64,000 nucleotides of DNA from Pedosphaera sp. GTDB taxonomy: Bacteria; Verrucomicrobiota; Verrucomicrobiia; Limisphaerales; Pedosphaeraceae. The translations under genes and the position numbers were made by a program. The stretch is taken from positions 62,001 to 126,000 of the forward strand of contig JAQGPA010000080.1 in the NCBI GenBank assembly GCA_028293325.1, written 5' to 3'. Within the stretch, counting starts at the first letter, position 1, and the number at the start of each line of letters is the position of its first letter. Of the stretch, positions 1-64,000 are shown piece after piece. The notes under the pieces were generated by a model, which saw nothing but the letters and a program-made list of their open reading frames with translations, ran no database searches and had not been told where the DNA came from.

Positions 1-330
1 GGCAACACCATGTCCCAGGCGGTGCGCGAGCGAACGGGCGAGTTGGGGGTTCTCAAGGCCATCGGTTTTACCAACACCCAGATCGTCGCGCTCGTGCTCG
101 CGGAGTCCTGCGTGCTGGCGCTGATGGGCGGAGTTTTGGGACTTGGCCTCGCGTGGCTGATCACTTCAAATGGCGATCCGACGGGTGGCATGCTGCCGTT
201 GTTTTACCTGCCGTCGCGGGATTTGATTGTCGGTTTTGCCTTGAGTGTGGCTTTGGGATTGGCCACCGGATTTTTTCCCGCGCTGCAGGCCATGCGCCTG
301 CAAGTTGCGGTGGCATTAAGGAAAATGTAA
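1..330 (+). CDS. FtsX-family ABC transporter permease, C-terminal part (truncated by window edge)
   Basis: This is the 3' end of an open frame that enters from outside the window, so the true start is not visible. The visible 109 or so residues carry the terminal FtsX/MacB signature: an RERTGELGVLKAIGF segment, then hydrophobic helices with the LMGGVLGLGLAW pattern, and the usual ending of the FPALQAMRL type. Proteins of this family are inner-membrane permeases of MacB/Lol-type ABC exporters, whose ATPase and periplasmic partners are normally encoded nearby, here presumably upstream and outside the window. The stop codon lies one base before the next permease gene, so the two are translated from one message. 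Substrate cannot be told. The family is clear; the exact role is not. Confidence 0.85.
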   Translation, partial: GNTMSQAVRERTGELGVLKAIGFTNTQIVALVLAESCVLALMGGVLGLGLAWLITSNGDPTGGMLPLFYLPSRDLIVGFALSVALGLATGFFPALQAMRLQVAVALRKM

Positions 331-331
331 T

Positions 332-1531
332 ATGGCTGGCCCTATCAATTGGCTTTTGCAGGTCGTGTCCGTCACCAAGTTTGGCTTGTTGAGCATTCCG
401 CAACGGCGTGGTTCCGCGCTGGCCTCGATCATCGGCATCGCCGGCGTCGTTGCCGTGCTCGTCAGCGTGTTGTCCATGGCCACCGGTTTTCGCAAGACGA
501 TGTCTGGCTCCATCCCGCCCGATGCCGTAATCGTATTGCGCAGCGGCGCAACTAGCGAAATGGTCAGCGGGCTGACACGCTCGGACACGCGTTTGATCTC
601 CGAGGCGCCGGGCTTGGTGCATGGATCGGACGGACCGCTGGCATCGGCGGAATTATTTGTCATCATCGACCTGCCCAAACGCTCGACCGGCACCGATGTA
701 AATGTGCCGATGCGCGGCGTGGAGCACGCGGCCTTTCAGGTCCGCGACAAACTGAAAATCGTGGAAGGCCGTGCGTTTGAATGGGGCAAAAACGAGGTCA
801 TCATCGGCACCGCCGCCGTCAGCCAGTTCGCCGGTATGCAGGTCGGCGGCAAAATAAAAGTGGGCCGCGAACAATGGCCGATCGTGGGAATCTTTTCCGC
901 CAACGGTGCAGCGGCGGAAACGGAGGTATGGACCGATGCCACCATGTTGCAGGGCGCTTTTAATCGCGGCGACTCCTTTCAAGCGGTTTATGGAAAGCTG
1001 GCCACACCCGGCGCCTTCAGCCAATTCAAGGACGCTCTCACCACCAATCCGCAACTCGATGTAAAGGTCGAGCGGCAGGCTGAATTTAACGACGCCCAAT
1101 CGGCGATGATGACAACGATGATTAATACCCTCGGTGTGTTGGTCGCGGGGTTGATGGCTGTGGGCGCTGTTTTCGGTGCGCTGAACACCATGTACAACGC
1201 TGTGTCCGCCCGCACACGTGAGATCGCCACGCTGCGCGCCTTGGGCTTTGGACGCGGGTCGGTGGTGTTTTCCGTGATGCTGGAATCGCTGGCGCTGGCG
1301 TTGATCGGCGGCCTGCTCGGCGCGGCGCTTGCTTATCTGTTCTTTAACGGCCATCGCACCTCGGCCATGAATTTCCAAAGTTTTAGCCAGGTATCGTTCG
1401 CGTTTGATGTGACGCCTGCGTTGTTGGTGAAAGGAATTGTGTGGGCGGCAATCATCGGGCTGATCGGCGGAATCTTTCCCGCCGTGCGTGCCGCGCGCCT
1501 GCCCATCGCATCGGCCTTGCGGGAACTTTGA
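332..1531 (+). CDS. FtsX/MacB-type ABC transporter permease
   Basis: A 399-residue permease starting one base after the stop of the preceding permease, which supports translational coupling. It has one N-terminal membrane helix (about residues 25-50, after a short basic stretch), a large extracytoplasmic domain (about 60-245, MacB_PCD-like), then three C-terminal helices with the FtsX signature ARTREIATLRALGFGRGS and the closing FPAVRAARLPIASALREL. This is the normal length and layout. Two permeases in tandem usually form a heterodimer working with a LolD/MacB-like ATPase for export or lipoprotein handling; no ATPase is inside the window. The substrate is unknown. Confidence 0.88.
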   Translation: MAGPINWLLQVVSVTKFGLLSIPQRRGSALASIIGIAGVVAVLVSVLSMATGFRKTMSGSIPPDAVIVLRSGATSEMVSGLTRSDTRLISEAPGLVHGSDGPLASAELFVIIDLPKRSTGTDVNVPMRGVEHAAFQVRDKLKIVEGRAFEWGKNEVIIGTAAVSQFAGMQVGGKIKVGREQWPIVGIFSANGAAAETEVWTDATMLQGAFNRGDSFQAVYGKLATPGAFSQFKDALTTNPQLDVKVERQAEFNDAQSAMMTTMINTLGVLVAGLMAVGAVFGALNTMYNAVSARTREIATLRALGFGRGSVVFSVMLESLALALIGGLLGAALAYLFFNGHRTSAMNFQSFSQVSFAFDVTPALLVKGIVWAAIIGLIGGIFPAVRAARLPIASALREL

Positions 1532-1662
1532 TAAATTGTTGGCCGCTTGAATGTGATTGCCTCAACGGGGGATGAAATGCTAAGGATTGTGCCGAACACC
1601 TGAGTTTTTTTGATTCAAACAACCGTCCCGTGATTTGGGGCAATTCAGTTTCGGAGATCACT

Positions 1663-2688
1663 ATGAATAAATTCATCCTTTCCCTCCTGCTCCCGCTCAC
1701 CCTCGTCCTGCCGGCGCGCGCCGAATGGCCCGCCCGCGTCTTTGCCCCCTATATGTATCTCGGCGCGGGCGACGACTTCAAACTTACCGCCTGCGACGAC
1801 GCCTGCGGCCTCAAATATTATACCCTCGCCTTCATCATCGCCCGTCAGGATGGCACCGGCAAAGATGCCACCTACCATAAGGAACCCGCCTGGGACGGCC
1901 GCTTCCCCATGGACCAGAACCTTTACCAAGACCAAATCCAGGCCATTCGCAAACGTGGTGGCGACGTGATTGTCTCCTTCGGCGGCGAAGCCGGCAAGGA
2001 ACTGGCCAACGTCATCGACGATGCGGCCCAACTTGAATCCGCCTACCAAAAAGTCATCGATCAATACAAAATCACCTGGCTTGATTTCGACGTCGAAGGC
2101 AACAATCTCGACAAAGGCAAACAGGACAGCGAACGCCGCAACACCGTCCTCGCCAGCCTGCAAAAGAAAAACCCCGGCCTTATCATCTCCTACACTCTCC
2201 CCGTTGATCCCGACGGAATCTCTGACGCGTCCCAAGCCATCTTAACCGATGCCGCGAAAAAAGGTGTCAAAGTCCATTCCGCCAATATTATGGTCATGTA
2301 CTTCGGCAAAAAGTTTATTAACAAAGGTAAATCCGAAGGCGAACTCGGCGTCGATTCCGCCAACAAAACTCACGAGCAACTTCAAAAAATCGACCCCGCC
2401 ATTCAAATCGGTCTCTGTCCCTGCCTCGGCAAAAACGGCTCCAAGGACGAAGTTTTCATCCTGAGCGACGCCAAGATAATCAAAGCCTTCGCCGACAAAA
2501 CACCCTGGATCTGTTCGCTCCACTACTGGTCCATCAACGACGATGCCGCGCGCCCTCGCAAAAAGAAACCCGCCAACGCCGCCAACACCAGCACGAACAA
2601 CGTGGCTGCATCCACCCCCGCCCCCAGCCAGCCTTGGGCCTTCGCCACTCTTTTCAATTCCTTCACCTCCACCACTCCAAGTCGGTAA
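1663..2688 (+). CDS. Secreted GH18 (chitinase-like) glycoside hydrolase
   Basis: I place the start at ATG 1663, after a CGGAG ribosome-binding stretch, because it begins a clean signal peptide (MNKFILSLLLPLTLVLPARA, cleaved before EWP). A longer in-frame GTG start at 1630 would spoil the signal sequence. The mature protein opens with FAPYMYLG and has the family 18 core WLDFDVEG, matching the DxDxE catalytic motif with the glutamate as acid, followed by a PVDPDG strand and an NIMVMYFG segment. This fits secreted chitinase-like enzymes that lack an N-terminal chitin-binding module. The last 45 residues are rich in Lys, Pro, Ala, Ser and Thr and look disordered. Substrate (chitin or another GlcNAc polymer) is inferred. 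A strong hairpin follows the stop. Confidence 0.8.
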   Translation: MNKFILSLLLPLTLVLPARAEWPARVFAPYMYLGAGDDFKLTACDDACGLKYYTLAFIIARQDGTGKDATYHKEPAWDGRFPMDQNLYQDQIQAIRKRGGDVIVSFGGEAGKELANVIDDAAQLESAYQKVIDQYKITWLDFDVEGNNLDKGKQDSERRNTVLASLQKKNPGLIISYTLPVDPDGISDASQAILTDAAKKGVKVHSANIMVMYFGKKFINKGKSEGELGVDSANKTHEQLQKIDPAIQIGLCPCLGKNGSKDEVFILSDAKIIKAFADKTPWICSLHYWSINDDAARPRKKKPANAANTSTNNVAASTPAPSQPWAFATLFNSFTSTTPSR

Positions 2689-2702
2689 ACACGATTTGTC
2701 AT

Positions 2703-2734
2703 GGGCAGGCTTCGGAATCTCACGAAGCCTGCCC
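2703..2734. terminator. Bidirectional hairpin between convergent genes
   Basis: A perfect 12-bp GC-rich stem (arms GGGCAGGCTTCG at 2703-2714 and its complement at 2723-2734) with an 8-base loop sits between the stops of the GH18 gene and the convergent nuclease gene. The position suggests transcript ends for both strands. There is no long U-tract on the plus side, so it may be a weak or Rho-assisted terminator. Confidence 0.7.
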
Positions 2735-2749
2735 GTAAATCCATTCTCC

Positions 2750-3787
2750 CTACGGCTTGGGCGCCTCGCCAGCGTGCACGGCGTTTCTCTTTTCCAAGGT
2801 TCCCCTCAGGTAGCTATCGGGCGCTGCCTGCTGCCAGGCGGAATACCATATGTTCCCCAGCATCTGGCCGCCTGCGATAATTTGCGTGGTCAGAAAAGCT
2901 TTTCCATCGTGGATCGCTTCACCCTCCCCAAACAGTTTGCCCTCTTTCTCCAGCTTATACAACGGCTCTACTTGCTTGTGCTGCTCCAGGATATAGGACT
3001 CAATTTGTGTAAACGTATCGATCGACTTGCCCTCTCCATTGGTCGCCGAAAGCGATTGCGCCGGGTGTATGCGCGCCTTCATTTCATTCAGGCCTGCTGC
3101 ATCCAGCTTAAAAAAGTAGCCGTCCACCTTGCTATGAATTTTGGCCGTGGTGTAATGCTGCGGATTCTCCCCCACCCAGCCGTTGAAGTACTTCGTCGTG
3201 TGCAACGGTTGCGAGGCATCACCAACGTAATGCCCCATCACGCCCATGATGTAGAGCACGTCCTGCTGCGCGTTCGCAACCTCCTCCGGCGTGCCATACT
3301 TCTCAAAAGTCTTCAAATATGAAAAGCTCGACTTCAGCTTGTTATAGTTCTCCATGATCGCCCACGGCAGGAAACCCACCAACTGCCGCGTATGATCGCG
3401 ATTCTGGTCGGGATCAATCAGCGGAAATTTGTCCGGATGCCCCGCCCGTGCCAGCGCCAATTGCGCCACAAAATCATATCGGTAAGGCGACAAGGCATGC
3501 ATATCCACCCCATACATGTCCAACTCATCCAGATCAATAAAATGGTCCGGCGCATTGATATGGCTCAAGTCGGAGTTATTACGCCAACGATCCGGTTCGC
3601 CCGCCAGAAAGGCCACCCGCTCCTTGGCCTCCGGTGTGAGGACAAACGCTGGAAAATTGGTCGGCAACGAGGCGAGTGCCAGTTGATTGACGATGCGATG
3701 ACCTTCATAGTCCCATCCCTGGCATTCCCAGGAGCTAAGACCGGCAATAAGTAACAATCCCGACAACCGCACGAACATTTTTTTCAT
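2750..3787 (-). CDS. S1/P1-type zinc-dependent nuclease, secreted
   Basis: This 345-residue protein has an N-terminal signal peptide ending in SSWECQG, which would leave a tryptophan at the mature N-terminus (WDYEGHRIV). In the S1/P1 family that N-terminal Trp and the following GHRIV histidine are zinc ligands. The other ligand motifs are visible: SHINAPDHFIDLDE (Asp and His) and GVMGHYVGDASQPLHTTKYF (His, Asp, His). Such enzymes hydrolyse single-stranded DNA or RNA and act as 3'-nucleotidases in the periplasm or outside the cell, often for nucleotide and phosphate scavenging. The C-terminal part (about 190-345) is less conserved. The gene is monocistronic and convergent with the GH18 gene. 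Confidence 0.85.
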   Translation of the reverse strand: MKKMFVRLSGLLLIAGLSSWECQGWDYEGHRIVNQLALASLPTNFPAFVLTPEAKERVAFLAGEPDRWRNNSDLSHINAPDHFIDLDELDMYGVDMHALSPYRYDFVAQLALARAGHPDKFPLIDPDQNRDHTRQLVGFLPWAIMENYNKLKSSFSYLKTFEKYGTPEEVANAQQDVLYIMGVMGHYVGDASQPLHTTKYFNGWVGENPQHYTTAKIHSKVDGYFFKLDAAGLNEMKARIHPAQSLSATNGEGKSIDTFTQIESYILEQHKQVEPLYKLEKEGKLFGEGEAIHDGKAFLTTQIIAGGQMLGNIWYSAWQQAAPDSYLRGTLEKRNAVHAGEAPKP

Positions 3788-3894
3788 GGCTTCTATTATG
3801 GTTTTCGCCTATCATAGGGCACGTTGCGGAAAAGGCAAAAGCCAAATGAGGAATTGTCCCATATCCCTTTGGTTCCTTGGGCCATTCTCAAACC

Positions 3895-4758
3895 ATGAAG
3901 ATCATCACCGACGAGCGCTGCCTCACTTATTCCTCCCCCGGCCATCCCGAACGGCCTGCCCGCATCAGCCGCACTCTCGAAAAACTCCGCACCCAAACCG
4001 AACTCACCATCGCCTGGGATAAACCGCTTTCGGTCGCTGACTCCATCATCCTGCGCGCCCACTCCGCACAACTCCTCGCCCGACTTGATGAACCCGCGGA
4101 TTTCGACGCCGACACCCCTTGGTATCCAAACATAGCCGACCACGCGCGCCGCTCTGTGGGTGCCGCTCTGGCTGCGTTGCAGTCAACCCGTGCCGGCCAA
4201 ACCGCCTTCAGCCTCATCCGCCCGCCAGGCCATCACGCCACGCGTGACCAAAGCATGGGCTTTTGCTACCTAAACTCCATCGCCATCGCCACCCTCGAAG
4301 CCCTGGCCACCGGCACAAAGAAAGTGGCCGTCTATGATTTTGATGTCCATCATGGCAATGGCACCGAAGCCATTCTCCTCAACCAACCAGGTGCCGCCTT
4401 CTTTTCCATCCACCAATTCCCCTGCTACCCCGGCACTGGCGCGGCGAATGTAGGCAACAATTGTTTCAATTATCCTGTCCCTCCCGCAACACCACGTAAG
4501 CAATACCGCCAAATCCTCTCCGCCGCCTTGACCGACCTGATAAAATTCAAACCCGACCTCGTCGCTGTCTCCGCCGGCTTTGACGCCTATGCCCGCGACC
4601 CACTCGCTCAAGAAACGCTCGAAGCGGAGGACTACTATTGGCTCGGCCAATCCATCCGCAAATTGGGCATCCCCACTTTCAGTCTTTTGGAAGGCGGCTA
4701 CAGTGACGATCTCCCCGAACTCATCTTCGCGTACCTGAAAGGCCTCGACGGTTTGTAA
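3895..4758 (+). CDS. Histone-deacetylase-family amidohydrolase (acetoin utilization/APAH-like)
   Basis: I start at ATG 3895 (MKIITDERCL), which gives the canonical family N-terminus; an in-frame TTG at 3877 would add six residues. The 287-residue protein has the arginase/deacetylase fold motifs in order: SPGHPERPARI, RPPGHHATRDQSMGFCYLN with the catalytic His-His pair, the metal-binding VYDFDVHHGNGTEAI, SIHQFPCYPGTG, VSAGFDAYARDPLA with the third metal Asp, and LEGGYS near the end. These enzymes remove acetyl groups from lysines, polyamines or small amides using zinc. Bacterial substrates vary and cannot be told here. The stop codon abuts the stop of the convergent cysA gene with no base between them. 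Confidence 0.87.
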   Translation: MKIITDERCLTYSSPGHPERPARISRTLEKLRTQTELTIAWDKPLSVADSIILRAHSAQLLARLDEPADFDADTPWYPNIADHARRSVGAALAALQSTRAGQTAFSLIRPPGHHATRDQSMGFCYLNSIAIATLEALATGTKKVAVYDFDVHHGNGTEAILLNQPGAAFFSIHQFPCYPGTGAANVGNNCFNYPVPPATPRKQYRQILSAALTDLIKFKPDLVAVSAGFDAYARDPLAQETLEAEDYYWLGQSIRKLGIPTFSLLEGGYSDDLPELIFAYLKGLDGL

Positions 4759-5862
4759 TTAAATATGTTCCCCAATCGTCGGCGGCAATTCGTAAGTCGT
4801 GTGCAGTTCCGGCGGCAGTCCGCTTGCCTCGCTTGAAAGCACACGATACTGCCGGATTTGCAGTGAAATCTCTCGTCCATCGGACAAGCCAAGCAAGGCA
4901 TACTCTTCCTTCGTTATGCGGGAACGCAGCACCAGCCCGGACGGCAGTTCCAATTCCAGCCGCAGCATGATGCCGAGAAAATAAGTGCGCACCAACACCG
5001 CACGATACCGATACTGCGCTAAATCCGTGGAAATTTGCACCGCATACGGCCGAAAACCAATCAGCATCTTTTTCCCGTCAGGATGAGTCGGAACCGGAAA
5101 CTCCAATTCCGCCACCCGTCCCACTCCATTCTGGACTTCCACCTCCAGCACATTCATGACGCCAATAAACCGCGCCACGAACTCATTGGCCGGTTGCTCA
5201 TAAACCTCCCGCGGCGCGCCAATCTGTTCCAGATTACCCTTTGAGAAAATCACGATGCGATCCGAAACCTCCATCGCCTCCTCCTGATCATGCGTCACGA
5301 ATAGCGTGGTGACATTCAGATCCTTGTGAAGATGCACCAGCCACTCACGCAATTCCTGCCGGATCTTCGCATCCACCGCCCCGAACGGTTCATCCAGCAG
5401 CAACACGCTCGGCTTGGAGGCCAGCGCGCGCGCAATCGCCACCCGCTGCCGCTGCCCGCCGGAAAGCTGATGTGGATAACGCTTCTCCAGCCCTTCCAAT
5501 CCCAGCAATTTAAGCAACTCCTCGACCCGTCCCGCAATGTCCGCCCGCTTCCATTTCTTGATCTTGAGTCCAAACGCGATGTTCTTGAAAACATTCATTG
5601 TCTTGAACAACGCGTAATTCTGAAAAACAAAACCGATGTTGCGCTTCTGGACCGAAATATCATTCACCCGCACGCCGCGAATGAAAATGTCCCCCTCCGT
5701 CGGCATCTCCAAACCGGCGATCATGCGCAGCACCGTCGTCTTCCCGCCGCCGCTCGGGCCAAGCAACGCCATGAGTTCACCCTCCTTCACGGAGAAATTC
5801 ACCTTATTTACCGCCGCGACGTTGCCGAAGGCTTTACTGACGTTTTTTACTTCAATACTCAT
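4759..5862 (-). CDS. cysA: Sulfate/thiosulfate ABC transporter ATPase CysA
   Basis: The last gene of the sulfur operon. It encodes the cytoplasmic ATPase that drives sulfate or thiosulfate import through CysTW. Motifs: Walker A GPSGGGKTT at about residues 34-42, the Q-loop, ABC signature LSGGQRQRVAIARAL, Walker B LLLDEPFGAVDAK and the switch histidine in VTHDQEEAMEVSDR. After about residue 240 comes a C-terminal TOBE-like regulatory domain. Its 367 residues are normal for CysA. It starts 16 bases after the cysW stop. The neighbouring permeases and sulfate-binding protein make sulfate the best substrate call. Confidence 0.95.
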   Translation of the reverse strand: MSIEVKNVSKAFGNVAAVNKVNFSVKEGELMALLGPSGGGKTTVLRMIAGLEMPTEGDIFIRGVRVNDISVQKRNIGFVFQNYALFKTMNVFKNIAFGLKIKKWKRADIAGRVEELLKLLGLEGLEKRYPHQLSGGQRQRVAIARALASKPSVLLLDEPFGAVDAKIRQELREWLVHLHKDLNVTTLFVTHDQEEAMEVSDRIVIFSKGNLEQIGAPREVYEQPANEFVARFIGVMNVLEVEVQNGVGRVAELEFPVPTHPDGKKMLIGFRPYAVQISTDLAQYRYRAVLVRTYFLGIMLRLELELPSGLVLRSRITKEEYALLGLSDGREISLQIRQYRVLSSEASGLPPELHTTYELPPTIGEHI

Positions 5863-5878
5863 GTCCGGGTTGCCCGCT

Positions 5879-6790
5879 TCAAATTTCTGATTTTAAGTCC
5901 GCCACTGCGCGTTGTGCCTGATCGTAGGCCCTCTGGGTCTTCCATTCAACCCAGGTCTTGATCCCCAATGTCAGCAATGCCAGCAACGCCAGCAGGCTTG
6001 CCACGGCAAATGCCGCCTCCGTGGTCCCGTAGCCCTCATACAATTTCTGCACGCGTAATGGCATCGTGTCCGTCTGGCCCGTAATATGGCCGGATACCAC
6101 GGAGACCGCCCCAAATTCCCCCATCGCCCGTGCATTGCACAATATCACTCCGTAGAGCAAACCCCATTTGACGGATGGCAGGGTCACATGCCAGAAAGTC
6201 TGCCAACCGCTCGCACCCAGGGTCAGCGCGGCTTGCTCCTGCTCCGAACCGGTCGCCTGCATCACCGGAATAAGTTCTCGCGCCACAAACGGAAAAGTAA
6301 CAAAGATCGTGGCGAGCACAATGCCGGGCACGGCAAAGATGATCTTGATATTGTGGTCATCCAGCCACTGGCCAAAATACCCCTGCATTCCAAAAAGCAA
6401 CACAAACATGAGTCCCGAAACCACCGGGGATACCGCAAACGGCAAATCAATCACGGTTATCAAAAGCGATTTCCCTCGAAATTCAAACTTGGCAATGGCC
6501 CATGCCGCCGCCAGCCCAAATACCAGATTTAAAGGCACGCTGATGACCGCAACAATCAATGTCAACCGAATGGCCGACCACGAGTCCGGATCCGTCAGCG
6601 ATGCGATATATACACTCCACCCTTTTGCAAATGCCTGAAAAAAAACATTCAGCAGCGGCAGCAGCAGAAAGACCAGCGCAAAAACCAGCCCAATGCTGAT
6701 GAGCGTCCACTTGACCCATGGCGCATCTTCGGTGCCGCGACGGGAAGCCGTCTGTAACGATGTCGGTTTGGATTGAACGTGGCCAGCCAT
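5879..6790 (-). CDS. cysW: Sulfate/thiosulfate ABC permease CysW
   Basis: A 303-residue inner-membrane permease with a hydrophilic N-terminal stretch (about 1-27) and six or so hydrophobic segments. It shows the binding-protein-dependent transport permease pattern that docks the ATPase, with TLPSVKWGLLYGVILCNARAMGEFGAV matching the EAA loop of CysW (here split at about residues 210-235). It pairs with CysT to form the channel. It begins five bases after the cysT stop. The C-terminal tail of about 20 polar residues is a small extension. Confidence 0.94.
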   Translation of the reverse strand: MAGHVQSKPTSLQTASRRGTEDAPWVKWTLISIGLVFALVFLLLPLLNVFFQAFAKGWSVYIASLTDPDSWSAIRLTLIVAVISVPLNLVFGLAAAWAIAKFEFRGKSLLITVIDLPFAVSPVVSGLMFVLLFGMQGYFGQWLDDHNIKIIFAVPGIVLATIFVTFPFVARELIPVMQATGSEQEQAALTLGASGWQTFWHVTLPSVKWGLLYGVILCNARAMGEFGAVSVVSGHITGQTDTMPLRVQKLYEGYGTTEAAFAVASLLALLALLTLGIKTWVEWKTQRAYDQAQRAVADLKSEI

Positions 6791-6795
6791 GTTAA

Positions 6796-7620
6796 TTAAT
6801 TGTGAAACCGGCTTGCCCAGCCTTCCAGATAGTTTATCAGTGCCAGAATTAAGAATGAAATGATTAGCAATACCACGGCGATAGCCGTCGCGGCGTGATA
6901 ATCAAATTCATCAAGCCGAACCACAATGAGATACGGGGCGATTTGCGTCTTATAAGGCATGTTGGTCGAAACAAAAACCACCGATCCGTATTCACCAACT
7001 GCGCGTGCAAAGGCCAGGGCAAATCCGGTCAGCACGGTCGGGAAGAGCGTCGGTGCCAGGATGCTGAAAAAAGTGCGCAACCGGCTCGCTCCCAGCGTGG
7101 CGGCAGCTTCTTCAATTTCCCCTTCTAAATTTGCCAAAACCGGCTGCAACGTCCGCACCACGAAAGGAAGTCCCACGAAGGTTAACGCAATAATAATCGC
7201 CACTCGCGTGTACGCTATCTGAATGCCCATCGGTACCAGATACCTGCCCAGCCAGCCGTTGGCCACAAACAGGCTGGAGATGGTCAATCCCGCAACGGCC
7301 GTGGGTAGCGCAAACGGAAAATCCACCAGCGCATCAACAAATCGTTTTCCCCAAAATTCGTAACGCACCAGCACCCAGGCCAGCAAGGTCCCAAAAAAGG
7401 CGTTGAGCAGGGCGGCAATTAAAGAGGCCCCAAAGGTTAATTTATAAGCCGCTATGGCCTGCGGGTGGGTAACGACCCTCCAGAAATCATGCCAGGATAG
7501 CTGAAACGTCTTTAGAAACAACGCGGCAATGGGAATAAGCACCAACGCGCTGAGATAAAACAGCGTGTAGCCCATCGTCAGCCCAAAGCCGGGGAGCGGA
7601 TTAAATTTTTTGTCTGCCAT
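6796..7620 (-). CDS. cysT: Sulfate/thiosulfate ABC permease CysT (CysU)
   Basis: A 274-residue permease, the partner of CysW. It has six predicted membrane spans, the LVDFPFALPTAVAGLT segment typical of CysT, and the ATPase-docking EAA-type loop around EEAAATLGASRLRTFFSIL followed by FARAVGEYGSVVFVS. Length and motif order are standard. It lies between cysK and cysW; the 60-base gap after cysK has no obvious hairpin, so it is likely in the same transcript. Confidence 0.94.
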   Translation of the reverse strand: MADKKFNPLPGFGLTMGYTLFYLSALVLIPIAALFLKTFQLSWHDFWRVVTHPQAIAAYKLTFGASLIAALLNAFFGTLLAWVLVRYEFWGKRFVDALVDFPFALPTAVAGLTISSLFVANGWLGRYLVPMGIQIAYTRVAIIIALTFVGLPFVVRTLQPVLANLEGEIEEAAATLGASRLRTFFSILAPTLFPTVLTGFALAFARAVGEYGSVVFVSTNMPYKTQIAPYLIVVRLDEFDYHAATAIAVVLLIISFLILALINYLEGWASRFHN

Positions 7621-7680
7621 GCACTATTGGAAGCCCGGAGCAAAAGCTATCTCAATTCGCTTGGCCAGTAAAAAGTTATT

Positions 7681-8661
7681 TCACGCTGCTTGTGAAAGAA
7701 AATCATTGATTACATCGCTTTCCACCCCGATATCCGCAAATAGCCATGAAGACAAATACCGTTCCGAGGAGGAGGGAATGATGGCTACAATCATTTTCCC
7801 TTTGTTTTCCGGGCGTTTTGCCACCTGTAATGCCGCCCACGTGATTGCCCCGCTGGAAATCCCAACCGGAATTCCGTCCAGCCGGTTGATTTGCTTGGCC
7901 ACCGGGCCGGCCTCTTCCTCTTTTACTTTAATAATCTCATCCACCACGCCCAAATTCAGATTATCCGGCACAAACCCTGCCCCAATTCCCTGAAGTTTAT
8001 GCGGCCCCGCCGGTCCACCGGAAAGCACCGGCGAGCCGGCCGGTTCCACCGCGATGGCCTGGAACTCCGGCTTGCGCTGCTTCAGCACTTCCGCCACTCC
8101 GGTGATCGTGCCGCCCGTCCCCACCCCCGCAATGAATATATCCACCCGCCCATCAGTGTCCCGCCAGATTTCCTCGGCCGTGGTCCGGCGATGGATTTCC
8201 GGATTCGATGGATTGGAAAACTGCTGCAGAATCACGCTGTTGGCAATTTTTGCGTTCAACTCCTCGGCCTTGGCAATCGCCCCCTTCATTCCCTTGGCGC
8301 CTTCTGTCAGCACCAATCTTGCCCCCAGAATCTTCAGCAGCTTCCGCCGCTCCAGGGTCATGGTTTCAGGCATCGTCAGTATAATCCGCAATCCGCGCGC
8401 GGCCGCGGCAAACGCCAGCGCTATCCCGGTGTTTCCGCTCGTCGGCTCAATTAAAATGGTATCCGGGTTGATGCGTCCCGCACGGAGCGCGTCATCGATC
8501 ATTGCCACGCCAATCCGGTCCTTGACGCTGGAAAGTGGATTGAAAAATTCCAACTTCAGCAGAATCGTGGCCACCGCGCCGTGCTCCCGCGCCGTGCGGT
8601 TCAACCGCACGAGCGGCGTGTTGCCGATGGTTTCCGTGATGTCATTGAAAATGCGTGCCAT
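7681..8661 (-). CDS. cysK: Cysteine synthase A (O-acetylserine sulfhydrylase)
   Basis: It makes L-cysteine from O-acetylserine and sulfide using pyridoxal phosphate, the final step of the pathway that this operon's transporter feeds. The 326 residues carry the substrate-recognition N-terminus [12 protein letters not shown], the PLP lysine in [11 protein letters not shown] (about residues 40-50), [13 protein letters not shown] binding the cofactor and substrate, the phosphate-cradling GTGGTITGV and ISSGA near the C-terminus. No CBS domains are present, so it is not cystathionine beta-synthase. The last dozen residues, ending DFLSQAA, are not diagnostic. Confidence 0.95.
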
Positions 8662-8675
8662 AAGGTTGTCCGGGG

Positions 8676-9506
8676 TTAAATATTTTGTGCGATGGCCATC
8701 AGGTATCGGTATTCCACCAGGATGGTTTGCAGTGCGATGGAAAACGCCTCCACCTGCCGGTGCAGGGAAGCTTTCTGCGGTGTCTCCAGGGTAATCTCAA
8801 ACGGCGGCCGCTTTAGATTTTGCGGCGCACGCAGTACTCCTTCAAAGCCCTGGGAAATAATCCCGTTTCGCGATGCAAATCCATCAATCTGCCGCTCCAG
8901 ATTCCGGGGCAGAAATTGCTCGGCCTCACGCAACGCCGGCTCTAATAAATTCTCAGACAATACCGCGCCGGCCACATAACCATAAATTCCCTCGCTGGTG
9001 TTGTCGGAATGCAAATTGATGATCCCGTCAAACGCATGCGTCCACACTTCGGTCTCCAGCCACCTCACTTCCGGCTCCTGGGAATCCCGCCAAAATTCGC
9101 GATTCAGATCCTTCCCGTTGCGCGAATGCCGCGTGTTGTCTTCAAATCCCGTCGGGTTGCAAATTGGATAAAGGAACAGGCAATACCCTTTCGCCAGTTC
9201 CGGATTTTTCTCCAGTGCTGCCACGAATCGCGTCAGCGCCAGCGCCCCTTCCGGTTCATCACCATGAATCGCCGCAAATATTCCAATCCGAACCGTCTCC
9301 CCGCCCCCCTTCGGCCCGAGATACACATAACGGGGCAGCGCATAATTCTTACCACCTTCTTCAAATTGACCCAACGGCTTCTTGAACAGATGCTCGGAAT
9401 GTTCGGCAATCTGGTCCAATTGCGCCAGGAGCCGGTCCACCGCGCGCCGTTCCGGCAGCGGCCTGGCAACTTGACTCGCATTGGCAATGGTCGGTTCAGT
9501 CTTCAT
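8676..9506 (-). CDS. M14-family zinc carboxypeptidase / aspartoacylase-like protein
   Basis: The protein has the M14 zinc site: HGDEPEGAL supplies the first His and the Glu, and [10 protein letters not shown] the second His. The family's NPTGF...[10 protein letters not shown] block lies between them, and a catalytic Glu is likely in FEITLETP. These features fit the small succinylglutamate-desuccinylase/carboxypeptidase group. The frame is open to 9692, but upstream codons overlap the sulfate-binding-protein gene and encode a Pro/Thr/Lys-rich stretch, so I chose ATG 9506; ATG 9518 or 9590 are alternatives. It stands between sbp and cysK in the sulfur operon, with only 14 bases to cysK. A role in releasing sulfur from peptides or acylated amino acids is possible but unproven. 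Confidence 0.75.
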
Positions 9507-9618
9507 GGTACAATTCATGGTGGGCTTCGTTGGTTTTTTAGTCGGATTGCTGGTTGCTTTTTGGGGTGGTGTGGCGGCGGCCTGCTGCATACACAGGCCA
9601 CCGCCCGGAGTTACCAGC

Positions 9619-10632
9619 CTATTTCTGATAGATTTGGTCAAACGACCCGCCATCCGCAAAATGCGCCGCTTGGGCCTTCTGCCAGCCGCCAAACACCTCG
9701 TCGACGGTGAACAACTTTATCTGCGGAAACTCGTCCGCATGCTTCTTCGCCACGGCCTCCAGCCGCGGACGATAATGATTTCGCGCTGCCACCTCCTGCC
9801 CCTCCGGGCTGTAGAGATATTCTAGATAAGCCTTGGCCACTGCTTCCGTGCCATGCCGCTTCGCAAACTTGTCCACCACCGCTACCGGCGGCTCTGCCAA
9901 AATACTTACCGAGGGAACCACAATCTCAAACTCTCCCTCTTTTGACTCCTGCTTGGCCAGGATAGCCTCGTTTTCCCAGGCGATGAGCACATCCCCAATG
10001 CCACGCTGGCTGAACGTCGTAGTCGCGCCCCGCGCGCCGGTGTCCAGCACGGGAACGTTCTTGAAGATGGCCTTCAGGAATTCCCGCGCCTTGGCATCAT
10101 TGCCACCGGTGCGTTTCAACTCATACCCATAAGCCGCCAGATAATTCCAGCGCGCCCCACCGGACGTCTTGGGATTGGGCGTCACCACCGCAATGCCCGG
10201 CTTCGCCAAATCATCCCAGTCCTTGATGCCCTTAGGATTCCCTTTGCGCACTAGGAAGACGATGGTTGAAGTATAGGGCGCACTATTGTCCGGCAGCCGC
10301 TTCTGCCAGTCGGCCGGCAGCAAATGCGCCTTTTCTGCCAGGACATCAATGTCATACGCCAGTGCCAGCGTCACCACATCCGCGTCCAGTCCATCAATGA
10401 CGGCACGCGCCTGTTTCCCCGAACCCCCGTGTGATTGCTTGATGACAACCGTCTGACCCGCCGTTTCCTTCCAATGCTTGGCAAATGCCGCGTTATAATC
10501 CTGGTATAACTCGCGCGTCGGATCATAGGAGACATTCAACAATGTGACCGCCTTCTCCGCCTGCACGGCTGGCGCAAGAACCATCACCGTAGCCATCTCC
10601 GCGAGCGCTAAAATAATAAGTGTTTTTTTCAT
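9619..10632 (-). CDS. sbp: Periplasmic sulfate-binding protein
   Basis: The start is ATG 10632, beginning [19 protein letters not shown] and a signal peptide cleaved after VQA; the open frame runs further upstream into the porin gene but that part is not protein-like. The mature protein begins with the Sbp hallmark [17 protein letters not shown], then [13 protein letters not shown] and [11 protein letters not shown], all near the sulfate-binding cleft, and ends with [18 protein letters not shown]. It captures sulfate or thiosulfate and delivers it to CysTW. At 337 residues it is of family length. It follows the porin gene by 23 bases in the same operon. Confidence 0.94.
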
Positions 10633-10655
10633 AATCTTTGGTTTTGCCTGCAGAG

Positions 10656-12098
10656 TTAAAATGCCAGTTGGATTCGCGTGAAGAAAGTATTCTCCGGCTG
10701 GCGCGTCACGATTGCCGGAGCCGTCGTCCCCGTGCCTCCACCTCCGCGAAATGTGGTGCGCGAGAAACTGGTCAGCACCCGGACGTTCTTGTTCAGCCAC
10801 CAGTTCAGCCCCACCGACCACGCCTTCGCTTCGTTGGCTGAGGTGAGCGGATTTGAGAATGTCGGGAACGCGTTCTTATCAATGTCCAGCTGTGCGTACC
10901 GGGCCGCCAACTGCCACGCGCCCCATTTCCCTTCCCGCGGATCAAACGGCCTCTCCGGCACGATCCCCGCGTAAGTGTTGTCCTCGCCGGTCAGCACCCA
11001 TGAAGCGGACACCTGCCACGCTGTGTTTTCCAAACGCTTCGCTGCCGCCCCCTTGACCACTCGTTGATTGGAAATCGCATATTCCCCCAACAATCCAAAC
11101 GGCCCGTAATAATAATATCCCTGCGGAGAAATCCTCCAATGCTCCCCATCCGCGAGCACCGTGCCGGTCGTGGGATTGTAAGCAAAGAATTGCTGCTGCC
11201 CATCGGTCGTATAACCCGGCAATGTTCCACCCGTGGTATTCGGCAATCCCGTGGCGCTCGGGCTGCTGAGACTGCCGTAGCTGCCGCCAGCACCAAAACC
11301 CAGCCCTTTCAGCGCGTTGATCTTGGTTGTCCTGAACGGCTGGAAGAAAAGCCGCCCGGCAAATTCCTTGTTGTTATCAAAATCCGAGTTGGCTGAGTTC
11401 CGCGCATCGCCGACACCGTTGAAAATACCCGCTGCATAGTTCACCACTCCTCCAAATGGCGCCCCGTGCAGTTGCACGCCCAGATCGCGATTGGGCACCA
11501 AATCCGTCGGCAACGCGCGCTCGTTGAATGGCAGCCACGCATCCGACTGCAACTGTTCCAATCCCACCGGCACCTTGAATTTCCCCGCCCGCAATTGCAA
11601 CGCCGGATCATACCGATAATTCAGGTATGCATCGAATATCTGCACCGTCGAACCGCCGAAGTCCGGCACGAACAGAAAATCAAAGTCGCGATATACCGTC
11701 CCCTCAATAATCGGACGTACCCGGCGCAAAATGAAACCATCATTCCCCTGGATGCCGTGATCGTTGAAAAACGTGCGCGAGTCCAACTGCAACACGCCTT
11801 CGAGCTTCAGCCCGAAATTCCCGTCGGCGGACTTGAAGCCAAATCCATTTTGCCCGATCGAAATTTGCGGCGCCTCTTTCTTGAATTGGGCGGCCGCCGC
11901 ATCCGAGGTCTCTTTATCAACCTCCCGGTTCCGCTCCAGGATTTTCACCTTCTGTTCCAGCTCATCAACGTGCTGAATCAGCTTTTGAAGATCCTCATTT
12001 GAAATCTCCGCCGCATAAGCATGCGATGAGTGGAATTGTGTGCCGATGACCGCCGCCACGGCAGCCAGGCTGTGAATCTTTTTTAGTTTGGTTTTCAT
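10656..12098 (-). CDS. Outer-membrane porin, OprO/OprP-like (predicted sulfate porin)
   Basis: First gene of the sulfur operon. A signal peptide ends near AYA (about residue 29). It is followed by a short coiled coil (about 33-62) of the kind that trimerises phosphate-selective porins, then a beta-barrel with the family opening [15 protein letters not shown], an [17 protein letters not shown] strand and a C-terminal aromatic ending (IQLAF), the usual outer-membrane assembly signal. The family name is phosphate-selective porin O/P, but the operon context (sulfate-binding protein, CysTWA, CysK) argues that it admits sulfate or organosulfur anions. This is inference from neighbours. Length, 480 residues, is normal. 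Confidence 0.88.
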
Positions 12099-12352
12099 TG
12101 GGTTGTGAACTTCCGTTGTTGGGTCAGTTCGCCTGAATTATTATTACTCTTTTCCGTTTTGGGGATGGGGTATTCAAGTTAGGTGTTTTTTGGGTCTGAC
12201 TGGGCCATTTCTGCTCTCGATTTGCGCCACGCCAAACCGCAAAGCACCACCCCGTTGCTCAACCAATTCCCCTTGGAACGGCTGATACCGCTGATCGCTT
12301 CCAATTGGCCCTTGCTGTTTGTTTTCATGCTGCGCTCTTCAATTACGAGTCG

Positions 12353-12368
12353 AGATTATCATTAATCT
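12353..12368. promoter_or_regulatory. Candidate operator: perfect inverted repeat overlapping the -10 element
   Basis: AGATTATCATTAATCT has perfect 6-bp arms (AGATTA/TAATCT) around four bases. It covers the -10 and part of the spacer of the predicted porin promoter. With an Rrf2-family gene divergently transcribed 120 bases away, it is the best candidate binding site for that regulator. The assignment is inferred from position and symmetry. Confidence 0.45.
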
Positions 12369-12380
12369 ACACTATGTCAA
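12353..12380 (-). promoter_or_regulatory. Predicted sigma-70 promoter of the sulfur operon
   Basis: On the minus strand a perfect -35 TTGACA (12380-12375) is followed after 16 bases by TAATCT (12358-12353). Transcription would begin near 12346 and leave a leader of roughly 250 bases before the porin ATG. The -10 hexamer is one arm of an inverted repeat, which suggests direct repression. Confidence 0.55.
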
Positions 12381-12488
12381 TAGAGATTTGTATATTTGTT
12401 TTAGCCCGTCTTTATTGACTGTTTCGCTTCTTAATGACACTTTACGAATAATCTTGAGTTAAATAATGTAGTTTTCGCATCTTGAATC

Positions 12489-12950
12489 ATGAAATTGTCC
12501 CTCCGCGGCGAATATGCCCTCCGAGCCCTTATCGTATTGGGGTTGAACTACGGCCAGGCTGTCGTTCGCATTCAAACCATCTCCGACCAGCAAAACGTCC
12601 CCAAACGCTTCCTCGAACAGATCCTCAATGACCTGAAATCGGCTGGCATCGTCGAAAGTAAACGCGGCGTTGCCGGCGGTTATCGCCTCAGCAAACCACC
12701 CGAGCAAATCTCCCTCGCTTTGGTCATCCGCCATATCGAAGGCCCTTTGGCCCCGGTGAGCTGCGTCAGCGAGAAATTCTACGCCCGCTGCTCCTGTCCG
12801 GACGAAAACAAATGCGGCATCCGCAGCGTCATGCGCGACGTGCGCGAAGCCATTGTCGGCATTTTGGAAGGCGTGACGGTCGCCGAACTCTGCGCCCGCG
12901 TTAAACAGCTCCAGGGCGTGCAATCCAATCCGCTCGACTACATCATTTAG
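12489..12950 (+). CDS. Rrf2-family transcriptional regulator (CymR/IscR-like)
   Basis: A 153-residue winged-helix regulator. The N-terminus MKLSLRGEYALRALIVLGLN and the recognition block NVPKRFLEQILNDLKSAGIVESKRG followed by GGYRLSKPPEQISL are the Rrf2 signature. It has four cysteines, C92, C101, C103 and C109, placed where IscR-type proteins bind an iron-sulfur cluster (IscR uses three), so it may sense Fe-S, redox state or cysteine supply; CymR-type members lack the cluster and sense cysteine synthase. It is divergent from the porin-sbp-cys operon, which points to control of sulfur assimilation. aroK follows 59 bases later on the same strand. Confidence 0.88.
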   Translation: MKLSLRGEYALRALIVLGLNYGQAVVRIQTISDQQNVPKRFLEQILNDLKSAGIVESKRGVAGGYRLSKPPEQISLALVIRHIEGPLAPVSCVSEKFYARCSCPDENKCGIRSVMRDVREAIVGILEGVTVAELCARVKQLQGVQSNPLDYII

Positions 12951-13009
12951 CTCCCTGCCGGTTCCACCGCGAAAAACTGCGTGCCAATCCCCGCTTTCTG
13001 CGGTAAGTC

Positions 13010-13555
13010 ATGGTAATGAGCAGCGTGCGGCAAATGCACAATATCGCGTTAATCGGCTTCATGGGCACCGGCAAATCCTCCGTCGGCCGCCTGCTGGCCG
13101 ACCATTTGCACTTTAACTTTCTCGATACCGACGAGCTCATCGAATCCCGCACCAAAAAATCCGTTTCGGACATCTTTGCCGGCGAAGGCGAGGCCGCTTT
13201 CCGCCAATATGAACAGCAACTCGTGATCGAACTGGCGACGCGCAAACGCACGGTGATGTCCACCGGTGGCGGTTTGGGCGCCAACGAGGCCAATCTCTCC
13301 AGCCTCAAGGAACATGCCCTGGTGGTCTGCCTTTGGGCTTCGCCCGAAAAAATCTGGGAGCGCGTCCGGAGCCAGACGCATCGACCCTTGCTCAAGGAAG
13401 CCGATCCACTGGCCAAAATTCGCCAATTGCTCACCACCCGCGAGCCCTATTACAAGCAAGCTGACGTGCTTCTGAACACTGAACTGCGCTCCCTCAAGGA
13501 AGTCGCCGCCCAGGTGATCCATCAATTCCACCTCGCCAGATCGCAGCGACGTTGA
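13010..13555 (+). CDS. aroK: Shikimate kinase
   Basis: It phosphorylates shikimate at the 3-hydroxyl with ATP in the aromatic amino acid pathway. The 181-residue protein has the P-loop GFMGTGKSS at about residues 16-24, the Mg/shikimate block DTDELIESR, GEAAFRQYE, the shikimate-binding STGGGLG and the lid arginine region SQTHRPLL. Possible starts are ATG 13010, 13016 and 13034; the last gives the typical short N-terminus, while 13010 has a GGTAAG stretch before it. The stop overlaps the start of queG, so the two are coupled. Confidence 0.93.
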   Translation: MVMSSVRQMHNIALIGFMGTGKSSVGRLLADHLHFNFLDTDELIESRTKKSVSDIFAGEGEAAFRQYEQQLVIELATRKRTVMSTGGGLGANEANLSSLKEHALVVCLWASPEKIWERVRSQTHRPLLKEADPLAKIRQLLTTREPYYKQADVLLNTELRSLKEVAAQVIHQFHLARSQRR

Positions 13556-14586
13556 AAACCGCCATCCAGCAACGCGCCCGGGAACTCGGGTTTGATGACT
13601 GCCGTTTTGCCACAGCCGCCCCGCCCGCCACGGCCCCAAATTTCGAACGCTGGCTCGCCGCACAGCAGCATGGCGAAATGGCCTACCTCGCGCGCAATGC
13701 CCACAAACGCGTCGATCCTCAGCAGGTCCTCGCCAACGCTAAAACCATCATTTCACTGGCCGTTAGTTATGAAACGGCCGACCAATCGAATGAACCTTCA
13801 CCCACCGCTGGCATCATCGCTCGTTACGCTCGCTATGCGGATTACCACGACATCATCGGCGCACGACTGAAGTTGCTCTCCGACTTTGTAAATCAACTCA
13901 GTGGCGAATCCACCCACTCGCTTTGGTATGTGGACACCGGTCCCTTTCTCGAACGCGACCTCGCCCAACGCGCCGGTCTTGGCTTCGTCGGCAAACACAC
14001 AAATCTAATCAGTCGCCAACTCGGTAATTGGCTCTTTCTTTCTGAAATCATCACCACGTTGGAAATCGCTCCGGACCCACCGGAGAAAAACCGTTGCGGC
14101 TCCTGCACCCGCTGCCTGGCCGCCTGCCCCACGTCTGCCATCACCGCCCCCTTCCAACTCGATGCCCGCCGTTGCATCTCCTATCTCACCATCGAACTCA
14201 AAGGCTCCATTCCCATTGAATTCCGGCCCGCCATTGGCAATCGCATCTACGGTTGTGACGATTGCCTTGCCGTTTGCCCCTGGAACCGCTTTGCGCGGGA
14301 AGGCAGCCTGATGAAGGCACACACACGTCCGGACCTCACTGCGCCCGACCTCGTTGAATTGCTTGCGCTGGACGATGCCGGCTTCAAACGTCGCTTCGCC
14401 GGCACGCCTATTCTGCGCACCAAACGCCGCGGGTTTTTACGCAATGTCTGCGTCGCCTTGGGAAATATCGGGGATGCCTCCGCCCTGCCCGCCTTGGAAC
14501 ATGCAACTCACGACCGGGAGCCTTTGATTGCGGAACACGCCCAATGGGCCCTCCAACAAATTCAGGCGCGCATGGCCTCAAATTAG
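13552..14586 (+). CDS. queG: Epoxyqueuosine reductase
   Basis: It performs the last step of queuosine tRNA modification, reducing epoxyqueuosine with cobalamin and two 4Fe-4S clusters. The start is TTG 13552, overlapping the aroK stop (TTGA); no ATG gives a complete N-terminus. Motifs: the QueG N-terminus ARELGFDDCRFA, the cobalamin-domain segment VDTGPFLERDLAQRAGLGFVGKHT, cluster ligands CGSCTRCLAACPTSAI and CDDCLAVCPWN, and a C-terminal HEAT-like segment (about 295-340) for tRNA contact. Length 344 is normal. Confidence 0.93.
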   Translation: MKTAIQQRARELGFDDCRFATAAPPATAPNFERWLAAQQHGEMAYLARNAHKRVDPQQVLANAKTIISLAVSYETADQSNEPSPTAGIIARYARYADYHDIIGARLKLLSDFVNQLSGESTHSLWYVDTGPFLERDLAQRAGLGFVGKHTNLISRQLGNWLFLSEIITTLEIAPDPPEKNRCGSCTRCLAACPTSAITAPFQLDARRCISYLTIELKGSIPIEFRPAIGNRIYGCDDCLAVCPWNRFAREGSLMKAHTRPDLTAPDLVELLALDDAGFKRRFAGTPILRTKRRGFLRNVCVALGNIGDASALPALEHATHDREPLIAEHAQWALQQIQARMASN

Positions 14587-14651
14587 CGGGAGGTCGTTAC
14601 CGTTGGAAACTGAACGCTGTTGCGTGGCGGGACTCGGAGAAGTTCCCAGGA

Positions 14652-15275
14652 CTATTCGTCGTCAGAAAGTTTCTGCAATTCCTCTGCCGTAAATGGATCA
14701 GGATGAGTCGCAATTTTGGCGCGGATTGCCTTGACCTGTTCCACCGTCACCGGCCCCGCGCTGTTACCCCAGTCCTTATTCCCACGGACGAAAGTAAGCA
14801 CCGCCGCAATGTCCTCGTCTTTTAACAGATCTCTCCACGGCGGCATCTGCACAGCGCCAAACTGCTGCTGCTTGACCTCCACCGGCCCCTGTAACCCGCT
14901 GAGCAGGATTCGTTCAAGCCGATTTGCCGCTGCCGCCTGCACCCATTCAGATCCGGCCAAAGGCGGAAACTGCCCCGGCACACCGAATCCGGTCGCTTGA
15001 TGGCAAACAGCACAGTTGGCTGTAAAAATTTTTAATCCTTGCTTTGGATTGGGACCAATAACATGGGGTTGCGCATCATCCACCAGCGCGAAACTTCCGT
15101 ACGGCGCGTAAACTTTGGAGCTGAACCCGCCACCGTGTGTATTGAGATACAGCATCCCCCAATACGCCAGCAACGTGAGCAGAATAATCAACCAAATCGG
15201 AACCACGGACCGATTCGCCGTTGGCTCGGCTTCGTCCGTTGTTCGTGGCATTGATTGTTTGGGCTCAGGACTCAT
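14652..15275 (-). CDS. Membrane-anchored monoheme cytochrome c of the cbb3-like module
   Basis: Last gene of respiratory operon 1. After a polar N-terminus there is one membrane helix (about residues 25-45, PIWLIILLTLLAYWGMLYL). The only heme c motif is CAVCH, followed by a class I cytochrome fold with the axial Met probably in VQMPPW. A canonical CcoP has two hemes; this protein has one and resembles a single CcoP cytochrome domain. Its start overlaps the ccoO stop by four bases. It probably receives electrons from the CcoO-like heme. No CcoQ-like gene is visible. Confidence 0.85.
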   Translation of the reverse strand: MSPEPKQSMPRTTDEAEPTANRSVVPIWLIILLTLLAYWGMLYLNTHGGGFSSKVYAPYGSFALVDDAQPHVIGPNPKQGLKIFTANCAVCHQATGFGVPGQFPPLAGSEWVQAAAANRLERILLSGLQGPVEVKQQQFGAVQMPPWRDLLKDEDIAAVLTFVRGNKDWGNSAGPVTVEQVKAIRAKIATHPDPFTAEELQKLSDDE

Positions 15276-15988
15276 TTCGCAGGAGAATTCGTTGGCACGC
15301 TGTTCGTGGCCGTCGCGATCACAGGCGCATTGGTCGATGCCGCCGGGGCATTCGTGCTCGGGAATGGCGGCGTTTCAAAAACAATCGCTTCGGAATGCAA
15401 ACTGCCAAGGTACGCCACCAGTGCCTTCGCTTTATCCGTCGGCAAAATCTCGTAATTCTCTTTCGGACCGTTCACCACAAACACCGCATTCGGCGAAGGC
15501 TTTTCACCCAGCGCCAATTTGCTCTTCATAAACAAAAATGGGTACGGCGGCATCGTCGAACCCTTGGATGTTAATTGCGGATTGTATAGATGCGACAACA
15601 ACCAGACCTCGTTGGTCTGCCGCAGCCCAATGTTCGTCAAGTCGGGCCCCACTCGTTGTGAGCCCAACATCACCGGCTGATCATAAAGATAATCCTGCGC
15701 CACGCTCTGCACCGGGCTTGGACGCGCGCCCCAACCGCGGGCAACATCTGTTCCAAATCCCAGCGGACGCACCTGCTGGCTGTGGCAGTAATAACAGCCA
15801 TTCGCGCGATACACTTCCTCGCCTTGCTTGGCCAACCCGGGCCGCCGGGCCGGATACATCTCTCCCGTATCCTTGATTTCCACCTGCTGCTGACGCCCAA
15901 TCTGCAACTGCGGCATCACCACAAAACCCAGCCATGAAGTGGCCAGCGCAAAGAAGGTCGCCAAAAACACCAAAGGTCCCGGATTCAT
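15272..15988 (-). CDS. ccoO: cbb3-type oxidase subunit II-like monoheme cytochrome c
   Basis: A 238-residue protein with an N-terminal membrane anchor (about 5-25) and the CcoO signature: VYRANGCYYCHSQQVRPLGF with the CYYCH heme site, DYLYDQPVMLGSQRVGPDLTNIG, and the axial methionine in GSTMPPYPFL. All heme-binding residues of the family appear intact, unlike its CcoN-like neighbour. The C-terminal 40 residues are Ala/Thr/Asn/Pro-rich and look flexible. The start overlaps the CcoN-like stop (ATGA). Confidence 0.9.
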   Translation of the reverse strand: MNPGPLVFLATFFALATSWLGFVVMPQLQIGRQQQVEIKDTGEMYPARRPGLAKQGEEVYRANGCYYCHSQQVRPLGFGTDVARGWGARPSPVQSVAQDYLYDQPVMLGSQRVGPDLTNIGLRQTNEVWLLSHLYNPQLTSKGSTMPPYPFLFMKSKLALGEKPSPNAVFVVNGPKENYEILPTDKAKALVAYLGSLHSEAIVFETPPFPSTNAPAASTNAPVIATATNSVPTNSPAK

Positions 15989-17454
15989 GATGCCACCCCC
16001 GCCGCTTTGGTGTTCAAACTCATGGCTGTCTTATATGAAGCGTGTCCCAATTTAACCAGCAGCCCTGCCAGGTTCATAAGGAAGATGAGGTGCCCAACCG
16101 CCATCAGCAAATCGCCCGTCGTGCTTGCGCGCAGGAATGGCAGTGTCCCCGTCACTACGTCCAGAAACGGCGTCTTTGCATCATTCAGCGCCAGACCCTG
16201 CTTCACTCCGCCAATGGCCAGCGGAGCCGCATACAACACGATGCCCAGCATCGCCAGCCAGAAATGCGCTGCCACCATCTTCGGCTTGCAAAATTCCCGC
16301 TGCGTCAGCTTCGGTACGATGTAATAAATTGCGCCAAACATCGTCATCGCAAAAAAACCATAAATCACCAGTTGCATCTGGGCCGGCACAAACCAGGTAA
16401 AGTTTGTGATCTTGCTGACCCGTCCCAGTGAAGCTCCCACGCTCATCAGCCCGGAAAGCACATACGCTGCCATGCCAAATGCAATAAATTTCAACGCTGG
16501 ATTACATCCCTCCGATCCTGAATATCCGCACAACGTCTGCTTGACGTTCACTGCCACCGCCAAAATCGGCACCAAGGTCAACACGGCGGCAAACGTGCTC
16601 AACGCCGGCAACCATGCCGGTACCGGGGCGCCAGCCGGCACCCTGCTCCACGAGCCAAAAATAATGAGTGTCCAGAAGGTAAAAAGCCCCAGGTAATGAC
16701 TGGCCAGCGGCCGCTTCGTAATCTTGGGAATCAAATAAAATGCTGCGCCCAATCCCACCAACCCAAACCACACGGTCGTCAGGTTATTTGCATACCATGC
16801 GTCGATGACGGCCTGCATCACACCGCGCACCGGCTTCGCCACGAGCAGCAAATTGGCGCTGGAATAAATCCACGGAAACCAAAACAGCGCCGCCAGTAAA
16901 AACCATTGTGAAATATAAAGCTCCCGCTCCCGCCGCTGGTGAAATGTCAGCATCCCGGCCAATCCAATCCCCAAATAGCCAAAAAACATCGGCACCGAGG
17001 CATAGCGCGGCAGTTCCAACATTTCATATCCGGTGCTGTCGCCTCCAATGATGCCTAAAATGCCCAGGGTCACACCCACGTTCCAAAACAACCAGCCCGC
17101 AATCACCAATGGCGCACTTGCAAGTTTCGTCCTGCCTAGATGCGCCACGAGCCAGAGCAAAACCCCCAACCCGGCTTGCAAGCCAAACCCATAAACCAGC
17201 GCGTTGCTCGCCGCCGGATGAACCCGTCCATAAGTCAGCCACGAGTAATCTGCCAGCATGACCGGCTTATGAAACTTGAGCGAGGCAATGATGCCAAAAA
17301 ACGAACTCGCCAACACCCAACCCGCCGCGCTCAAAAACAATAGCATCACCGGCGCCCGGCATGAGGCATCGATCTCGGCAGCAGAAATCTCCGGAACAGC
17401 CTGGGGGCTGCCGGTGGAAATCGACTGCGATGGGGAAATCGTCGCGCTCATCAA
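15985..17454 (-). CDS. CcoN-like (cbb3 subunit I) protein lacking all canonical heme and CuB ligands
   Basis: At 489 residues with about 12 hydrophobic segments, it aligns by eye with CcoN throughout, including FYLIPKITKRP, the FWTLI helix and AHFWLAMLGIVLYAAPLAIGGVKQGL near the end. The metal ligands are gone. The TM2 heme b His (RPLHTNA in CcoN) is A82 in HPAASNA. The CuB His of WWYGHN is N223 in WYANN. The CuB His-His pair falls at P273-A274, and the cross-linked Tyr position at G267. The GHVH pair on TM10 (heme b3 and heme b) is Q359-M-Q361. By family knowledge it therefore cannot bind heme b, heme b3 or CuB as an oxidase does. It is encoded between a small membrane protein and an intact CcoO, and starts 12 bases after the former. 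A structural or electron-relay adaptor for ACIII is my inference. Confidence 0.85.
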   Translation of the reverse strand: MMSATISPSQSISTGSPQAVPEISAAEIDASCRAPVMLLFLSAAGWVLASSFFGIIASLKFHKPVMLADYSWLTYGRVHPAASNALVYGFGLQAGLGVLLWLVAHLGRTKLASAPLVIAGWLFWNVGVTLGILGIIGGDSTGYEMLELPRYASVPMFFGYLGIGLAGMLTFHQRRERELYISQWFLLAALFWFPWIYSSANLLLVAKPVRGVMQAVIDAWYANNLTTVWFGLVGLGAAFYLIPKITKRPLASHYLGLFTFWTLIIFGSWSRVPAGAPVPAWLPALSTFAAVLTLVPILAVAVNVKQTLCGYSGSEGCNPALKFIAFGMAAYVLSGLMSVGASLGRVSKITNFTWFVPAQMQLVIYGFFAMTMFGAIYYIVPKLTQREFCKPKMVAAHFWLAMLGIVLYAAPLAIGGVKQGLALNDAKTPFLDVVTGTLPFLRASTTGDLLMAVGHLIFLMNLAGLLVKLGHASYKTAMSLNTKAAGVAS

Positions 17455-17466
17455 ACAACGGACTGC

Positions 17467-17850
17467 TTATTCAAACTGGCTGGGCTTCTCCGGCGCCTTC
17501 GGTGGAACCGCCGTGGCCTTTTCCACGCGGGCAATCAAATTGGAACGCGCCGCCGCGGGATTCACCCGCCACTCGCTCTCGGCAATCTTCATCGCCTGAT
17601 CGATCGGCAAACGCACCACACCCTTGCCCTGGTCCTGCCATGCGTAGTTATTCAAAATCTCCGCGTTGGCCGCCCGGAGTTCCGCCAGGTTCTTTCGGCG
17701 CAATGCCGCCCGGTCTTCACCCAGCGGTTCCGGCCGCGTGAAGTGATACATCACCCACGCCAACCCGGCCACGATCAGGAACGATCCGATAACGGCGATG
17801 GCATACGCAAAAACGCCGTAACAACATTTCTTTTCCGGTTGGGTATTCAA
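17467..17850 (-). CDS. Small membrane protein between ACIII and the cbb3-like module (copy 1)
   Basis: A 127-residue protein not assigned to a named function. It has a cytosolic start with a CC pair, one membrane helix (about residues 13-38), and a soluble domain with ELRAANAEILNNYAWQDQ then GVVRLPIDQAMKIAE. The same pattern (ELRAREDAELNNYGWVDR, GVVRIPVERAIDIIA) occurs in the gene at the same place in respiratory operon 2, so the two are homologous. Its start overlaps the actF stop (ATGA), and the CcoN-like gene follows after 12 bases. The fixed position suggests a subunit or assembly factor joining ACIII to its partner. Confidence 0.8.
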   Translation of the reverse strand: MNTQPEKKCCYGVFAYAIAVIGSFLIVAGLAWVMYHFTRPEPLGEDRAALRRKNLAELRAANAEILNNYAWQDQGKGVVRLPIDQAMKIAESEWRVNPAAARSNLIARVEKATAVPPKAPEKPSQFE

Positions 17851-19121
17851 TGGCTACCTCCGCTTTTGGGCTTCAGCCCTTTGGCCGTGGCCGCCTGCAC
17901 ATATTCATCCGCAGGCACATAAACATCCATCGCCTCGGCAATGCGCGGATCCTGCTGCGGGAACGGTGCATGCGCGTTGAAATTCTTTAAAAATACCTTG
18001 CTCAGCACGCCGCCAATAAATGCCGCGCACGCCAGGTCCATCCAATCCAGGTGATAACCTTTGGTATGCAACACTGGCATGATGTTGAAGGACATGTCCA
18101 CGAAGTGCATTAACCACGCCCAGACTCCCAGTGCCACCATGATCCATGCCTTATGTTTGACATCAATGCGCAACAGCATGAGAAACGGCAGAAAGAAATG
18201 GCCGAAAATAATGACCAAACTCACATAAAACCAATTCCCCGCCTCGCGTTGGATAAACCAAAATGTTTCCTCCGGCACGTTTGCATTCCAGATGATGAAA
18301 TATTGGAAAAAGGTGATGTAAGCATAAAACACCGTAAACGCGAACATCAACGACCCGATATAGTAAAATGTCTTTTCCGTCGCCACCTCTCGCAACGGCC
18401 CCTGTCGCTTGAGAATCAACGTCAACGTGTAAACTGTATAAATCGTGATCCACACGCTGCCGGCGAAGTAATAAACGCCATACATCGTCGAGAACCATTC
18501 ATGTTCCAGCGATTTCATCCACATGATGGCTCCGAACGTCAGCGTCAGTGCAAAAAGAAACACTCCCACGGCTGCATACCGGCGCATCATCCGCGTGCAT
18601 TCCACTGATCCGGTTTGGTCCTGTTTCAACGACCAATAACGCAGCCGGTTGGACAACACCCACCAAACCACAAAGCAAATGATCGATACGATGAAAAATC
18701 CCTTGATGGTAAACAGCGGCTGCTTGGATGCCAGCGCATGATCCATCTCACCGTCTCTGAGCTTTTGCACCCACGCATAAATGATGTTGTCATGATGGGC
18801 AAAGAGCACATTCAGGGCGATGGGAATGAACATGAACGCCATCACTGGCAACAGGCACGCCAGGTTTTCGCAAATACGGCGGGTGGCCACCGACCATGCC
18901 GCATCAAAAAGATGATGCAAGATGACCAGAATCAAACCGCCCAGCCCCAGGCTCAGGAAAAACATGAACGCCAGCAGCCAGGAATAACTGAACTGCCGGT
19001 AATCGTGAAAGGCTCCGAACGCAGCCAGGGCCCCGCCGATCAGCATGAGCAGCGTCGGCACGGAACGCCACCGGGACAGGTCCATCGGCGGCAGCGTGTT
19101 GGAATTTGTTGGCGAACTCAT
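17847..19121 (-). CDS. actF: ACIII membrane subunit ActF (operon 1)
   Basis: A 424-residue membrane protein of the quinol:cytochrome c oxidoreductase ActF family, a shortened relative of ActC with about ten helices. Recognisable parts are FMFFLSLGLGGLILVILHHLFDAAWSV split at about residues 55-80 (first helix pair), EHEWFSTMYGVYYFAGSVW and YITFFQYFIIWNANVPEETFWFIQREAGNW in two adjoining blocks. ActF forms part of the membrane core of the complex. The polar C-terminal tail (about 395-424) is cytosolic-like. The gene starts four bases after actE ends. Confidence 0.9.
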   Translation of the reverse strand: MSSPTNSNTLPPMDLSRWRSVPTLLMLIGGALAAFGAFHDYRQFSYSWLLAFMFFLSLGLGGLILVILHHLFDAAWSVATRRICENLACLLPVMAFMFIPIALNVLFAHHDNIIYAWVQKLRDGEMDHALASKQPLFTIKGFFIVSIICFVVWWVLSNRLRYWSLKQDQTGSVECTRMMRRYAAVGVFLFALTLTFGAIMWMKSLEHEWFSTMYGVYYFAGSVWITIYTVYTLTLILKRQGPLREVATEKTFYYIGSLMFAFTVFYAYITFFQYFIIWNANVPEETFWFIQREAGNWFYVSLVIIFGHFFLPFLMLLRIDVKHKAWIMVALGVWAWLMHFVDMSFNIMPVLHTKGYHLDWMDLACAAFIGGVLSKVFLKNFNAHAPFPQQDPRIAEAMDVYVPADEYVQAATAKGLKPKSGGSH

Positions 19122-19124
19122 AGG

Positions 19125-19739
19125 CTACTTTTTCAGCGTCGCACGCAGTTGATCCGGCACGTCATCGATCGATCCCAAACGGCTTAATTGCAAAGCGCGG
19201 AGATACGAAATGATGGCCCAACGATCTTCGACCGTCACATTCGCTGCATATGAACCCATCAGACCCTTCCCGTAGGTTATCGTGTTGAAGATCTCCCCAT
19301 CGGGAAGCTCCACAATGCGTTTATCATGCAAATTGGCCACCACGGACATTCCGAGCTTCTTCGTGACGCCGTTGCCTTCACCCTGCGCACCGTGGCAGGG
19401 CGAGCAATTGATATTGAACCGTTGCTGTCCGCGCGCCAGCAACTTGGAGCTGACTTCCACCGGCAGCACTTCCACAAAGTTTGTCGTGCCGGAAACGCGG
19501 CCGGTATTCAGCGGCGTGTCCTGGTAATGATCATCCCACGCAATGGTCCCGGCAATCGGCAGCCGCGAACTCTTGCCGTCGGCAAAAAAATTGTTCGGCG
19601 TCTGCGGCCGCAGTTTCGGCTGGCGATCCATGTCCGGAAACACCTCGATTGGCGGCCGGCGGGAAATGCTTCCGCGCTTGCCGGCCACTGCCACCACTAC
19701 CACCGCGCACAGTACGAATATTAGCAGGAAGTAGCGCAT
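19125..19739 (-). CDS. actE: ACIII monoheme cytochrome c subunit ActE (operon 1)
   Basis: A 204-residue protein with an N-terminal hydrophobic anchor (residues 1-19). It lacks a clear lipobox, unlike the operon 2 copy. It has the ActE landmark VFPDMDRQPKLRPQ, one heme c site CSPCHGAQGEGNG, and a later Met-rich stretch GKGLMGSYAANV that can supply the axial Met. It should pass electrons from the pentaheme ActA to the downstream acceptor. It begins immediately after the actD stop. Confidence 0.9.
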   Translation of the reverse strand: MRYFLLIFVLCAVVVVAVAGKRGSISRRPPIEVFPDMDRQPKLRPQTPNNFFADGKSSRLPIAGTIAWDDHYQDTPLNTGRVSGTTNFVEVLPVEVSSKLLARGQQRFNINCSPCHGAQGEGNGVTKKLGMSVVANLHDKRIVELPDGEIFNTITYGKGLMGSYAANVTVEDRWAIISYLRALQLSRLGSIDDVPDQLRATLKK

Positions 19740-20279
19740 TTATTCCTCCACCAATTCGATGCGCTTGCTGCCGACACTCTCCAGCAGCTTGCGGGTTTCG
19801 TTTTCCGAATACTTCGGGTCTGTGGTCTCAATCACAATAAAATAGCGGTCGTGGGTCGCCAGCGCAAAACGGCGATGCTTGAGCAGCGGATGATGCAACC
19901 GCGGCAACCGGTTCATGAATAACATGCCGAACAAAGCGCCAAATGCCCCCAGCAGAATCGTCAATTCGTAGCACGGCGGGAAAGCGCCGAACGGGCTGAA
20001 CATCGGTTTGCCGCCAATCGGGATCGGATAGTCCACCGCGTTCATCCACCAAATCATCACCATGCCGCTGGTGTAACCGGTTACGCCCCCGATGAATGAG
20101 AACCAGCCCACTTTTGAATTCTTCAATCCCATTGCCTTGTCCATCCCGTGGACCGGATAGGGCGTGAATACATCCCACTTCCGAAAACCGGTGTCCCGAA
20201 CTTTCTCGGCGGCATGCATGGCATCCGCGGGGGTTTCAAACTCGGCAAGAATTCCGTAAATATTTGGAGTCGCAGCCAT
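19740..20279 (-). CDS. actD: ACIII subunit ActD, DUF3341 family (operon 1)
   Basis: A 179-residue protein with an N-terminal ferredoxin-like DUF3341 domain (GILAEFETPADAMHAAEKVRD, then FTPYPVHGMDKAMGL) and two membrane helices (about 60-85 and 100-120) separated by the GGKPMFSPFGAFPPCYEL loop. In solved ACIII complexes ActD is a peripheral two-helix subunit without cofactors. The C-terminal residues RFALATHDRYFIVIETTDP form the second half of the soluble domain. Start and stop nearly touch those of actC and actE. Confidence 0.92.
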   Translation of the reverse strand: MAATPNIYGILAEFETPADAMHAAEKVRDTGFRKWDVFTPYPVHGMDKAMGLKNSKVGWFSFIGGVTGYTSGMVMIWWMNAVDYPIPIGGKPMFSPFGAFPPCYELTILLGAFGALFGMLFMNRLPRLHHPLLKHRRFALATHDRYFIVIETTDPKYSENETRKLLESVGSKRIELVEE

Positions 20280-20280
20280 C

Positions 20281-21747
20281 TTAATGATGCCCTCCTTCCT
20301 TTGCGCCGCCCAACGGATGATGCGGATCCGCCTGGGGTGTCACACCCTTGACTTCCGCAATGGCAATGATCGGCACAAATCGCAGGAACAGCAGGAAAAA
20401 TGTGAAGAACAATCCGAACGTCCCCAGGTAAGTCAGGATGTCCACCCACGTCGGACGGAAATATCCCCAGTTCGCCGGCAGGAAATCGCGATGCAATGAA
20501 ATCACCACGATCACAAACCGCTCAAACCACATCCCAATGTTCACAAAAATCGAGAGGATGAATACCAGCAACATATTGGTCCGAACTTTCTTGAACCAGA
20601 AAAGCTGCGGCGTAATCACATTGCAACCGATCATGATCCAGTAACCCCAGGCATAGGGACCGACCGCGCGATTGATGAACGCATAGCGCTCGTAAGGATT
20701 GCCGCTGTACCACGCAATGAAGAACTCCATCGCATAGGCATAACCAACAATCGAACCGGTCGCCAACGTCACCTTGCACATCAACTCCACGTGCCGCACG
20801 GTAATGATATCTTCCAGCTTGAGCAACTTCCGCAACGGCACCAGCAACGTCAGCACCATGCCGAAGCCCGAGAATACCGCTCCCGCGACGAAGTAAGGCG
20901 GAAAGATGGTCGTGTGCCAGCCGGGCAATTGCGACACCGAGAAGTCCATCGACACGATGGAATGCACCGACAACACCAGCGGCGTCGAGAGACCGGCCAA
21001 AATCAAATACGCCTTCTCATAGTTGCTCCAATGCCGGTTCGAACCGGTCCAACCCAGGGAGAAAAGTCCGTAGGCAAACTTGCGGATCTTCGTCTTGGCC
21101 CGATCGCGCATGACCGCCAGGTCCGGAATCAAACCCATGAACCAGAACAACAGCGATACGGTAAAGTAGGTTGAAACCGCGAATACGTCCCACATCAGCG
21201 GCGAGCGAAATTGCGGCCAGATGCCATTCGAGTTCGGAATTGGGAACAGCCACCAGCCGAGCCAGATACGCCCGATATGAATCAGCGGAAAAATACCCGC
21301 GCACATCACGGCGAAAATGGTCATCGCTTCCGCCGCACGGTTGATCGAGGTCCGCCAGCGCTGCCGCAACAAGAACAAAATCGCGGAAATCAGCGTGCCG
21401 GCGTGTCCGATACCGATCCACCACACGAAATTGATAATCGCCCAGCCCCACATGACCGGATGACCCGGTCCCCATACACCCACGCCCACCGACATTAGGT
21501 AGGCGATCATGGTGAAACAGGTCGTCATCAACACCACGCTCGGCACAAATGCGATCCACCACCAAGTCGGAGTCTTACCCTCGGCGACTCCAGCGATGGC
21601 GTCCGAAATCCAGCCAATGGAACGTTGGTTCGTGACCAGAGGTTCCCGTTGCAACTCAGCGGGTGGAGCCTTTATTTGCAAGGCCGACCCAACCGGCACC
21701 GACGCCGGGCGGGTTTCGGTTTTGAAATCTACGAGCGCGTCAGCCAT
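20281..21747 (-). CDS. actC: ACIII quinol-binding membrane subunit ActC, NrfD family (operon 1)
   Basis: A 488-residue NrfD/polysulfide-reductase-type membrane protein with about ten helices. Diagnostic stretches are [20 protein letters not shown], which contains the conserved His near the quinol site, [18 protein letters not shown], and [19 protein letters not shown]. ActC binds quinol close to the ActB iron-sulfur chain. The C-terminus is His-rich ([13 protein letters not shown]). The ATG at 21747 overlaps the last base of the actB stop codon. Confidence 0.93.
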
Positions 21748-24700
21748 TACTCCGCTCCTTTCTTGGAACCAGTCGGGCTGGTTTCCGAATGCGCCTCATG
21801 GCCACCGACTTCTTCAAATGGATTTCCACCATGCTCTTTGAATTCTTTCGTGCTCAATGGCATCTCATACGCGTCCGGCATGGACGGGTTGGGATTGCGC
21901 ACTTTCGCCAGGTAAGTCGTGCGCGGTTTCGTGTTGAGAAATTCCAACACCGAATAATCACGCTGCTGCGCTTTGAGTTTCGACACCGCGCTGTTCGGGT
22001 CGGCCACGTTTCCAAAAACGATTGCCTCGGCCGGACATGCCTGTTGGCAGGCGGTCTTGATCGTGCCATCCGGAACCACCACATCGCCGGACGCGCCCGC
22101 CTTGACCTTTTGCGTGATCTTGGCGCCTTCGATGCGCTGCACGCAAAAACTGCACTTCTCCATGACACCGCGCATGCGCACGGTCACGTCCGGGTTTTTC
22201 ACCAGCTTGAGCAGTTCCCATTCTTCGGTCGGCCGCGTGCCGCGATCCGGATCCTTCCACCAGCGCAACAAATCCCACTCCCCTTCGGTCTTGTGCAGGA
22301 TTGGCGTCGTGTAAACCGGGCCTTGCAATTGTTCCAGCGGCCGGCGGTTGTAATCGAAAAAGTTAAAGCGCCGGACCTTATACGGGCAATTGTTGGAGCA
22401 ATAACGGGTGCCCACGCACCGGTTATAGGTCATCACGTTCAAACCTTCCTGGTCATGCGACGTCGCATTGACGGGACAGACATTTTCGCACGGCGCCGCT
22501 TCGCAGTGCTGGCAGAGCATCGGCTGGGTGACCATTTGCGGGTCTTCAATCTCACCCGTGTAATAACGGTCAATGCGCAGCCAGTGCATCTCGCGGTTGT
22601 TCGCCACCTGGTATTTGCCCACGATCGGCACATTGTTCTCGCTCTGGCACGCTATCATGCACGACGAGCAACCCACGCATGAGCTCAGGTCAATGGACAT
22701 GCCCCATTGGTGGTGCGCCTTTTCCTTGAGCTTGTCGATCGGGTTTGGATAAAGCGATTCGAACACCGGCGGCTTCTCCATGCTCATCTCACCCGCAAAA
22801 TTCGGGTGCTCTTGAAATTCCTTCAGCGTCGCCTCGCGGATGATCGGCCGGCCTTCCATGCCCCAATGATCTTGCGTGGTGGAAAGTTGATGCAACTTGC
22901 CGGTCGCTGCCAGCTTGGCTCCGGTCGCAATATGTGTGGCCTTGGTCGTGCGCACCGCATAAGCGTCATAACCGGAATTAATCCCCACCCGCCCGGTCTG
23001 TTTGCGCCCGTAACCGAGCGCCAAACCGACGACATTATCCGCCTGGCCTGGCTGAACCCAGACGGGACCTTCAACCGAACGTCCGTCCAATTCAATTTTT
23101 GCCCATGGAACTTTGAGCTGGTTGTCTTCCCGATTTTTGATTTCCAGGCCCAAATCCTTGGCCGTCTGAGCACTGATCAAAATCACGTTTTCCCAAGTCA
23201 TCTTGGTGATCGGGTCCGGCAATTCCTGCATCCAGCCGTTGTTATTGAAACGACCGTCATCTGTCCGGTAATCGCGGTGGAACACCACTTCCAGCTTGTC
23301 CTTGTCCGGCACAACCACCGGTGCCGCGGACGCCAGCGCTTGCGAGACGGCGGCTGTGTCAACTCGCGCACTCATCGACTTGGCCGCGCTGTTCGCCAAA
23401 AAGCCGTCATGCAAAAAGCTCTTCCAAGCTTCCTCACCACCGCCCGTCACGCTCCGGAAAGTCTCACGAACAACGTCATACGCGCCGGCCTTTTCAATGC
23501 CGGCAATGCGGGCCAGCACTTCCAGTTCAGTGACGCCACCGAACAGCGGTTCAATCAGCGGTTGAATCGAAACCATCGTGCCATCACTGGTTCGGGCATC
23601 ACCCCAGGATTCCAGATAATGCGCCATTGGCAAATTCCAGCCGTTGGTCGGCGATGATTCGTCCTCGGAATAACCGAGCCGGACCACGGTTTTCGCCATG
23701 CCTTGCGCCTTCGCCCAATCCAAATTGGCGGGCGCATTGTAAACTGGATTGCCGCCCAGGATTACCAGCGTATCAACCGCGCTTCCGTTCAGCGCTTGAG
23801 CCAATTCGGCAATGTTTCCGGCCTTCGGCGCGGGTGCAGCATGCAAAAGCACAGTATTACCAATACTACCTAACGCCACGTTCAGCGTCTGGGCGATCAC
23901 ATGCACCGCCAGCGGTTGGCGATGTCCGGCTAATACGACGCTGCGATTGGTGTTGTTCAGCAAATCGGCCGCGCATTCTGCCGCCCATTTGTTAATCCAG
24001 TCCGCGCTCCATGCCCGGCTTGATTTCACATCCCGCGGCTTAAGCTGCTCGTTCAGCGCCTTGATGGCCTTTTCATCAATCAGACCGGCAATGGCCACCG
24101 CAACCGCGCCATCCACTTTGCCCGATTGACGCAGCACCTCGCGCGCCAGCAAGGCGGCGATTTGAATCACTGCGTTCGACGGAATTCGCAGGCGATGATC
24201 CGCATTGGCGCCCGTCAAGGTCAGCAACGCTTCCACGGCGTACAGCCGGCTCATGGAATCCTTGTTGCTGCTCAATTTCCGGCCCTTGGTAAAGCGGCGG
24301 ATGTTGACGTAGGCGTTTTCCTCGGAACCAATAAAATCAGAATCCAGGGAAACAATCACCCGGGCGTCATCCAACTTATAGTACGGCGCAACGGGCTGGC
24401 CAAACACCAGGGAAGCTGCCTGCCGTTGAATGTCAAAATCAACCGGTTCGTAAACAAACCATTTCGCCTGTGGCAATTTCTCCGCAATCACCTGCTCCAA
24501 CCGCGCGCGGGACGGCGAACTGCTCTGTTCCGCAAGGAAACAAAGCCCCTGCCCGCCATTTGCCTTGGCTTTGCTGCCGAGCTCCGTCAAAAAACCCATC
24601 GCCGTGTCGCTCGCGACGTTGTTCCCGTTCTGCGTGAAGCGGGTGGCGCGATCCGGATCATACAAATCCAGTATGGAGGCTTGCGTATAACGATCCGTCC

Positions 24701-25100
24701 CACCATTGCTGTCGGGATGATGCGGATTGCCTTCCAACTTTGTCGGGCGCCCATCATTCGACTTGGCCAGCAATGGCACGGCGCTGTTGCGGGTCGGCAT
24801 CGACGTCGCAAAAAACTTCGCCACGCCATGGACATACCCTTCCGGCATCTTCGAGAAGGGATAAATATTCTCTACCGGACGCCGGCAACCGGTCAGTCCA
24901 AAGCCCGCCAGCAGGAACGAGGCGGACATGATTTTTACGAAATTGCGCCGGGTTAAAGGGTCCGTCAGTTCGCTGGCTCCGGCAGGAAATTCGCGCTGCG
25001 CCCATTGCTGGAACTCAGGCGTTTCTGCCAATTGATCTAAACTGCGCCAATACTTGGGGCCGGTCTCCGGAATTGGACAAGGTGGAGGAATTGTTTTCAT
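21747..25100 (-). CDS. actB: ACIII iron-sulfur/molybdopterin-like subunit ActB (operon 1)
   Basis: Start ATG 25100, overlapping the actA stop (ATGA); an in-frame start at 25142 lies inside actA. The 1117-residue protein begins with the variant Tat leader [20 protein letters not shown] before a Cys, then a molybdopterin-oxidoreductase-like domain (about 70-740) that in known ACIII holds no Mo cofactor. The ferredoxin-like part at about 800-1030 has four cysteine clusters: [47 protein letters not shown] and CSFC with [10 protein letters not shown]. These bind three 4Fe-4S and one 3Fe-4S centre in the family. It is about 110 residues longer than the operon 2 copy. Confidence 0.94.
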
Positions 25101-25765
25101 CGGTGACAGGTGGAGCAGTTTTGCAAGGATTCTACCTTCCAATCGTGAACGAATTTTGTCCCTTCAACCCGCTGCTTGATTGCAGCTTCCTTGGGATTTT
25201 CGCTCCATTTCCAATCGAGATCAGTGATTTTGTCAGGGGGACGCAAATGGGCGGCTGGATCGCGGTGGCAATCCAGACAGAAAGACATGCTCAACGGCTT
25301 GGCCTGGGCTACTTCGTCCATTTTGTTGATCTGACCGTGACATTCCACGCAACTCACACCCCGGTTCACATGCACGGAATGGTTGAAATAAACGTAATCC
25401 GGTAATTTATGGATCTGTACCCAGGGAATCGGCTGGCCGCTCTGGAAACTTTCCCGCACCACCGCCAGCTTGGGATCATCCTTCAACACTTGATTGTGGC
25501 AGTTCATGCACAACGAACTGGCTGGAATGTTCGAATACCACGATTTTTCCACCGCATTATGGCAATAACGGCAGTCCATGCCCAGTTGGTCCGCATGGAT
25601 GGCGTGGGAAAACGCCACCGGTTGCACCGGCATATATCCAACATTCGTGTACTTATTGGTGAAATAATACCAGACACCGGCAGTCACTCCAGTACCCACG
25701 AGTAATACGCCGGTGATAATCATCAACGGCAGCCGATTTGTCCACTTGGGGAAGATGTCTGACAT
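25097..25765 (-). CDS. actA: ACIII pentaheme cytochrome c subunit ActA (operon 1)
   Basis: First gene of operon 1. The 222-residue protein has a membrane anchor (about 12-34) and five heme c sites: CRYCH at 65, CMNCH at 86, CVECH at 139, CLDCH at 163 and CSTCH at 217. Extra histidines such as FSHAIHAD and FNHSVHVNRG fit bis-His ligation. It takes electrons from ActB and passes them to ActE. The ribosome-binding site is weak (GTAGAG close to the ATG). The 490-base region upstream holds a CRP-like palindrome. Confidence 0.92.
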   Translation of the reverse strand: MSDIFPKWTNRLPLMIITGVLLVGTGVTAGVWYYFTNKYTNVGYMPVQPVAFSHAIHADQLGMDCRYCHNAVEKSWYSNIPASSLCMNCHNQVLKDDPKLAVVRESFQSGQPIPWVQIHKLPDYVYFNHSVHVNRGVSCVECHGQINKMDEVAQAKPLSMSFCLDCHRDPAAHLRPPDKITDLDWKWSENPKEAAIKQRVEGTKFVHDWKVESLQNCSTCHR

Positions 25766-26257
25766 CTCTACAATTTTTGTTTAACTAACCGCAAAATAAG
25801 TTGCGCCCCAAACAGGGCATTCAACCACATTGACACCAAACTCGTGATTCTTACCATCATCCGTTCAGCGTCAACCGTTTTCTTTGAAAATTTTTCTGAC
25901 GATGCGACCCGCACCAAACATTTGGACACCCGAAAATTGAAACTTTCTCACTGTCCGCCCTCGAAGCTAAATCGCGCCCGCCCCTCTCCGCAAGAAAGTT
26001 TGTGAAATATTTCACGAATTAGGCGAGTTTAATTCTATCTATCAGTTTTGTTAATCAATGGCACCCCCAGAACCCTGCTCATAACTATCTCTTGTTTCCT
26101 TTAAAACGAGTTTTGGCGCCAAACCTTCGATAAATACTGGTGCCAAGCCGATAAAGCGGATTCCACCTTTCCTCTTGCGACCCAAGCCTGGTTCAACGAC
26201 GTTTCTCTCCGTAGATGTTATATATGTATCCGAGAGGTGTTCCGCTAATCTGATTTC
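25766..26257. other. Intergenic region upstream of ACIII operon 1 and the secreted-protein gene
   Basis: About 490 bases with no supported gene. It contains a perfect 14-bp palindrome at 26002-26015 (listed separately), a 12-bp palindrome TTTGGCGCCAAA at 26112-26123, and on the minus strand a possible -35 TTGACG at 25874-25869 with only a poor -10 nearby. AT-rich stretches at 26010-26050 and 26210-26230 are plausible promoter areas for both directions. Confidence 0.55.
26001..26016. promoter_or_regulatory. CRP/FNR-superfamily-like binding site
   Basis: TGTGAAATATTTCACG matches the CRP-type consensus TGTGA-N6-TCACA in 9 of 10 fixed positions, with a perfect 14-bp palindrome inside it. It lies 236 bases upstream of actA and 242 bases upstream of the divergent secreted-protein gene. 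A CRP/FNR-family activator tuning respiration is inferred from the motif alone. Confidence 0.45.
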
Positions 26258-26737
26258 ATGACCTTGCCGCTGATAAAAAGCAATGCCCGCATGGTTCTGG
26301 CGCTTGTTCCGGCAATTCTTGCTTGGCTTGCCATCGCGTGTCCGGCTTATTCAGAAACCTGCCACACGGTGACGGTTACCAACCAGGTTTATATCGAGCC
26401 TTGCGCGAAATGGCATCCCCGCTTCTGGCTTGGCAATTTGGATGACCCCGTTCCCCCGCCCGATTACCGCCCCAATGTTAAACATCGCGTGCGCCGGTGG
26501 TATTTTCGCAATCCGGGTCATAATTTCAACTTCTACGTCATCGGCATCGCCGACAAAACCTTCCGGCGCTCCGGTCGCTTCCCCGATCGCAATTTCAATC
26601 CCCGCCCGGGCTGGAATTGGACGGTCTGTAAATATAAATGGGTCCGCCTGCCGTTTATCTCGTATAATCACCGGGGCTTTAAATTATATCTCGGCTGGCG
26701 TGAACGGGGTGATTTTGGCATCGAACTCAAGCTATAA
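26258..26737 (+). CDS. Secreted protein of unknown function, aromatic and basic
   Basis: I do not recognise this 159-residue protein. It has an N-terminal signal sequence (hydrophobic about residues 12-30, likely cut near YSETCH). The mature chain is rich in Trp, Tyr, Phe and Arg, with segments RRWYFRNPGHNFNFYVIG, NPRPGWNWTVCKYKW and FKLYLGWRERGDFGIELKL that suggest a beta-sandwich. The three mature cysteines (CHTV, EPCAKW, TVCKY) may include a disulfide. It lies 43 bases before the rhomboid gene on the same strand, so they may share a transcript. It stands alone between the two ACIII operons. Confidence 0.65.
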   Translation: MTLPLIKSNARMVLALVPAILAWLAIACPAYSETCHTVTVTNQVYIEPCAKWHPRFWLGNLDDPVPPPDYRPNVKHRVRRWYFRNPGHNFNFYVIGIADKTFRRSGRFPDRNFNPRPGWNWTVCKYKWVRLPFISYNHRGFKLYLGWRERGDFGIELKL

Positions 26738-26780
26738 TAAAAAATTCTTCCGCTCAGAAACTTCTTAAACCAGCAACCGC

Positions 26781-27614
26781 ATGCAAGAACCCGTCACCAT
26801 TTCCATTATTGCCCTGACCGTGATGATTTCATTTTGGGGCTTCCGCGATCACGCCTTTGTCGAAAAGTTCATCTTTTCCCCGGCAGCGATTCTCCGCGAC
26901 AAACAGGGTTATCGCCTGATCACCTCCGGCTTCCTGCATGCGGATTGGCCCCATCTGGCCTTCAACATGTACAGCCTCTACTCTTTTGGTCGGAATTTGG
27001 AGACTTACTACGGCCCCGCCACGCTGCTGGCCATCTATCTTTCCAGCATCCTTGGCGGCAATCTCCTCTCACTTTTTCTCCACCGAAATCACGTGTACAA
27101 GGCATACGGCGCATCTGGCGGAGTCTGCGGCGTAATCTTTGCCTCCATCTTTCTTCTTCGCGGCGATATCCGCATGCTCATGCTCCCAATCCCCATACCC
27201 ACGTGGCTCTATGCCATCCTCTTCCTCCTGGGTTCCTTCTATGGCATTAAAAAATCCGCTGATAACATTGGCCACGATGCTCATTTGGGCGGCGCAATCA
27301 TCGGCTTGGTCGTCACCACGATGATTTATCCTGGGATTATTTCCGCGCAACCCTATCTTTATTCAGCGGTAATGATTCTCTCCTTGGTGCTCCTGATAGT
27401 CCTTATCAAAAACCCAATGTTCCTGCCCTTGCACGCGTCCACTCGCTCTTCTTCCCCGCCGCGTAGCCCGCCAAAAACTCCCCTCACACGCGACCAACAA
27501 GCACGGCAGGTCAATGCCATCCTTGAAAAAATCTCCCGCTCTGGCATGGACAGCCTCACTCGTGAAGAACATCAGCTCCTGCTTGACGCGTCGCAAAAAG
27601 GGAAAGCGTCCTGA
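26781..27614 (+). CDS. Rhomboid-family intramembrane serine protease with DUF6576-like tail
   Basis: A 277-residue membrane protein with about six helices. The catalytic serine is in GASGGVCGV (about residue 114) and the catalytic histidine in GHDAHLGGAIIG. HADWPHLAFNMYSLYSFG is the usual rhomboid loop with the HxxxN oxyanion residues. After the last helix (about 195-210) a Ser/Pro linker leads to QVNAILEKISRSGMDSLTREE, a short conserved tail (DUF6576-like) common in rhomboids of Bacteroidota and Verrucomicrobiota. It cuts substrate proteins within the membrane; its target is unknown. Confidence 0.88.
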   Translation: MQEPVTISIIALTVMISFWGFRDHAFVEKFIFSPAAILRDKQGYRLITSGFLHADWPHLAFNMYSLYSFGRNLETYYGPATLLAIYLSSILGGNLLSLFLHRNHVYKAYGASGGVCGVIFASIFLLRGDIRMLMLPIPIPTWLYAILFLLGSFYGIKKSADNIGHDAHLGGAIIGLVVTTMIYPGIISAQPYLYSAVMILSLVLLIVLIKNPMFLPLHASTRSSSPPRSPPKTPLTRDQQARQVNAILEKISRSGMDSLTREEHQLLLDASQKGKAS

Positions 27615-27679
27615 CGGATCAAACTCTTGATTGGGCTGACCTCATCGGACTTTTAGTAACCCTGCCGCTAAACGTAAAG

Positions 27680-28054
27680 TCAGGGCAAGGGACGCGGTTC
27701 CATTGGCTTATCCCCCGGCAGATGATTCCAGTTTTTATCCTGCCAATTGGATAGCACCCGGTTGTAAGGCCGGACAAATCCGCGTGTCGTATAATCACTC
27801 AGCGTCAAAGTGATCATGATCATCAACCACAGAAATCCGGCTCCGGCGAACACCCATGTCAATCGGCTGCTGTACCGTACATGCATGAAATACAGGATCA
27901 CCAGCAGCATTTTGATTATCGCAATGGTCAAAGCCGCCAGCGAATTAAACAGGCCCAGATCGAATTGTGCCACCCCCCAGGTCACGAACAGAAGCACCAT
28001 CAAGCTTGCCCAAATCACGAAATAAATCTTTTTTGAAACAATTTCTGTGCTCAT
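27680..28054 (-). CDS. coxD: Cytochrome c oxidase subunit IV-like (caa3)
   Basis: Last gene of operon 2. The 124-residue protein has three hydrophobic helices (about 10-28, 38-58 and 65-85) with the subunit IV signature ALTIAIIKMLLVILYFMHVR. This small subunit stabilises caa3/aa3 oxidases and has no cofactor. Its ATG overlaps the coxC stop by four bases. Confidence 0.88.
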   Translation of the reverse strand: MSTEIVSKKIYFVIWASLMVLLFVTWGVAQFDLGLFNSLAALTIAIIKMLLVILYFMHVRYSSRLTWVFAGAGFLWLMIMITLTLSDYTTRGFVRPYNRVLSNWQDKNWNHLPGDKPMEPRPLP

Positions 28055-28695
28055 GTATGTCGATCAATTAAATAGATGAGTGGATATAAGAATATCCAAA
28101 CGATATCCACAAAATGCCAATACAAACCCGCCAGCTCCACTGGCGTGTTATACACGCGGTCAAATCGCTGTCGCGCAGCCAGCCATGCCATTACCGATAG
28201 GACTCCAATCCCCACCATCACATGCACCGCGTGCAACCCCGTCATGGCAAAATATAAATAAAAGAATATTACCGCTTGTGGCGCCTGTGGTATCGGATGA
28301 AAAGCTTGTCCCGGAATCTCATGATTCTTGAAATGTTCGTAGTACTCCGCCCCTTTGACCACCATGAACGCCGCCGCAAAGAGGATCGTAATCAATATAT
28401 AACGCACCACCGCCTTGTTCCTGCCTTCCTGCGCCGCATGAACGCCCAAGGCCATGGTCAGACTGCTCGTCAGCAGGATTGCCGTATTGACCGTGCCATA
28501 AATAATATTGGTATGGCGGCTCGCTATCTCGAAACTCTGAAAGTAGGTATGGCGATAAATAATATATCCCATAAACAAGCCGCTAAAGAACATGATTTCC
28601 GTGGCCAAAAACGTCCACATACCCAGCCATGCAGCCTGATGTTGCTGTTCCAAGGTTTCAAAATGCTCCGCCAGCGCTCGTTTGGTTTCAGGCAT
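28051..28695 (-). CDS. coxC: Cytochrome c oxidase subunit III
   Basis: I choose ATG 28695 over ATG 28701 because GGAGG ends only one base before the latter but has six bases to the former. The 214-residue protein has five or so helices: [19 protein letters not shown] at the start, the subunit III Glu in that helix, the [31 protein letters not shown] region (in two adjoining blocks) and [18 protein letters not shown] at the end. This five-helix form without the first two helices is usual for caa3 oxidases. It supports oxygen access and proton pumping by subunit I. Confidence 0.92.
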
Positions 28696-30343
28696 GATCA
28701 TCCTCCGCTTTTTTCTCCTCCTCCTGGGGTGAGTAATCGTACGGTTCCCCCGTCACCCGGGGCACTTCCGCAAAATTATGCACCGGCGGCGGCGATGGTG
28801 TTTGCCATTCCAAACCCGTTGCCCCCCAAGGATTGGCGCCCGCCTTCTTCCCGTGACGCAACGACCATAACAGATAAATAACCGGCAATAGATAGCCCAC
28901 TCCCAGAATGGTTGCTCCGGCAGTGGATAGCACATGATAAATCTGAAACTCAGGTGCATAGGCATGGTAGCGTCGCGGCATGCCGAGATAACCCATCACG
29001 AACTGCGGAAAAAAAGTCAGGTTAAACCCAATGAAGGTCACCAGCGCGGCCAGTTGTCCCAGCTTCTCCGGATACATTCGTCCCGTGATCTTCGGCCACC
29101 AAAAATGTATCCCGCCCATGAACGCCAGCACCGTGCCGCCGACCATGATGTAATGAAAGTGGGCAACTACAAAATACGTGTCCGTCACATGCACATCCAC
29201 CGCCAACGCGGCCAGAAACAGCCCGGTCAGGCCCCCCAGCGAAAATAAACCAATGAAGCCCAGCGCATAAAGCATCGGTGTCTCAAAGGAAATCGAACCC
29301 CGGTGCAGCGTGGCCGTCCAGTTAAACACTTTGATTCCCGATGGAATCGCCACGATAAAACTCAGGATTGAAAAAATCATCCCGGCATAAACCGATTGGC
29401 CGCTGACAAACATATGATGCCCCCAGACAACAAAGCCGAGCACGGCAATGGCCATGCTGGCGAAGGCAATGAACTTGTACCCAAAAATCCGCTTGCGCGA
29501 AAAACAAGGAATCAATTCGCTCACCACCGCCATGCTGGGCAAAATCATGATGTACACCGCCGGATGCGAATAAAACCAGAACAGGTGCTGGAAGAGCACC
29601 GGGTCGCCGCCCAGCCTCGGGTCAAAAATCCCGAGGCCCCAGATACGCTCCAGCATCATCAGCAACAGCGTGATCGCGAGCACCGGCGTGGCCAGCACCA
29701 GAATCAGGCTCGTTGCGTAATGGGACCAGATAAACAGCGGCAGTCGAAACCAGGTCAATCCCGGCGCGCGCATCTCATGCACCGTAATAATGAAATTCAG
29801 CCCGGTAAGAATGGATGCGAATCCGGACAAAAATATCCCCAAGGCCATTTCGACCGTGTGGGTGTTTGAATAACGACTGCTGTAAGGAGTGTAAAATGTC
29901 CAACCCGTGTCCACTCCGCCGACTATGATCGCGTGTAATGCCAGCAATCCACCCGCCATGAATAAATACCAGCTCAGCAGGTTCAGCTTGGGAAAGGCGA
30001 CATCGCGTGCTCCAATCATCATCGGAATCAAAAAATTCCCCAACACGTTGGGGATTGAAGGGATGAGGAAAAACCAAACCATGATCACTCCATGAAGCGT
30101 AAACAACTTATTGTACGTTGCAGAAAGGACCAGGTCACCTGGCGGTGTCAGTAATTCCAGGCGCATGATGGCCGCGGCCACTGCCGCAATCGCAAAAAAG
30201 AAGATGATGGAAAATAAATAGAGCAGGCCGATTCGTTTGTGGTCCGTGGTTAACAGCCACGAGCGGACGGTGTGGCCTGCCGACAGGTAATTCTCCTCCA
30301 CCTCCGCGGGCGCGGGCACCGGCACTGCTTCAGTTTCATTCAT
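28688..30343 (-). CDS. coxA: Cytochrome c oxidase subunit I, A2-type caa3
   Basis: The catalytic subunit that reduces oxygen and pumps protons. The 551 residues carry all expected metal ligands: low-spin heme His in [10 protein letters not shown], the first CuB His and the Tyr in [15 protein letters not shown], the His-His pair in WGHHMFVSG, and VAHFHYIM for heme a3 and heme a. YSHPAVY replaces the classic GHPEVY, which identifies the A2 family (Tyr-Ser in place of the K-channel-linked Glu) typical of caa3 enzymes. Twelve helices are evident. It overlaps coxB by four bases. Confidence 0.95.
28702..28706 (-). promoter_or_regulatory. Ribosome-binding site deciding the coxC start
   Basis: GGAGG on the minus strand, inside the end of coxA, lies six bases before ATG 28695 and only zero bases before ATG 28701, so the inner ATG is the likely start. 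Confidence 0.6.
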
Positions 30344-31284
30344 CTCGTTTCCTCCGGTTGTTTCAAGCCCAGACTCTTGATGTAGAGCAACAATTGCAGC
30401 AATTCCTCCTCGGAAATATGCCCCGCAAACGTGGGCATTACCGGCGCATAACCCGCGGCAATTTGCGACTGGGGTAACAGGATTGAATCGCGGATGTACT
30501 TCTCATCGGCCATCACTATTTGGCCGTCGGCCAGCGGTACCGGTTTCCCGAACAATCCTTCCAGACGTGGCGCGCGGATCTGCGAGTTCCCCATATGACA
30601 CCCGCTGCAACCCAACTCCCGGAACAATCGTTCCCCGGATTGCGCCATGGTTTCCGCCGGCTTGCCCACGCGCAGCCATTCCTCATAATCGGCCGGTTCC
30701 ATCACAATTACATGTCCCACCATCCCCGAATGACTGGTGCCGCAGTATTCCGCGCAAAAAAGATGATACGTACCAACCTTCGTCGGCTGGAACCATTCCG
30801 TGACATAACGCCCCGGCAGCACATCCTGTTTGACCCGGAACGCCGGCAGAAAAAAACTGTGAATCACATCCTGCGACGTCATGATTAACCGTACCGCCCG
30901 CCCCGTCGGCACATGCAATTCGTTTATCTCCCGATTCCCCTCGGGATGCTGAATTTTCCACATCCATTGTTTGCCGATGACTGTTATATCCATCGCCTCC
31001 GCTGGCGGACGTTCCTGGTCGAAAAAAATATCCGCTGCCCAAGTGTAAAAACCAAATACGATGAGCAACGGAATGACTGTCCAGGTCACTTCAATCTTCC
31101 AAAGGGGTATGCGCAATGGGCTGCGGTCCACCTTGTTTCCGCGTCGATATTTGTAAAGAAAGTAGAGCATCGGCAGGAAAATAATCGCCATCATGATCGC
31201 CGACAGAAGCGTCAATCCAAAATAAAGCTCGTCCACCTTTGGCGCGAGCGTGGAGGCCTGATCGGGGAAAAGAGGGAAGCGCAT
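30340..31284 (-). CDS. coxB: Cytochrome c oxidase subunit II fused to cytochrome c (caa3)
   Basis: A 314-residue subunit with two N-terminal helices (about 22-45 and 62-82), then the CuA cupredoxin domain with [20 protein letters not shown] holding both Cys, His and Met ligands, and a C-terminal cytochrome c domain with heme site CSGCH and a likely axial Met in APVMPTFAG. This fusion defines caa3 oxidases and lets ACIII pass electrons directly. It begins three bases after the SCO gene. The first 20 residues have no typical lipobox. Confidence 0.95.
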
Positions 31285-31287
31285 AAT

Positions 31288-32154
31288 TTAACCTGGTCCC
31301 GTTCGCACCGGCGTAACCGGCTCCTTTCGTGCCGACTCCCGCCGGATCATTATCACCATCCCCCGCCCCAGCACCAATAACGTCAACACACCACCCGCGC
31401 GCACCGCCATCATGACCAGTGCGCCATATTTTCCAGTGCTGGGGCTGTAATGAAAACAAAGCAGAAAAAATTGCTCCACGGGTGTGCCGACCTTGTTCGC
31501 GGACGCCGCCACCAGCGCCGCGTTCAAGTCCTTCCCCGCGTAGGTGACGCCCGGGAGATAACGCGATACTTTGCCTTGCGGCGTCAGGATCACCAGTCCG
31601 CTGGGATGGGCATATTGCCGGGACGGCTCGTCATAAACATAGCGAAAGCCCACCTCTTGGGTCAGTTTTCGGATCGCCGCTTCGTCCCCCGTAAGGAAAT
31701 GCCACCCCTGCTCCACGCCATGCCGGCCATAGCGTTTCAGATACGCCTTCTTTTTTGCGGCGGCCAACGCCGTTGTTTCGTGCGGATCAATGCTGACATT
31801 AATGATTTCAAATTCTCCGCCCGCGCTCGACTTGAGATCCTGCAGGCTCTCCACCAGGCCATTGAGCACCAGAGTGCAGAGCATTGGACAACCGTAATAA
31901 CCCAGCACCAGGATGGTCGGTCGCTTCCCCAGATAATCACCCAGCTTTACTATTTTTCCGGTCTCATCCCGAAACGGCAGGTCAAGTGACACCTGTTGCT
32001 GAAGCTTTTGGTCAAACTTGATCTGACGCAGTTCCTCATCGGATACCGCCCGCGCCACCGCTGGCACCATCACCATCGCCAGCCACACCGCAAGCATGAC
32101 CAGCTTCAAGCTGGCTGCGCCCGTTGCTTTGCGGATTTTCATTTCTGTTTTCAT
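31288..32154 (-). CDS. SCO1/SenC-family copper chaperone, membrane-anchored
   Basis: I start at ATG 32154, which overlaps the upstream stop (ATGA); the longer frame to 32253 lies within that gene. The protein has an N-terminal signal or anchor (about 15-35), a thioredoxin-like domain with the copper-binding GYYGCPMLCTLVLNGL (CxxxC) and the conserved His in PSRQYAHPSGLVIL, and a C-terminal helix (about 255-275) followed by a basic tail. SCO proteins deliver copper to the CuA site, which fits its place right before coxB. Confidence 0.9.
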   Translation of the reverse strand: MKTEMKIRKATGAASLKLVMLAVWLAMVMVPAVARAVSDEELRQIKFDQKLQQQVSLDLPFRDETGKIVKLGDYLGKRPTILVLGYYGCPMLCTLVLNGLVESLQDLKSSAGGEFEIINVSIDPHETTALAAAKKKAYLKRYGRHGVEQGWHFLTGDEAAIRKLTQEVGFRYVYDEPSRQYAHPSGLVILTPQGKVSRYLPGVTYAGKDLNAALVAASANKVGTPVEQFFLLCFHYSPSTGKYGALVMMAVRAGGVLTLLVLGRGMVIMIRRESARKEPVTPVRTGPG

Positions 32155-32657
32155 TTCGCAGGTTGCGGTGGCGGGGCTACGTATTGCCCTCGTCGCCCTT
32201 GAATAAGTTGCAACATGGACGGCCCCACCCCGCCCTGATTGGTGCTCGCCCATGCCGGCAACCCCTTTTGCGCAATGATGTCGATCGCCCGCTCCACGGG
32301 TATCCGCACCACGCCGGTTTTGCGATCCACCCAGCCATAATTGTTCAACTCGGCATCCTCACGTGCACGCAACTCTTGCAAGTCCAGCGGCGGTGAGACT
32401 TGCAGCCGTGGCTCGGGGAATTCCCGGAGGGACATCGCCACGTCTGGCACCACTTCCTGCCGCGCGGCCTGCTGATCCATCAAAACATGACGCCGGTAAT
32501 AACCGGCGAACTGCCAGCCAACCACGAAATGAATCACCACCCCGGTCGCGATTAGCATGCCGATCCAGAACATGATCCACTTGATGTTGACGTCGCGATA
32601 CTCCAGGCCGCGTCCGGTTGGCTGGGGATCTGCCTGGGGATGCGCGCTATTTGGCAT
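32151..32657 (-). CDS. Small membrane protein between ACIII and the caa3 module (copy 2)
   Basis: Start placed at ATG 32657 (MPNSAHPQADPQ), which overlaps the end of actF by 11 bases; the frame is open to 32687. The 168-residue protein has one helix (about residues 28-50), then ELRAREDAELNNYGWVDRKT and GVVRIPVERAIDIIAQKGLP, matching the operon 1 copy in sequence and position. The extra C-terminal 25 residues are Gly/Gln/Pro-rich. No known catalytic motif is present. I infer a linker or assembly role between ACIII and the oxidase. Confidence 0.78.
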   Translation of the reverse strand: MPNSAHPQADPQPTGRGLEYRDVNIKWIMFWIGMLIATGVVIHFVVGWQFAGYYRRHVLMDQQAARQEVVPDVAMSLREFPEPRLQVSPPLDLQELRAREDAELNNYGWVDRKTGVVRIPVERAIDIIAQKGLPAWASTNQGGVGPSMLQLIQGRRGQYVAPPPQPAK

Positions 32658-33816
32658 GGAGAATAACAGGTTGCATGCGGGGATCATTTTGCGGCATCAA
32701 TCGCCGGCTCTTCAAATTCGCGAGAAACACCGCAATCCAAATTCCTCCCACCCCGATTGGCGCGGCAATGTCCAGCCAATGAATGCGGATGCCTTGCGGG
32801 TAAAAGGATGGCACCACCATCCAAAACACGTTCACGATGTGGACCAGAAAAACGACCATGGCAATGCTCATCAATATCACCACTCGCTGTTTGTTGGCGC
32901 GAAACAGCAGCAGGAAGAAAGGCAGAAAGAAGTGGAACAGCGCGAGCAGCACCACAATCCATTTCCAGCCTCCGGCGATGCGGTGCAGATACCAGGTAAT
33001 TTCCTGCGGCAGATTCCCCGACCAGATGATGAGCAATTGGCCAAATGAAACGTAAGTCCAGAACATCACGAACGTCAGCAGCAGATTGCCGAGATGATGA
33101 AAGTGCGTGGTGGAAACCACCCCTACAAACGGCGGCTCTCTCCGGAACCAGGCGAGCAAAATGATGGCAAATGCGAAAGCCGAAAGGAATTGGCCGATGA
33201 AGATGATCACCGGAAACATGGTCGAATACCAGTCGGGCTCCAACGACATGATCCAGTCAACGTACGCAAATGTCGCCGTTACAGGATATATGACAATTCC
33301 CGGCCCGCTTAACTTCCGCAAGCGGCGGGTCGGCGCCGGGTCGGTCGTCCCATCCTGTTGCACCGACCATTTCCGCAGCAGCCACGCCATAATGATCCAA
33401 ATCGCAAAAAAGAGGACGCTGCGCCCGATAAACATTCCCGGGTTCTCATAAACCCGCCGGTGTCGCAGCACCTCATCTTCGGCGACCAGCGCTGGTTTCG
33501 CCCAGGGATAAAGAAAACGCAGCCCGAAAAAAACCGGCACGAACAACACGGCCATCACCGGCAGTGTCATGAATCCAGCCTCAAGAAATCGGCGCGTCAC
33601 ATTGCCCCAACGGCCTCCCGTGAGATGATGGATCATGGCCACGCCAAAACAACCCAAGGCCAGCCCCAGCCAGAATAAATAGCCGAACAGATAGGAAACA
33701 AAAAATTGCGGCGTGCGCACGACGGCGCCCAGGACGCAAAACGCCAGGCCAATCAATCCCGCCACCAGCGCGATTTTCTGCCAACGGGTCAACGCGGCGC
33801 GCAGAGCCTCATTCAT
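32647..33816 (-). CDS. actF: ACIII membrane subunit ActF (operon 2)
   Basis: A 389-residue homologue of the operon 1 ActF with about ten helices. Landmarks are SYLFGYLFWLGLALGCFGVA, the MIHHLTGGRWG loop, SLEPDWYSTMFPVIIFIGQF and FGQLLIIWSGNLPQEITWYL. Its ATG overlaps the actE stop by eight bases. Relative to copy 1 it is 35 residues shorter, mostly at the C-terminus. Confidence 0.9.
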   Translation of the reverse strand: MNEALRAALTRWQKIALVAGLIGLAFCVLGAVVRTPQFFVSYLFGYLFWLGLALGCFGVAMIHHLTGGRWGNVTRRFLEAGFMTLPVMAVLFVPVFFGLRFLYPWAKPALVAEDEVLRHRRVYENPGMFIGRSVLFFAIWIIMAWLLRKWSVQQDGTTDPAPTRRLRKLSGPGIVIYPVTATFAYVDWIMSLEPDWYSTMFPVIIFIGQFLSAFAFAIILLAWFRREPPFVGVVSTTHFHHLGNLLLTFVMFWTYVSFGQLLIIWSGNLPQEITWYLHRIAGGWKWIVVLLALFHFFLPFFLLLFRANKQRVVILMSIAMVVFLVHIVNVFWMVVPSFYPQGIRIHWLDIAAPIGVGGIWIAVFLANLKSRRLMPQNDPRMQPVILHAK

Positions 33817-34393
33817 GTTGCTGCCCCTCCAATTGGGCCCGTTCGCTCGGCGTCAGGTCTGCCAGACTTGCATTATGACTCAACTGCAGGGCGCGGATGT
33901 AAGCCGTAATCGCCCAACGATCCGCCGGTTCCACCCGCTCGGCATACGAATACATGATGCCATAACCATGCGTGATGACATCGTAGTAATATCCCGCCGG
34001 CGCCTGACGCAACCGATCGATGTGATAGGATGGCGGCGGCGGAAAGCCACGCTGCGGAATCATTCCGTTCCCCGCCCCGGTGCGCCCATGGCAAACGGAG
34101 CAATAAATATCATAACGTTCGCGCCCGCGCTCCAAAACCTGCCGCGTTACCTTGATGGGAATATTCTCAATCAGATTTGTCCCCTTCTTACCGGTATAAA
34201 ACTGCTCGTCCGCGTCCAGATGCCCGCGTGCGACCGTGCCCGGCACCAGCGGTCGGGAGGCCGCGCCATTTGCAAACAGCGTGCTCGATGCCAGCGGATC
34301 GGAGCGCGGCTGATGGTACATTTCCCGCCGGCAACCACACAGGAGCAGCATCGCCAATCCGCAAACGATGGGCACTTGCACAAATAATTTCAC
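33809..34393 (-). CDS. actE: ACIII monoheme cytochrome c subunit ActE, lipoprotein (operon 2)
   Basis: The start is GTG 34393, preceded by a strong GGAGGTGA and overlapping the actD stop (GTGA). The open frame runs to 34486 inside actD and is not used. The protein begins VKLFVQVPIVCGLAMLLLCG with a lipobox LLCGC, so it is probably lipid-anchored. MYHQPRSDPL follows, matching the ActE N-terminal landmark, then the heme site CSVCHGRTGAGNG and a later region HGYGIMYSYAERV that may give the axial Met. It passes electrons from ActA toward the caa3 oxidase. Confidence 0.9.
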   Translation of the reverse strand: MKLFVQVPIVCGLAMLLLCGCRREMYHQPRSDPLASSTLFANGAASRPLVPGTVARGHLDADEQFYTGKKGTNLIENIPIKVTRQVLERGRERYDIYCSVCHGRTGAGNGMIPQRGFPPPPSYHIDRLRQAPAGYYYDVITHGYGIMYSYAERVEPADRWAITAYIRALQLSHNASLADLTPSERAQLEGQQHE

Positions 34394-34929
34394 GCCCTCA
34401 CCTCCGTAACCTGAATTGGATTCAAATCTTGGAGAAAGTTGCGCGTATCGGTGAGTGTAAATTTTGGATCGGCTGATTCGATGCAAAGAAAAAAACGATC
34501 CACCGAGGCGCGTTCGAATCCCGGCGCATTAAAAATCGGATGATACGGCTCCGGCAGCCGGTTAAGGGCCAGCATTCCAATGATCGCGGACAACGCCGCA
34601 CAAAGTACGGTAAGCTCAAAGGTAATGGGGATGAAGGCTGGCCAGCTGTGCAGTGGCCTTCCGCCAATATTGAATGGAAAGTCCACCCGCATCGAATACC
34701 ACTCCATGAAATACCCTCCTAGGCCACCCGTCATCCCGCTGAGGAGCACAATCAAGGGCACTGCCGTCCTCCTCCTTCCCAGCGCTTCGGCCAGGCCATG
34801 AATCGGAAACGGCGAGTAGGCGTCCATGTTGCGGTAGCCATTCGCATAGGCGCGCTGTGTCGCCTTCAGCACTGCGCTGCTGTCCGCAAATTCCGCCACC
34901 AGGCCGTAAAGAGTATTTTTTTCTTTCAC
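34390..34929 (-). CDS. actD: ACIII subunit ActD, DUF3341 family (operon 2)
   Basis: A 179-residue protein, the same length as the operon 1 copy. It has YGLVAEFADSSAVLKATQRA and YSPFPIHGLAEALG at the N-terminus, two helices flanking the GGRPLHSWPAFIPITFEL loop, and DRFFLCIESADPKF in the C-terminal soluble half. It is a peripheral ACIII subunit without cofactor. The start overlaps the actC stop (ATGA). Confidence 0.92.
   Translation of the reverse strand: MKEKNTLYGLVAEFADSSAVLKATQRAYANGYRNMDAYSPFPIHGLAEALGRRRTAVPLIVLLSGMTGGLGGYFMEWYSMRVDFPFNIGGRPLHSWPAFIPITFELTVLCAALSAIIGMLALNRLPEPYHPIFNAPGFERASVDRFFLCIESADPKFTLTDTRNFLQDLNPIQVTEVRA
34398..34405 (-). promoter_or_regulatory. Ribosome-binding site deciding the GTG start of actE (operon 2)
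   Basis: GGAGGTGA on the minus strand lies four bases before GTG 34393. It is within the actD coding sequence and favours the short lipoprotein form over any upstream start. Confidence 0.6.
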
Positions 34930-36344
34930 GGCTCCACCTCCTCATGTTCCGCCACCAACTCGCGCACTTCCGCCATGGATATCAACGGCAGCAGGCGAAT
35001 AAACAAAAACAGCAGCGTTAAGAATAAACCGATGGATCCAATAAAAGTCATCCAGTCCCAACGCGTCGGATAGTACATTCGCCACATGGCAGGCACGTAT
35101 TCGCGAGCCAGGCTCGTGATCACGATCACGAAACGCTCCAGCCACATCCCCACGTTCACGGAGAGCGCGACCAAGAACAGCAACACCGGGGTGATCCGCA
35201 CGCGCCGAATCCAGAGCACCTGGGGTATCAGGACGTTCGTCAACATCAGCAGCCAGAAAGTCCAGCCATACGGCCCAAACGCCCGGTTCACCATCATAAA
35301 TTCCTCGAAGATGTCGCCGCTAAACCACGACATGAACGCCTCCATCAGATAGCCATAGGCCACCATCATCCCTGTCGCCAGCATCACATTTGCCATGTTG
35401 TTCAGATGCCGCAGCGTGATGTAACTTTGCAGCCCGTACAGCCGCCGCAACGGAATCACAATGTTCAGCACCATCGCGAAACCTGAGTAAATCGCTCCGG
35501 CAACAAAATAAGGCGGGAAAATGGTCGAATGCCAGCCGGGCACGATGGCAACGGAGAAGTCAAAACTGACCACGCTATGCACCGAAAGCACCAACGGCGT
35601 CGCCAATCCCGCCAGCAGCAGATAGGCAGACTGATGCCGCTGCCAATGCCGGGCCGACCCGCGCCAGCCAAGCGCCAGCATGCCGTACGCAAACTGTTTC
35701 CCCCGCGTCGGCGCCCGGTCCCGGAGCGTCGCCAAATCCGGGATCAATCCCACATACCAAAAAATGAGCGACACTGTAAAATAAGTGCTCACCGCGAACA
35801 CATCCCAAACCAGCGGGCTTCGGAATTGCGGCCACAAACCCATGGTGTCAGGATAAGGCAGCAGCCAGTAAAACAGCCACGGTCGTCCCAGATGCAGCAG
35901 TGGAAACATGCCGGCGCACGCCACGGCGAACAGGGTCATAGCCTCGGTCAACCGGTTGATCGATGTGCGCCATTTCTGCATCAGCAGCAGCAGGATCGCG
36001 GAAATGAAAGTCCCGGCGTGACCAATCCCGATCCACCAGACGAAGTTGACAATGGCAAAACCCCACGCGACCGGAATATTAACGCCCCAAATCCCGATGC
36101 CCCGGTAAAACAGCCAGGAGACCGCCATCAGAAACATCATCAGCATCGCAAATGCAACCGTGAAGCCGAACCACCACGACTTGGGCAGCGGTTGCTTCAA
36201 AACAATCGAGCTGATTTTCTCACTGACGGTGTCGTAGGTTTCTCCCGGCCCCAACACGCGCCCGGGATAGCCCAGCGGCGTTACGGTGGTGTCTTCACCG
36301 TCACGACTCAAACCCACCAATACGTTTTTATCTCCGTCCGGCAT
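34926..36344 (-). CDS. actC: ACIII quinol-binding membrane subunit ActC, NrfD family (operon 2)
   Basis: A 472-residue NrfD-type membrane protein with about ten helices, homologous to the operon 1 ActC. Shared stretches include [20 protein letters not shown] with the conserved His, VHSVVSFDFSVAIVPGWHST and NVGMWLERFVIVITSLAREY. The N-terminal 30 residues are polar and differ from copy 1. It starts 14 bases after the actB stop. Confidence 0.93.
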   Translation of the reverse strand: MPDGDKNVLVGLSRDGEDTTVTPLGYPGRVLGPGETYDTVSEKISSIVLKQPLPKSWWFGFTVAFAMLMMFLMAVSWLFYRGIGIWGVNIPVAWGFAIVNFVWWIGIGHAGTFISAILLLLMQKWRTSINRLTEAMTLFAVACAGMFPLLHLGRPWLFYWLLPYPDTMGLWPQFRSPLVWDVFAVSTYFTVSLIFWYVGLIPDLATLRDRAPTRGKQFAYGMLALGWRGSARHWQRHQSAYLLLAGLATPLVLSVHSVVSFDFSVAIVPGWHSTIFPPYFVAGAIYSGFAMVLNIVIPLRRLYGLQSYITLRHLNNMANVMLATGMMVAYGYLMEAFMSWFSGDIFEEFMMVNRAFGPYGWTFWLLMLTNVLIPQVLWIRRVRITPVLLFLVALSVNVGMWLERFVIVITSLAREYVPAMWRMYYPTRWDWMTFIGSIGLFLTLLFLFIRLLPLISMAEVRELVAEHEEVEP

Positions 36345-36358
36345 GTAAAACTTTCAAG

Positions 36359-39300
36359 TCATGTCCCGGACTCCAATTCCGGGTTGGGATTTCGGATTTT
36401 CGCAATATAGGTTGTTCGCGGCCGGGCATTCAGTTCTCCCAGCATGCTGAAATTCAGCGGCTCGCTTTTGAGCTTGGAAATATTGCTGTCTCGATCGCCG
36501 ATGTTGCCGAAGATAATGGCTTCGGCCGGACACGCCTGGGCACAGGCAGTCACAACTTCACCGTCACGAATCTGCCGCCCCTCCTTTTTGGCTTCAATCC
36601 GGGCAGCGCTGATTCGCTGAATGCAGTACGTGCATTTTTCCATTATCCCGCGCCAGCGTACCGTCACGTTGGGATTTCGCATCGGTTCCAGGCTGGGACT
36701 CCGGTCCTTCGTGTAGGCAAAAAAATTGAAGCGGCGGACCTTGTACGGGCAATTGTTCGAACAGTAGCGCGTGCCAACACAGCGATTGTAAACTTGCAGA
36801 TTCAATCCCTCGTGATCGTGCAATGTGGCCTCCACGGGGCAGACCAGCTCGCAAGGCGCCTTCTCGCAATGCATGCACGGCACCGGTTGATTGGTGACTT
36901 GCGGCGTATCCGGACCGCCCCGAAAATACTGGTCCACCCGGATCCATAACATGTCACGCCCTCGCGCCACCTCGCTCTTCCCGACCACTGGAATATTGTT
37001 TTCTGACTGGCACGCCAGCACACACGCATTACAACCAATGCAGGTGCTCAGGTTTATTACCATCCCCCACGCATAATTATCGCTCTTGAACTCGTCTGGA
37101 TTATAAAGCGTTTCGTCTTTTGCTGGAGCTTCCTTTCCCACCTGCAGGAAATTGGCATTGGCGCGAAATTCCTGCAGTGTTCCGTTACGCACAATATCCC
37201 GTCCTTGAACGCTGTGACTCTGCTGCGTGCTCGCCAACAAATAATGCTCGCCCGTCTTTTTCAATTCCAAACCCGAACCGAACCACAGCGCCTGGGATTC
37301 GCGTAACCTGTACGCATCAAACCCGCTTCCAGCCCCCGCGTATCCAACGTGTGTTCGGCCATATCCCAAATGAAGCATGACCGAGTTCTCCGCCTGGCCC
37401 GGCGTAATCCACACCGGCGCGCGCAATGTTCGGTCACGAAAGCGCAATTGCACCACGTCTCCATTTGCCAATTGATAACGTTCTGCCAACGCAACGCTGA
37501 TCAATGCCGCATTGTCCCAGGTGAGCTTGGTAAACGGCTTGGGTGTTTCCTGTAGCCAGCCGTTATTGGCAAAACGGCCATCCCAAATGGTCGGATCGGC
37601 ATGAAAACAAACCTCCAGCAGCTCCCGCTGGCCGCTGGGCGTCCTCGGCGAAGCCGGTGGCAATCCACCCTCCATTCTTAATTTCACTTCTCGTGGCGGC
37701 AGTTCGCTGCCGGCGATCAGTCCATCATGCAGCGCCTTGCGCCATTGCTGCTCAAAATCAGGCCACACCTTCCGTGACTGCCAATAATCGCGCACGATGT
37801 CGAATCCGCCACGCCCGGGCTGTTGCGTCATCACGTCAAGCAGTTCATGGGCCGTTCGCGTGTCGTAAAGCGGCGCGATCAACGGCTGGATAATGGAAAC
37901 GGTGCCATCGAATGCCCGCACATCACTCCAGGACTCCAGAAAATGCGATTCGGGAATATGCCAATGGCAATAAGCAAACGTCTCGTTTCTTTCGGAACCA
38001 AGGTGTACGCGCAGCTTCACTTTCATCAGCCGCTCGGCGAATCGAAAATCCGCCGGCGCGTTAAAGACCGGATTGCCGCCCAGGATAACGAGTAAATCAA
38101 CTTTGCCCGCGTCCATGGCCTGCACCAACTCACGGAGTGATTGCACTTGGTCCACCGGCCGGGCTTCAGCGGAAGCGGCATAGGCCACTGTCTTTCCCAC
38201 ATTCCCCAACTGCTGATTCATCATATGCGCCAGCGCATGGACCACTGGCGGCTGCCGCTCGCCCGCAATCACCAGGCTCGCCCCGCGATTCCGTTGCAGG
38301 TCACTCACCACCCCGGCGATCCACTTGGCACGGAGCTCGCCTGCAGCTTGGGAACCCGCCTGCCCACCCGCGCCCAATTGCTGCGCCACCGCCCGCGCCA
38401 AATCCTCCACCGCCATCGCGTTGAGTGGCAGCCGATGGTCCGCCATCGAACCGGTAATCGTCGGCGAACTCTCGACTTGGTAAAGCCGGTTCATCTCGCC
38501 GTTTTGCCGGGTGACACGCCGCCCTTTCGTAAACTGACGGGTGTAGCGCAAGCCTTCGGGATGCGAGAACAAAAAATCTGAATCCAGGGAAAGAATCACG
38601 CGGGCCTTGTCAAAATAATGACGCGCTTCCACCACTTCACCGAACGCCATGCGCGCCCCTTCATGCGCATTATCATGGTTGACCGGCTGGTATTGATGCC
38701 ACTTGGCGTCTGGATATTTTTTCAGCAACGCTTCCAGTTGCGTGCCCAGCGTGGGGGAAGTAATGGTTTCTGTTAGGATTCTCAGGCCAGCACCACGCTT
38801 TGACTGCTGTTCTCCCAAAACGTTGTTGAGCATGTCCAGAAACAATCCCCACGAACTAACAGCTCCGGCATGGGTGACTGCCTGTGAACGGTCCGGATCA
38901 TACAAATCCAAAATGGACGCCTGTTGAAATACACTCGTTGCCCCCAGACTCACGGGATGATCGGGATTGCCTTCGATTTTAGTGGGATGCCCCTCGTTGC
39001 TTCGCACCAGCAAACCCGTGCCAAACCCGTTGAATGGCATCGCGGTCGCAAAGTAAAGCGGCTTGCCGGGCACAATCTCTTCCGGCTGTCGCACATAAGG
39101 CACGATCTTTTCCATTGGCTGCCGCGTGCATGCGGTAAGTCCGGCCAAAGCCATGGACGCCCCCATGAGCTTCAAAAAATTGCGTCGGCTCACGCCATCT
39201 TCCCATTCCGACGCCTGCGCGGGAAATTCCCGATAAAGCAATGCCTGGAATTCCTCCGTCTGTGCCACTTCCTCAAGGCTGCGCCAATACTCCCGGCCCT

Positions 39301-39370
39301 GCGTGCCGGCCAACCGTGCACGAATCGCCGCCAAATCCATGGGGGTAGCGGATAATGTCGGCGCTTTCAT
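36359..39370 (-). CDS. actB: ACIII iron-sulfur/molybdopterin-like subunit ActB (operon 2)
   Basis: Start ATG 39370 overlaps the actA stop (ATGA). The 1003-residue protein has a variant Tat leader SRRNFLKLMGASMALAGLTA before Cys at about residue 77, a molybdopterin-like domain without Mo ligation, then the cysteine clusters [47 protein letters not shown] and CTYC with [10 protein letters not shown] at about residues 775-945. It lacks an insert that copy 1 has between the third and fourth clusters (operon 1 residues about 910-975). It relays electrons from quinol to ActA. Confidence 0.94.
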   Translation of the reverse strand: MKAPTLSATPMDLAAIRARLAGTQGREYWRSLEEVAQTEEFQALLYREFPAQASEWEDGVSRRNFLKLMGASMALAGLTACTRQPMEKIVPYVRQPEEIVPGKPLYFATAMPFNGFGTGLLVRSNEGHPTKIEGNPDHPVSLGATSVFQQASILDLYDPDRSQAVTHAGAVSSWGLFLDMLNNVLGEQQSKRGAGLRILTETITSPTLGTQLEALLKKYPDAKWHQYQPVNHDNAHEGARMAFGEVVEARHYFDKARVILSLDSDFLFSHPEGLRYTRQFTKGRRVTRQNGEMNRLYQVESSPTITGSMADHRLPLNAMAVEDLARAVAQQLGAGGQAGSQAAGELRAKWIAGVVSDLQRNRGASLVIAGERQPPVVHALAHMMNQQLGNVGKTVAYAASAEARPVDQVQSLRELVQAMDAGKVDLLVILGGNPVFNAPADFRFAERLMKVKLRVHLGSERNETFAYCHWHIPESHFLESWSDVRAFDGTVSIIQPLIAPLYDTRTAHELLDVMTQQPGRGGFDIVRDYWQSRKVWPDFEQQWRKALHDGLIAGSELPPREVKLRMEGGLPPASPRTPSGQRELLEVCFHADPTIWDGRFANNGWLQETPKPFTKLTWDNAALISVALAERYQLANGDVVQLRFRDRTLRAPVWITPGQAENSVMLHLGYGRTHVGYAGAGSGFDAYRLRESQALWFGSGLELKKTGEHYLLASTQQSHSVQGRDIVRNGTLQEFRANANFLQVGKEAPAKDETLYNPDEFKSDNYAWGMVINLSTCIGCNACVLACQSENNIPVVGKSEVARGRDMLWIRVDQYFRGGPDTPQVTNQPVPCMHCEKAPCELVCPVEATLHDHEGLNLQVYNRCVGTRYCSNNCPYKVRRFNFFAYTKDRSPSLEPMRNPNVTVRWRGIMEKCTYCIQRISAARIEAKKEGRQIRDGEVVTACAQACPAEAIIFGNIGDRDSNISKLKSEPLNFSMLGELNARPRTTYIAKIRNPNPELESGT

Positions 39371-40023
39371 CGGTGGCACATGCTGCAATCAGTGAGTTGT
39401 TGGGTGTTGACGTGATAGGCCTCCACCAGTTTATGTCCCTGTGCCAGTTGGTTTGCTGGCGGCGCCCACTGCATGTTAAATACCTCCTCCTGCGGTCGGA
39501 TGAACTGCGCCGGATTGCGATGGCAATCAAGACACCATTTCATATAGAGCGTATTGGCTTTCCACGTCAGCGGCATTTTATTCACCGGCCCATGACAAGT
39601 GCTGCAGCCAATGCCCTTGGCGACATGAATGCTGTGGTTGAAATATACAAAATCGGGCAGGTCATCGACCCGGTTCCAACGCAATGGCACGTCGTAAGCC
39701 AGGCTTTGTCGGACCGGCGCCAACAAGGGGGCATCGATATAAAGTTGCGAATGGCACGTCATGCATGTCTCCGTGGGTGGAATGCCGGCAAAGGAGGATT
39801 TCTCCACCGAGGTATGGCAATAACGGCAATCAATGCCGAGCCCGCTATAATGATGCTCATGACTGAATGGCACCGGCTGCTCGATCGGAACATTTACCTT
39901 CGTCGTATAGGGCGACCACCAAACCGCATCCAGCGCCCAGCCTCCCACGACTAAAAACACCACCGAACCCAGGATGCTTACCCGGGCAATCGTATTGCTC
40001 CTGCGGCGAAAAATCTGCGGCAT
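39367..40023 (-). CDS. actA: ACIII pentaheme cytochrome c subunit ActA (operon 2)
   Basis: First gene of operon 2. The 218-residue protein has a membrane anchor (about 14-36) and five heme c sites: CRYCH, CMTCH, CSTCH, CLDCH and CSMCH, the last at the extreme C-terminus. FSHEHHYSGLGID and FNHSIHVAKGIGC give likely distal His ligands. A good ribosome-binding stretch (AAGGAAGG) lies before the ATG. Five hemes match copy 1 and the family. Confidence 0.92.
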   Translation of the reverse strand: MPQIFRRRSNTIARVSILGSVVFLVVGGWALDAVWWSPYTTKVNVPIEQPVPFSHEHHYSGLGIDCRYCHTSVEKSSFAGIPPTETCMTCHSQLYIDAPLLAPVRQSLAYDVPLRWNRVDDLPDFVYFNHSIHVAKGIGCSTCHGPVNKMPLTWKANTLYMKWCLDCHRNPAQFIRPQEEVFNMQWAPPANQLAQGHKLVEAYHVNTQQLTDCSMCHR

Positions 40024-40186
40024 CCACCTTCCTTACAGGTTGTTCCAATTGCTCTCGAGAGTCGGCCCGTGCGCACGCAAGACTACGACCGCAACATTAC
40101 TAGGTAAATGGGGGGAAGACCCTAACTGGGCCTGCTTCGCCGGTCGAAGTGGAAAAAACTGAACCTTGTACCCTTTAAAAATTTCT

Positions 40187-40209
40187 CATTGCGATTACTT
40201 CACGCAATG
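40187..40209. repeat. Inverted repeat upstream of ACIII operon 2 and a small gene
   Basis: CATTGCG at 40187-40193 and its exact complement CGCAATG at 40203-40209 are separated by nine bases. It lies 27 bases before ATG 40236 and 164 bases upstream of actA. It could be an operator or a leader hairpin; no family assignment is possible. Confidence 0.35.
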
Positions 40210-40235
40210 TCCATTGTGTTACTTTATTGTCAGTG

Positions 40236-40586
40236 ATGAGCCTGCTCACTTCCATACTTGAATCACTACGCCCTCTGCTTCCCGATTCAGCAGTGGCATG
40301 GGGCGTGCGCGAATATTTCAACCACCACTATAAATACCTTGGTAATATGACCCATTTGCAAATCGATGCCACAAATAAGAAGGCCTCCCTCGACCTTGAT
40401 CTCAAAGGCGAAACCCAACCCCTGCATGTCACGATTGAACGCTACGAGCTCAGCACCGTCGGCGACAAAACCTTTATCGAGATCAAGGAGTTTCACACTT
40501 CGCGGGAATGGATCAATTCGCTCGCGGGTGGATTCATAAAAGGCAGAAAGTTTGAGATCCCCGAAATGGTAAAAACGTTTCTCTAA
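40236..40586 (+). CDS. Small protein of unknown function
   Basis: Start placed at ATG 40236; an in-frame TTG at 40227 would add three residues. The 116-residue protein has a helical opening (SLLTSILESLRPLLPDSAV) followed by what looks like a beta-rich domain: HLQIDATNKKASLDLDLKG, LHVTIERYELSTVGDKTFI and EIKEFHTSREWINSLAG. It has no signal peptide and no cysteine. I do not recognise a family, though the strand pattern resembles small lipid- or ligand-binding domains. It is monocistronic, divergent from actA of operon 2. Confidence 0.6.
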   Translation: MSLLTSILESLRPLLPDSAVAWGVREYFNHHYKYLGNMTHLQIDATNKKASLDLDLKGETQPLHVTIERYELSTVGDKTFIEIKEFHTSREWINSLAGGFIKGRKFEIPEMVKTFL

Positions 40587-40622
40587 ACGCGCGGCCAAGC
40601 CGAAAGCCGTGGTGGATGACTG

Positions 40623-40868
40623 TTAAAAATTTGGGTTTGCGTTCCCCGCCTTGCACTGAATTCGCGCGTAATGCCCCGGCAGGATGATGTCATACCTTTC
40701 CACGTCAAATTTGAGAACAATCTGCGCATCAAAAATGCCCCGCTGCTGACAATAAGCCATGGCATTGATCGAGGAAACAAAGTCATGGGCCTCCTGATGA
40801 TTGGCGGTCCATCTTTGGTCGCCTTGAAAAAATAACCCGGTTCCCAGTTGCTGCTACAGTGCTTTCAT
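40623..40868 (-). pseudogene. Possible 81-codon gene interrupted by an in-frame TAG
   Basis: Reading the minus strand from ATG 40868 gives MKAL, an amber stop at 40856-40854, then 76 codons of protein-like sequence (LFFQGDQRWTANHQEAHDF, INAMAYCQQRGIFDAQIVL, FDVERYDIILPGHYARIQC) to a TAA at 40623. After the TAG there is no ATG, GTG or TTG start. It could be a decayed gene, a sequencing error or chance. It sits next to a decayed NRPS fragment, which favours decay. It also fills most of the gap between flanking genes. Confidence 0.3.
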
Positions 40869-40890
40869 AAATCAAATTTACACGGCATCG

Positions 40891-41521
40891 TCACGCTTCT
40901 CCGTTGATGCGCCGGCGCTCAAGCAGCGCGCGCTCCAGTTCCTCCGGGGACATCGCCTCAAGTTTGTTCAAAATGCGTGCCGCCCGCTCAATGATTCCCG
41001 GCTGGGGTTCCTGGGCAATCTTGCCCGGCGCAAGTTGTCGAATAGTGGGAGCCTCAAATAGCAGGCGTAGCGGTAAATCGACTTTGAACACCTCTCGCAA
41101 GCGTGACACCAACTGGGTGGCCAACAGTGAATGGCCGCCCAACTCAAAAAAATTGTCCGCCGTGCCGATCTTTTCCACGCCCAGTATCTCGCGCCAGATG
41201 GTTGCCAGCGCCTCCTCCAACGGATTTTTCGGAGCCACAAATGCCCCCTCCAATTCCGCGCGGATGACTTCCGGAGCCGGAAGTTTCCGCCGACCCACTT
41301 TTCCATTTGGCGTTAATGGCATCGCTTCGAGCACTACGATGGCGGATGCCTCAAATCGGCACTGATCATATTGGGGTTGAACTACGCACTGCCAGGCCTG
41401 TTTGAAGACGGCGTAATCCAGTTCATGATAAAGCGTCCCAATGATCTGCTGGATGTTACCCCCCCGAGTGTGGCGCCAGCGAACTGTGAAACAGCATGCC
41501 TTGCTGCATCGGAGACAGTGG
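40891..41521 (-). pseudogene. Remnant of a nonribosomal peptide synthetase 3' end
   Basis: The minus strand keeps the C-terminal piece of an NRPS. At the 3' side is an intact-looking carrier domain (DNFFELGGHSLLATQLVSRL with the phosphopantetheine Ser), preceded by the adenylation-domain end PLTPNGKVGRRKLPAP. Upstream of that, the frame jumps to the opening of a condensation domain (IQQIIGTLYHELDYAVFKQAW); the rest of the condensation domain and most of the adenylation domain are missing. The condensation motif SPMQQGMLFHS lies a few bases further up in another frame. A run of seven G (41459-41465) separates them; six would restore the frame. A TAG at 41524-41522 blocks further reading. So it has an internal deletion plus a frameshift. 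Confidence 0.8.
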
Positions 41522-41524
41522 CTA

Positions 41525-42041
41525 TGCCGATTCTGGTTCAAGGTCATGCATGGAAATGATTCTCCCAGCCTGTCATCGGCGGCTTCTCCACGTTACGGTT
41601 CCTGCCTTCTGGATCAGGGGCTGACCCGTCTTCCTGTCTCGGCTTGGATTTTCCTTCGTGCGATTTCGCTATGGAATAGATTAATGGAGTGCCGCCATTT
41701 CCCACAATCAGGCTGCCCCCTGAAAGTTCCTTCAGGGTCTGCCTTATCCCGCTCAGGGCATCCCTTAAGTTCGGCTCAAGTCGGGCACATCTCGGGGTTT
41801 CCGATTATGACTTTGACTTTTTCTCCCGTCTCCGCTACAAGAACGCTGTTATCCAGGCATGTTTTGGGCGTCATCAGCCTGGCCCAAATCAAAGCCTGTT
41901 ATCATTACCAGCCACAACGGCGCCTGACTGACTTTCATAAATCGCGATCGGCTGTCTGTCGATTCAGCTCGTAAATTTGCCAATGCTTTGCCTTTCATCC
42001 AACCGCGGAAAACCGCGGTTGGTAATCGCAATCTCCTGCCC
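41525..42041. other. Gene-free stretch upstream of the histidine kinase
   Basis: About 500 bases with overlapping short open frames on the plus strand (up to 177 codons) but no convincing protein similarity. Its left edge touches the NRPS remnant, so further decayed synthetase sequence is possible, though I could not recognise any motif. A hairpin (42001-42020) lies at its right end. Confidence 0.4.
42001..42020. promoter_or_regulatory. Perfect hairpin in front of the sensor kinase gene
   Basis: AACCGCGG at 42001-42008 and CCGCGGTT at 42013-42020 form an 8-bp perfect stem with an AAAA loop. It ends 21 bases before ATG 42042. No U-tract follows, so it is more likely an operator or leader structure than a terminator. 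Confidence 0.45.
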
Positions 42042-43157
42042 ATGAATCGCGCTCAAGCCAAGCTAAAGCGGCGACTCCTGGAACTGACCGTGGAGTTGGC
42101 CCAAACCCGAAAGTTGCTGGCCCGTGAAATCACGGACCGGAAACAGAGCGAGCGGGCCTGGCATGCAAGCGAGCATCGATTCATGGCCTTTATGGAAAAC
42201 AGTCCCGCCATGTCTTACATCAAGGACGATAAAGGCTGCTACTTGTACGCCAACAAACGCTGGGAGTCGTTTTATTCTGCCCGGCTCGTTCCTGGAAAAG
42301 AGCGGAACGATTTTCTCTTGTACCCACCGCACACCGCCCGGCAAATCCAGAACGAGGATCTAAAAATCCTCGCCACCGGAACCTGCCAGGAGACGGTGCG
42401 CGACCATGCCATCGGGAACGGAAGCCTCAGTTCCTGGCTGTTCATTCAGTTTCCCATTCTCGACCCTCGCGGCCGGCCGTTCATTGGTGGCGTCGCGGTG
42501 GACATAACCGAGCGGCGCGAACGCGAAAGTCAGATTCTTGAGATTAGCGAACGGGAACAGCAGCGCATTGGCCAGGACCTGCACGATGAACTCTGCCAGC
42601 ATCTGACCGGTATCAAATTTAAAAGTGGTTTGCTGAAAAAAAGATTGGAACAACGTTCTTCCCGGGAAGCCCTGCGGGCTGGAGCCATTGAAGATATGGT
42701 GAATGTGGCCATCGACCGGGCGCGCCGCCTGGCGCGGGGACTCTATCCCGTGCAGCTTGAATCCCAAGGCCTGAGTTCAGCGCTTGAGGAATTGACCTCC
42801 AGCATGGCTGCCGTTCACCGTCGCGCCTGCCAGTGTAAGATTCCCCGTCCGGTTTTGATTCATGACAATGCCGTGGCCGTTCATCTGTATCGCATCGCGC
42901 AAGAAGCGATCATGAATGCCATTAAACATGGCCGGGCACGCAGGATAATCGTGGGCTTGGTGGCCAAAGGCGGTCAGATTGTCCTCTCTGTGAAAGACAA
43001 TGGGGTCGGCCTCCCTCAAAAAATTCCGGCTGCCAAAGGCATGGGTTTGCACATCATGAAATATCGTGCTCGCACGGTGGGAGCTACCCTGAATCTAACC
43101 AGCAATTCCCGCAGCGGCACCCTCCTGACTTGTTCCCTGCCCTGTTCTGAATCATAG
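42042..43157 (+). CDS. PAS-domain sensor histidine kinase, NarX/DegS type
   Basis: Start at ATG 42042 (MNRAQAKLKRRLLEL); the open frame begins at 41988. The 371-residue protein has no membrane helix. A coiled coil (about 5-45) leads to a PAS domain (about 48-170) ending in the PAC motif VAVDITERRERE. The HisKA_3 domain follows with the phosphoacceptor His181 in GQDLHDELCQHLTGI, then an HATPase domain with the N-box EAIMNAIKHGRA and G1 box VKDNGVGLP. It senses a cytoplasmic signal and phosphorylates the response regulator encoded six bases downstream. Confidence 0.92.
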   Translation: MNRAQAKLKRRLLELTVELAQTRKLLAREITDRKQSERAWHASEHRFMAFMENSPAMSYIKDDKGCYLYANKRWESFYSARLVPGKERNDFLLYPPHTARQIQNEDLKILATGTCQETVRDHAIGNGSLSSWLFIQFPILDPRGRPFIGGVAVDITERRERESQILEISEREQQRIGQDLHDELCQHLTGIKFKSGLLKKRLEQRSSREALRAGAIEDMVNVAIDRARRLARGLYPVQLESQGLSSALEELTSSMAAVHRRACQCKIPRPVLIHDNAVAVHLYRIAQEAIMNAIKHGRARRIIVGLVAKGGQIVLSVKDNGVGLPQKIPAAKGMGLHIMKYRARTVGATLNLTSNSRSGTLLTCSLPCSES

Positions 43158-43163
43158 AAAATC

Positions 43164-43838
43164 ATGGCTGCCAAATCCAATTGCAATAAACGCAAGCACC
43201 GCATCTTCATTGTGGACGACCATCCCATCCTCAGGGAAGGCTTTGCGCAGTTGATCAATCATGAGCCCGATCTTCATGTCTGTGGTCAGGCGGCTACCGC
43301 CGCCAAGGCCCTCGATGCCTTGGGCACATTGAAGCCGGATTTGGCCATCTTGGATATTTCACTCAATGGCACAAGTGGCATTGAACTGATCAAGAACATT
43401 CATGCCCGCGGGTCGGGACAATTAATGCTTGCCCTTTCCATGCATGATGAATCAATTCATGGGGAGCGGGCATTACGCGCTGGAGCGCGCGGCTATGTCA
43501 TGAAGAACGAGCCCACCGGGGAAATCATGTCCGCCATCCGCCTGGTCTTGCGCGGGGAGATCTATCTCAGCCAACACCTGCGCTCGCTCGTCGTGGAAAA
43601 ATTTCTGCATAACGAATCGTCTCCTGGCCGCCTCGGGGTCGAGCAACTCAGCGACCGCGAACTCGAAGTCTTCGAGCTCATCGGCAACGGCCGCAAAACC
43701 CGCCAGATTGCCGCGCAGCTTCACCTGAGCATCAAGACCGTGGAAACCTACCGCGCGCACATCAAGGAAAAACTGCGTCTCAAGGATGGCATGGAACTAA
43801 TTCGCCATGCCGTCCGCTGGACCAGCAACCAGCCCTGA
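43164..43838 (+). CDS. NarL/FixJ-family response regulator
   Basis: A 224-residue regulator. The receiver domain has the acidic pair in FIVDDHPILREGF, the phospho-acceptor Asp64 in LAILDISLNGTSG and the switch Lys in GYVMKNEPTGE. The LuxR-type DNA-binding domain begins at LSDRELEVFELIGNGRKT, with the recognition helix HLSIKTVETYRAHIKEKL. It is the cognate partner of the kinase just upstream. Its target genes are unknown. Confidence 0.93.
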   Translation: MAAKSNCNKRKHRIFIVDDHPILREGFAQLINHEPDLHVCGQAATAAKALDALGTLKPDLAILDISLNGTSGIELIKNIHARGSGQLMLALSMHDESIHGERALRAGARGYVMKNEPTGEIMSAIRLVLRGEIYLSQHLRSLVVEKFLHNESSPGRLGVEQLSDRELEVFELIGNGRKTRQIAAQLHLSIKTVETYRAHIKEKLRLKDGMELIRHAVRWTSNQP

Positions 43839-44046
43839 ATCGTCGGTTCCGATGCAAAAGTGTTCCGTTCTTATCGCCACTCCTACAATGCCGGGATCGC
43901 ACCTGCCGGCCGGTCTGGCAGTCCGCCATTATACCGCCCGGATCCGCCCCATCGCCCGCCCATATTTTAAGTTGAATACCTGGCGTAATTCTGAATAAAT
44001 ATATGCAATCACACTGAAAGTCGGGGTTGCTGGGGACTTCATTATT

Positions 44047-44739
44047 ATGATTACTATCAAGGTTCAGTGCGGATGTGGGCAGCGTTACGCATTCGATGTT
44101 GAGGCGGTTAACAATCGAATGCCCTCGCCTGTCGCCTGTCCCGTCTGCGGTGCCGATGGCACTGCCGCCGCCAATACGATGATTGCAGGGAGTATGCCGC
44201 AACCGCCTCCGGTTGTCGCCGCCCCGCCGAGCGGGGTACGTTTGCAGACTGCCACTCCAGGTCCGACCCCGGCACCGGCACTCGCGGCTCCTCGGATCAC
44301 TGCGGCAGCACCCGCTCTCGTTTCAGCTCCCCCCTCTGCGTCGCGCCGGCCGGTAACCATCCCCGGACAAGTGGACCGCACGCAAGCGGAACACACGGCC
44401 CGGGCCAAAATCACCTGGGGCGACTCCCAACAAGAGGTCATCGGCTACTTGCGAATCCAAGGCTTCACCCCCCAGGAAGCAACGGCCTTTGTGCAGGATT
44501 TGTTAAAAGAAAGAGCCGCCACCATCCGCAAGAATGGAATTAAAAAGATCTTCATCGGCGCTGGTTTGATCTGTCTTCCCGTATTGGTCGCTATCGCCAT
44601 GTTGGTCACAGGGTTCTTCAGCCCCCAACTTTTGGCCCTCCCGATCATCGCCGGCATCTATGGCATTTATTTGGTCCTCAAAGGCATCATCATGACCATC
44701 TCCCCCAAATCCGAAGCCGGCGACGTCTGGGCGCAATAA
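44047..44739 (+). CDS. Zinc-ribbon membrane protein of unknown function
   Basis: A 230-residue protein. The N-terminus has a zinc-ribbon-like pair, CGCG at about residue 9 and CPVCG at about 31. A long Ala/Pro/Thr-rich linker (about 50-115) follows, then a helical segment (ITWGDSQQEVIGYLRIQGF, QEATAFVQDLLKERAATI), and two C-terminal membrane helices (about 172-192 and 196-216). This layout resembles cytosolic adaptor-like membrane proteins of PVC bacteria, but I cannot assign a function. It appears monocistronic. Confidence 0.65.
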   Translation: MITIKVQCGCGQRYAFDVEAVNNRMPSPVACPVCGADGTAAANTMIAGSMPQPPPVVAAPPSGVRLQTATPGPTPAPALAAPRITAAAPALVSAPPSASRRPVTIPGQVDRTQAEHTARAKITWGDSQQEVIGYLRIQGFTPQEATAFVQDLLKERAATIRKNGIKKIFIGAGLICLPVLVAIAMLVTGFFSPQLLALPIIAGIYGIYLVLKGIIMTISPKSEAGDVWAQ

Positions 44740-44830
44740 GTGAACGGTTAATGGGAAGCAATGAAATCGAGAAACGCCTTCGTGCTGATTGTCACCCTTT
44801 GACTTGCCCGTAAAAAAGACGAGGATGGAT

Positions 44831-44862
44831 TTTCCTTTCTCTTTGTGTTTACTTTGTGGCCG
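44831..44862. repeat. Pyrimidine/GTG-rich short repeat-like tract
   Basis: TTCCTTTCTCTTTGTG followed by TTTACTTTGTGGCCGC has roughly 10-11-base spacing of CTTTGTG units. It resembles the CTTTGCGTTCTTTGCG-like dispersed sequences that I recall from environmental PVC and other genomes. It lies right before the cyclase start codon. Confidence 0.3.
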
Positions 44863-44864
44863 CG

Positions 44865-45803
44865 ATGAAAACGACCAGACGCCCCAGTTACCGTGAACTC
44901 CTGGCGAACTCCGCCCAACCCACCGGCGTGGCTTGGGGAGTTTTCTCCGCCAGCCCTCAACGCGGCACCTTGAATTTCATTACGCCGGAGCGAATCGCCG
45001 ATGCCGCCAAATGCATCCAGTCTGGCCGCGTTTTCAACCTAAACTGGGAAATCACGCATCCCAGTCCCGGCCTCTTTAACCGGAAAGCGTGCAAGCACAA
45101 TTTTCCCGATGATCCAGCCTTCACCGGCGATTCCCTCGACCAGTTTGATTTGCACGGCTCCAGTCATTGGGAGGCCGCCAGCCATGTTCATCATTCCGAA
45201 CGCGGCCATTACCTGGGTTTAAAAAAAATCACCCGTCCGGAAGCCAATCCCATTGGCATCGACCAGTATGCCCGGCATGGCATCGTGGGCCGCGGTGTAC
45301 TGGTTGACATTGCGCGCCATCTAAAGAAGCAGGGGCGCCGATTGAGCCCAATTTCGCGAGACCCCATTACCCTGGCCGATCTCAAAGCCGCGTTGTCCAC
45401 TCAGAATACGGTTTTGCAGGAGGGGGACATTTTGCTTTGCCGCACCGGTTGGCTGACCGATTGGCGCACCATCCCGGAATTCCGGCATGACGTTGCCCGC
45501 AATCCCCAAATCCCCGGGCTCAGCGGCGCGGCAAAAATGGCCGAGTTCCTTTGGGACGCCGGCATCGCCGCAATTGCGTCGGATAATCCCACCGTCGAAG
45601 TCTATCCTTTTGAGAGCGACGCAGACAATCTGCATCACCGGCTGCTGGTCAATTTGGGCATGCCGCTGGGCAAAATGTTTGATCTGGATCTCCTGGCCGC
45701 GGCTTGCAACGACGAACGCCGCTATGAGTTCTTCTTCTCCTCCGCCCCGCTCAATGTGCCCGGCGGCACGGGTTCGCCGGCCAATGCACTGGCCATTCGT
45801 TGA
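44865..45803 (+). CDS. Cyclase-family (kynurenine formamidase-like) metal-dependent hydrolase
   Basis: Start at ATG 44865; a GTG at 44856 is in frame. The 312-residue protein matches the PF04199 cyclase family. The usual HxGTHxDxPxH zinc motif appears as DLHGSSHWEAASHVHHSERG, with Glu in place of Asp. Later there is GRGVLVDIARHL, LQEGDILLCRTGWL, and DNPTVEVYPF. Family members hydrolyse N-formylkynurenine or related amides and lactones; length above 300 and the altered motif suggest another substrate. It is followed by htpG with a 78-base gap. Confidence 0.78.
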   Translation: MKTTRRPSYRELLANSAQPTGVAWGVFSASPQRGTLNFITPERIADAAKCIQSGRVFNLNWEITHPSPGLFNRKACKHNFPDDPAFTGDSLDQFDLHGSSHWEAASHVHHSERGHYLGLKKITRPEANPIGIDQYARHGIVGRGVLVDIARHLKKQGRRLSPISRDPITLADLKAALSTQNTVLQEGDILLCRTGWLTDWRTIPEFRHDVARNPQIPGLSGAAKMAEFLWDAGIAAIASDNPTVEVYPFESDADNLHHRLLVNLGMPLGKMFDLDLLAAACNDERRYEFFFSSAPLNVPGGTGSPANALAIR

Positions 45804-45881
45804 AATATCTTAAACAGGGCCACCGCTGACACGAGACCGGCATTGACGGAAAGAACGAAAACCTTTTATTGAAATATTACC

Positions 45882-47729
45882 ATGAGCACCACCGAGAAAC
45901 ATCATTTCCAAGCCGAGATCCAGCAACTGTTGGACATCGTCATCCACTCGCTTTACACCGATAAGGAAATCTTCGTGCGGGAGTTGATTTCCAATGCTGC
46001 GGATGCTTGTGAAAAATTGCGCTTTATCCAGGCTTCCGGCAACACGATCAATCAACCTGATTTGCCGCCGGCAATCTCCATCACCACCGGCGAAAACACC
46101 ATCACCCTTACCGACACCGGCATCGGCATGACCCATGGTGACCTCGTTGAAAATCTCGGCACCATCGCGCACTCCGGCACCAAGGCTTTTCTTAAACAAC
46201 TGGCCGAGGCAAAGAAACCGGATGCCAACCTCATCGGCCAGTTCGGCGTCGGCTTTTACTCCGCATTCATGGTCGCCAGCCGCGTCACCGTTCTTAGCCG
46301 CTCGCACCTGCCCGACGATCAAGGCTGGCAATGGACCAGCGAGGGCGCAGGCGGTTATGATCTCGAGCCCGCGAATGACCTGCCGCGCGGCACTAAGATC
46401 ATTTTGCAACTGAAGGATGACGCGCAGGAATTTGCTCAGCCCGAAGCCCTCGAACACATCATCAAGCGCTATTCCAACTTCGTCCAATTTCCCATCGAAC
46501 TGAACGGCCAGCGCCTTAATACCGTCTCGGCCATCTGGACCCGCAGCAAGAGCGACATCAAAGAGGAGGAATACAACGAGTTCTACCAGTATCTCGGTCA
46601 CGACCAGACCAATTCCCTCTATCGTCTCCACTTTACCGCCGATGCCCCGCTCTCCATCCAGTCCCTGCTGTTCGTCCCGGCGCATAATTTCGAAACCGCC
46701 GGCATGTCCCGCACCGAATCCGAAGTCCATCTCTACTGCCGCAAAGTTTTGATCCAGTCAAAGGCCAAGGGCCTCTTCCCCGAATGGCTCCGCTTCCTAA
46801 AAGGTGTGGTCGATAGCGAGGATTTGCCGCTCAACGTTTCGCGGGAAATGATGCAGGACTCCTCCCTCATGAAAAAGCTCAACCAGGTGCTCACCGGTCG
46901 CTTTCTCAAATTTTTGGAGGAGCAGTCGGAAAAAGACCCGGCCACTTACGAAAAATTTTATGAGCAGTATAACCGCTTTCTGAAGGAAGGTCTGGTTACT
47001 GATTTTACCCACAAACAGGCCTTGGGCAAATTGCTCCGTTACGAATCCTCCACTCTCCCCCGCGAAACCCGCACTTCCCTGGCGGACTATGTCAAACGCA
47101 TGGCTGCCGATCAAAAGGACATCTACTACCTCATCGCGCCCAACCGCGAAGCTGCCGAAAGCAGCCCTTACTTCGAAGTCTTCCACGCCCGTAAATTCGA
47201 AGTCCTCTTCCTTTACGATCCCTGGGACGAATTTGTCATGGAACATCTCCACGAAGTGGACGCCAAACCGTTGCGCTCCGCCGAAAAAGCGGAACTCGAC
47301 CTCGCTGACACCGCCTCCAAAGAGGGTGCGCTCTCGGACGAGCAAGCCCAAGCCCTTGCCAAATGGATGAAGGAAATTTTCGGCGACCGCGTCAACGAAG
47401 TCCGCGCCTCCAAACGCCTTGTCGGCAGTCCCGCCGTCATTCTCGACAGCGATAAATTTATGACCTCCTCCATGCGTCGCATCATGAAGTCCATGAAACG
47501 CGAAAGCGAATCACCCCTGGCCGTCCGCAACGATCTGGAAATCAACCCCGCCCATCCCCTCATGGCGCGCCTCGACAAAATGCGCGTCGCGGACGCTGCT
47601 CTCGCCACCAAAGTGGCGGACCAGATCCTCGACAATTCCCGTGTCGCCGCCGGCCTGTTGGAAGACCCACGCGCGATGCTCCAGCGCCTCAACGAACTGC
47701 TCGAACAGGTGCTCTCCGCAAAAACTTAG
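45882..47729 (+). CDS. htpG: Molecular chaperone HtpG (Hsp90)
   Basis: A 615-residue Hsp90. The N-terminal ATPase has FVRELISNAADACEKLR, LTDTGIGMTHGDLVENLGTI (in the Bergerat fold), and QFGVGFYSAFMVAS. The middle domain has GVVDSEDLPLNVSREMMQ, and the C-terminal dimerisation domain starts near residue 510. It assists folding and remodelling of client proteins. The length is normal and no charged eukaryotic linker is present. Confidence 0.96.
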   Translation: MSTTEKHHFQAEIQQLLDIVIHSLYTDKEIFVRELISNAADACEKLRFIQASGNTINQPDLPPAISITTGENTITLTDTGIGMTHGDLVENLGTIAHSGTKAFLKQLAEAKKPDANLIGQFGVGFYSAFMVASRVTVLSRSHLPDDQGWQWTSEGAGGYDLEPANDLPRGTKIILQLKDDAQEFAQPEALEHIIKRYSNFVQFPIELNGQRLNTVSAIWTRSKSDIKEEEYNEFYQYLGHDQTNSLYRLHFTADAPLSIQSLLFVPAHNFETAGMSRTESEVHLYCRKVLIQSKAKGLFPEWLRFLKGVVDSEDLPLNVSREMMQDSSLMKKLNQVLTGRFLKFLEEQSEKDPATYEKFYEQYNRFLKEGLVTDFTHKQALGKLLRYESSTLPRETRTSLADYVKRMAADQKDIYYLIAPNREAAESSPYFEVFHARKFEVLFLYDPWDEFVMEHLHEVDAKPLRSAEKAELDLADTASKEGALSDEQAQALAKWMKEIFGDRVNEVRASKRLVGSPAVILDSDKFMTSSMRRIMKSMKRESESPLAVRNDLEINPAHPLMARLDKMRVADAALATKVADQILDNSRVAAGLLEDPRAMLQRLNELLEQVLSAKT

Positions 47730-47750
47730 AATCCGGCTATCAGCCCGGCT

Positions 47751-48005
47751 CTAATTATTGCGATGGTTCGCGGTGCGCAACTCGCGCTCCGCCTGGGCCC
47801 AATCTTCCGCATCACGGCCGTCGCTCTTCCCGCGCGCCACATAAAGCTCATAAGCGCGCCGCGCTATATCTTCGCTCGTGGGTGTCAGCTTCGACTTCAC
47901 GGTTTCAGTCTTGGCTGCAACGGCTTCGGGCTTCGCCGTCCGGGTTTCTGTCGTCACTGTTGTTTTGCTCTGCGGGGTCGTTTTTCTTTGCGTTTCAGGC
48001 TTCAT
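47751..48005 (-). CDS. DUF2934-family small protein
   Basis: Start placed at ATG 48005 (MKPETQRKTTPQ); the frame extends to a GTG at 48032. The 84-residue protein has a Lys/Thr/Ala-rich N-terminal half likely disordered (about 1-45) and a C-terminal DUF2934 motif: ARRAYELYVARGKSDGRDAE then WAQAERELR. Such proteins are common in Acidobacteria, Verrucomicrobia and Proteobacteria, with no known biochemical role. It is convergent with htpG. Confidence 0.8.
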   Translation of the reverse strand: MKPETQRKTTPQSKTTVTTETRTAKPEAVAAKTETVKSKLTPTSEDIARRAYELYVARGKSDGRDAEDWAQAERELRTANHRNN

Positions 48006-48225
48006 TTGGTTTCGTAGGTTATTTCCAGTCACCGATCAAAGTTTGGGATTAACCGGCTCTTGGAAGTCAGGTGGTGAAGTTGGTTTTTCACCGCCGCCAT
48101 CATGCCCCCTCCCTCGCACATATCAAGTCACGAATGCGTCACAAACCCGTCCGCGCCGTGCCAATTCGTATTTTATTCAACACCAACAACTTGAAAATTT
48201 CCGGAAGCTGTTTTCCCTATCCTGC

Positions 48226-48295
48226 ATCTGCGTTCATCTGAGTTTATCGGCGGTTAAAATCCCCTTCCGCGTTCATCCATGTGCCTGTGCGGTTT
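48226..48295. repeat. Dispersed phased repeat (CTGCGTTCATCTG-like)
   Basis: This tract reads as several CATCTG/GTTCATC/GTTTATC units spaced about 10-11 bases (for example CATCTGCGTTCATCTGAG at its left). A related tract lies at 56341-56380 in this window. Such degenerate phased repeats occur in intergenic DNA of many environmental genomes. Here it lies downstream of the NDH-2/cNMP gene. Confidence 0.4.
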
Positions 48296-49913
48296 AACTT
48301 CTCGGTTCCAGCTCTCTCGCCTCCGGCCTCTCCGGCTCCCCGTCCGCCTCCAGCAAATTGCGAAACGCCTCGCTCGCTTCGCGAAGCGTTTTATAAGCCT
48401 TCTCGCTCACCGAAACCAGCGTGCTCGGCTCCGCCGCCATCGCGCTGAAATACGCCACCCCGTCCCCCTCCAGCGCCCGCTCCCCAAAATGCTGCCCCGC
48501 CATCACTGACTTCACCAGCCGATCTCCCTCAAACAAATCCACCCGCCCCTCCTTGAGTATGTAAAAGGATTTCGCCGGCTCGCCGGTGTTAAAAACCACA
48601 TCTCCCTTTTCCAGATGCACTTCCTGCAACAACTCCGTCGGCGCGGGCAGCAGCAGGCTGATGTCCCGCGGAAAGAACAAATCCATCGTCCAATCCACCA
48701 TCACTTTTAATTTCCGCTGCAACCCGGGCAACTTGAACAAATACACGGTCCGCCACATCCACCACGCAATAAAACCGGAAAACCGCATCCCCAATATTTC
48801 CGCCACCGCCACGTGATGCCCAATCGACGCCATTTGCCCTAGGTTTCTATGAAAAAATGGCTTCGGCTTTTCCTGCCTCAAAGATCGTGCCAGGTTTTTG
48901 CCCAGCAATTTCCCCTGTCGTTCCGCAAACTGCGCGGTGGGCGGGGAAGCCGGCTTGTCATCCATCGGCACCGCCGCGCAATCACCCGCCGCCCATAACC
49001 ACTCCCGTCCCTTCACCTGCATCGTCCTTTCGGTCACAATCCGCCCCTTGTATGTCTCCAAACCATGCCGACGGCACAATTCCACCACCAGCGGATGGGG
49101 CGCATTCCCCACCGTGGATAGCACCGTGGCCGTCTCAATCGACTCGCCCTTGTCAAAAAACACGCGGCTCGCCGTCATCGACATCACGCGCGTATTTAGC
49201 TTGATTTCCATCCCGCGCGCGCGCAACTTCCGCTCCGCATAACACCCCAGCGACTTCCCCACCTCCGGCAGCAAATGCGGCCCGCTTTGCACTAAAATCA
49301 CCCGCAATTGCGCCTTCGCCAGGTTATGATACAACGGCTTCGCTTCCTGCATGAAATCCAGCATTTGCCCCGCCATCTCCACGCCGGAATACCCGCCTCC
49401 CACCACCACAAAAGTCAGCAATCGCTGCCACACGTCCCGGTCGGATTCCAGATTCGCCTCCTCCAGCCGGTTAATCATCGTTGCCCGCAGCCGCAACACA
49501 TCCCCCACATTTTTCAGTACCAGGCTGTGCTCCGGCATCCCCGGCACCCGGCTCAAATCCACCACGCTCCCCAGCGCCAAAACCAGATGCTCAAACTCCA
49601 CTTCCGTGTTTTTCGTGAACCGTCCCGCATCCAGCATCAGCCGCCGCCGCGCCAAGTCCACCTCCGCAATCTGTCCCCGAAATACATTCACTCCGCGACA
49701 AAACTGCCGCAACGGATTCACCACATCCAGCGGCGACAACGACGCCCCCGCCACCTCCGCCAGCATCGGTTGAAAAACCATCACGTTCTGCTCCGCAATC
49801 AACCCCACCCTTTGGATGCTCTCCCGGCCCAGCGCCCGCGCCAGCGTCTTCGCGCAATACGCCCCCGCAAATCCGCCGCCCGCAATAACTATCTCCAGTT
49901 TCATAATATTCAA
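48294..49913 (-). CDS. NDH-2-like NAD(P)H dehydrogenase fused to a cyclic-nucleotide-binding domain
   Basis: A 539-residue protein. The N-terminal flavoprotein has the FAD motif IVIAGGGFAGAYCAKTL, HLVLALGSVVDLSRVPG, a second dinucleotide motif FVVVGGGYSGVEMAGQM and the C-terminal FAD-contact AAGDCAAVP. After about residue 400 a membrane-binding helix region (WWMWRTVYLFKLPG) and a CRP-like sensory domain follow: VHLEKGDVVFNTGEPAKSFY and GQHFGERALEGDG. NDH-2 enzymes pass electrons from NADH to quinone without pumping. The cNMP domain suggests allosteric control, but whether it binds cAMP or cGMP is untested: the phosphate-binding RxxxAA element is not clear (FSAMAAEPSTLVSVS). Confidence 0.88.
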   Translation of the reverse strand: MNIMKLEIVIAGGGFAGAYCAKTLARALGRESIQRVGLIAEQNVMVFQPMLAEVAGASLSPLDVVNPLRQFCRGVNVFRGQIAEVDLARRRLMLDAGRFTKNTEVEFEHLVLALGSVVDLSRVPGMPEHSLVLKNVGDVLRLRATMINRLEEANLESDRDVWQRLLTFVVVGGGYSGVEMAGQMLDFMQEAKPLYHNLAKAQLRVILVQSGPHLLPEVGKSLGCYAERKLRARGMEIKLNTRVMSMTASRVFFDKGESIETATVLSTVGNAPHPLVVELCRRHGLETYKGRIVTERTMQVKGREWLWAAGDCAAVPMDDKPASPPTAQFAERQGKLLGKNLARSLRQEKPKPFFHRNLGQMASIGHHVAVAEILGMRFSGFIAWWMWRTVYLFKLPGLQRKLKVMVDWTMDLFFPRDISLLLPAPTELLQEVHLEKGDVVFNTGEPAKSFYILKEGRVDLFEGDRLVKSVMAGQHFGERALEGDGVAYFSAMAAEPSTLVSVSEKAYKTLREASEAFRNLLEADGEPERPEARELEPRS

Positions 49914-50112
49914 GCGCGTCTCCTTTAAACGCTGGCTACAGCCTTGGAATAAAATTTACCCCTTCCCCATATCAAGTCAAAGCTGCCGGGATTATTCGCC
50001 TCGCATCTGGGCAAAAAGTGTGAGCGATTGAAGCCTTGCCTTCCGTTCTCCCCAACCTGGCTCCCCATAAGTCAGACCGAAGGAAATCATATAAATTATT
50101 AGCCATCAACTT

Positions 50113-50120
50113 GAAGAGGA
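50113..50120 (+). promoter_or_regulatory. Ribosome-binding site of the small upstream ORF
   Basis: GAAGAGGA lies seven bases before ATG 50128, a good spacing for translation. It supports that the small ORF is expressed. Confidence 0.4.
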
Positions 50121-50127
50121 TTACGTT

Positions 50128-50388
50128 ATGAGTGGTGTTGAAAAATTTTTGGGCGTGACTTTTGGAACGGACGAAATGAGAAAACACTCGAATGAAAATG
50201 TACGATCGGGCGATATGCGAATACACTTAATAGGGCGGCAAACTTGTTTTGATACCGCAGAGCGGTCAAAGCAACTTACGTTTAAGGAAAAAAGCGCCAT
50301 AACTGCCGGACCGCCAGCCAGCGCTCTTCAAAAGATTCTCCGGGAAATATCCAAAACGAGCCTGGGTATCAACAGCAACCAGCAATGA
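50128..50388 (+). CDS. Small ORF of unknown function upstream of the large sensor kinase
   Basis: An 86-residue ORF with no recognised motif. It is mildly basic with segments VRSGDMRIHLIGRQTC and LQKILREISKTSLGINS. Its stop is three bases before the kinase start, and the kinase has no good ribosome-binding site of its own, so translation may be coupled. It could be a leader ORF or a real small partner protein. Confidence 0.4.
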   Translation: MSGVEKFLGVTFGTDEMRKHSNENVRSGDMRIHLIGRQTCFDTAERSKQLTFKEKSAITAGPPASALQKILREISKTSLGINSNQQ

Positions 50389-50391
50389 CAT

Positions 50392-53300
50392 ATGTCATCA
50401 GATGATAAGCACTTGCACCCGTTTACGACTGGGAGAGACCGACCCCGCGTTGCCCATTCAGTGTCGGTGCGTTATGCCATAGCCGGAATATGCGTGCTGC
50501 TGGCCTTTGGCTTTAGCCTGGCACTTGAACCGTTTGTTGGTCATCAATCTCCATTCATCCTCTTTGTTGCGGCGTCCTTCTTCGCTGCTTGGTATGGCGG
50601 CCTTGGACCTGGCTTGTTGGCACTCGTGGCTGGATTCCTGCTCGGTGACTTTTTCTTTATGCAGCCCCGGTATAGGATCGGGCCGCAAAGTCCCTCCGAT
50701 TTGGCTTTGATGCTCATCTATGCCACCACCGCAGCCGTCGGATTGGCGGCCATTCACAATCTGCACCGCACTAAAAATCGCGCAGAGCGAATCCGCCATG
50801 TCGCCGGGAAGCTGGAGCACGACGTTGAACAACATTCCCGGACGGAAGAAGCCGTCCGCTCAGCCAAGGAAAAGCTGGATTTTGCCTTGGAAGCGGCCCG
50901 CCTCTGCACTTGGGATTTAAATCTTCAAACTTGTGACTTTGAATGGTCTTGCAATCGCGAACGACTGCTTGGCCCGGGACAAGGCTCCTTTCATGGCAGG
51001 ATTACAGATTTCACATCAACCCACGTTCACCCGGACGACCGCCTGCCCTTTGCTCATGCCCTGACGTCCTGCATCGCGGAGCGAAAGCCCTGCGATCTGG
51101 AATTCCGGGTCGTTTGGGCCGACGGCAGTATTCATTGGATTCTGGCCAAGGGCAGAATACTGCACGACGGGCACCAACGCTCGGACCTGATGAACGGCGT
51201 CATGATGGATATCACCGAGCGCAAGCGGTCCAGCGACCATATAATCGGATCGGAACGATTTATTCGATCAGCTCTGAATTCCCTGGGCTCGCACATCGCC
51301 ATCCTTGATCAGGATGGCACCATCTTGGAGGTCAATCAGGCATGGCGCGACTTCGCACTGGCCAATAACTTGCAGATGGATTTATTCGGTATGGGTGCCA
51401 ATTACCTCTTTATTTGTGACCAGACTCAAGGCGGTGAGCAAGCAGAGGCCCGGATGGCTGCCGCCGGAATTCGAGCAGTTGCGAGCGGAGAGCGGCAGTG
51501 GTTCTCCATGGAATACCCCGGCCATTCGTCCACCGAGCGACGCTGGTTCACCATGCGCGTGACACGGTTTGAAGGCGATGGCTTCCTGCGCCTGGTGATA
51601 TCCCATCAGAATGTCACCAGCCTTAAACTGGCTGAAACAGCGCTTCGCCAAAGCGAGGAACGCTATCGCGCATTGTCGGATGCAACATTCGATGCGGTCA
51701 TGATCCACGAGAATGGCAATCCACTGGAGGTGAACCACAGCTTTTGCCGGATGTTCGGTTATGAGCTTGAAGAACTGCTCGGCAAAGGGAATGCGGTGGA
51801 TTTGTTGGTCGAACCGGAATACAAAATGAAAGTTCTGGAAAAAATCCAAACCGGTTCCGAAGAGCCCTACGAAGCCTTGGTCCGGAGAAAAAATGGCTCA
51901 AAGCTCCTCGTGGAAATGCGCGCCCGCAACTTGACCTACCGGGGGCGCCCCGTTCGCATTGTTTCAGCCTACGATATTACCGAGCGTAAGCGCGCCGAGG
52001 AGGAACTGCGGCAAACTCTCTCATTATTAAGCACCACGCTCGAATCGACGGTTGAAGGCATCCTCGTAGTCGATCTGACGGGCAAGGTTGTAAGTTATAA
52101 TCATAAATTCGCGACGATGTGGCGGATTCCCGAGACGCTTCTGGCTCCCCAGGATGATGCCATGCTTTTGAACCATGTCCTGTATCAATTATTAGAACCG
52201 GAAGCATTTTTGCGCAAGGTTCAGGAAATCTTGAGTCAACCCGAAGCCGAGAGCCTGGATGAATTAAGATTTAAGGATGGCCGGGTATTTGAGCGTCATT
52301 CCCAACCCCATCGCGTCGGCAACCGGATTGTGGGTCGGGTCTGGAATTTTCACGATGTGACTGAACGCCGTCGGATCGAAGAGGCCGTGCGCAAAAGCGA
52401 AGCGCAACTCCACGAACTTGCGGACGCCATGCCCCAAATTGTTTGGACGGCTCTGCCGGACGGAAGAATGGAATATGTCAACAAGCGCTGGCTTGAACAT
52501 ACCGATCCCTCCAGGGAACAGCTTTATATCTACAAGGCTTGGAAAATGATGCTCCATCCGTCTGATGTGGCCCGAGCCTTGGCCACCGTGCACCACGCCT
52601 TCCAAGCCGGCCAAACATTTCAGATGGAAGTTCGCATTAAACAAAAGGAGGGCGGCTATCGTTGGCATCTGGCCCGTGCGCTCCCGGTCTGGGATGAAGC
52701 GGGCAGGATTTTCCGCTGGTTTGGCACCTGCACTGACATTGAAGATCAAAAGCTAATCGAGCAGGACTTGCAATGGGCCAAGGAACAAATTGCTCACCAT
52801 GCCCGATATTTGGAAGCGCGGGTCACCGAACGCACCGCGAAACTTGAAACCACCATCCGGTCTCTGGAAGGAGTTTTATACCACATTGCCCATGACCTGC
52901 GCGCACCGCTTCGGACCATGGCGGGCTTTGCCCAGATGCTGGTGGATAATCAGCTTTCACAATTAGATGATGAAGGCAGAGATTCTGTGGAGCGCATTAT
53001 CGGCGGAGCCAGGCGTATGGATCAACTTATACAGGACCTCCTGGCCTACGGACGCTTGGGCCATTTAAGAATATCCTTCAGCCGCGTGGATCTGGAAAAA
53101 TCGGTGGAACGAGTGCTGCAATCCTTGGCCCTGGACATTAAGGCGAAAAAAGCCGAAGTGGAAGTGCGTCAGCCGTTGGGGACTGTCTGGGCCGATCCCC
53201 ATGTGCTCGATCAGGTATTGAATTCCCTGATAAAAAACGCATTAACCTTTGTTGACCCAAAGGTCACCCCGCATATCACCATTTGGGCGCAACGACAGAA

Positions 53301-53589
53301 CACTGCTCTGCGGCTCTGGATTCAGGACAATGGCATCGGAATCGACATGGAGCACTGGGAAAAAATCTTCCGTGTTTTCGAACGCTTGCACGGCACGCAT
53401 GAGTACACTGGCACCGGCATCGGCTTGGCGATCGTCTGGAAAGGGATGGAAAGGATGGGCGGCTCCACCGGAGTAGAATCCGAACCCGGCGCCGGCAGCC
53501 GGTTTTGGCTGGAATGGCCTGTTGAGCCGGGAAAAAAGACTGTGTCGGTGCCAGAAACCGAAACTTCCGGATCAGCAATGCGCCCATAG
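50392..53589 (+). CDS. Membrane-bound multi-PAS hybrid-less sensor histidine kinase
   Basis: A 1065-residue kinase. The N-terminus has a DUF4118-like (KdpD-type) membrane domain (about 28-125, with FAAWYGGLGPGLLALVAGF). It is followed by five PAS-like domains at about 150-270, 285-400, 415-535, 545-660 and 670-790, several ending in PAC motifs (MDITERKRSS, YDITERKRAEE, FHDVTERRRIEE). A coiled coil leads to the HisKA domain with phosphoacceptor His834 in YHIAHDLRAPLRTM, and an HATPase domain with NSLIKNALTFV, DNGIGID and GTGIGLAI. It has no receiver domain. No adjacent response regulator is seen, so its partner is elsewhere. Confidence 0.92.
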   Translation: MSSDDKHLHPFTTGRDRPRVAHSVSVRYAIAGICVLLAFGFSLALEPFVGHQSPFILFVAASFFAAWYGGLGPGLLALVAGFLLGDFFFMQPRYRIGPQSPSDLALMLIYATTAAVGLAAIHNLHRTKNRAERIRHVAGKLEHDVEQHSRTEEAVRSAKEKLDFALEAARLCTWDLNLQTCDFEWSCNRERLLGPGQGSFHGRITDFTSTHVHPDDRLPFAHALTSCIAERKPCDLEFRVVWADGSIHWILAKGRILHDGHQRSDLMNGVMMDITERKRSSDHIIGSERFIRSALNSLGSHIAILDQDGTILEVNQAWRDFALANNLQMDLFGMGANYLFICDQTQGGEQAEARMAAAGIRAVASGERQWFSMEYPGHSSTERRWFTMRVTRFEGDGFLRLVISHQNVTSLKLAETALRQSEERYRALSDATFDAVMIHENGNPLEVNHSFCRMFGYELEELLGKGNAVDLLVEPEYKMKVLEKIQTGSEEPYEALVRRKNGSKLLVEMRARNLTYRGRPVRIVSAYDITERKRAEEELRQTLSLLSTTLESTVEGILVVDLTGKVVSYNHKFATMWRIPETLLAPQDDAMLLNHVLYQLLEPEAFLRKVQEILSQPEAESLDELRFKDGRVFERHSQPHRVGNRIVGRVWNFHDVTERRRIEEAVRKSEAQLHELADAMPQIVWTALPDGRMEYVNKRWLEHTDPSREQLYIYKAWKMMLHPSDVARALATVHHAFQAGQTFQMEVRIKQKEGGYRWHLARALPVWDEAGRIFRWFGTCTDIEDQKLIEQDLQWAKEQIAHHARYLEARVTERTAKLETTIRSLEGVLYHIAHDLRAPLRTMAGFAQMLVDNQLSQLDDEGRDSVERIIGGARRMDQLIQDLLAYGRLGHLRISFSRVDLEKSVERVLQSLALDIKAKKAEVEVRQPLGTVWADPHVLDQVLNSLIKNALTFVDPKVTPHITIWAQRQNTALRLWIQDNGIGIDMEHWEKIFRVFERLHGTHEYTGTGIGLAIVWKGMERMGGSTGVESEPGAGSRFWLEWPVEPGKKTVSVPETETSGSAMRP

Positions 53590-53698
53590 CTGCAAAGGAT
53601 TCCCCCGGACCTTTGAACCGTTATCGTGCTCAGTGTACATAAATGGCGCCGCAAAACGACAAGCTTGTGACCGCCTGAGTGTATGTTACGCTGCCAGC

Positions 53699-54715
53699 AT
53701 GGATGCCGCCGATTGGGTCAATCTCAATGATGAAGAATTGCTGGAAAAAAGAATTTCCCAGCTTGTCCTGAAGCTGGAAGGCACCGAACTTCAGCCGCTT
53801 ATTAGCCAGTTCTATGATGAGCTTTCCCAAAAGGGACTCGTCTTTCATCCCCCCTGCCATGTTGGCGACGAATGGTTTGTTCCCGTCGGCATCCCGGCAA
53901 TCTTCATCCCGTTTTTTCTTGTGCATGACCGCCTGCGCAAACTGGAGCGCAAAATGATTCTCGAAGTGGAAGGCGAAACACCCGAATGGTTTATGAGACT
54001 GATGCGCCATGAGGCCGCCCATGCCTATTCCTACGCGTATCAACTCTATAAAAAGAAAAAATGGCAGCAGGCTTTTGGCCTTGCCTCCACTGAGGAGACG
54101 GAGTTTTATCGTCCTCGCCCTTACAGCCGTTCCTACGTGGTGCACCTTGACGACTGGTATGCGCAAAGCCATCCCGACGAGGATTTCGCTGAGACGTTTG
54201 CCGTCTGGCTCACCCCGGGTCTCGACTGGCGGGCGCGTTACAAAGGCTGGAAAGCGTTGCAAAAGCTCGAATACCTCGATGAGCTCATGCGTTCCCTTGC
54301 CGGCAAGCCGCCCGTTCACCAACCCCTCTACCGCCCCGCTGACTACGATTGCCTTAACATCAAGCTCAAAACCTTCTACGCGCGCAAACGCAAGCTTTAC
54401 CAGGATTCGTATCCGGACTTCTATGACAACGACCTGAAACAACTCTTTGCCGCCGGACCCGAAGTCACCGGCAGATTCAAGGCTTCCGCCTATTTGCGGC
54501 AACGCCGACGCCAACTAATGGATTCGGTCTGCCAATGGACCAATGAAAAGAAATATCGCGTGAACAAGCTGTTAACCCGCCTGATAGACCGTTGCGACCA
54601 GCTCGACCTCTACATCCATGCGGACGACGCACAACAAAATCTGCAAGTCTCCTCTTATATTACCACCCTGGTGATGAACTATCTGTTCACCGGCAAATTC
54701 AAACGCACCAAGTAA
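53699..54715 (+). CDS. Putative zinc-binding metallopeptidase (Peptidase_Mx-like)
   Basis: Start ATG 53699 (MDAADWVNLNDEELLEKRI); the longer frame to 53522 overlaps the kinase gene. The 338-residue protein has MRHEAAHAYSYAYQLYKK, where the HEAAH motif holds two zinc ligands and the catalytic Glu, and PDEDFAETFAVWLTPG, which supplies a further Glu ligand as in the PF15887 group. It lacks a signal peptide and is probably cytoplasmic. The next gene, an ATP-grasp ligase, begins two bases after the stop, so they act together. I expect a peptide-processing role in making or trimming a ligated peptide. Confidence 0.8.
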   Translation: MDAADWVNLNDEELLEKRISQLVLKLEGTELQPLISQFYDELSQKGLVFHPPCHVGDEWFVPVGIPAIFIPFFLVHDRLRKLERKMILEVEGETPEWFMRLMRHEAAHAYSYAYQLYKKKKWQQAFGLASTEETEFYRPRPYSRSYVVHLDDWYAQSHPDEDFAETFAVWLTPGLDWRARYKGWKALQKLEYLDELMRSLAGKPPVHQPLYRPADYDCLNIKLKTFYARKRKLYQDSYPDFYDNDLKQLFAAGPEVTGRFKASAYLRQRRRQLMDSVCQWTNEKKYRVNKLLTRLIDRCDQLDLYIHADDAQQNLQVSSYITTLVMNYLFTGKFKRTK

Positions 54716-54717
54716 CC

Positions 54718-55737
54718 GTGAAACGCAAACTCAAAATTTTGGCGCTCTTCGATGCCATCGCGCCCACCACGCTCGACCAGGACTTAAGCGCGGAGTTCAA
54801 AACCGAGGACTGGAAGACCGAGGCCAATGTCCTTGCCGCACTCAACGAACTCGGCCATGCCACTGAACATCTCGCCATTTTTGACAATCTGGATTTGCTG
54901 CAACAGAAGATGCAGAGCTTCACGCCTGATGTTATTTTTAATCTTGCCGATCAGTTTAAGAACAACCGCGCGTTCGACCAGCACATCGTTTCGTTATTAG
55001 CCATGCAGGGATTTCCCTTCACCGGTTGCGGTTCCACCGGCCTCACGCTTTGTAAACACAAAGGCATCTCCAAAAAGATTCTGAGCTATCATCGCATCCA
55101 CGTGCCGGAATTTGTGACCATTGCGCGGGGCAAACGAATCGCCCGCCCCAAACGGCTCAAGTTTCCCATTCTGGTCAAGCCCCTCAAGGAGGAGGCCTCC
55201 TATGGCATCTCACAGGCCTCCTTCGTTGAAACCGATGAGCAATTCAAGGAACGCGTTCAGTTCCTGCATGAGAAGCACGATAGCGATGTCATTGCTGAGG
55301 AATACATTGAAGGCCGCGAACTGTATGTGAGTATCCTGGGCAACCACCGGCTCCAGGTCTTCCCCATTCGCGAACTTGTCTTCAAGGAAGTCCCGCCGGA
55401 TGAACCCAAAATCGCCACCTATCGCGCCAAATGGGACGAGGACTACCGAAAAAAATGGGGTCTCCAAAATCAATTCGCCGAGGGTCTCGATCCCGCCCTT
55501 GCTTCCACCATTGAACAGACCTGTAAACGCATTTACCATCTGCTCACCATTGATGGCTACGCCCGCGTGGACCTGCGCGTCACGCCCAAAAATGAGGTTT
55601 ATTTCATTGAGGCAAATCCAAATCCCATTCTCGCCCAGGACGAAGACTTCGCGCTGTCGGCACTCAAGGCAAACCTTTCGTACCCCCAGTTGATTGACCG
55701 GATTATCCGCCTTGGCTTGAACACGGTGCGTGATTAG
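54718..55737 (+). CDS. ATP-grasp ligase, D-alanine-D-alanine-ligase-like
   Basis: Start GTG 54718, two bases after the peptidase stop; an in-frame ATG at 54592 lies inside the peptidase gene. The 339-residue protein has the Ddl-like fold: an N-terminal domain (LKILALFDAIAPTTLD, DVIFNLADQF), FTGCGSTGLTLCKHKGISKKI, the ATP-grasp loop FPILVKPLKEEASYGIS, and the metal ligands in RVDLRVTPKNEVYFIEANPNPIL. It should join a carboxylate to an amine with ATP. Sequence differs from housekeeping Ddl (the activation EAN is kept, the D-Ala loop is not evident), so the product is more likely a special peptide. Confidence 0.85.
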   Translation: MKRKLKILALFDAIAPTTLDQDLSAEFKTEDWKTEANVLAALNELGHATEHLAIFDNLDLLQQKMQSFTPDVIFNLADQFKNNRAFDQHIVSLLAMQGFPFTGCGSTGLTLCKHKGISKKILSYHRIHVPEFVTIARGKRIARPKRLKFPILVKPLKEEASYGISQASFVETDEQFKERVQFLHEKHDSDVIAEEYIEGRELYVSILGNHRLQVFPIRELVFKEVPPDEPKIATYRAKWDEDYRKKWGLQNQFAEGLDPALASTIEQTCKRIYHLLTIDGYARVDLRVTPKNEVYFIEANPNPILAQDEDFALSALKANLSYPQLIDRIIRLGLNTVRD

Positions 55738-55829
55738 CCGTCGGCCTGCCAGTTCCAACAAACCCGGCTTTTTGGCTTTAGAGCAATATTTTAAGATGCG
55801 CGGCCCATCAACTTGTGCGTTATTACAAT

Positions 55830-56288
55830 ATGGTTGCAAAAGCCATCTCGGCCCGACAACCCAGCTTGGTTAAACAGTTCTCGGTCTTCACCGCCAACCG
55901 GCTGGGACGCCTCTATGACCTCACCGCCCTCCTCGGCTCGCACCAAGTCCACGTCCTCGCCCTGACTGTTCTGGACACCACCGACAGCGCCATTATCCGC
56001 CTAGTCACCGACGACCCCGAACGCGCGCGCGAGCTATTGCACCAAAACGAATTCGCCTATACTGAAAGTGAAGTCATCGTCGTCGAACTCGATTCCACCA
56101 CGGAACTGGGCAAACTCATGGCCGCCTTGCTCGAAGCCGAAATTAACATCAACTATCTCTACTCCTTCATCCCTCACCCGCAGGGCAAATCCATCATGGC
56201 CCTCAGCATGGAAGACAATGAAATGGCCGAGAAAGTCCTCACCCGCCACCAATTCCGCGTCCTCCGCCAAACCGACATCTCCCGTTAA
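55830..56288 (+). CDS. Tandem ACT-domain protein
   Basis: Start at ATG 55830; a GTG at 55815 is in frame. The 152-residue protein has two ACT-like domains: KQFSVFTANRLGRLYDLTA (about 14-33) to the first DPERARELLH, then EVIVVELDSTTELGKLMAAL and INYLYSFIPHPQGKSIMAL. ACT domains bind amino acids and regulate metabolism. No catalytic domain is attached, so it may be a stand-alone regulatory protein. It is 92 bases after the ATP-grasp gene on the same strand. Confidence 0.85.
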   Translation: MVAKAISARQPSLVKQFSVFTANRLGRLYDLTALLGSHQVHVLALTVLDTTDSAIIRLVTDDPERARELLHQNEFAYTESEVIVVELDSTTELGKLMAALLEAEININYLYSFIPHPQGKSIMALSMEDNEMAEKVLTRHQFRVLRQTDISR

Positions 56289-56337
56289 GTGCGCCCGTCC
56301 CTCCCAGTTCGGAGTTCAAGCTTCAGCTTGTCCCACT

Positions 56338-56385
56338 TCTCATCCGTGTTTATCCTGCGCATCCGTGGGTAAACAATCCGGTTCC
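56338..56385. repeat. Dispersed phased repeat, second copy
   Basis: TCTCATCCGTGTTTATCCTG followed by CGCATCCGTGGGTAAAC shows the same type of CATCCG/GTTTATC phasing as the tract at 48226-48295. It lies between the convergent ACT-domain and glucokinase genes, where it could contribute to transcript ends. Confidence 0.35.
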
Positions 56386-56388
56386 ATT

Positions 56389-57414
56389 TTAGCCCCGCAC
56401 CGGACTTGCAATACTCCCCGCCCCAAACGCCGCATAATGCCCCGCCCCCAGCAGCGCCGTCTTGGGATTCAGCACCACCCGCACCGGAATCGCCTCCAGC
56501 AATGACCGCATCCTTCCCTTGCTGAACAACGCCTCCAGAAAATTCCCCGCCTGCAATCGCGCCAAAATCTTCGGCGCAATCCCCCCGCCGATATATATCC
56601 CGCCCGTCGCCATTACCTTCAGCGCCAGGTTCCCCGCCTCCGCCCCGTAATAAGTCACAAACAATTCCAGCGCCTGAACGCACCGCGAACTCTCATGCTT
56701 CAACGCCGCCTCCGAAATCAGCGCCGCCGCATCCCCCTGCGCCAGCGCCTCCGCCAACCCCGCTGGCTCATCCCCGCGCCCCGTGTCCCGCAAAAATTGA
56801 TAGATATTATACAATCCTGCGCCCGACAGCACCTTCTCCCAACTCACATGCCCAAACCGCCCGTTCATATACTCGAACAATTCCGCGTCCAACTTGGTCA
56901 ACGGCGCAAAATCACAATGTCCCCCCTCGCACGCAAACGGATGATGCCTCTGTCCATCCCAGAAAAGTCCCGCCTCTCCCAAACCCGTCCCCGCCGAGAT
57001 AATCGCCGCATTGCCTATTGCGTTGGGATCTCCGGCATTTAACACCCTCAAATCTGCCGACTCCAATTCCGCCAGCCCATACCCGTTCGACTCCAAATCA
57101 TTTAGCAACGAGACCGACTCCAACTTCAGTTCTTCCGCCATCTCCACCGCCTCCACCACCCACGGCAGATTCGTCACCTGCACCCGCCCGTTTTTCACCG
57201 GCCCCGCAATTCCAAAACATGCCGCCTCAATCTCCGGCGCCCCCTTCACCGCCACGAAATCCCTCACAATATCCTGCAAGTGCGCGAACCTGCGACTGGC
57301 ATAACTCCCCTCCGCCGCCAATTTCACGCGCTGCCCTTCAACTTCAAAGAGCCCCAAATTCACTTTTGTTCCGCCAATATCGCCACCTAGGATCATGCTG
57401 GAATTGAACGTCAT
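56389..57414 (-). CDS. glk: Glucokinase
   Basis: Start placed at ATG 57414; ATG 57396 is an alternative and the frame is open to 57486. The 341-residue ROK-less Glk-type kinase has the phosphate-1 motif MILGGDIGGTKVNLGLF, FGIAGPVKNGRVQVTNLPWV, the catalytic Asp in LNDLESNGYG, and ISAGTGLGEAGLFWDG. GHCDFAPLTKLDAEL matches the bacterial glucokinase family (PF02685). It phosphorylates glucose with ATP. It is divergent from trxA across a shared promoter-operator region. Confidence 0.9.
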   Translation of the reverse strand: MTFNSSMILGGDIGGTKVNLGLFEVEGQRVKLAAEGSYASRRFAHLQDIVRDFVAVKGAPEIEAACFGIAGPVKNGRVQVTNLPWVVEAVEMAEELKLESVSLLNDLESNGYGLAELESADLRVLNAGDPNAIGNAAIISAGTGLGEAGLFWDGQRHHPFACEGGHCDFAPLTKLDAELFEYMNGRFGHVSWEKVLSGAGLYNIYQFLRDTGRGDEPAGLAEALAQGDAAALISEAALKHESSRCVQALELFVTYYGAEAGNLALKVMATGGIYIGGGIAPKILARLQAGNFLEALFSKGRMRSLLEAIPVRVVLNPKTALLGAGHYAAFGAGSIASPVRG

Positions 57415-57477
57415 CTGGCCAAAAACTTCCAATCCTAACTTCAGCATTGATACTGGAGTGTGCCCGCATGTCACTTT

Positions 57478-57506
57478 GTTGACCAATCAGTCAACTCGAT
57501 TATATT
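57478..57506 (+). promoter_or_regulatory. Predicted promoter of trxA with overlapping operator
   Basis: On the plus strand, TTGACC (57479-57484), a 16-base spacer and TATATT (57501-57506) form a good sigma-70 promoter, giving a leader of about 105 bases to trxA. An inverted repeat GTTGAC-N6-GTCAAC (57478-57495) overlaps the -35 and spacer. Its core TTGACCAATCAGTCAA matches 13 of 16 bases with the site upstream of the TetR gene. Confidence 0.55.
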
Positions 57507-57618
57507 GTGTCGGGTGATTATTGATATCCCTCGCGTCCGCTCGTAGTGGCCCAATGCCAATCCGCCATTGGGCCCTCAGGCTGGCGCTCTTGTGCAAACC
57601 AGTGGCGGATCTGAATCG

Positions 57619-57975
57619 ATGGCTATGAATACAAATAAAACTGTGCTCGAACTGAACCAACCCGTGACCGTGGACGACAACTCCTTCGCCACCGAAGTCC
57701 TTAATTCCGACTTCCCCGTCCTCGTCGATATCTGGGCGGAATGGTGCGGTCCCTGCCGCATGATCGGCCCCATTGTTGACAGCCTGGCCGCACAGTATGC
57801 CGGCAAAATTAAAGTCGCCAAAGTCAACTCCGACACCAGTCCAAAAATCTGCCAGGAATTTGTAATCCGCAGCATCCCCACGCTCCTGTTCTTCAAGCGC
57901 GGCGTACTGGTCAACCGCGTTGTTGGCGCCGTCTCCCGCACCATGCTCATGGAGAAGCTGAACGCTCTGTTGTGA
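57619..57975 (+). CDS. trxA: Thioredoxin
   Basis: Start placed at ATG 57619 (MAMNTNKTVLEL); ATG 57625 is also possible. The 118-residue protein has the thioredoxin fold: DFPVLVDIWAEWCGPCRMIG with redox Cys43 and Cys46, VAKVNSDTSPKICQEF, and the cis-Pro in IRSIPTLLFFKRG. It reduces protein disulfides. The neighbouring TetR gene and shared operator-like site suggest inducible expression. Confidence 0.95.
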   Translation: MAMNTNKTVLELNQPVTVDDNSFATEVLNSDFPVLVDIWAEWCGPCRMIGPIVDSLAAQYAGKIKVAKVNSDTSPKICQEFVIRSIPTLLFFKRGVLVNRVVGAVSRTMLMEKLNALL

Positions 57976-58018
57976 TTGCGTTCCCATTACTCTTGACGCA
58001 CCCAGAAGCAGTGTTAAT

Positions 58019-58034
58019 TTAACTAAACAGTCAA
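58019..58034. promoter_or_regulatory. TetR operator-like site upstream of the regulator gene
   Basis: TTAACTAAACAGTCAA is an imperfect palindrome matching 13 of 16 bases with the site in the trxA/glk promoter region. It ends 13 bases before the TetR ATG, so autoregulation is likely. A direct repeat AACTAAAC also occurs (58021-58028 and 58033-58040). Confidence 0.5.
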
Positions 58035-58047
58035 CTAAACACCTCTT

Positions 58048-58650
58048 ATGGGACGAACCAGCGATGCGAAAGAAAAACTGCTGCAGGTGGCTTTCGAGCT
58101 CATCTGGCAGCAAAGCTATGGCTCGGTCAGCGTGGATGACATTTGCGAGCGTGCCAAAGTCAAGAAGGGCAGCTTCTACTATTTCTTCCCCTCCAAGTCG
58201 GACCTCGCCGTCGCCGCTTACGAAGAGCATTGGCAGTGCAACCGTCCCAAATACGACCGGGTTTTTTCCCCCTTGGTACCGCCACTCGAACGAATCGATA
58301 CTTACTGCAAACTGCTTTACGAGGGCCAAAAAGCGAAACAGGAAAAAACCGGACGCGTCCTCGGCTGTCCCTTCGCTTCCGTCGGCTCGGAATTGAGCAC
58401 GCAGGACGAAAAGATTCGTCAGAAGTCCCAGGAAATGTTCGATCGAATGTGTAAATATTTGGAAAATACTCTCCGCGATGCCCACAAGGAAGGCTTGATC
58501 GAAAAACAGGATTTCTCCGCCAAGGCGTCGGCCATTTTCTGCCTCGTCATGGGCATGCTCCTTCAAGCCAAGGTCAAAAATGATTCCGAAGTCCTCCGCA
58601 ACCTCGGCCCCATTGTTCTTCAAATGATTGGTGCCACTGTTCCAGCCTAA
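58048..58650 (+). CDS. TetR/AcrR-family transcriptional regulator
   Basis: A 200-residue regulator. The N-terminal helix-turn-helix has KEKLLQVAFELIWQQSYGSV, SVDDICERAKVKKGSFYYFF and the closing PSKSDLAVAAYEEHW. The C-terminal domain (about 75-195), with a TGRVLGCPFASVGSELS segment, resembles the TetR_C_16/LmrA-like group. The signal is unknown. Matching sites before this gene and before trxA/glk suggest that it represses both. Confidence 0.9.
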   Translation: MGRTSDAKEKLLQVAFELIWQQSYGSVSVDDICERAKVKKGSFYYFFPSKSDLAVAAYEEHWQCNRPKYDRVFSPLVPPLERIDTYCKLLYEGQKAKQEKTGRVLGCPFASVGSELSTQDEKIRQKSQEMFDRMCKYLENTLRDAHKEGLIEKQDFSAKASAIFCLVMGMLLQAKVKNDSEVLRNLGPIVLQMIGATVPA

Positions 58651-58665
58651 ACAGCTCGCCGGTTT

Positions 58666-59001
58666 TCACCGTCCCCCAACCCGCGCTGGCACGAGTCCCA
58701 GCGGCATCCAGTGACTCGATACTAACTTCGCCATTTCAAATATCGTAACTCGGGCCTTGCCGCCAAAGATGACCTGAAGTTTTTCGTCCGCATTAATAAT
58801 TATTTTGTGCTCCTTGTCCTGCAAACCGTGCTTCCGGATATAATCCCATAATCGCTTGGTCAATTCGCTCCGCGGCAGCGGACTGTTTCCGATAATCTCT
58901 GAAAGTTTATCATCCGGTTGCACCGGCTTCATGAATCCCCAGGCAGACTTTCGCCTGCCTTTCGTTCCGACAATTCTTCCAGTCATAAAGTCTGTGATCA
59001 T
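58666..59001 (-). CDS. SWIB/MDM2-domain protein
   Basis: A 111-residue protein made of one SWIB domain: FMKPVQPDDKLSEIIGNSPL, PRSELTKRLWDYIRKHGLQD and IIINADEKLQVIFGGKARVT. SWIB domains occur in eukaryotic chromatin-remodelling complexes and in chlamydiae and some other bacteria, where they may bind DNA or topoisomerase. A basic N-terminus (TGRIVGTKGRRKS) precedes it. ATG 58986 is an alternative start. The gene is convergent with the TetR gene, 15 bases apart. Confidence 0.88.
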   Translation of the reverse strand: MITDFMTGRIVGTKGRRKSAWGFMKPVQPDDKLSEIIGNSPLPRSELTKRLWDYIRKHGLQDKEHKIIINADEKLQVIFGGKARVTIFEMAKLVSSHWMPLGLVPARVGGR

Positions 59002-59218
59002 CTACATACTACCCGACACACCGCGGCCTTCCATGGGGTTTTCTCCTCACGGTCGAGAACACCGCCATCCCAGGCTCTGTTCGCAATGTATATTGTTGTC
59101 ACTATTACAGACCAAACAGCCACGACCGGCGTTCAATTAATCGCTCCATTTCTCTTGGGGAAAAGCCCCATCTATCTTTCCGCCGTCACTGGTGGGATTT
59201 TCCAGCAAGGAGATTATC

Positions 59219-59806
59219 ATGAACAGAAAAGCTCAACGTCGTCCGGCAACTAATGCCCGGCGAAATCAACAGCGGACGCGCGACTCCGGAGTGCCCAACG
59301 CCGGCAAGGGCCAACGCGAAGATGTTCGCGGCTCAGGCGTGTATCCAATTTCCGGTCCTTGGCCGCGCGGCAAGGCGCCCATTCGCACCGAAGCCGCTTG
59401 GGGTCACACAGCCACTCGCGGCCGAACCGCCCCACGCCCATCCTCCGGCAAACGCACCGCTCCACCCGAACAGGAAATTCCCCGCTCTCAGTGGGTAAAA
59501 TTTTTTGACACCTTCAGCAAAAACCATAACAACTGGCCCACCACCGTCGAGGTAACTGGCCGCAGCCGGCGCTCGCAGACAGAAGCGCGGCGATTGCCGT
59601 TGCTTGGGATCACCATCGATTTAAAAAATCGTCTCGACAAGGACACCACCTCCATCATTTTGTATCTGCAACCCAACGTGCATTTGAGCCATACCGTCCC
59701 CCGCACCAAACGGGTGATTTTGCGTGAGGATCGGCAGGAACTTGAGATTGCCTCCGCTGGCGGAGAGAAGGCCATCATTCGTTTCAAACCTCCCTCCCGG
59801 AAATAA
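59219..59806 (+). CDS. DUF5335-like basic protein with disordered N-terminus
   Basis: Start at ATG 59219 with an AAGGAGA ribosome-binding site five bases before it; a start at 59192 is less likely. The 195-residue protein has a basic, low-complexity N-terminal half (Arg, Pro, Ala, Thr; about 1-90) containing GSGVYPISGPWPRGKAPIRT, a short motif that recurs in small proteins of environmental bacteria. The second half resembles DUF5335: IPRSQWVKFFDTFSKNHNNW, TVEVTGRSRRSQTEARRLPL, LGITIDLKNRLDKDTTSIIL. DUF5335 proteins have no known function but are common in stress-associated loci. Confidence 0.7.
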   Translation: MNRKAQRRPATNARRNQQRTRDSGVPNAGKGQREDVRGSGVYPISGPWPRGKAPIRTEAAWGHTATRGRTAPRPSSGKRTAPPEQEIPRSQWVKFFDTFSKNHNNWPTTVEVTGRSRRSQTEARRLPLLGITIDLKNRLDKDTTSIILYLQPNVHLSHTVPRTKRVILREDRQELEIASAGGEKAIIRFKPPSRK

Positions 59807-59947
59807 ATTCGCCCTCCGCCCGTCGCGATATTTCGCTAGTTGCTTCTCAACGCTGCCCGCCACTTGCGCTGCCAGCGACAACAAAATCATCGTAACAGCA
59901 GCAACCCATTTCATCTGCCGAATCGAAATCGTCTTCACAAAGTTTCG

Positions 59948-61459
59948 TCAATTCGACCGCCCTTTCCGCTTCGCGATCAACTCCCCAAACCGCCCGCGTG
60001 CCTCCTGCCACATCTGGCTCATCTTCGCATCCGGCACAAACTCACGCATGTCCGACGACGCCCTCACAATCCCCCGCAAGTCCCCCAGATTCTTGATCTC
60101 GCCCGCCGCGCGCGCCTGCACCAGCACATTGCCCAGCCCCGTCGCCTCCACCGGCCCCGCCAACACCGGGCGATTGCATGCATCCGCCGCAAATTGATTC
60201 AGCAAATTATTTTGCGACCCGCCACCCACCACATGAATCACCTCGATGGTCTCGCCCGTCAATTCCTCCAGCGAACCAATCACCGTGTGATATTTCAACG
60301 CCAGGCTCTCCAGCGCGCAACGCACCAGCGCCCCCTCCGTCTCCGGCACCGGTTGCCCCGTCTCCCGGCAATATTCCTGAATCGCCGCCGGCATGTCCGG
60401 CGGATTTAAAAATCGATCATCGTTTGGATCCACCAGCGAACGCAACGCCGGTGCTTCCGCCGCCACCCGCACCAACTCCGCATAATCCCACGTGCGCCCG
60501 TGCGCTTCAAACGCCCGCTTGCACTGCTGCACCAGCCACATTCCCATGATGTTTTTCAGCAGCCGGTACGTCGAATCCACGCCGCCCTCATTGGTCATGT
60601 TCAGCTCCAGCGTGCGCGGGGACAGCAGCGCCTCCTTCACTTCCACTCCCAGCAGCGACCACGTTCCGGAACTCAGGTATGCCCAGTTCGACCTGCCCGT
60701 GTGCGACGTTGGCACCGCCGCCACTGCCGACCCCGTGTCATGCTCCGCAGGCGCAATCACATTGATGCTGCCCAACCCGGTCCGGTCCGCCAGCGATTGC
60801 CGCATCGAACCAATTTTCGTTCCCGGCGAAACAATCTCCGGAAATATTTTCGTCGGCAGTTCAAATTTCTCCAGCATGTCAAACGCCCACGTCCGCTTGG
60901 CGGGATTGAAACATTGCGTCGTCGTCGCGATGCTGAACTCGCTCACCCGCGCGCCGGATAAACACCAGTTCAGATAATCCGGCATCGTCAGCAATGTTTC
61001 CGCTGCCGCCAGAACTTCCGGACTGTTCCGTTGCAATGCCAGCAACTGGTAAAGCGTGTTCAGTTCCATGAACTGCAACCCGGTCGCCGCAAAAATCTCC
61101 TGGCGCGGCACCCGTTTGAACGCCTTCTCCAGCATCCCGCGCGTCCGCGGATCGCGATAATTATACGGCTGCCCCAGCAATTCGCCGCTCTTGGAGAGCA
61201 GCGCAAAATCCACGCCCCACGTATCCACTCCCACCGACACCACCGATTTTCCGAACCGCCGCGCCGCCAGCGTCAGGCCGGTTTGAATTTCATTCCACAG
61301 TCGCAGAATGTCCCAGCGCAGGCTGTCGGCGATGGCCACCGGTCCGTTCGGAAAACGATGCAGCTCTTCCAACCGCATCCGCCGCCCGTCCCAGCAGCCC
61401 GCAATCACGCGGCCGCTCTCCGCGCCCAAATCCACTCCCAGATAAATTTGTTCGGTCAT
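59948..61459 (-). CDS. rhaB: Rhamnulokinase
   Basis: A 503-residue FGGY-type kinase. It has LGVDLGAESGRVIAG at the start, VSVGVDTWGVDFALLSKSG for substrate and catalytic Asp, the ATP-binding SSGTWSLLGVEV, and IHVVGGGSQNNLLNQFAADA. It phosphorylates L-rhamnulose, whose later cleavage gives lactaldehyde. The rha isomerase and aldolase are not in the window. It begins 13 bases after the end of lutC on the same strand, suggesting one operon. Confidence 0.92.
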   Translation of the reverse strand: MTEQIYLGVDLGAESGRVIAGCWDGRRMRLEELHRFPNGPVAIADSLRWDILRLWNEIQTGLTLAARRFGKSVVSVGVDTWGVDFALLSKSGELLGQPYNYRDPRTRGMLEKAFKRVPRQEIFAATGLQFMELNTLYQLLALQRNSPEVLAAAETLLTMPDYLNWCLSGARVSEFSIATTTQCFNPAKRTWAFDMLEKFELPTKIFPEIVSPGTKIGSMRQSLADRTGLGSINVIAPAEHDTGSAVAAVPTSHTGRSNWAYLSSGTWSLLGVEVKEALLSPRTLELNMTNEGGVDSTYRLLKNIMGMWLVQQCKRAFEAHGRTWDYAELVRVAAEAPALRSLVDPNDDRFLNPPDMPAAIQEYCRETGQPVPETEGALVRCALESLALKYHTVIGSLEELTGETIEVIHVVGGGSQNNLLNQFAADACNRPVLAGPVEATGLGNVLVQARAAGEIKNLGDLRGIVRASSDMREFVPDAKMSQMWQEARGRFGELIAKRKGRSN

Positions 61460-61472
61460 ATTTCCTTCGTTG

Positions 61473-62165
61473 TCAGAGACAAAGAATGGTCAGTTTCTTC
61501 GGTCCATGTGCGCCCAAAACCAATATGCGTTCGATGTCCCCCGTGCGGCTCGGCCCGGTGATCAACGAAATAAAACTCGGATAATTCGCCGCGTACTTGC
61601 TTTTCAACAATTCAAATCCCGCCTGTAAATCCGGCAGCAACTTTTCCCGGCGCACCACCACCACATGATGCGGCGGCAACACGGAAAGCGCCCGCCCGCC
61701 CGCGCTGCGGCTCGTCACCAGCACGCTCCCGGTCTGCGCAATCAACGCATCGCACTCCGTCACCCCCGCATCGCACTGCTCCAATTCCCGCACGTCGTAA
61801 GTCGCATCCGTGCGGCACACCGGCAACCCGAGCGCGTCACACGCCACTTGCGTCAACTCGCCCTGATGACTCCCAATGCGCTTCCATCCATCCGCATCGC
61901 GCAGTTTGATCAACGCCGCCGTCAGTTCTTCGCGACTGTTCAACAATTGAAAATCCGTCTTCAACTCCGCGGAGTTCGTGCGAAACAGCGCCACCCGCTC
62001 CTCAAAACTATCGCCGACCAACGGCAGCCATTGACGCGTGCTGCTCGGCCCGGGCGAAACCGCCGGGCCATGATGCCCCGCGCCAGTTCCATGCGCGCCC
62101 GGTTTCGGCGCAGTGACCGTCAACGCCTCGCGGATGCGTCCCAAAATCTGTTCGCGATCGCTCAT
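61473..62165 (-). CDS. lutC: Lactate utilization protein C (LUD domain)
   Basis: Start ATG 62165 overlaps the lutB stop (ATGA). The 230-residue protein has the LUD-domain pattern: an N-terminal MSDREQILGRIREAL, DGWKRIGSHQGELTQVACDA, the sensor block GVTECDALIAQTGSVLVTSR and LITGPSRTGDIERILVLGAH at the end. With LutA and LutB it oxidises L-lactate to pyruvate. A glycine/histidine-rich linker lies near residue 30. Confidence 0.9.
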   Translation of the reverse strand: MSDREQILGRIREALTVTAPKPGAHGTGAGHHGPAVSPGPSSTRQWLPLVGDSFEERVALFRTNSAELKTDFQLLNSREELTAALIKLRDADGWKRIGSHQGELTQVACDALGLPVCRTDATYDVRELEQCDAGVTECDALIAQTGSVLVTSRSAGGRALSVLPPHHVVVVRREKLLPDLQAGFELLKSKYAANYPSFISLITGPSRTGDIERILVLGAHGPKKLTILCL

Positions 62166-63556
62166 TTGTTTTTCTTCCACCAATCTTTGAAGCTCTCGGC
62201 TGGCAACGTCGGCAAATCGCGCGATTGCGTCCAGGCATACGCCGGGTCCAATCGCGTTCCCTTGACCAGCTTGTGCAGTGGTTGGAAAAGTCGCGCCAAC
62301 TTTTTCACCACCGCATACAACCCGGGCCGGTTCATCACAAATCCAGCGATCTTGAATGTGATCTTTTCAATCACGGAAGGTTTTTCGTGCGCGCTGTTCC
62401 GGCGGTTCTGCAACAGATGATGATGCAGATCAATCTTCACCGGACACGCTTCCGTGCACGCGCCGCACAGCGATGATGCAAATGATAAATGTTTCCATTC
62501 CTGCAACCCGCGCAGATGCGGCGTAATCACCGACCCAATCGGTCCCGAATATGTCGTGCCATAAGTATGACCGCCCACGTTGCGGTAAATCGGGCACACA
62601 TTCAGGCACGCGCCGCAGCGAATGCAATGCAGCGCATCGCGCTGTTCCGCGTCCGCCAGCAACTCGGTCCGCCGATTATCCAGCAGCACCACATGATACT
62701 GTTCCGGCCCGTCTGATTCCCCGGGTTGCCGCGGCCCGCCATAAAGCGAGTTGTAACAGGTCAACGCCTGCCCCGCCCCGGCCGTCGCCAGCATCGGCAG
62801 AAACAGCGCCAAATCCTCCATACGCGGCAAAACCTTCTCGATGCCCAGCAGCGAGATCATCACCTTCGGCAACGCCGCCGTCAGCCGCGCATTCCCTTCA
62901 TTTTCCGTGATGGAAATCATCCCGGTCTCCGCAATCGCAAAATTCGCCCCGGTAATCCCCACATCCGCCGTGACATATTTTTGCCGCAACGCGCGCCGGG
63001 CAATCATCGTCAGCTCCTCCGGATTATCCGTCGGCGCGCTGCCCAACTCGCGCGTGAACAATTCACTGATGTCCCCGCGCGTCAAATGCATCGCCGGAAA
63101 TACAATGTGATACGGCGCTTCCTTCCGCAGTTGCACGATGTATTCGCCCAGGTCCGACTCCACCACTTCAAAGCCCTCATGTTCCAGCGCGTCGTTCAGG
63201 TGAATCTCCTCCGCCGTCATCGCCTTGGACTTGATGATCGAGCGCGCTTTCTGGTCGCGGACAATTTTCAGGATGATGTCCCGCGCCGTTTCCGCCGTGG
63301 TCGCCCAATGCACCACCGTTCCCCGCGCTTCCAACCGACGCACAAAATCCGGCAGATGCTTGTCCAGATGATTGATGGCCTCCCATTTTATTTCCGCCGC
63401 CGCCTGCCGCGCCGAAGACCAGCTCTGAAACGCCGCCTTCTTTTCGTCGCGCTTGATTTCATATTTCCCCAGCGCGGTCTGGATCAAATTCCGATGGCGC
63501 AAATCCTTTGTGATGACGCGCGACTGCTCCTTGAATTGTTGAATCACGCTCTTCAT
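62162..63556 (-). CDS. lutB: Lactate utilization iron-sulfur protein LutB
   Basis: Start ATG 63556 overlaps the lutA stop; the frame extends to 63694 inside lutA. The 464-residue protein has an N-terminal LUD-like domain and a C-terminal ferredoxin part with CIRCGACLNVCPIYRNVGGH and CGACTEACPVKIDLHHHL, the two 4Fe-4S clusters of LutB. It transfers electrons from lactate oxidation. The order lutA-lutB-lutC is the usual one. Confidence 0.93.
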   Translation of the reverse strand: MKSVIQQFKEQSRVITKDLRHRNLIQTALGKYEIKRDEKKAAFQSWSSARQAAAEIKWEAINHLDKHLPDFVRRLEARGTVVHWATTAETARDIILKIVRDQKARSIIKSKAMTAEEIHLNDALEHEGFEVVESDLGEYIVQLRKEAPYHIVFPAMHLTRGDISELFTRELGSAPTDNPEELTMIARRALRQKYVTADVGITGANFAIAETGMISITENEGNARLTAALPKVMISLLGIEKVLPRMEDLALFLPMLATAGAGQALTCYNSLYGGPRQPGESDGPEQYHVVLLDNRRTELLADAEQRDALHCIRCGACLNVCPIYRNVGGHTYGTTYSGPIGSVITPHLRGLQEWKHLSFASSLCGACTEACPVKIDLHHHLLQNRRNSAHEKPSVIEKITFKIAGFVMNRPGLYAVVKKLARLFQPLHKLVKGTRLDPAYAWTQSRDLPTLPAESFKDWWKKNK

Positions 63557-64000
63557 GATTGCGCCAGAATCTCTGCCAGGTGAATCGTCTTCACCGGGCT
63601 GCCCTGCCGGCTCAGCAATCCTTGCACTTGCATCAGGCAACTTGAATCGTTGGAAACGATATACTCCGCCCCGGTGGCAAATGCCGACGCGCATTTCACC
63701 TCACCCATCGCCGTCGAAATCATCGGGAACTTCGCCGCAAAAGTGCCGCCGAACCCGCAACACGTCTCCGCATCCTTCATCTCAACCAATTCCAAATCGC
63801 GCACCCCCGCCAGCAACGCCCGCGGCGCTTTCTTGTTCCCCAATTCCCGCAACCCGTGACACCCATCATGAAACGTCACCCGCGCCGGAAACCGCGCCCC
63901 CACATCCGTCACGCCCAGCCGGTTCACCAAAAAATCAGAAAATTCATACGACTTTGCCGATAGCGCCTTGGCCTCCTGCGCCTGCGGCGTCTTGGCAAAC
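63553..64000 (-). CDS. lutA: Lactate utilization protein LutA (partial at window edge)
   Basis: The C-terminal 149 residues are visible; the 5' end lies beyond the window, and the frame stays open to base 64000. It has the CCG-domain blocks TFHDGCHGLRELG and ETCCGFGGTFAAKFP, and a later SNDSSCLMQVQGLLSRQG. In LutA these cysteines bind a noncubane 4Fe-4S cluster. The stop overlaps the lutB start (ATGA). Confidence 0.92.
   Translation of the reverse strand, partial: FAKTPQAQEAKALSAKSYEFSDFLVNRLGVTDVGARFPARVTFHDGCHGLRELGNKKAPRALLAGVRDLELVEMKDAETCCGFGGTFAAKFPMISTAMGEVKCASAFATGAEYIVSNDSSCLMQVQGLLSRQGSPVKTIHLAEILAQS

Follow-up and report, generated by a model that had tools for sequence, protein, structure and literature searches.

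ACIII (6BTM) is encoded by actABCDEF, and in the ACIII-aa3 and ACIII-caa3 supercomplexes the ACIII genes are followed by those of an oxidase. In Opitutaceae and verrucomicrobial methanotrophs, a "cbb3" gene set is found adjacent to ACIII (Refojo 2010 as cited in PMC8498564). This cbb3 was placed beside ACIII and put in line with a high O2 affinity (PMC6688271), cbb3, aa3, and ba3 were listed for the verrucomicrobial methanotrophs (PMC8498564), and PMC10205796 and PMC11102522 also use the cbb3 label. The locus described here belongs to the same family and gene cluster. It has actABCDEF and the position of the oxidase genes after the ACIII genes in common with the supercomplexes; its attached oxidase module, however, is predicted to contain neither heme b nor copper. 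The CcoN-like protein shares the fold, the length, and the transmembrane layout of canonical CcoN (3MK7, 5DJQ, 6XKW, 8SMR) and is likewise followed by CcoO-like and CcoP-like c-type cytochromes, but it lacks the heme and CuB ligands, the catalytic tyrosine, and CcoS, its gene is joined to ACIII genes, and it reaches only 139.9 bits with the ccoN equivalog model TIGR00780 (cut-off 583). An intact ACIII-linked copy is also below this cut-off (248 bits). A parallel to the ligandless CcoN exists within ACIII itself, since ActB is a molybdoenzyme-like subunit without the molybdenum cofactor (PMC8552683). CydA' of the CydAA' bd-type oxidases is an oxidase subunit paralogue without heme ligands, which differs from the CcoN-like protein in its unrelated fold and the absence of a link to ACIII.

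The window, i.e., the whole stretch of 64,000 nucleotides analyzed, harbors an operon oriented in a single direction (25765 to 14652) with the order actABCDEF, small gene, ccoN, ccoO, and cytochrome c (Table 1). The penta-heme ActA, the ActD family protein, and the NrfD-like ActC identify it as an ACIII operon. The ccoN-like open reading frame was confirmed at the originally predicted position and is located on the minus strand (17454 to 15985, 489-amino-acid product), starting with TTG at 17454 or with the ATG immediately following. The start of the CcoO-like gene overlaps the stop of ccoN, and the ccoN-like, CcoO-like, and CcoP-like genes overlap or almost touch each other. No Pfam family matched the small membrane protein encoded upstream of ccoN. 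A small membrane protein gene follows actF in both ACIII operons of the window (17467-17850 and 32151-32687), and the two proteins share the motif YGW/YAW.D..KGVVR.PI..A. The second ACIII operon is located upstream (36.3-27.7 kb) and encodes an A-type oxidase with all six histidines. Two weak matches to the cytochrome b C-terminal domain were found in the genome (G000:C46:4583-4816 and G000:C152:11126-11302), and an A-type oxidase gene is close to one of them; a bc-type complex besides the two ACIII is therefore conceivable.

Table 1. Positions of the operon genes, the ligand codons of the CcoN-like subunit, and the neighboring ACIII operon in the window
Feature	Position	Strand	Evidence or remark
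actA, penta-heme cytochrome c	25097..25765	-	five CxxCH
actB, FeS / molybdopterin-oxidoreductase-like	21747..25142	-	
actC, NrfD-like	20281..21747	-	Pfam NrfD 2.5e-22
actD	19740..20279	-	Pfam ActD 2.3e-65
actE, mono-heme cytochrome c (CSPCH)	19125..19739	-	
actF	17847..19121	-	gene order and homology across loci
small membrane protein, family unknown	17467..17850	-	between actF and ccoN, conserved in intact and ligandless loci
ligandless CcoN-like subunit	15985..17454	-	Pfam COX1 E 1.4e-44; ligand columns ANGP-QQ or ANGPAQQ
codon 82 (Ala)	17209..17211	-	at TM2 heme b His, P. stutzeri H60
codon 223 (Asn)	16786..16788	-	at first CuB His, H207
codon 267 (Gly)	16654..16656	-	at cross-linked Tyr, Y251
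codons 273-274 (Pro-Ala)	16633..16638	-	at CuB His pair H257-H258
codons 359-361 (Gln-Met-Gln)	16372..16380	-	at H345 (heme b3) and H347 (heme b)
CcoO-like mono-heme cytochrome c	15272..15988	-	Pfam FixO 1.1e-26; CxxCH = CYYCH
CcoP-like mono-heme cytochrome c (CAVCH)	14652..15275	-	Pfam Cytochrom_C 2.4e-13, Cytochrome_CBB3 3.3e-10; final gene of the operon
second, separate ACIII operon (actC2-D2-E2-F2, small2, SCO, ctaC, ctaD, ctaE, ctaF)	27680..36344	-	context only, outside the described complex

Among solved structures, only C-type oxidases were matched by phmmer (E 1e-25 to 1e-30), and the aligned span with CcoN (3MK7, 9G6B, 6XKW, 8SMR) covered approximately residues 43-475. The ligand columns were read from an alignment of the family in which P. 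stutzeri CcoN served as the reference. The original prediction had claimed an alignment along the length of cbb3 subunit I with A82, N223, G267, P273-A274, Q359, and Q361 at the ligand and tyrosine positions; the alignment and every residue held; the column of H258 is read as A274 or a gap. The only gap near any ligand site comprises two residues at or just after the CuB pair, in a loop. The protein contains eight histidines (62, 79, 105, 172, 253, 397, 455, and 471), none of them at a ligand position; H79 is located three residues ahead of the heme b site and is not conserved. The AlphaFold2 model (mean pLDDT 93) adopts the cbb3 subunit I fold and superimposes on 3MK7_A with TM scores of 0.85/0.89 at 2.2 Å; these are Foldseek scores and not a residue-by-residue alignment. 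Hence, the heme-copper oxidase subunit I fold (in the model) and an adjoining CcoO with a c-heme motif (Pfam FixO, CYYCH) are present as in a cbb3 oxidase, while the heme b histidine pair, the heme b3 histidine, the three CuB histidines, and the cross-linked tyrosine are missing. The CcoN-like subunit is free of the ligands of heme b, heme b3, and CuB and of the catalytic tyrosine.

A misalignment, a frameshift, or an assembly error could mask a normal CcoN, and the overall identity to solved CcoN proteins is only about 22-24%. This explanation is all but excluded. The register at TM2, TM6, and TM10 is gap-free with intact members of the same family, in agreement with the earlier argument for replacement rather than misalignment, and the model matches 3MK7 at 2.2 Å. 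The loss is not due to chance or assembly, because it is shared by 62 further ligandless members, among them the sister protein L075 (60% identity, ligand columns ANGPVQQ), and the ligands are intact in the genome's three remaining COX1 proteins.

The family was collected by a phylum search and by scanning 84,980 species genomes; for the scan, a closer sequence set was used, as the family-wide alignment was too diverse. It comprises 126 distinct members including the window protein, almost all of them from Verrucomicrobiota, a few from Planctomycetota, and one from a record labeled Omnitrophota. The ligand set HHYHHHH (six histidines and the tyrosine) is intact in 63/126 members and not intact in the other 63. 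The intact half (e.g., IMCC26134 and Geminisphaera colitermitum) corresponds to the ACIII-adjacent "cbb3" of the cited accounts. The common order in both kinds is act genes, small gene, ccoN, ccoO, and cytochrome c, and the window protein occupies the family position (actF-small-ccoN-ccoO-cyt c). act genes precede every ligandless copy whose upstream DNA was available, and they are found beside intact members as well; for four intact loci (L119, L122, L125, and L150), the available DNA contained no detectable act homologue. Since the act-ccoN order is common to both kinds, the linkage to ACIII characterizes almost the entire family rather than only its ligandless part. The window protein clusters with intact ACIII-linked members, and canonical CcoN falls outside this group (support 100/100 in a 52-row tree, 100* in a 137-row tree). 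By sequence, the protein is the descendant of an intact cbb3-like oxidase subunit linked to ACIII. The intact half of the family was not visible to the original prediction; the case is one of repeated loss in an ACIII-linked cbb3-like family rather than of one odd protein.

After the loss, the ligand columns scatter into many residue combinations. In the ligandless copies, the tyrosine is retained in 1/63, H345 in 5%, H347 in 10%, and H60 and H258 in 21% each; glutamine is found repeatedly at the heme positions (Q347 in 29/63, Q345 in 18/63). Sites that are invariant in intact copies change, too: S240 to Ala, Y251 to Gly, Ala, or Ser, and G211 and G349 to bulkier residues. L010 and L022 read HNSQRYH. 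In L126 (HHSARHH), all three heme-ligating histidines and one CuB histidine are preserved, and the CuB pair and the tyrosine have been lost; this copy (L126:4632-6146), from an Opitutaceae MAG, has also kept CcoS. It might represent an intermediate, and the loss might have been ordered, with the heme ligands disappearing after CuB and the catalytic tyrosine, and CcoS together with the hemes, but a single intermediate is no proof of order. Some ligandless copies with single ligands (e.g., H60 in the f3 and f8 families) could conceivably still hold a heme. In the MAG contigs of L086 and L096, the ccoN-like gene is broken into two frames, by sequencing error or real decay. Two weak COX1-like frames, L164:1443-2876 (478 amino acids, adjoining an A-type oxidase set and without a phmmer match in the PDB) and L165:899-2278 (460 amino acids), possibly encode further degenerate COX1 proteins.

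The seven ligand columns were masked before tree building. The 137-row tree required six changes, and so did the more careful 52-row tree (bootstrap range 5-6; one-change trees 0/200), in which four are forced by well-supported branches. The changes are losses, because the outgroups are intact. Ligands were therefore lost at least four times and probably six times, although some deep long-branch placements are unsure. The losses are clearest where ligandless copies are nested within close intact relatives (L015/L124, a 16-row Opitutaceae group, and L126); the window protein and L075 are part of a Limisphaerales-like group.

The gene could be a vestige that is decaying after O2 reduction shifted to other oxidases and is merely carried by its operon position. 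The scattered ligand combinations and the longer branches (median root-to-tip distance 2.29 in ligandless and 1.12 in intact copies) would be in accordance with this. However, the frames are open in nearly all copies, pairwise dN/dS is 0.10-0.31 (intact copies 0.05-0.14), and out of 158 columns conserved to ≥90% in intact copies, 55 are still conserved to ≥80% in ligandless ones, the heme-site and CuB-site columns not being among those kept. The dN/dS values are crude NG86 estimates, with several pairs near saturation at silent sites. Furthermore, the gene order remained fixed after at least four separate losses, the CxxCH motifs of the partners persist in ligandless loci (CcoO 44/45, cytochrome c 48/49), and the predicted fold is clean and of high confidence. 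A vestige is thus unlikely; fold, operon, and neighboring c-heme proteins are maintained under purifying selection.

The loss of a maturation gene accompanies that of the ligands. CcoS is essential for an active cbb3 oxidase, and ccoS mutants assemble an inactive enzyme (PMC7558416, PMC5742617). A short open reading frame between the small gene and intact ccoN was first noticed via a weak ccoS match. As TIGR00847 (ccoS) was too narrow and gave one sub-threshold match, a CcoS-like profile of the family itself was used; members of this short frame match Pfam FixS ("cytochrome oxidase maturation protein cbb3-type"). This profile detected the frame upstream of ccoN in 61/63 intact but only 1/63 ligandless loci, the single exception being L126, which keeps H60, H345, and H347. 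Short loci may hide copies; genome-wide, however, one copy each was found in 9/9 intact genomes and none in any of the 22 ligandless genomes. In the window genome, no CcoS was found with either the family profile or TIGR00847. The divergent CcoS/FixS-like frame marks intact ACIII-linked loci such as L042, L044, L085, L117, and L139. The CcoS-type maturation gene is gone together with the ligands, which is evidence separate from the ligand columns, although the paired losses represent only 4-6 independent events, with which a sign test cannot attain 0.05. CcoG was uninformative as a marker; it is present only in genomes with canonical CcoNO and absent from intact-only genomes, too.

Alternatively, the protein might have a novel mode of binding heme or a different cofactor, or keep a proton, ion, or quinone path, and thus have an energetic role of its own. 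The fully kept fold, the conservation of H62 and H397 in the window clade, and the recurrent glutamine at the heme positions speak for this possibility. Yet H62 and H397 are also common to the intact family and hence not new, no new conserved His/Met pair was found when new heme ligands were sought, the otherwise invariant residues at the CuB and heme sites (S240, Y251, G211, G349) are altered, and CcoS is lost. We consider this alternative improbable. The claims that the protein is no terminal oxidase and is tied to ACIII held: the ligand loss recurs, act genes precede ccoN, and ccoS is lost. A non-catalytic role is all but certain, in the absence of biochemical data, and the heme-less state is supported from sequence alone.

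Several observations bear on the electron route. Another COX1 protein was present in 34/34 ligandless genomes tested, and an A-type oxidase that retains all six histidines is encoded directly downstream in 13 of the ligandless loci. In 13 of the 22 ligandless genomes checked, there is no ACIII besides the linked one, and a cytochrome b C-terminal domain was not detected; the complex must therefore pass electrons to a separate enzyme. The presence of canonical CcoNO elsewhere in the genome did not track ligand loss, as some ligandless genomes possess it and others do not. In the window genome, the CcoN-like complex need not be the main route, since a second ACIII-caa3 operon exists. N2O-reductase genes were reported within the ACIII cluster of M. 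caldifontis IT6 (PMC11102522), and a precedent for a relay is the N. gonorrhoeae cbb3 complex, in which electrons exit via an extra CcoP heme towards AniA (PMC8552683).

The most plausible interpretation is that the protein is a non-catalytic C-type oxidase-fold subunit I built into ACIII, which would serve as a membrane scaffold retaining c-type cytochromes and passing quinol electrons onward. Menaquinol would be oxidized by ACIII and electrons would run down the ActA and ActE hemes to the c-hemes of the CcoO-like and CcoP-like proteins, held in place by the putatively cofactor-free CcoN-like scaffold. From there, they would reach a separate acceptor, either an A-type oxidase (often encoded directly downstream; in the window, in the neighboring operon) or another periplasmic reductase. 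O2 reduction would thus be relocated elsewhere, and the former oxidase core would persist as a docking and relay platform. This reading is likely and fits the electron-route data (other COX1 proteins, downstream A-type oxidases, sole ACIII). The scaffold, relay, and docking functions and the cofactor-free state are inferred, physical membership in ACIII is deduced from operon conservation only, and docking of CcoO and CcoP and the onward electron flow are likewise conjectural; the "scaffold or relay" of the original prediction remains the best inference, not a test. The subunit might also merely recruit the A-type oxidase to ACIII, with the CcoO and CcoP hemes outside the main electron flow. 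The A-type oxidase genes directly downstream in many ligandless loci would support this, as would the fact that ActE of R. marinus can pass electrons straight to caa3 (PMC5928083). Nevertheless, the CxxCH motifs of CcoO and cytochrome c are retained almost without exception, which makes pure recruitment very unlikely.

Two ligandless genomes match Methylacidiphilum fumariolicum SolV (G042) and M. kamchatkense Kam1 (G152). The ACIII-linked CcoN of SolV reads SESSHFV, and the Kam1 copy has the same motifs. In SolV, the phylum search detected no other CcoN, and the one further COX1 match is NorB. The cited accounts treat the whole ACIII-adjacent cbb3 group as an oxidase, whereas the Methylacidiphilum copies are ligandless. 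On present evidence, inferred from sequence alone, the cbb3 oxidase label is wrong for SolV and Kam1; the earlier expectation that such genes would be mis-annotated has been borne out by the Methylacidiphilum literature. A second ActD domain was observed in very long frames (679-791 amino acids) in the Methylacidiphilum-like family (G042, G152, G072, and G266), which might point to a second, fused ACIII-like complex.

While the fold and the gene cluster were already known, the retention in ACIII of an oxidase core that was decommissioned repeatedly is apparently new. No description of the ligand loss was found in the open-access literature searched; subscription papers, including the original Refojo articles, were outside the scope of the search. 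In a bolder reading, towards which we lean with some reservation, cofactor-free "pseudo-oxidases" would be widespread, the active site having been lost about six times in one ACIII-linked family and the protein kept each time as a wiring hub. In many verrucomicrobia, the sole complex III-like enzyme would contain this hub, which would feed other terminal enzymes, and the Methylacidiphilum "cbb3 oxidase" would be no oxidase. For the published reading, the results imply a correction, as the "cbb3" gene of SolV and Kam1 lacks the residues that hold the cofactors. With its intact sister copies, approximately six losses, a likely intermediate, and a maturation gene that vanishes along with the active site, the family represents a replicated natural experiment in which a respiratory enzyme turns into a structural part, and the way in which ACIII hands on its electrons becomes testable.
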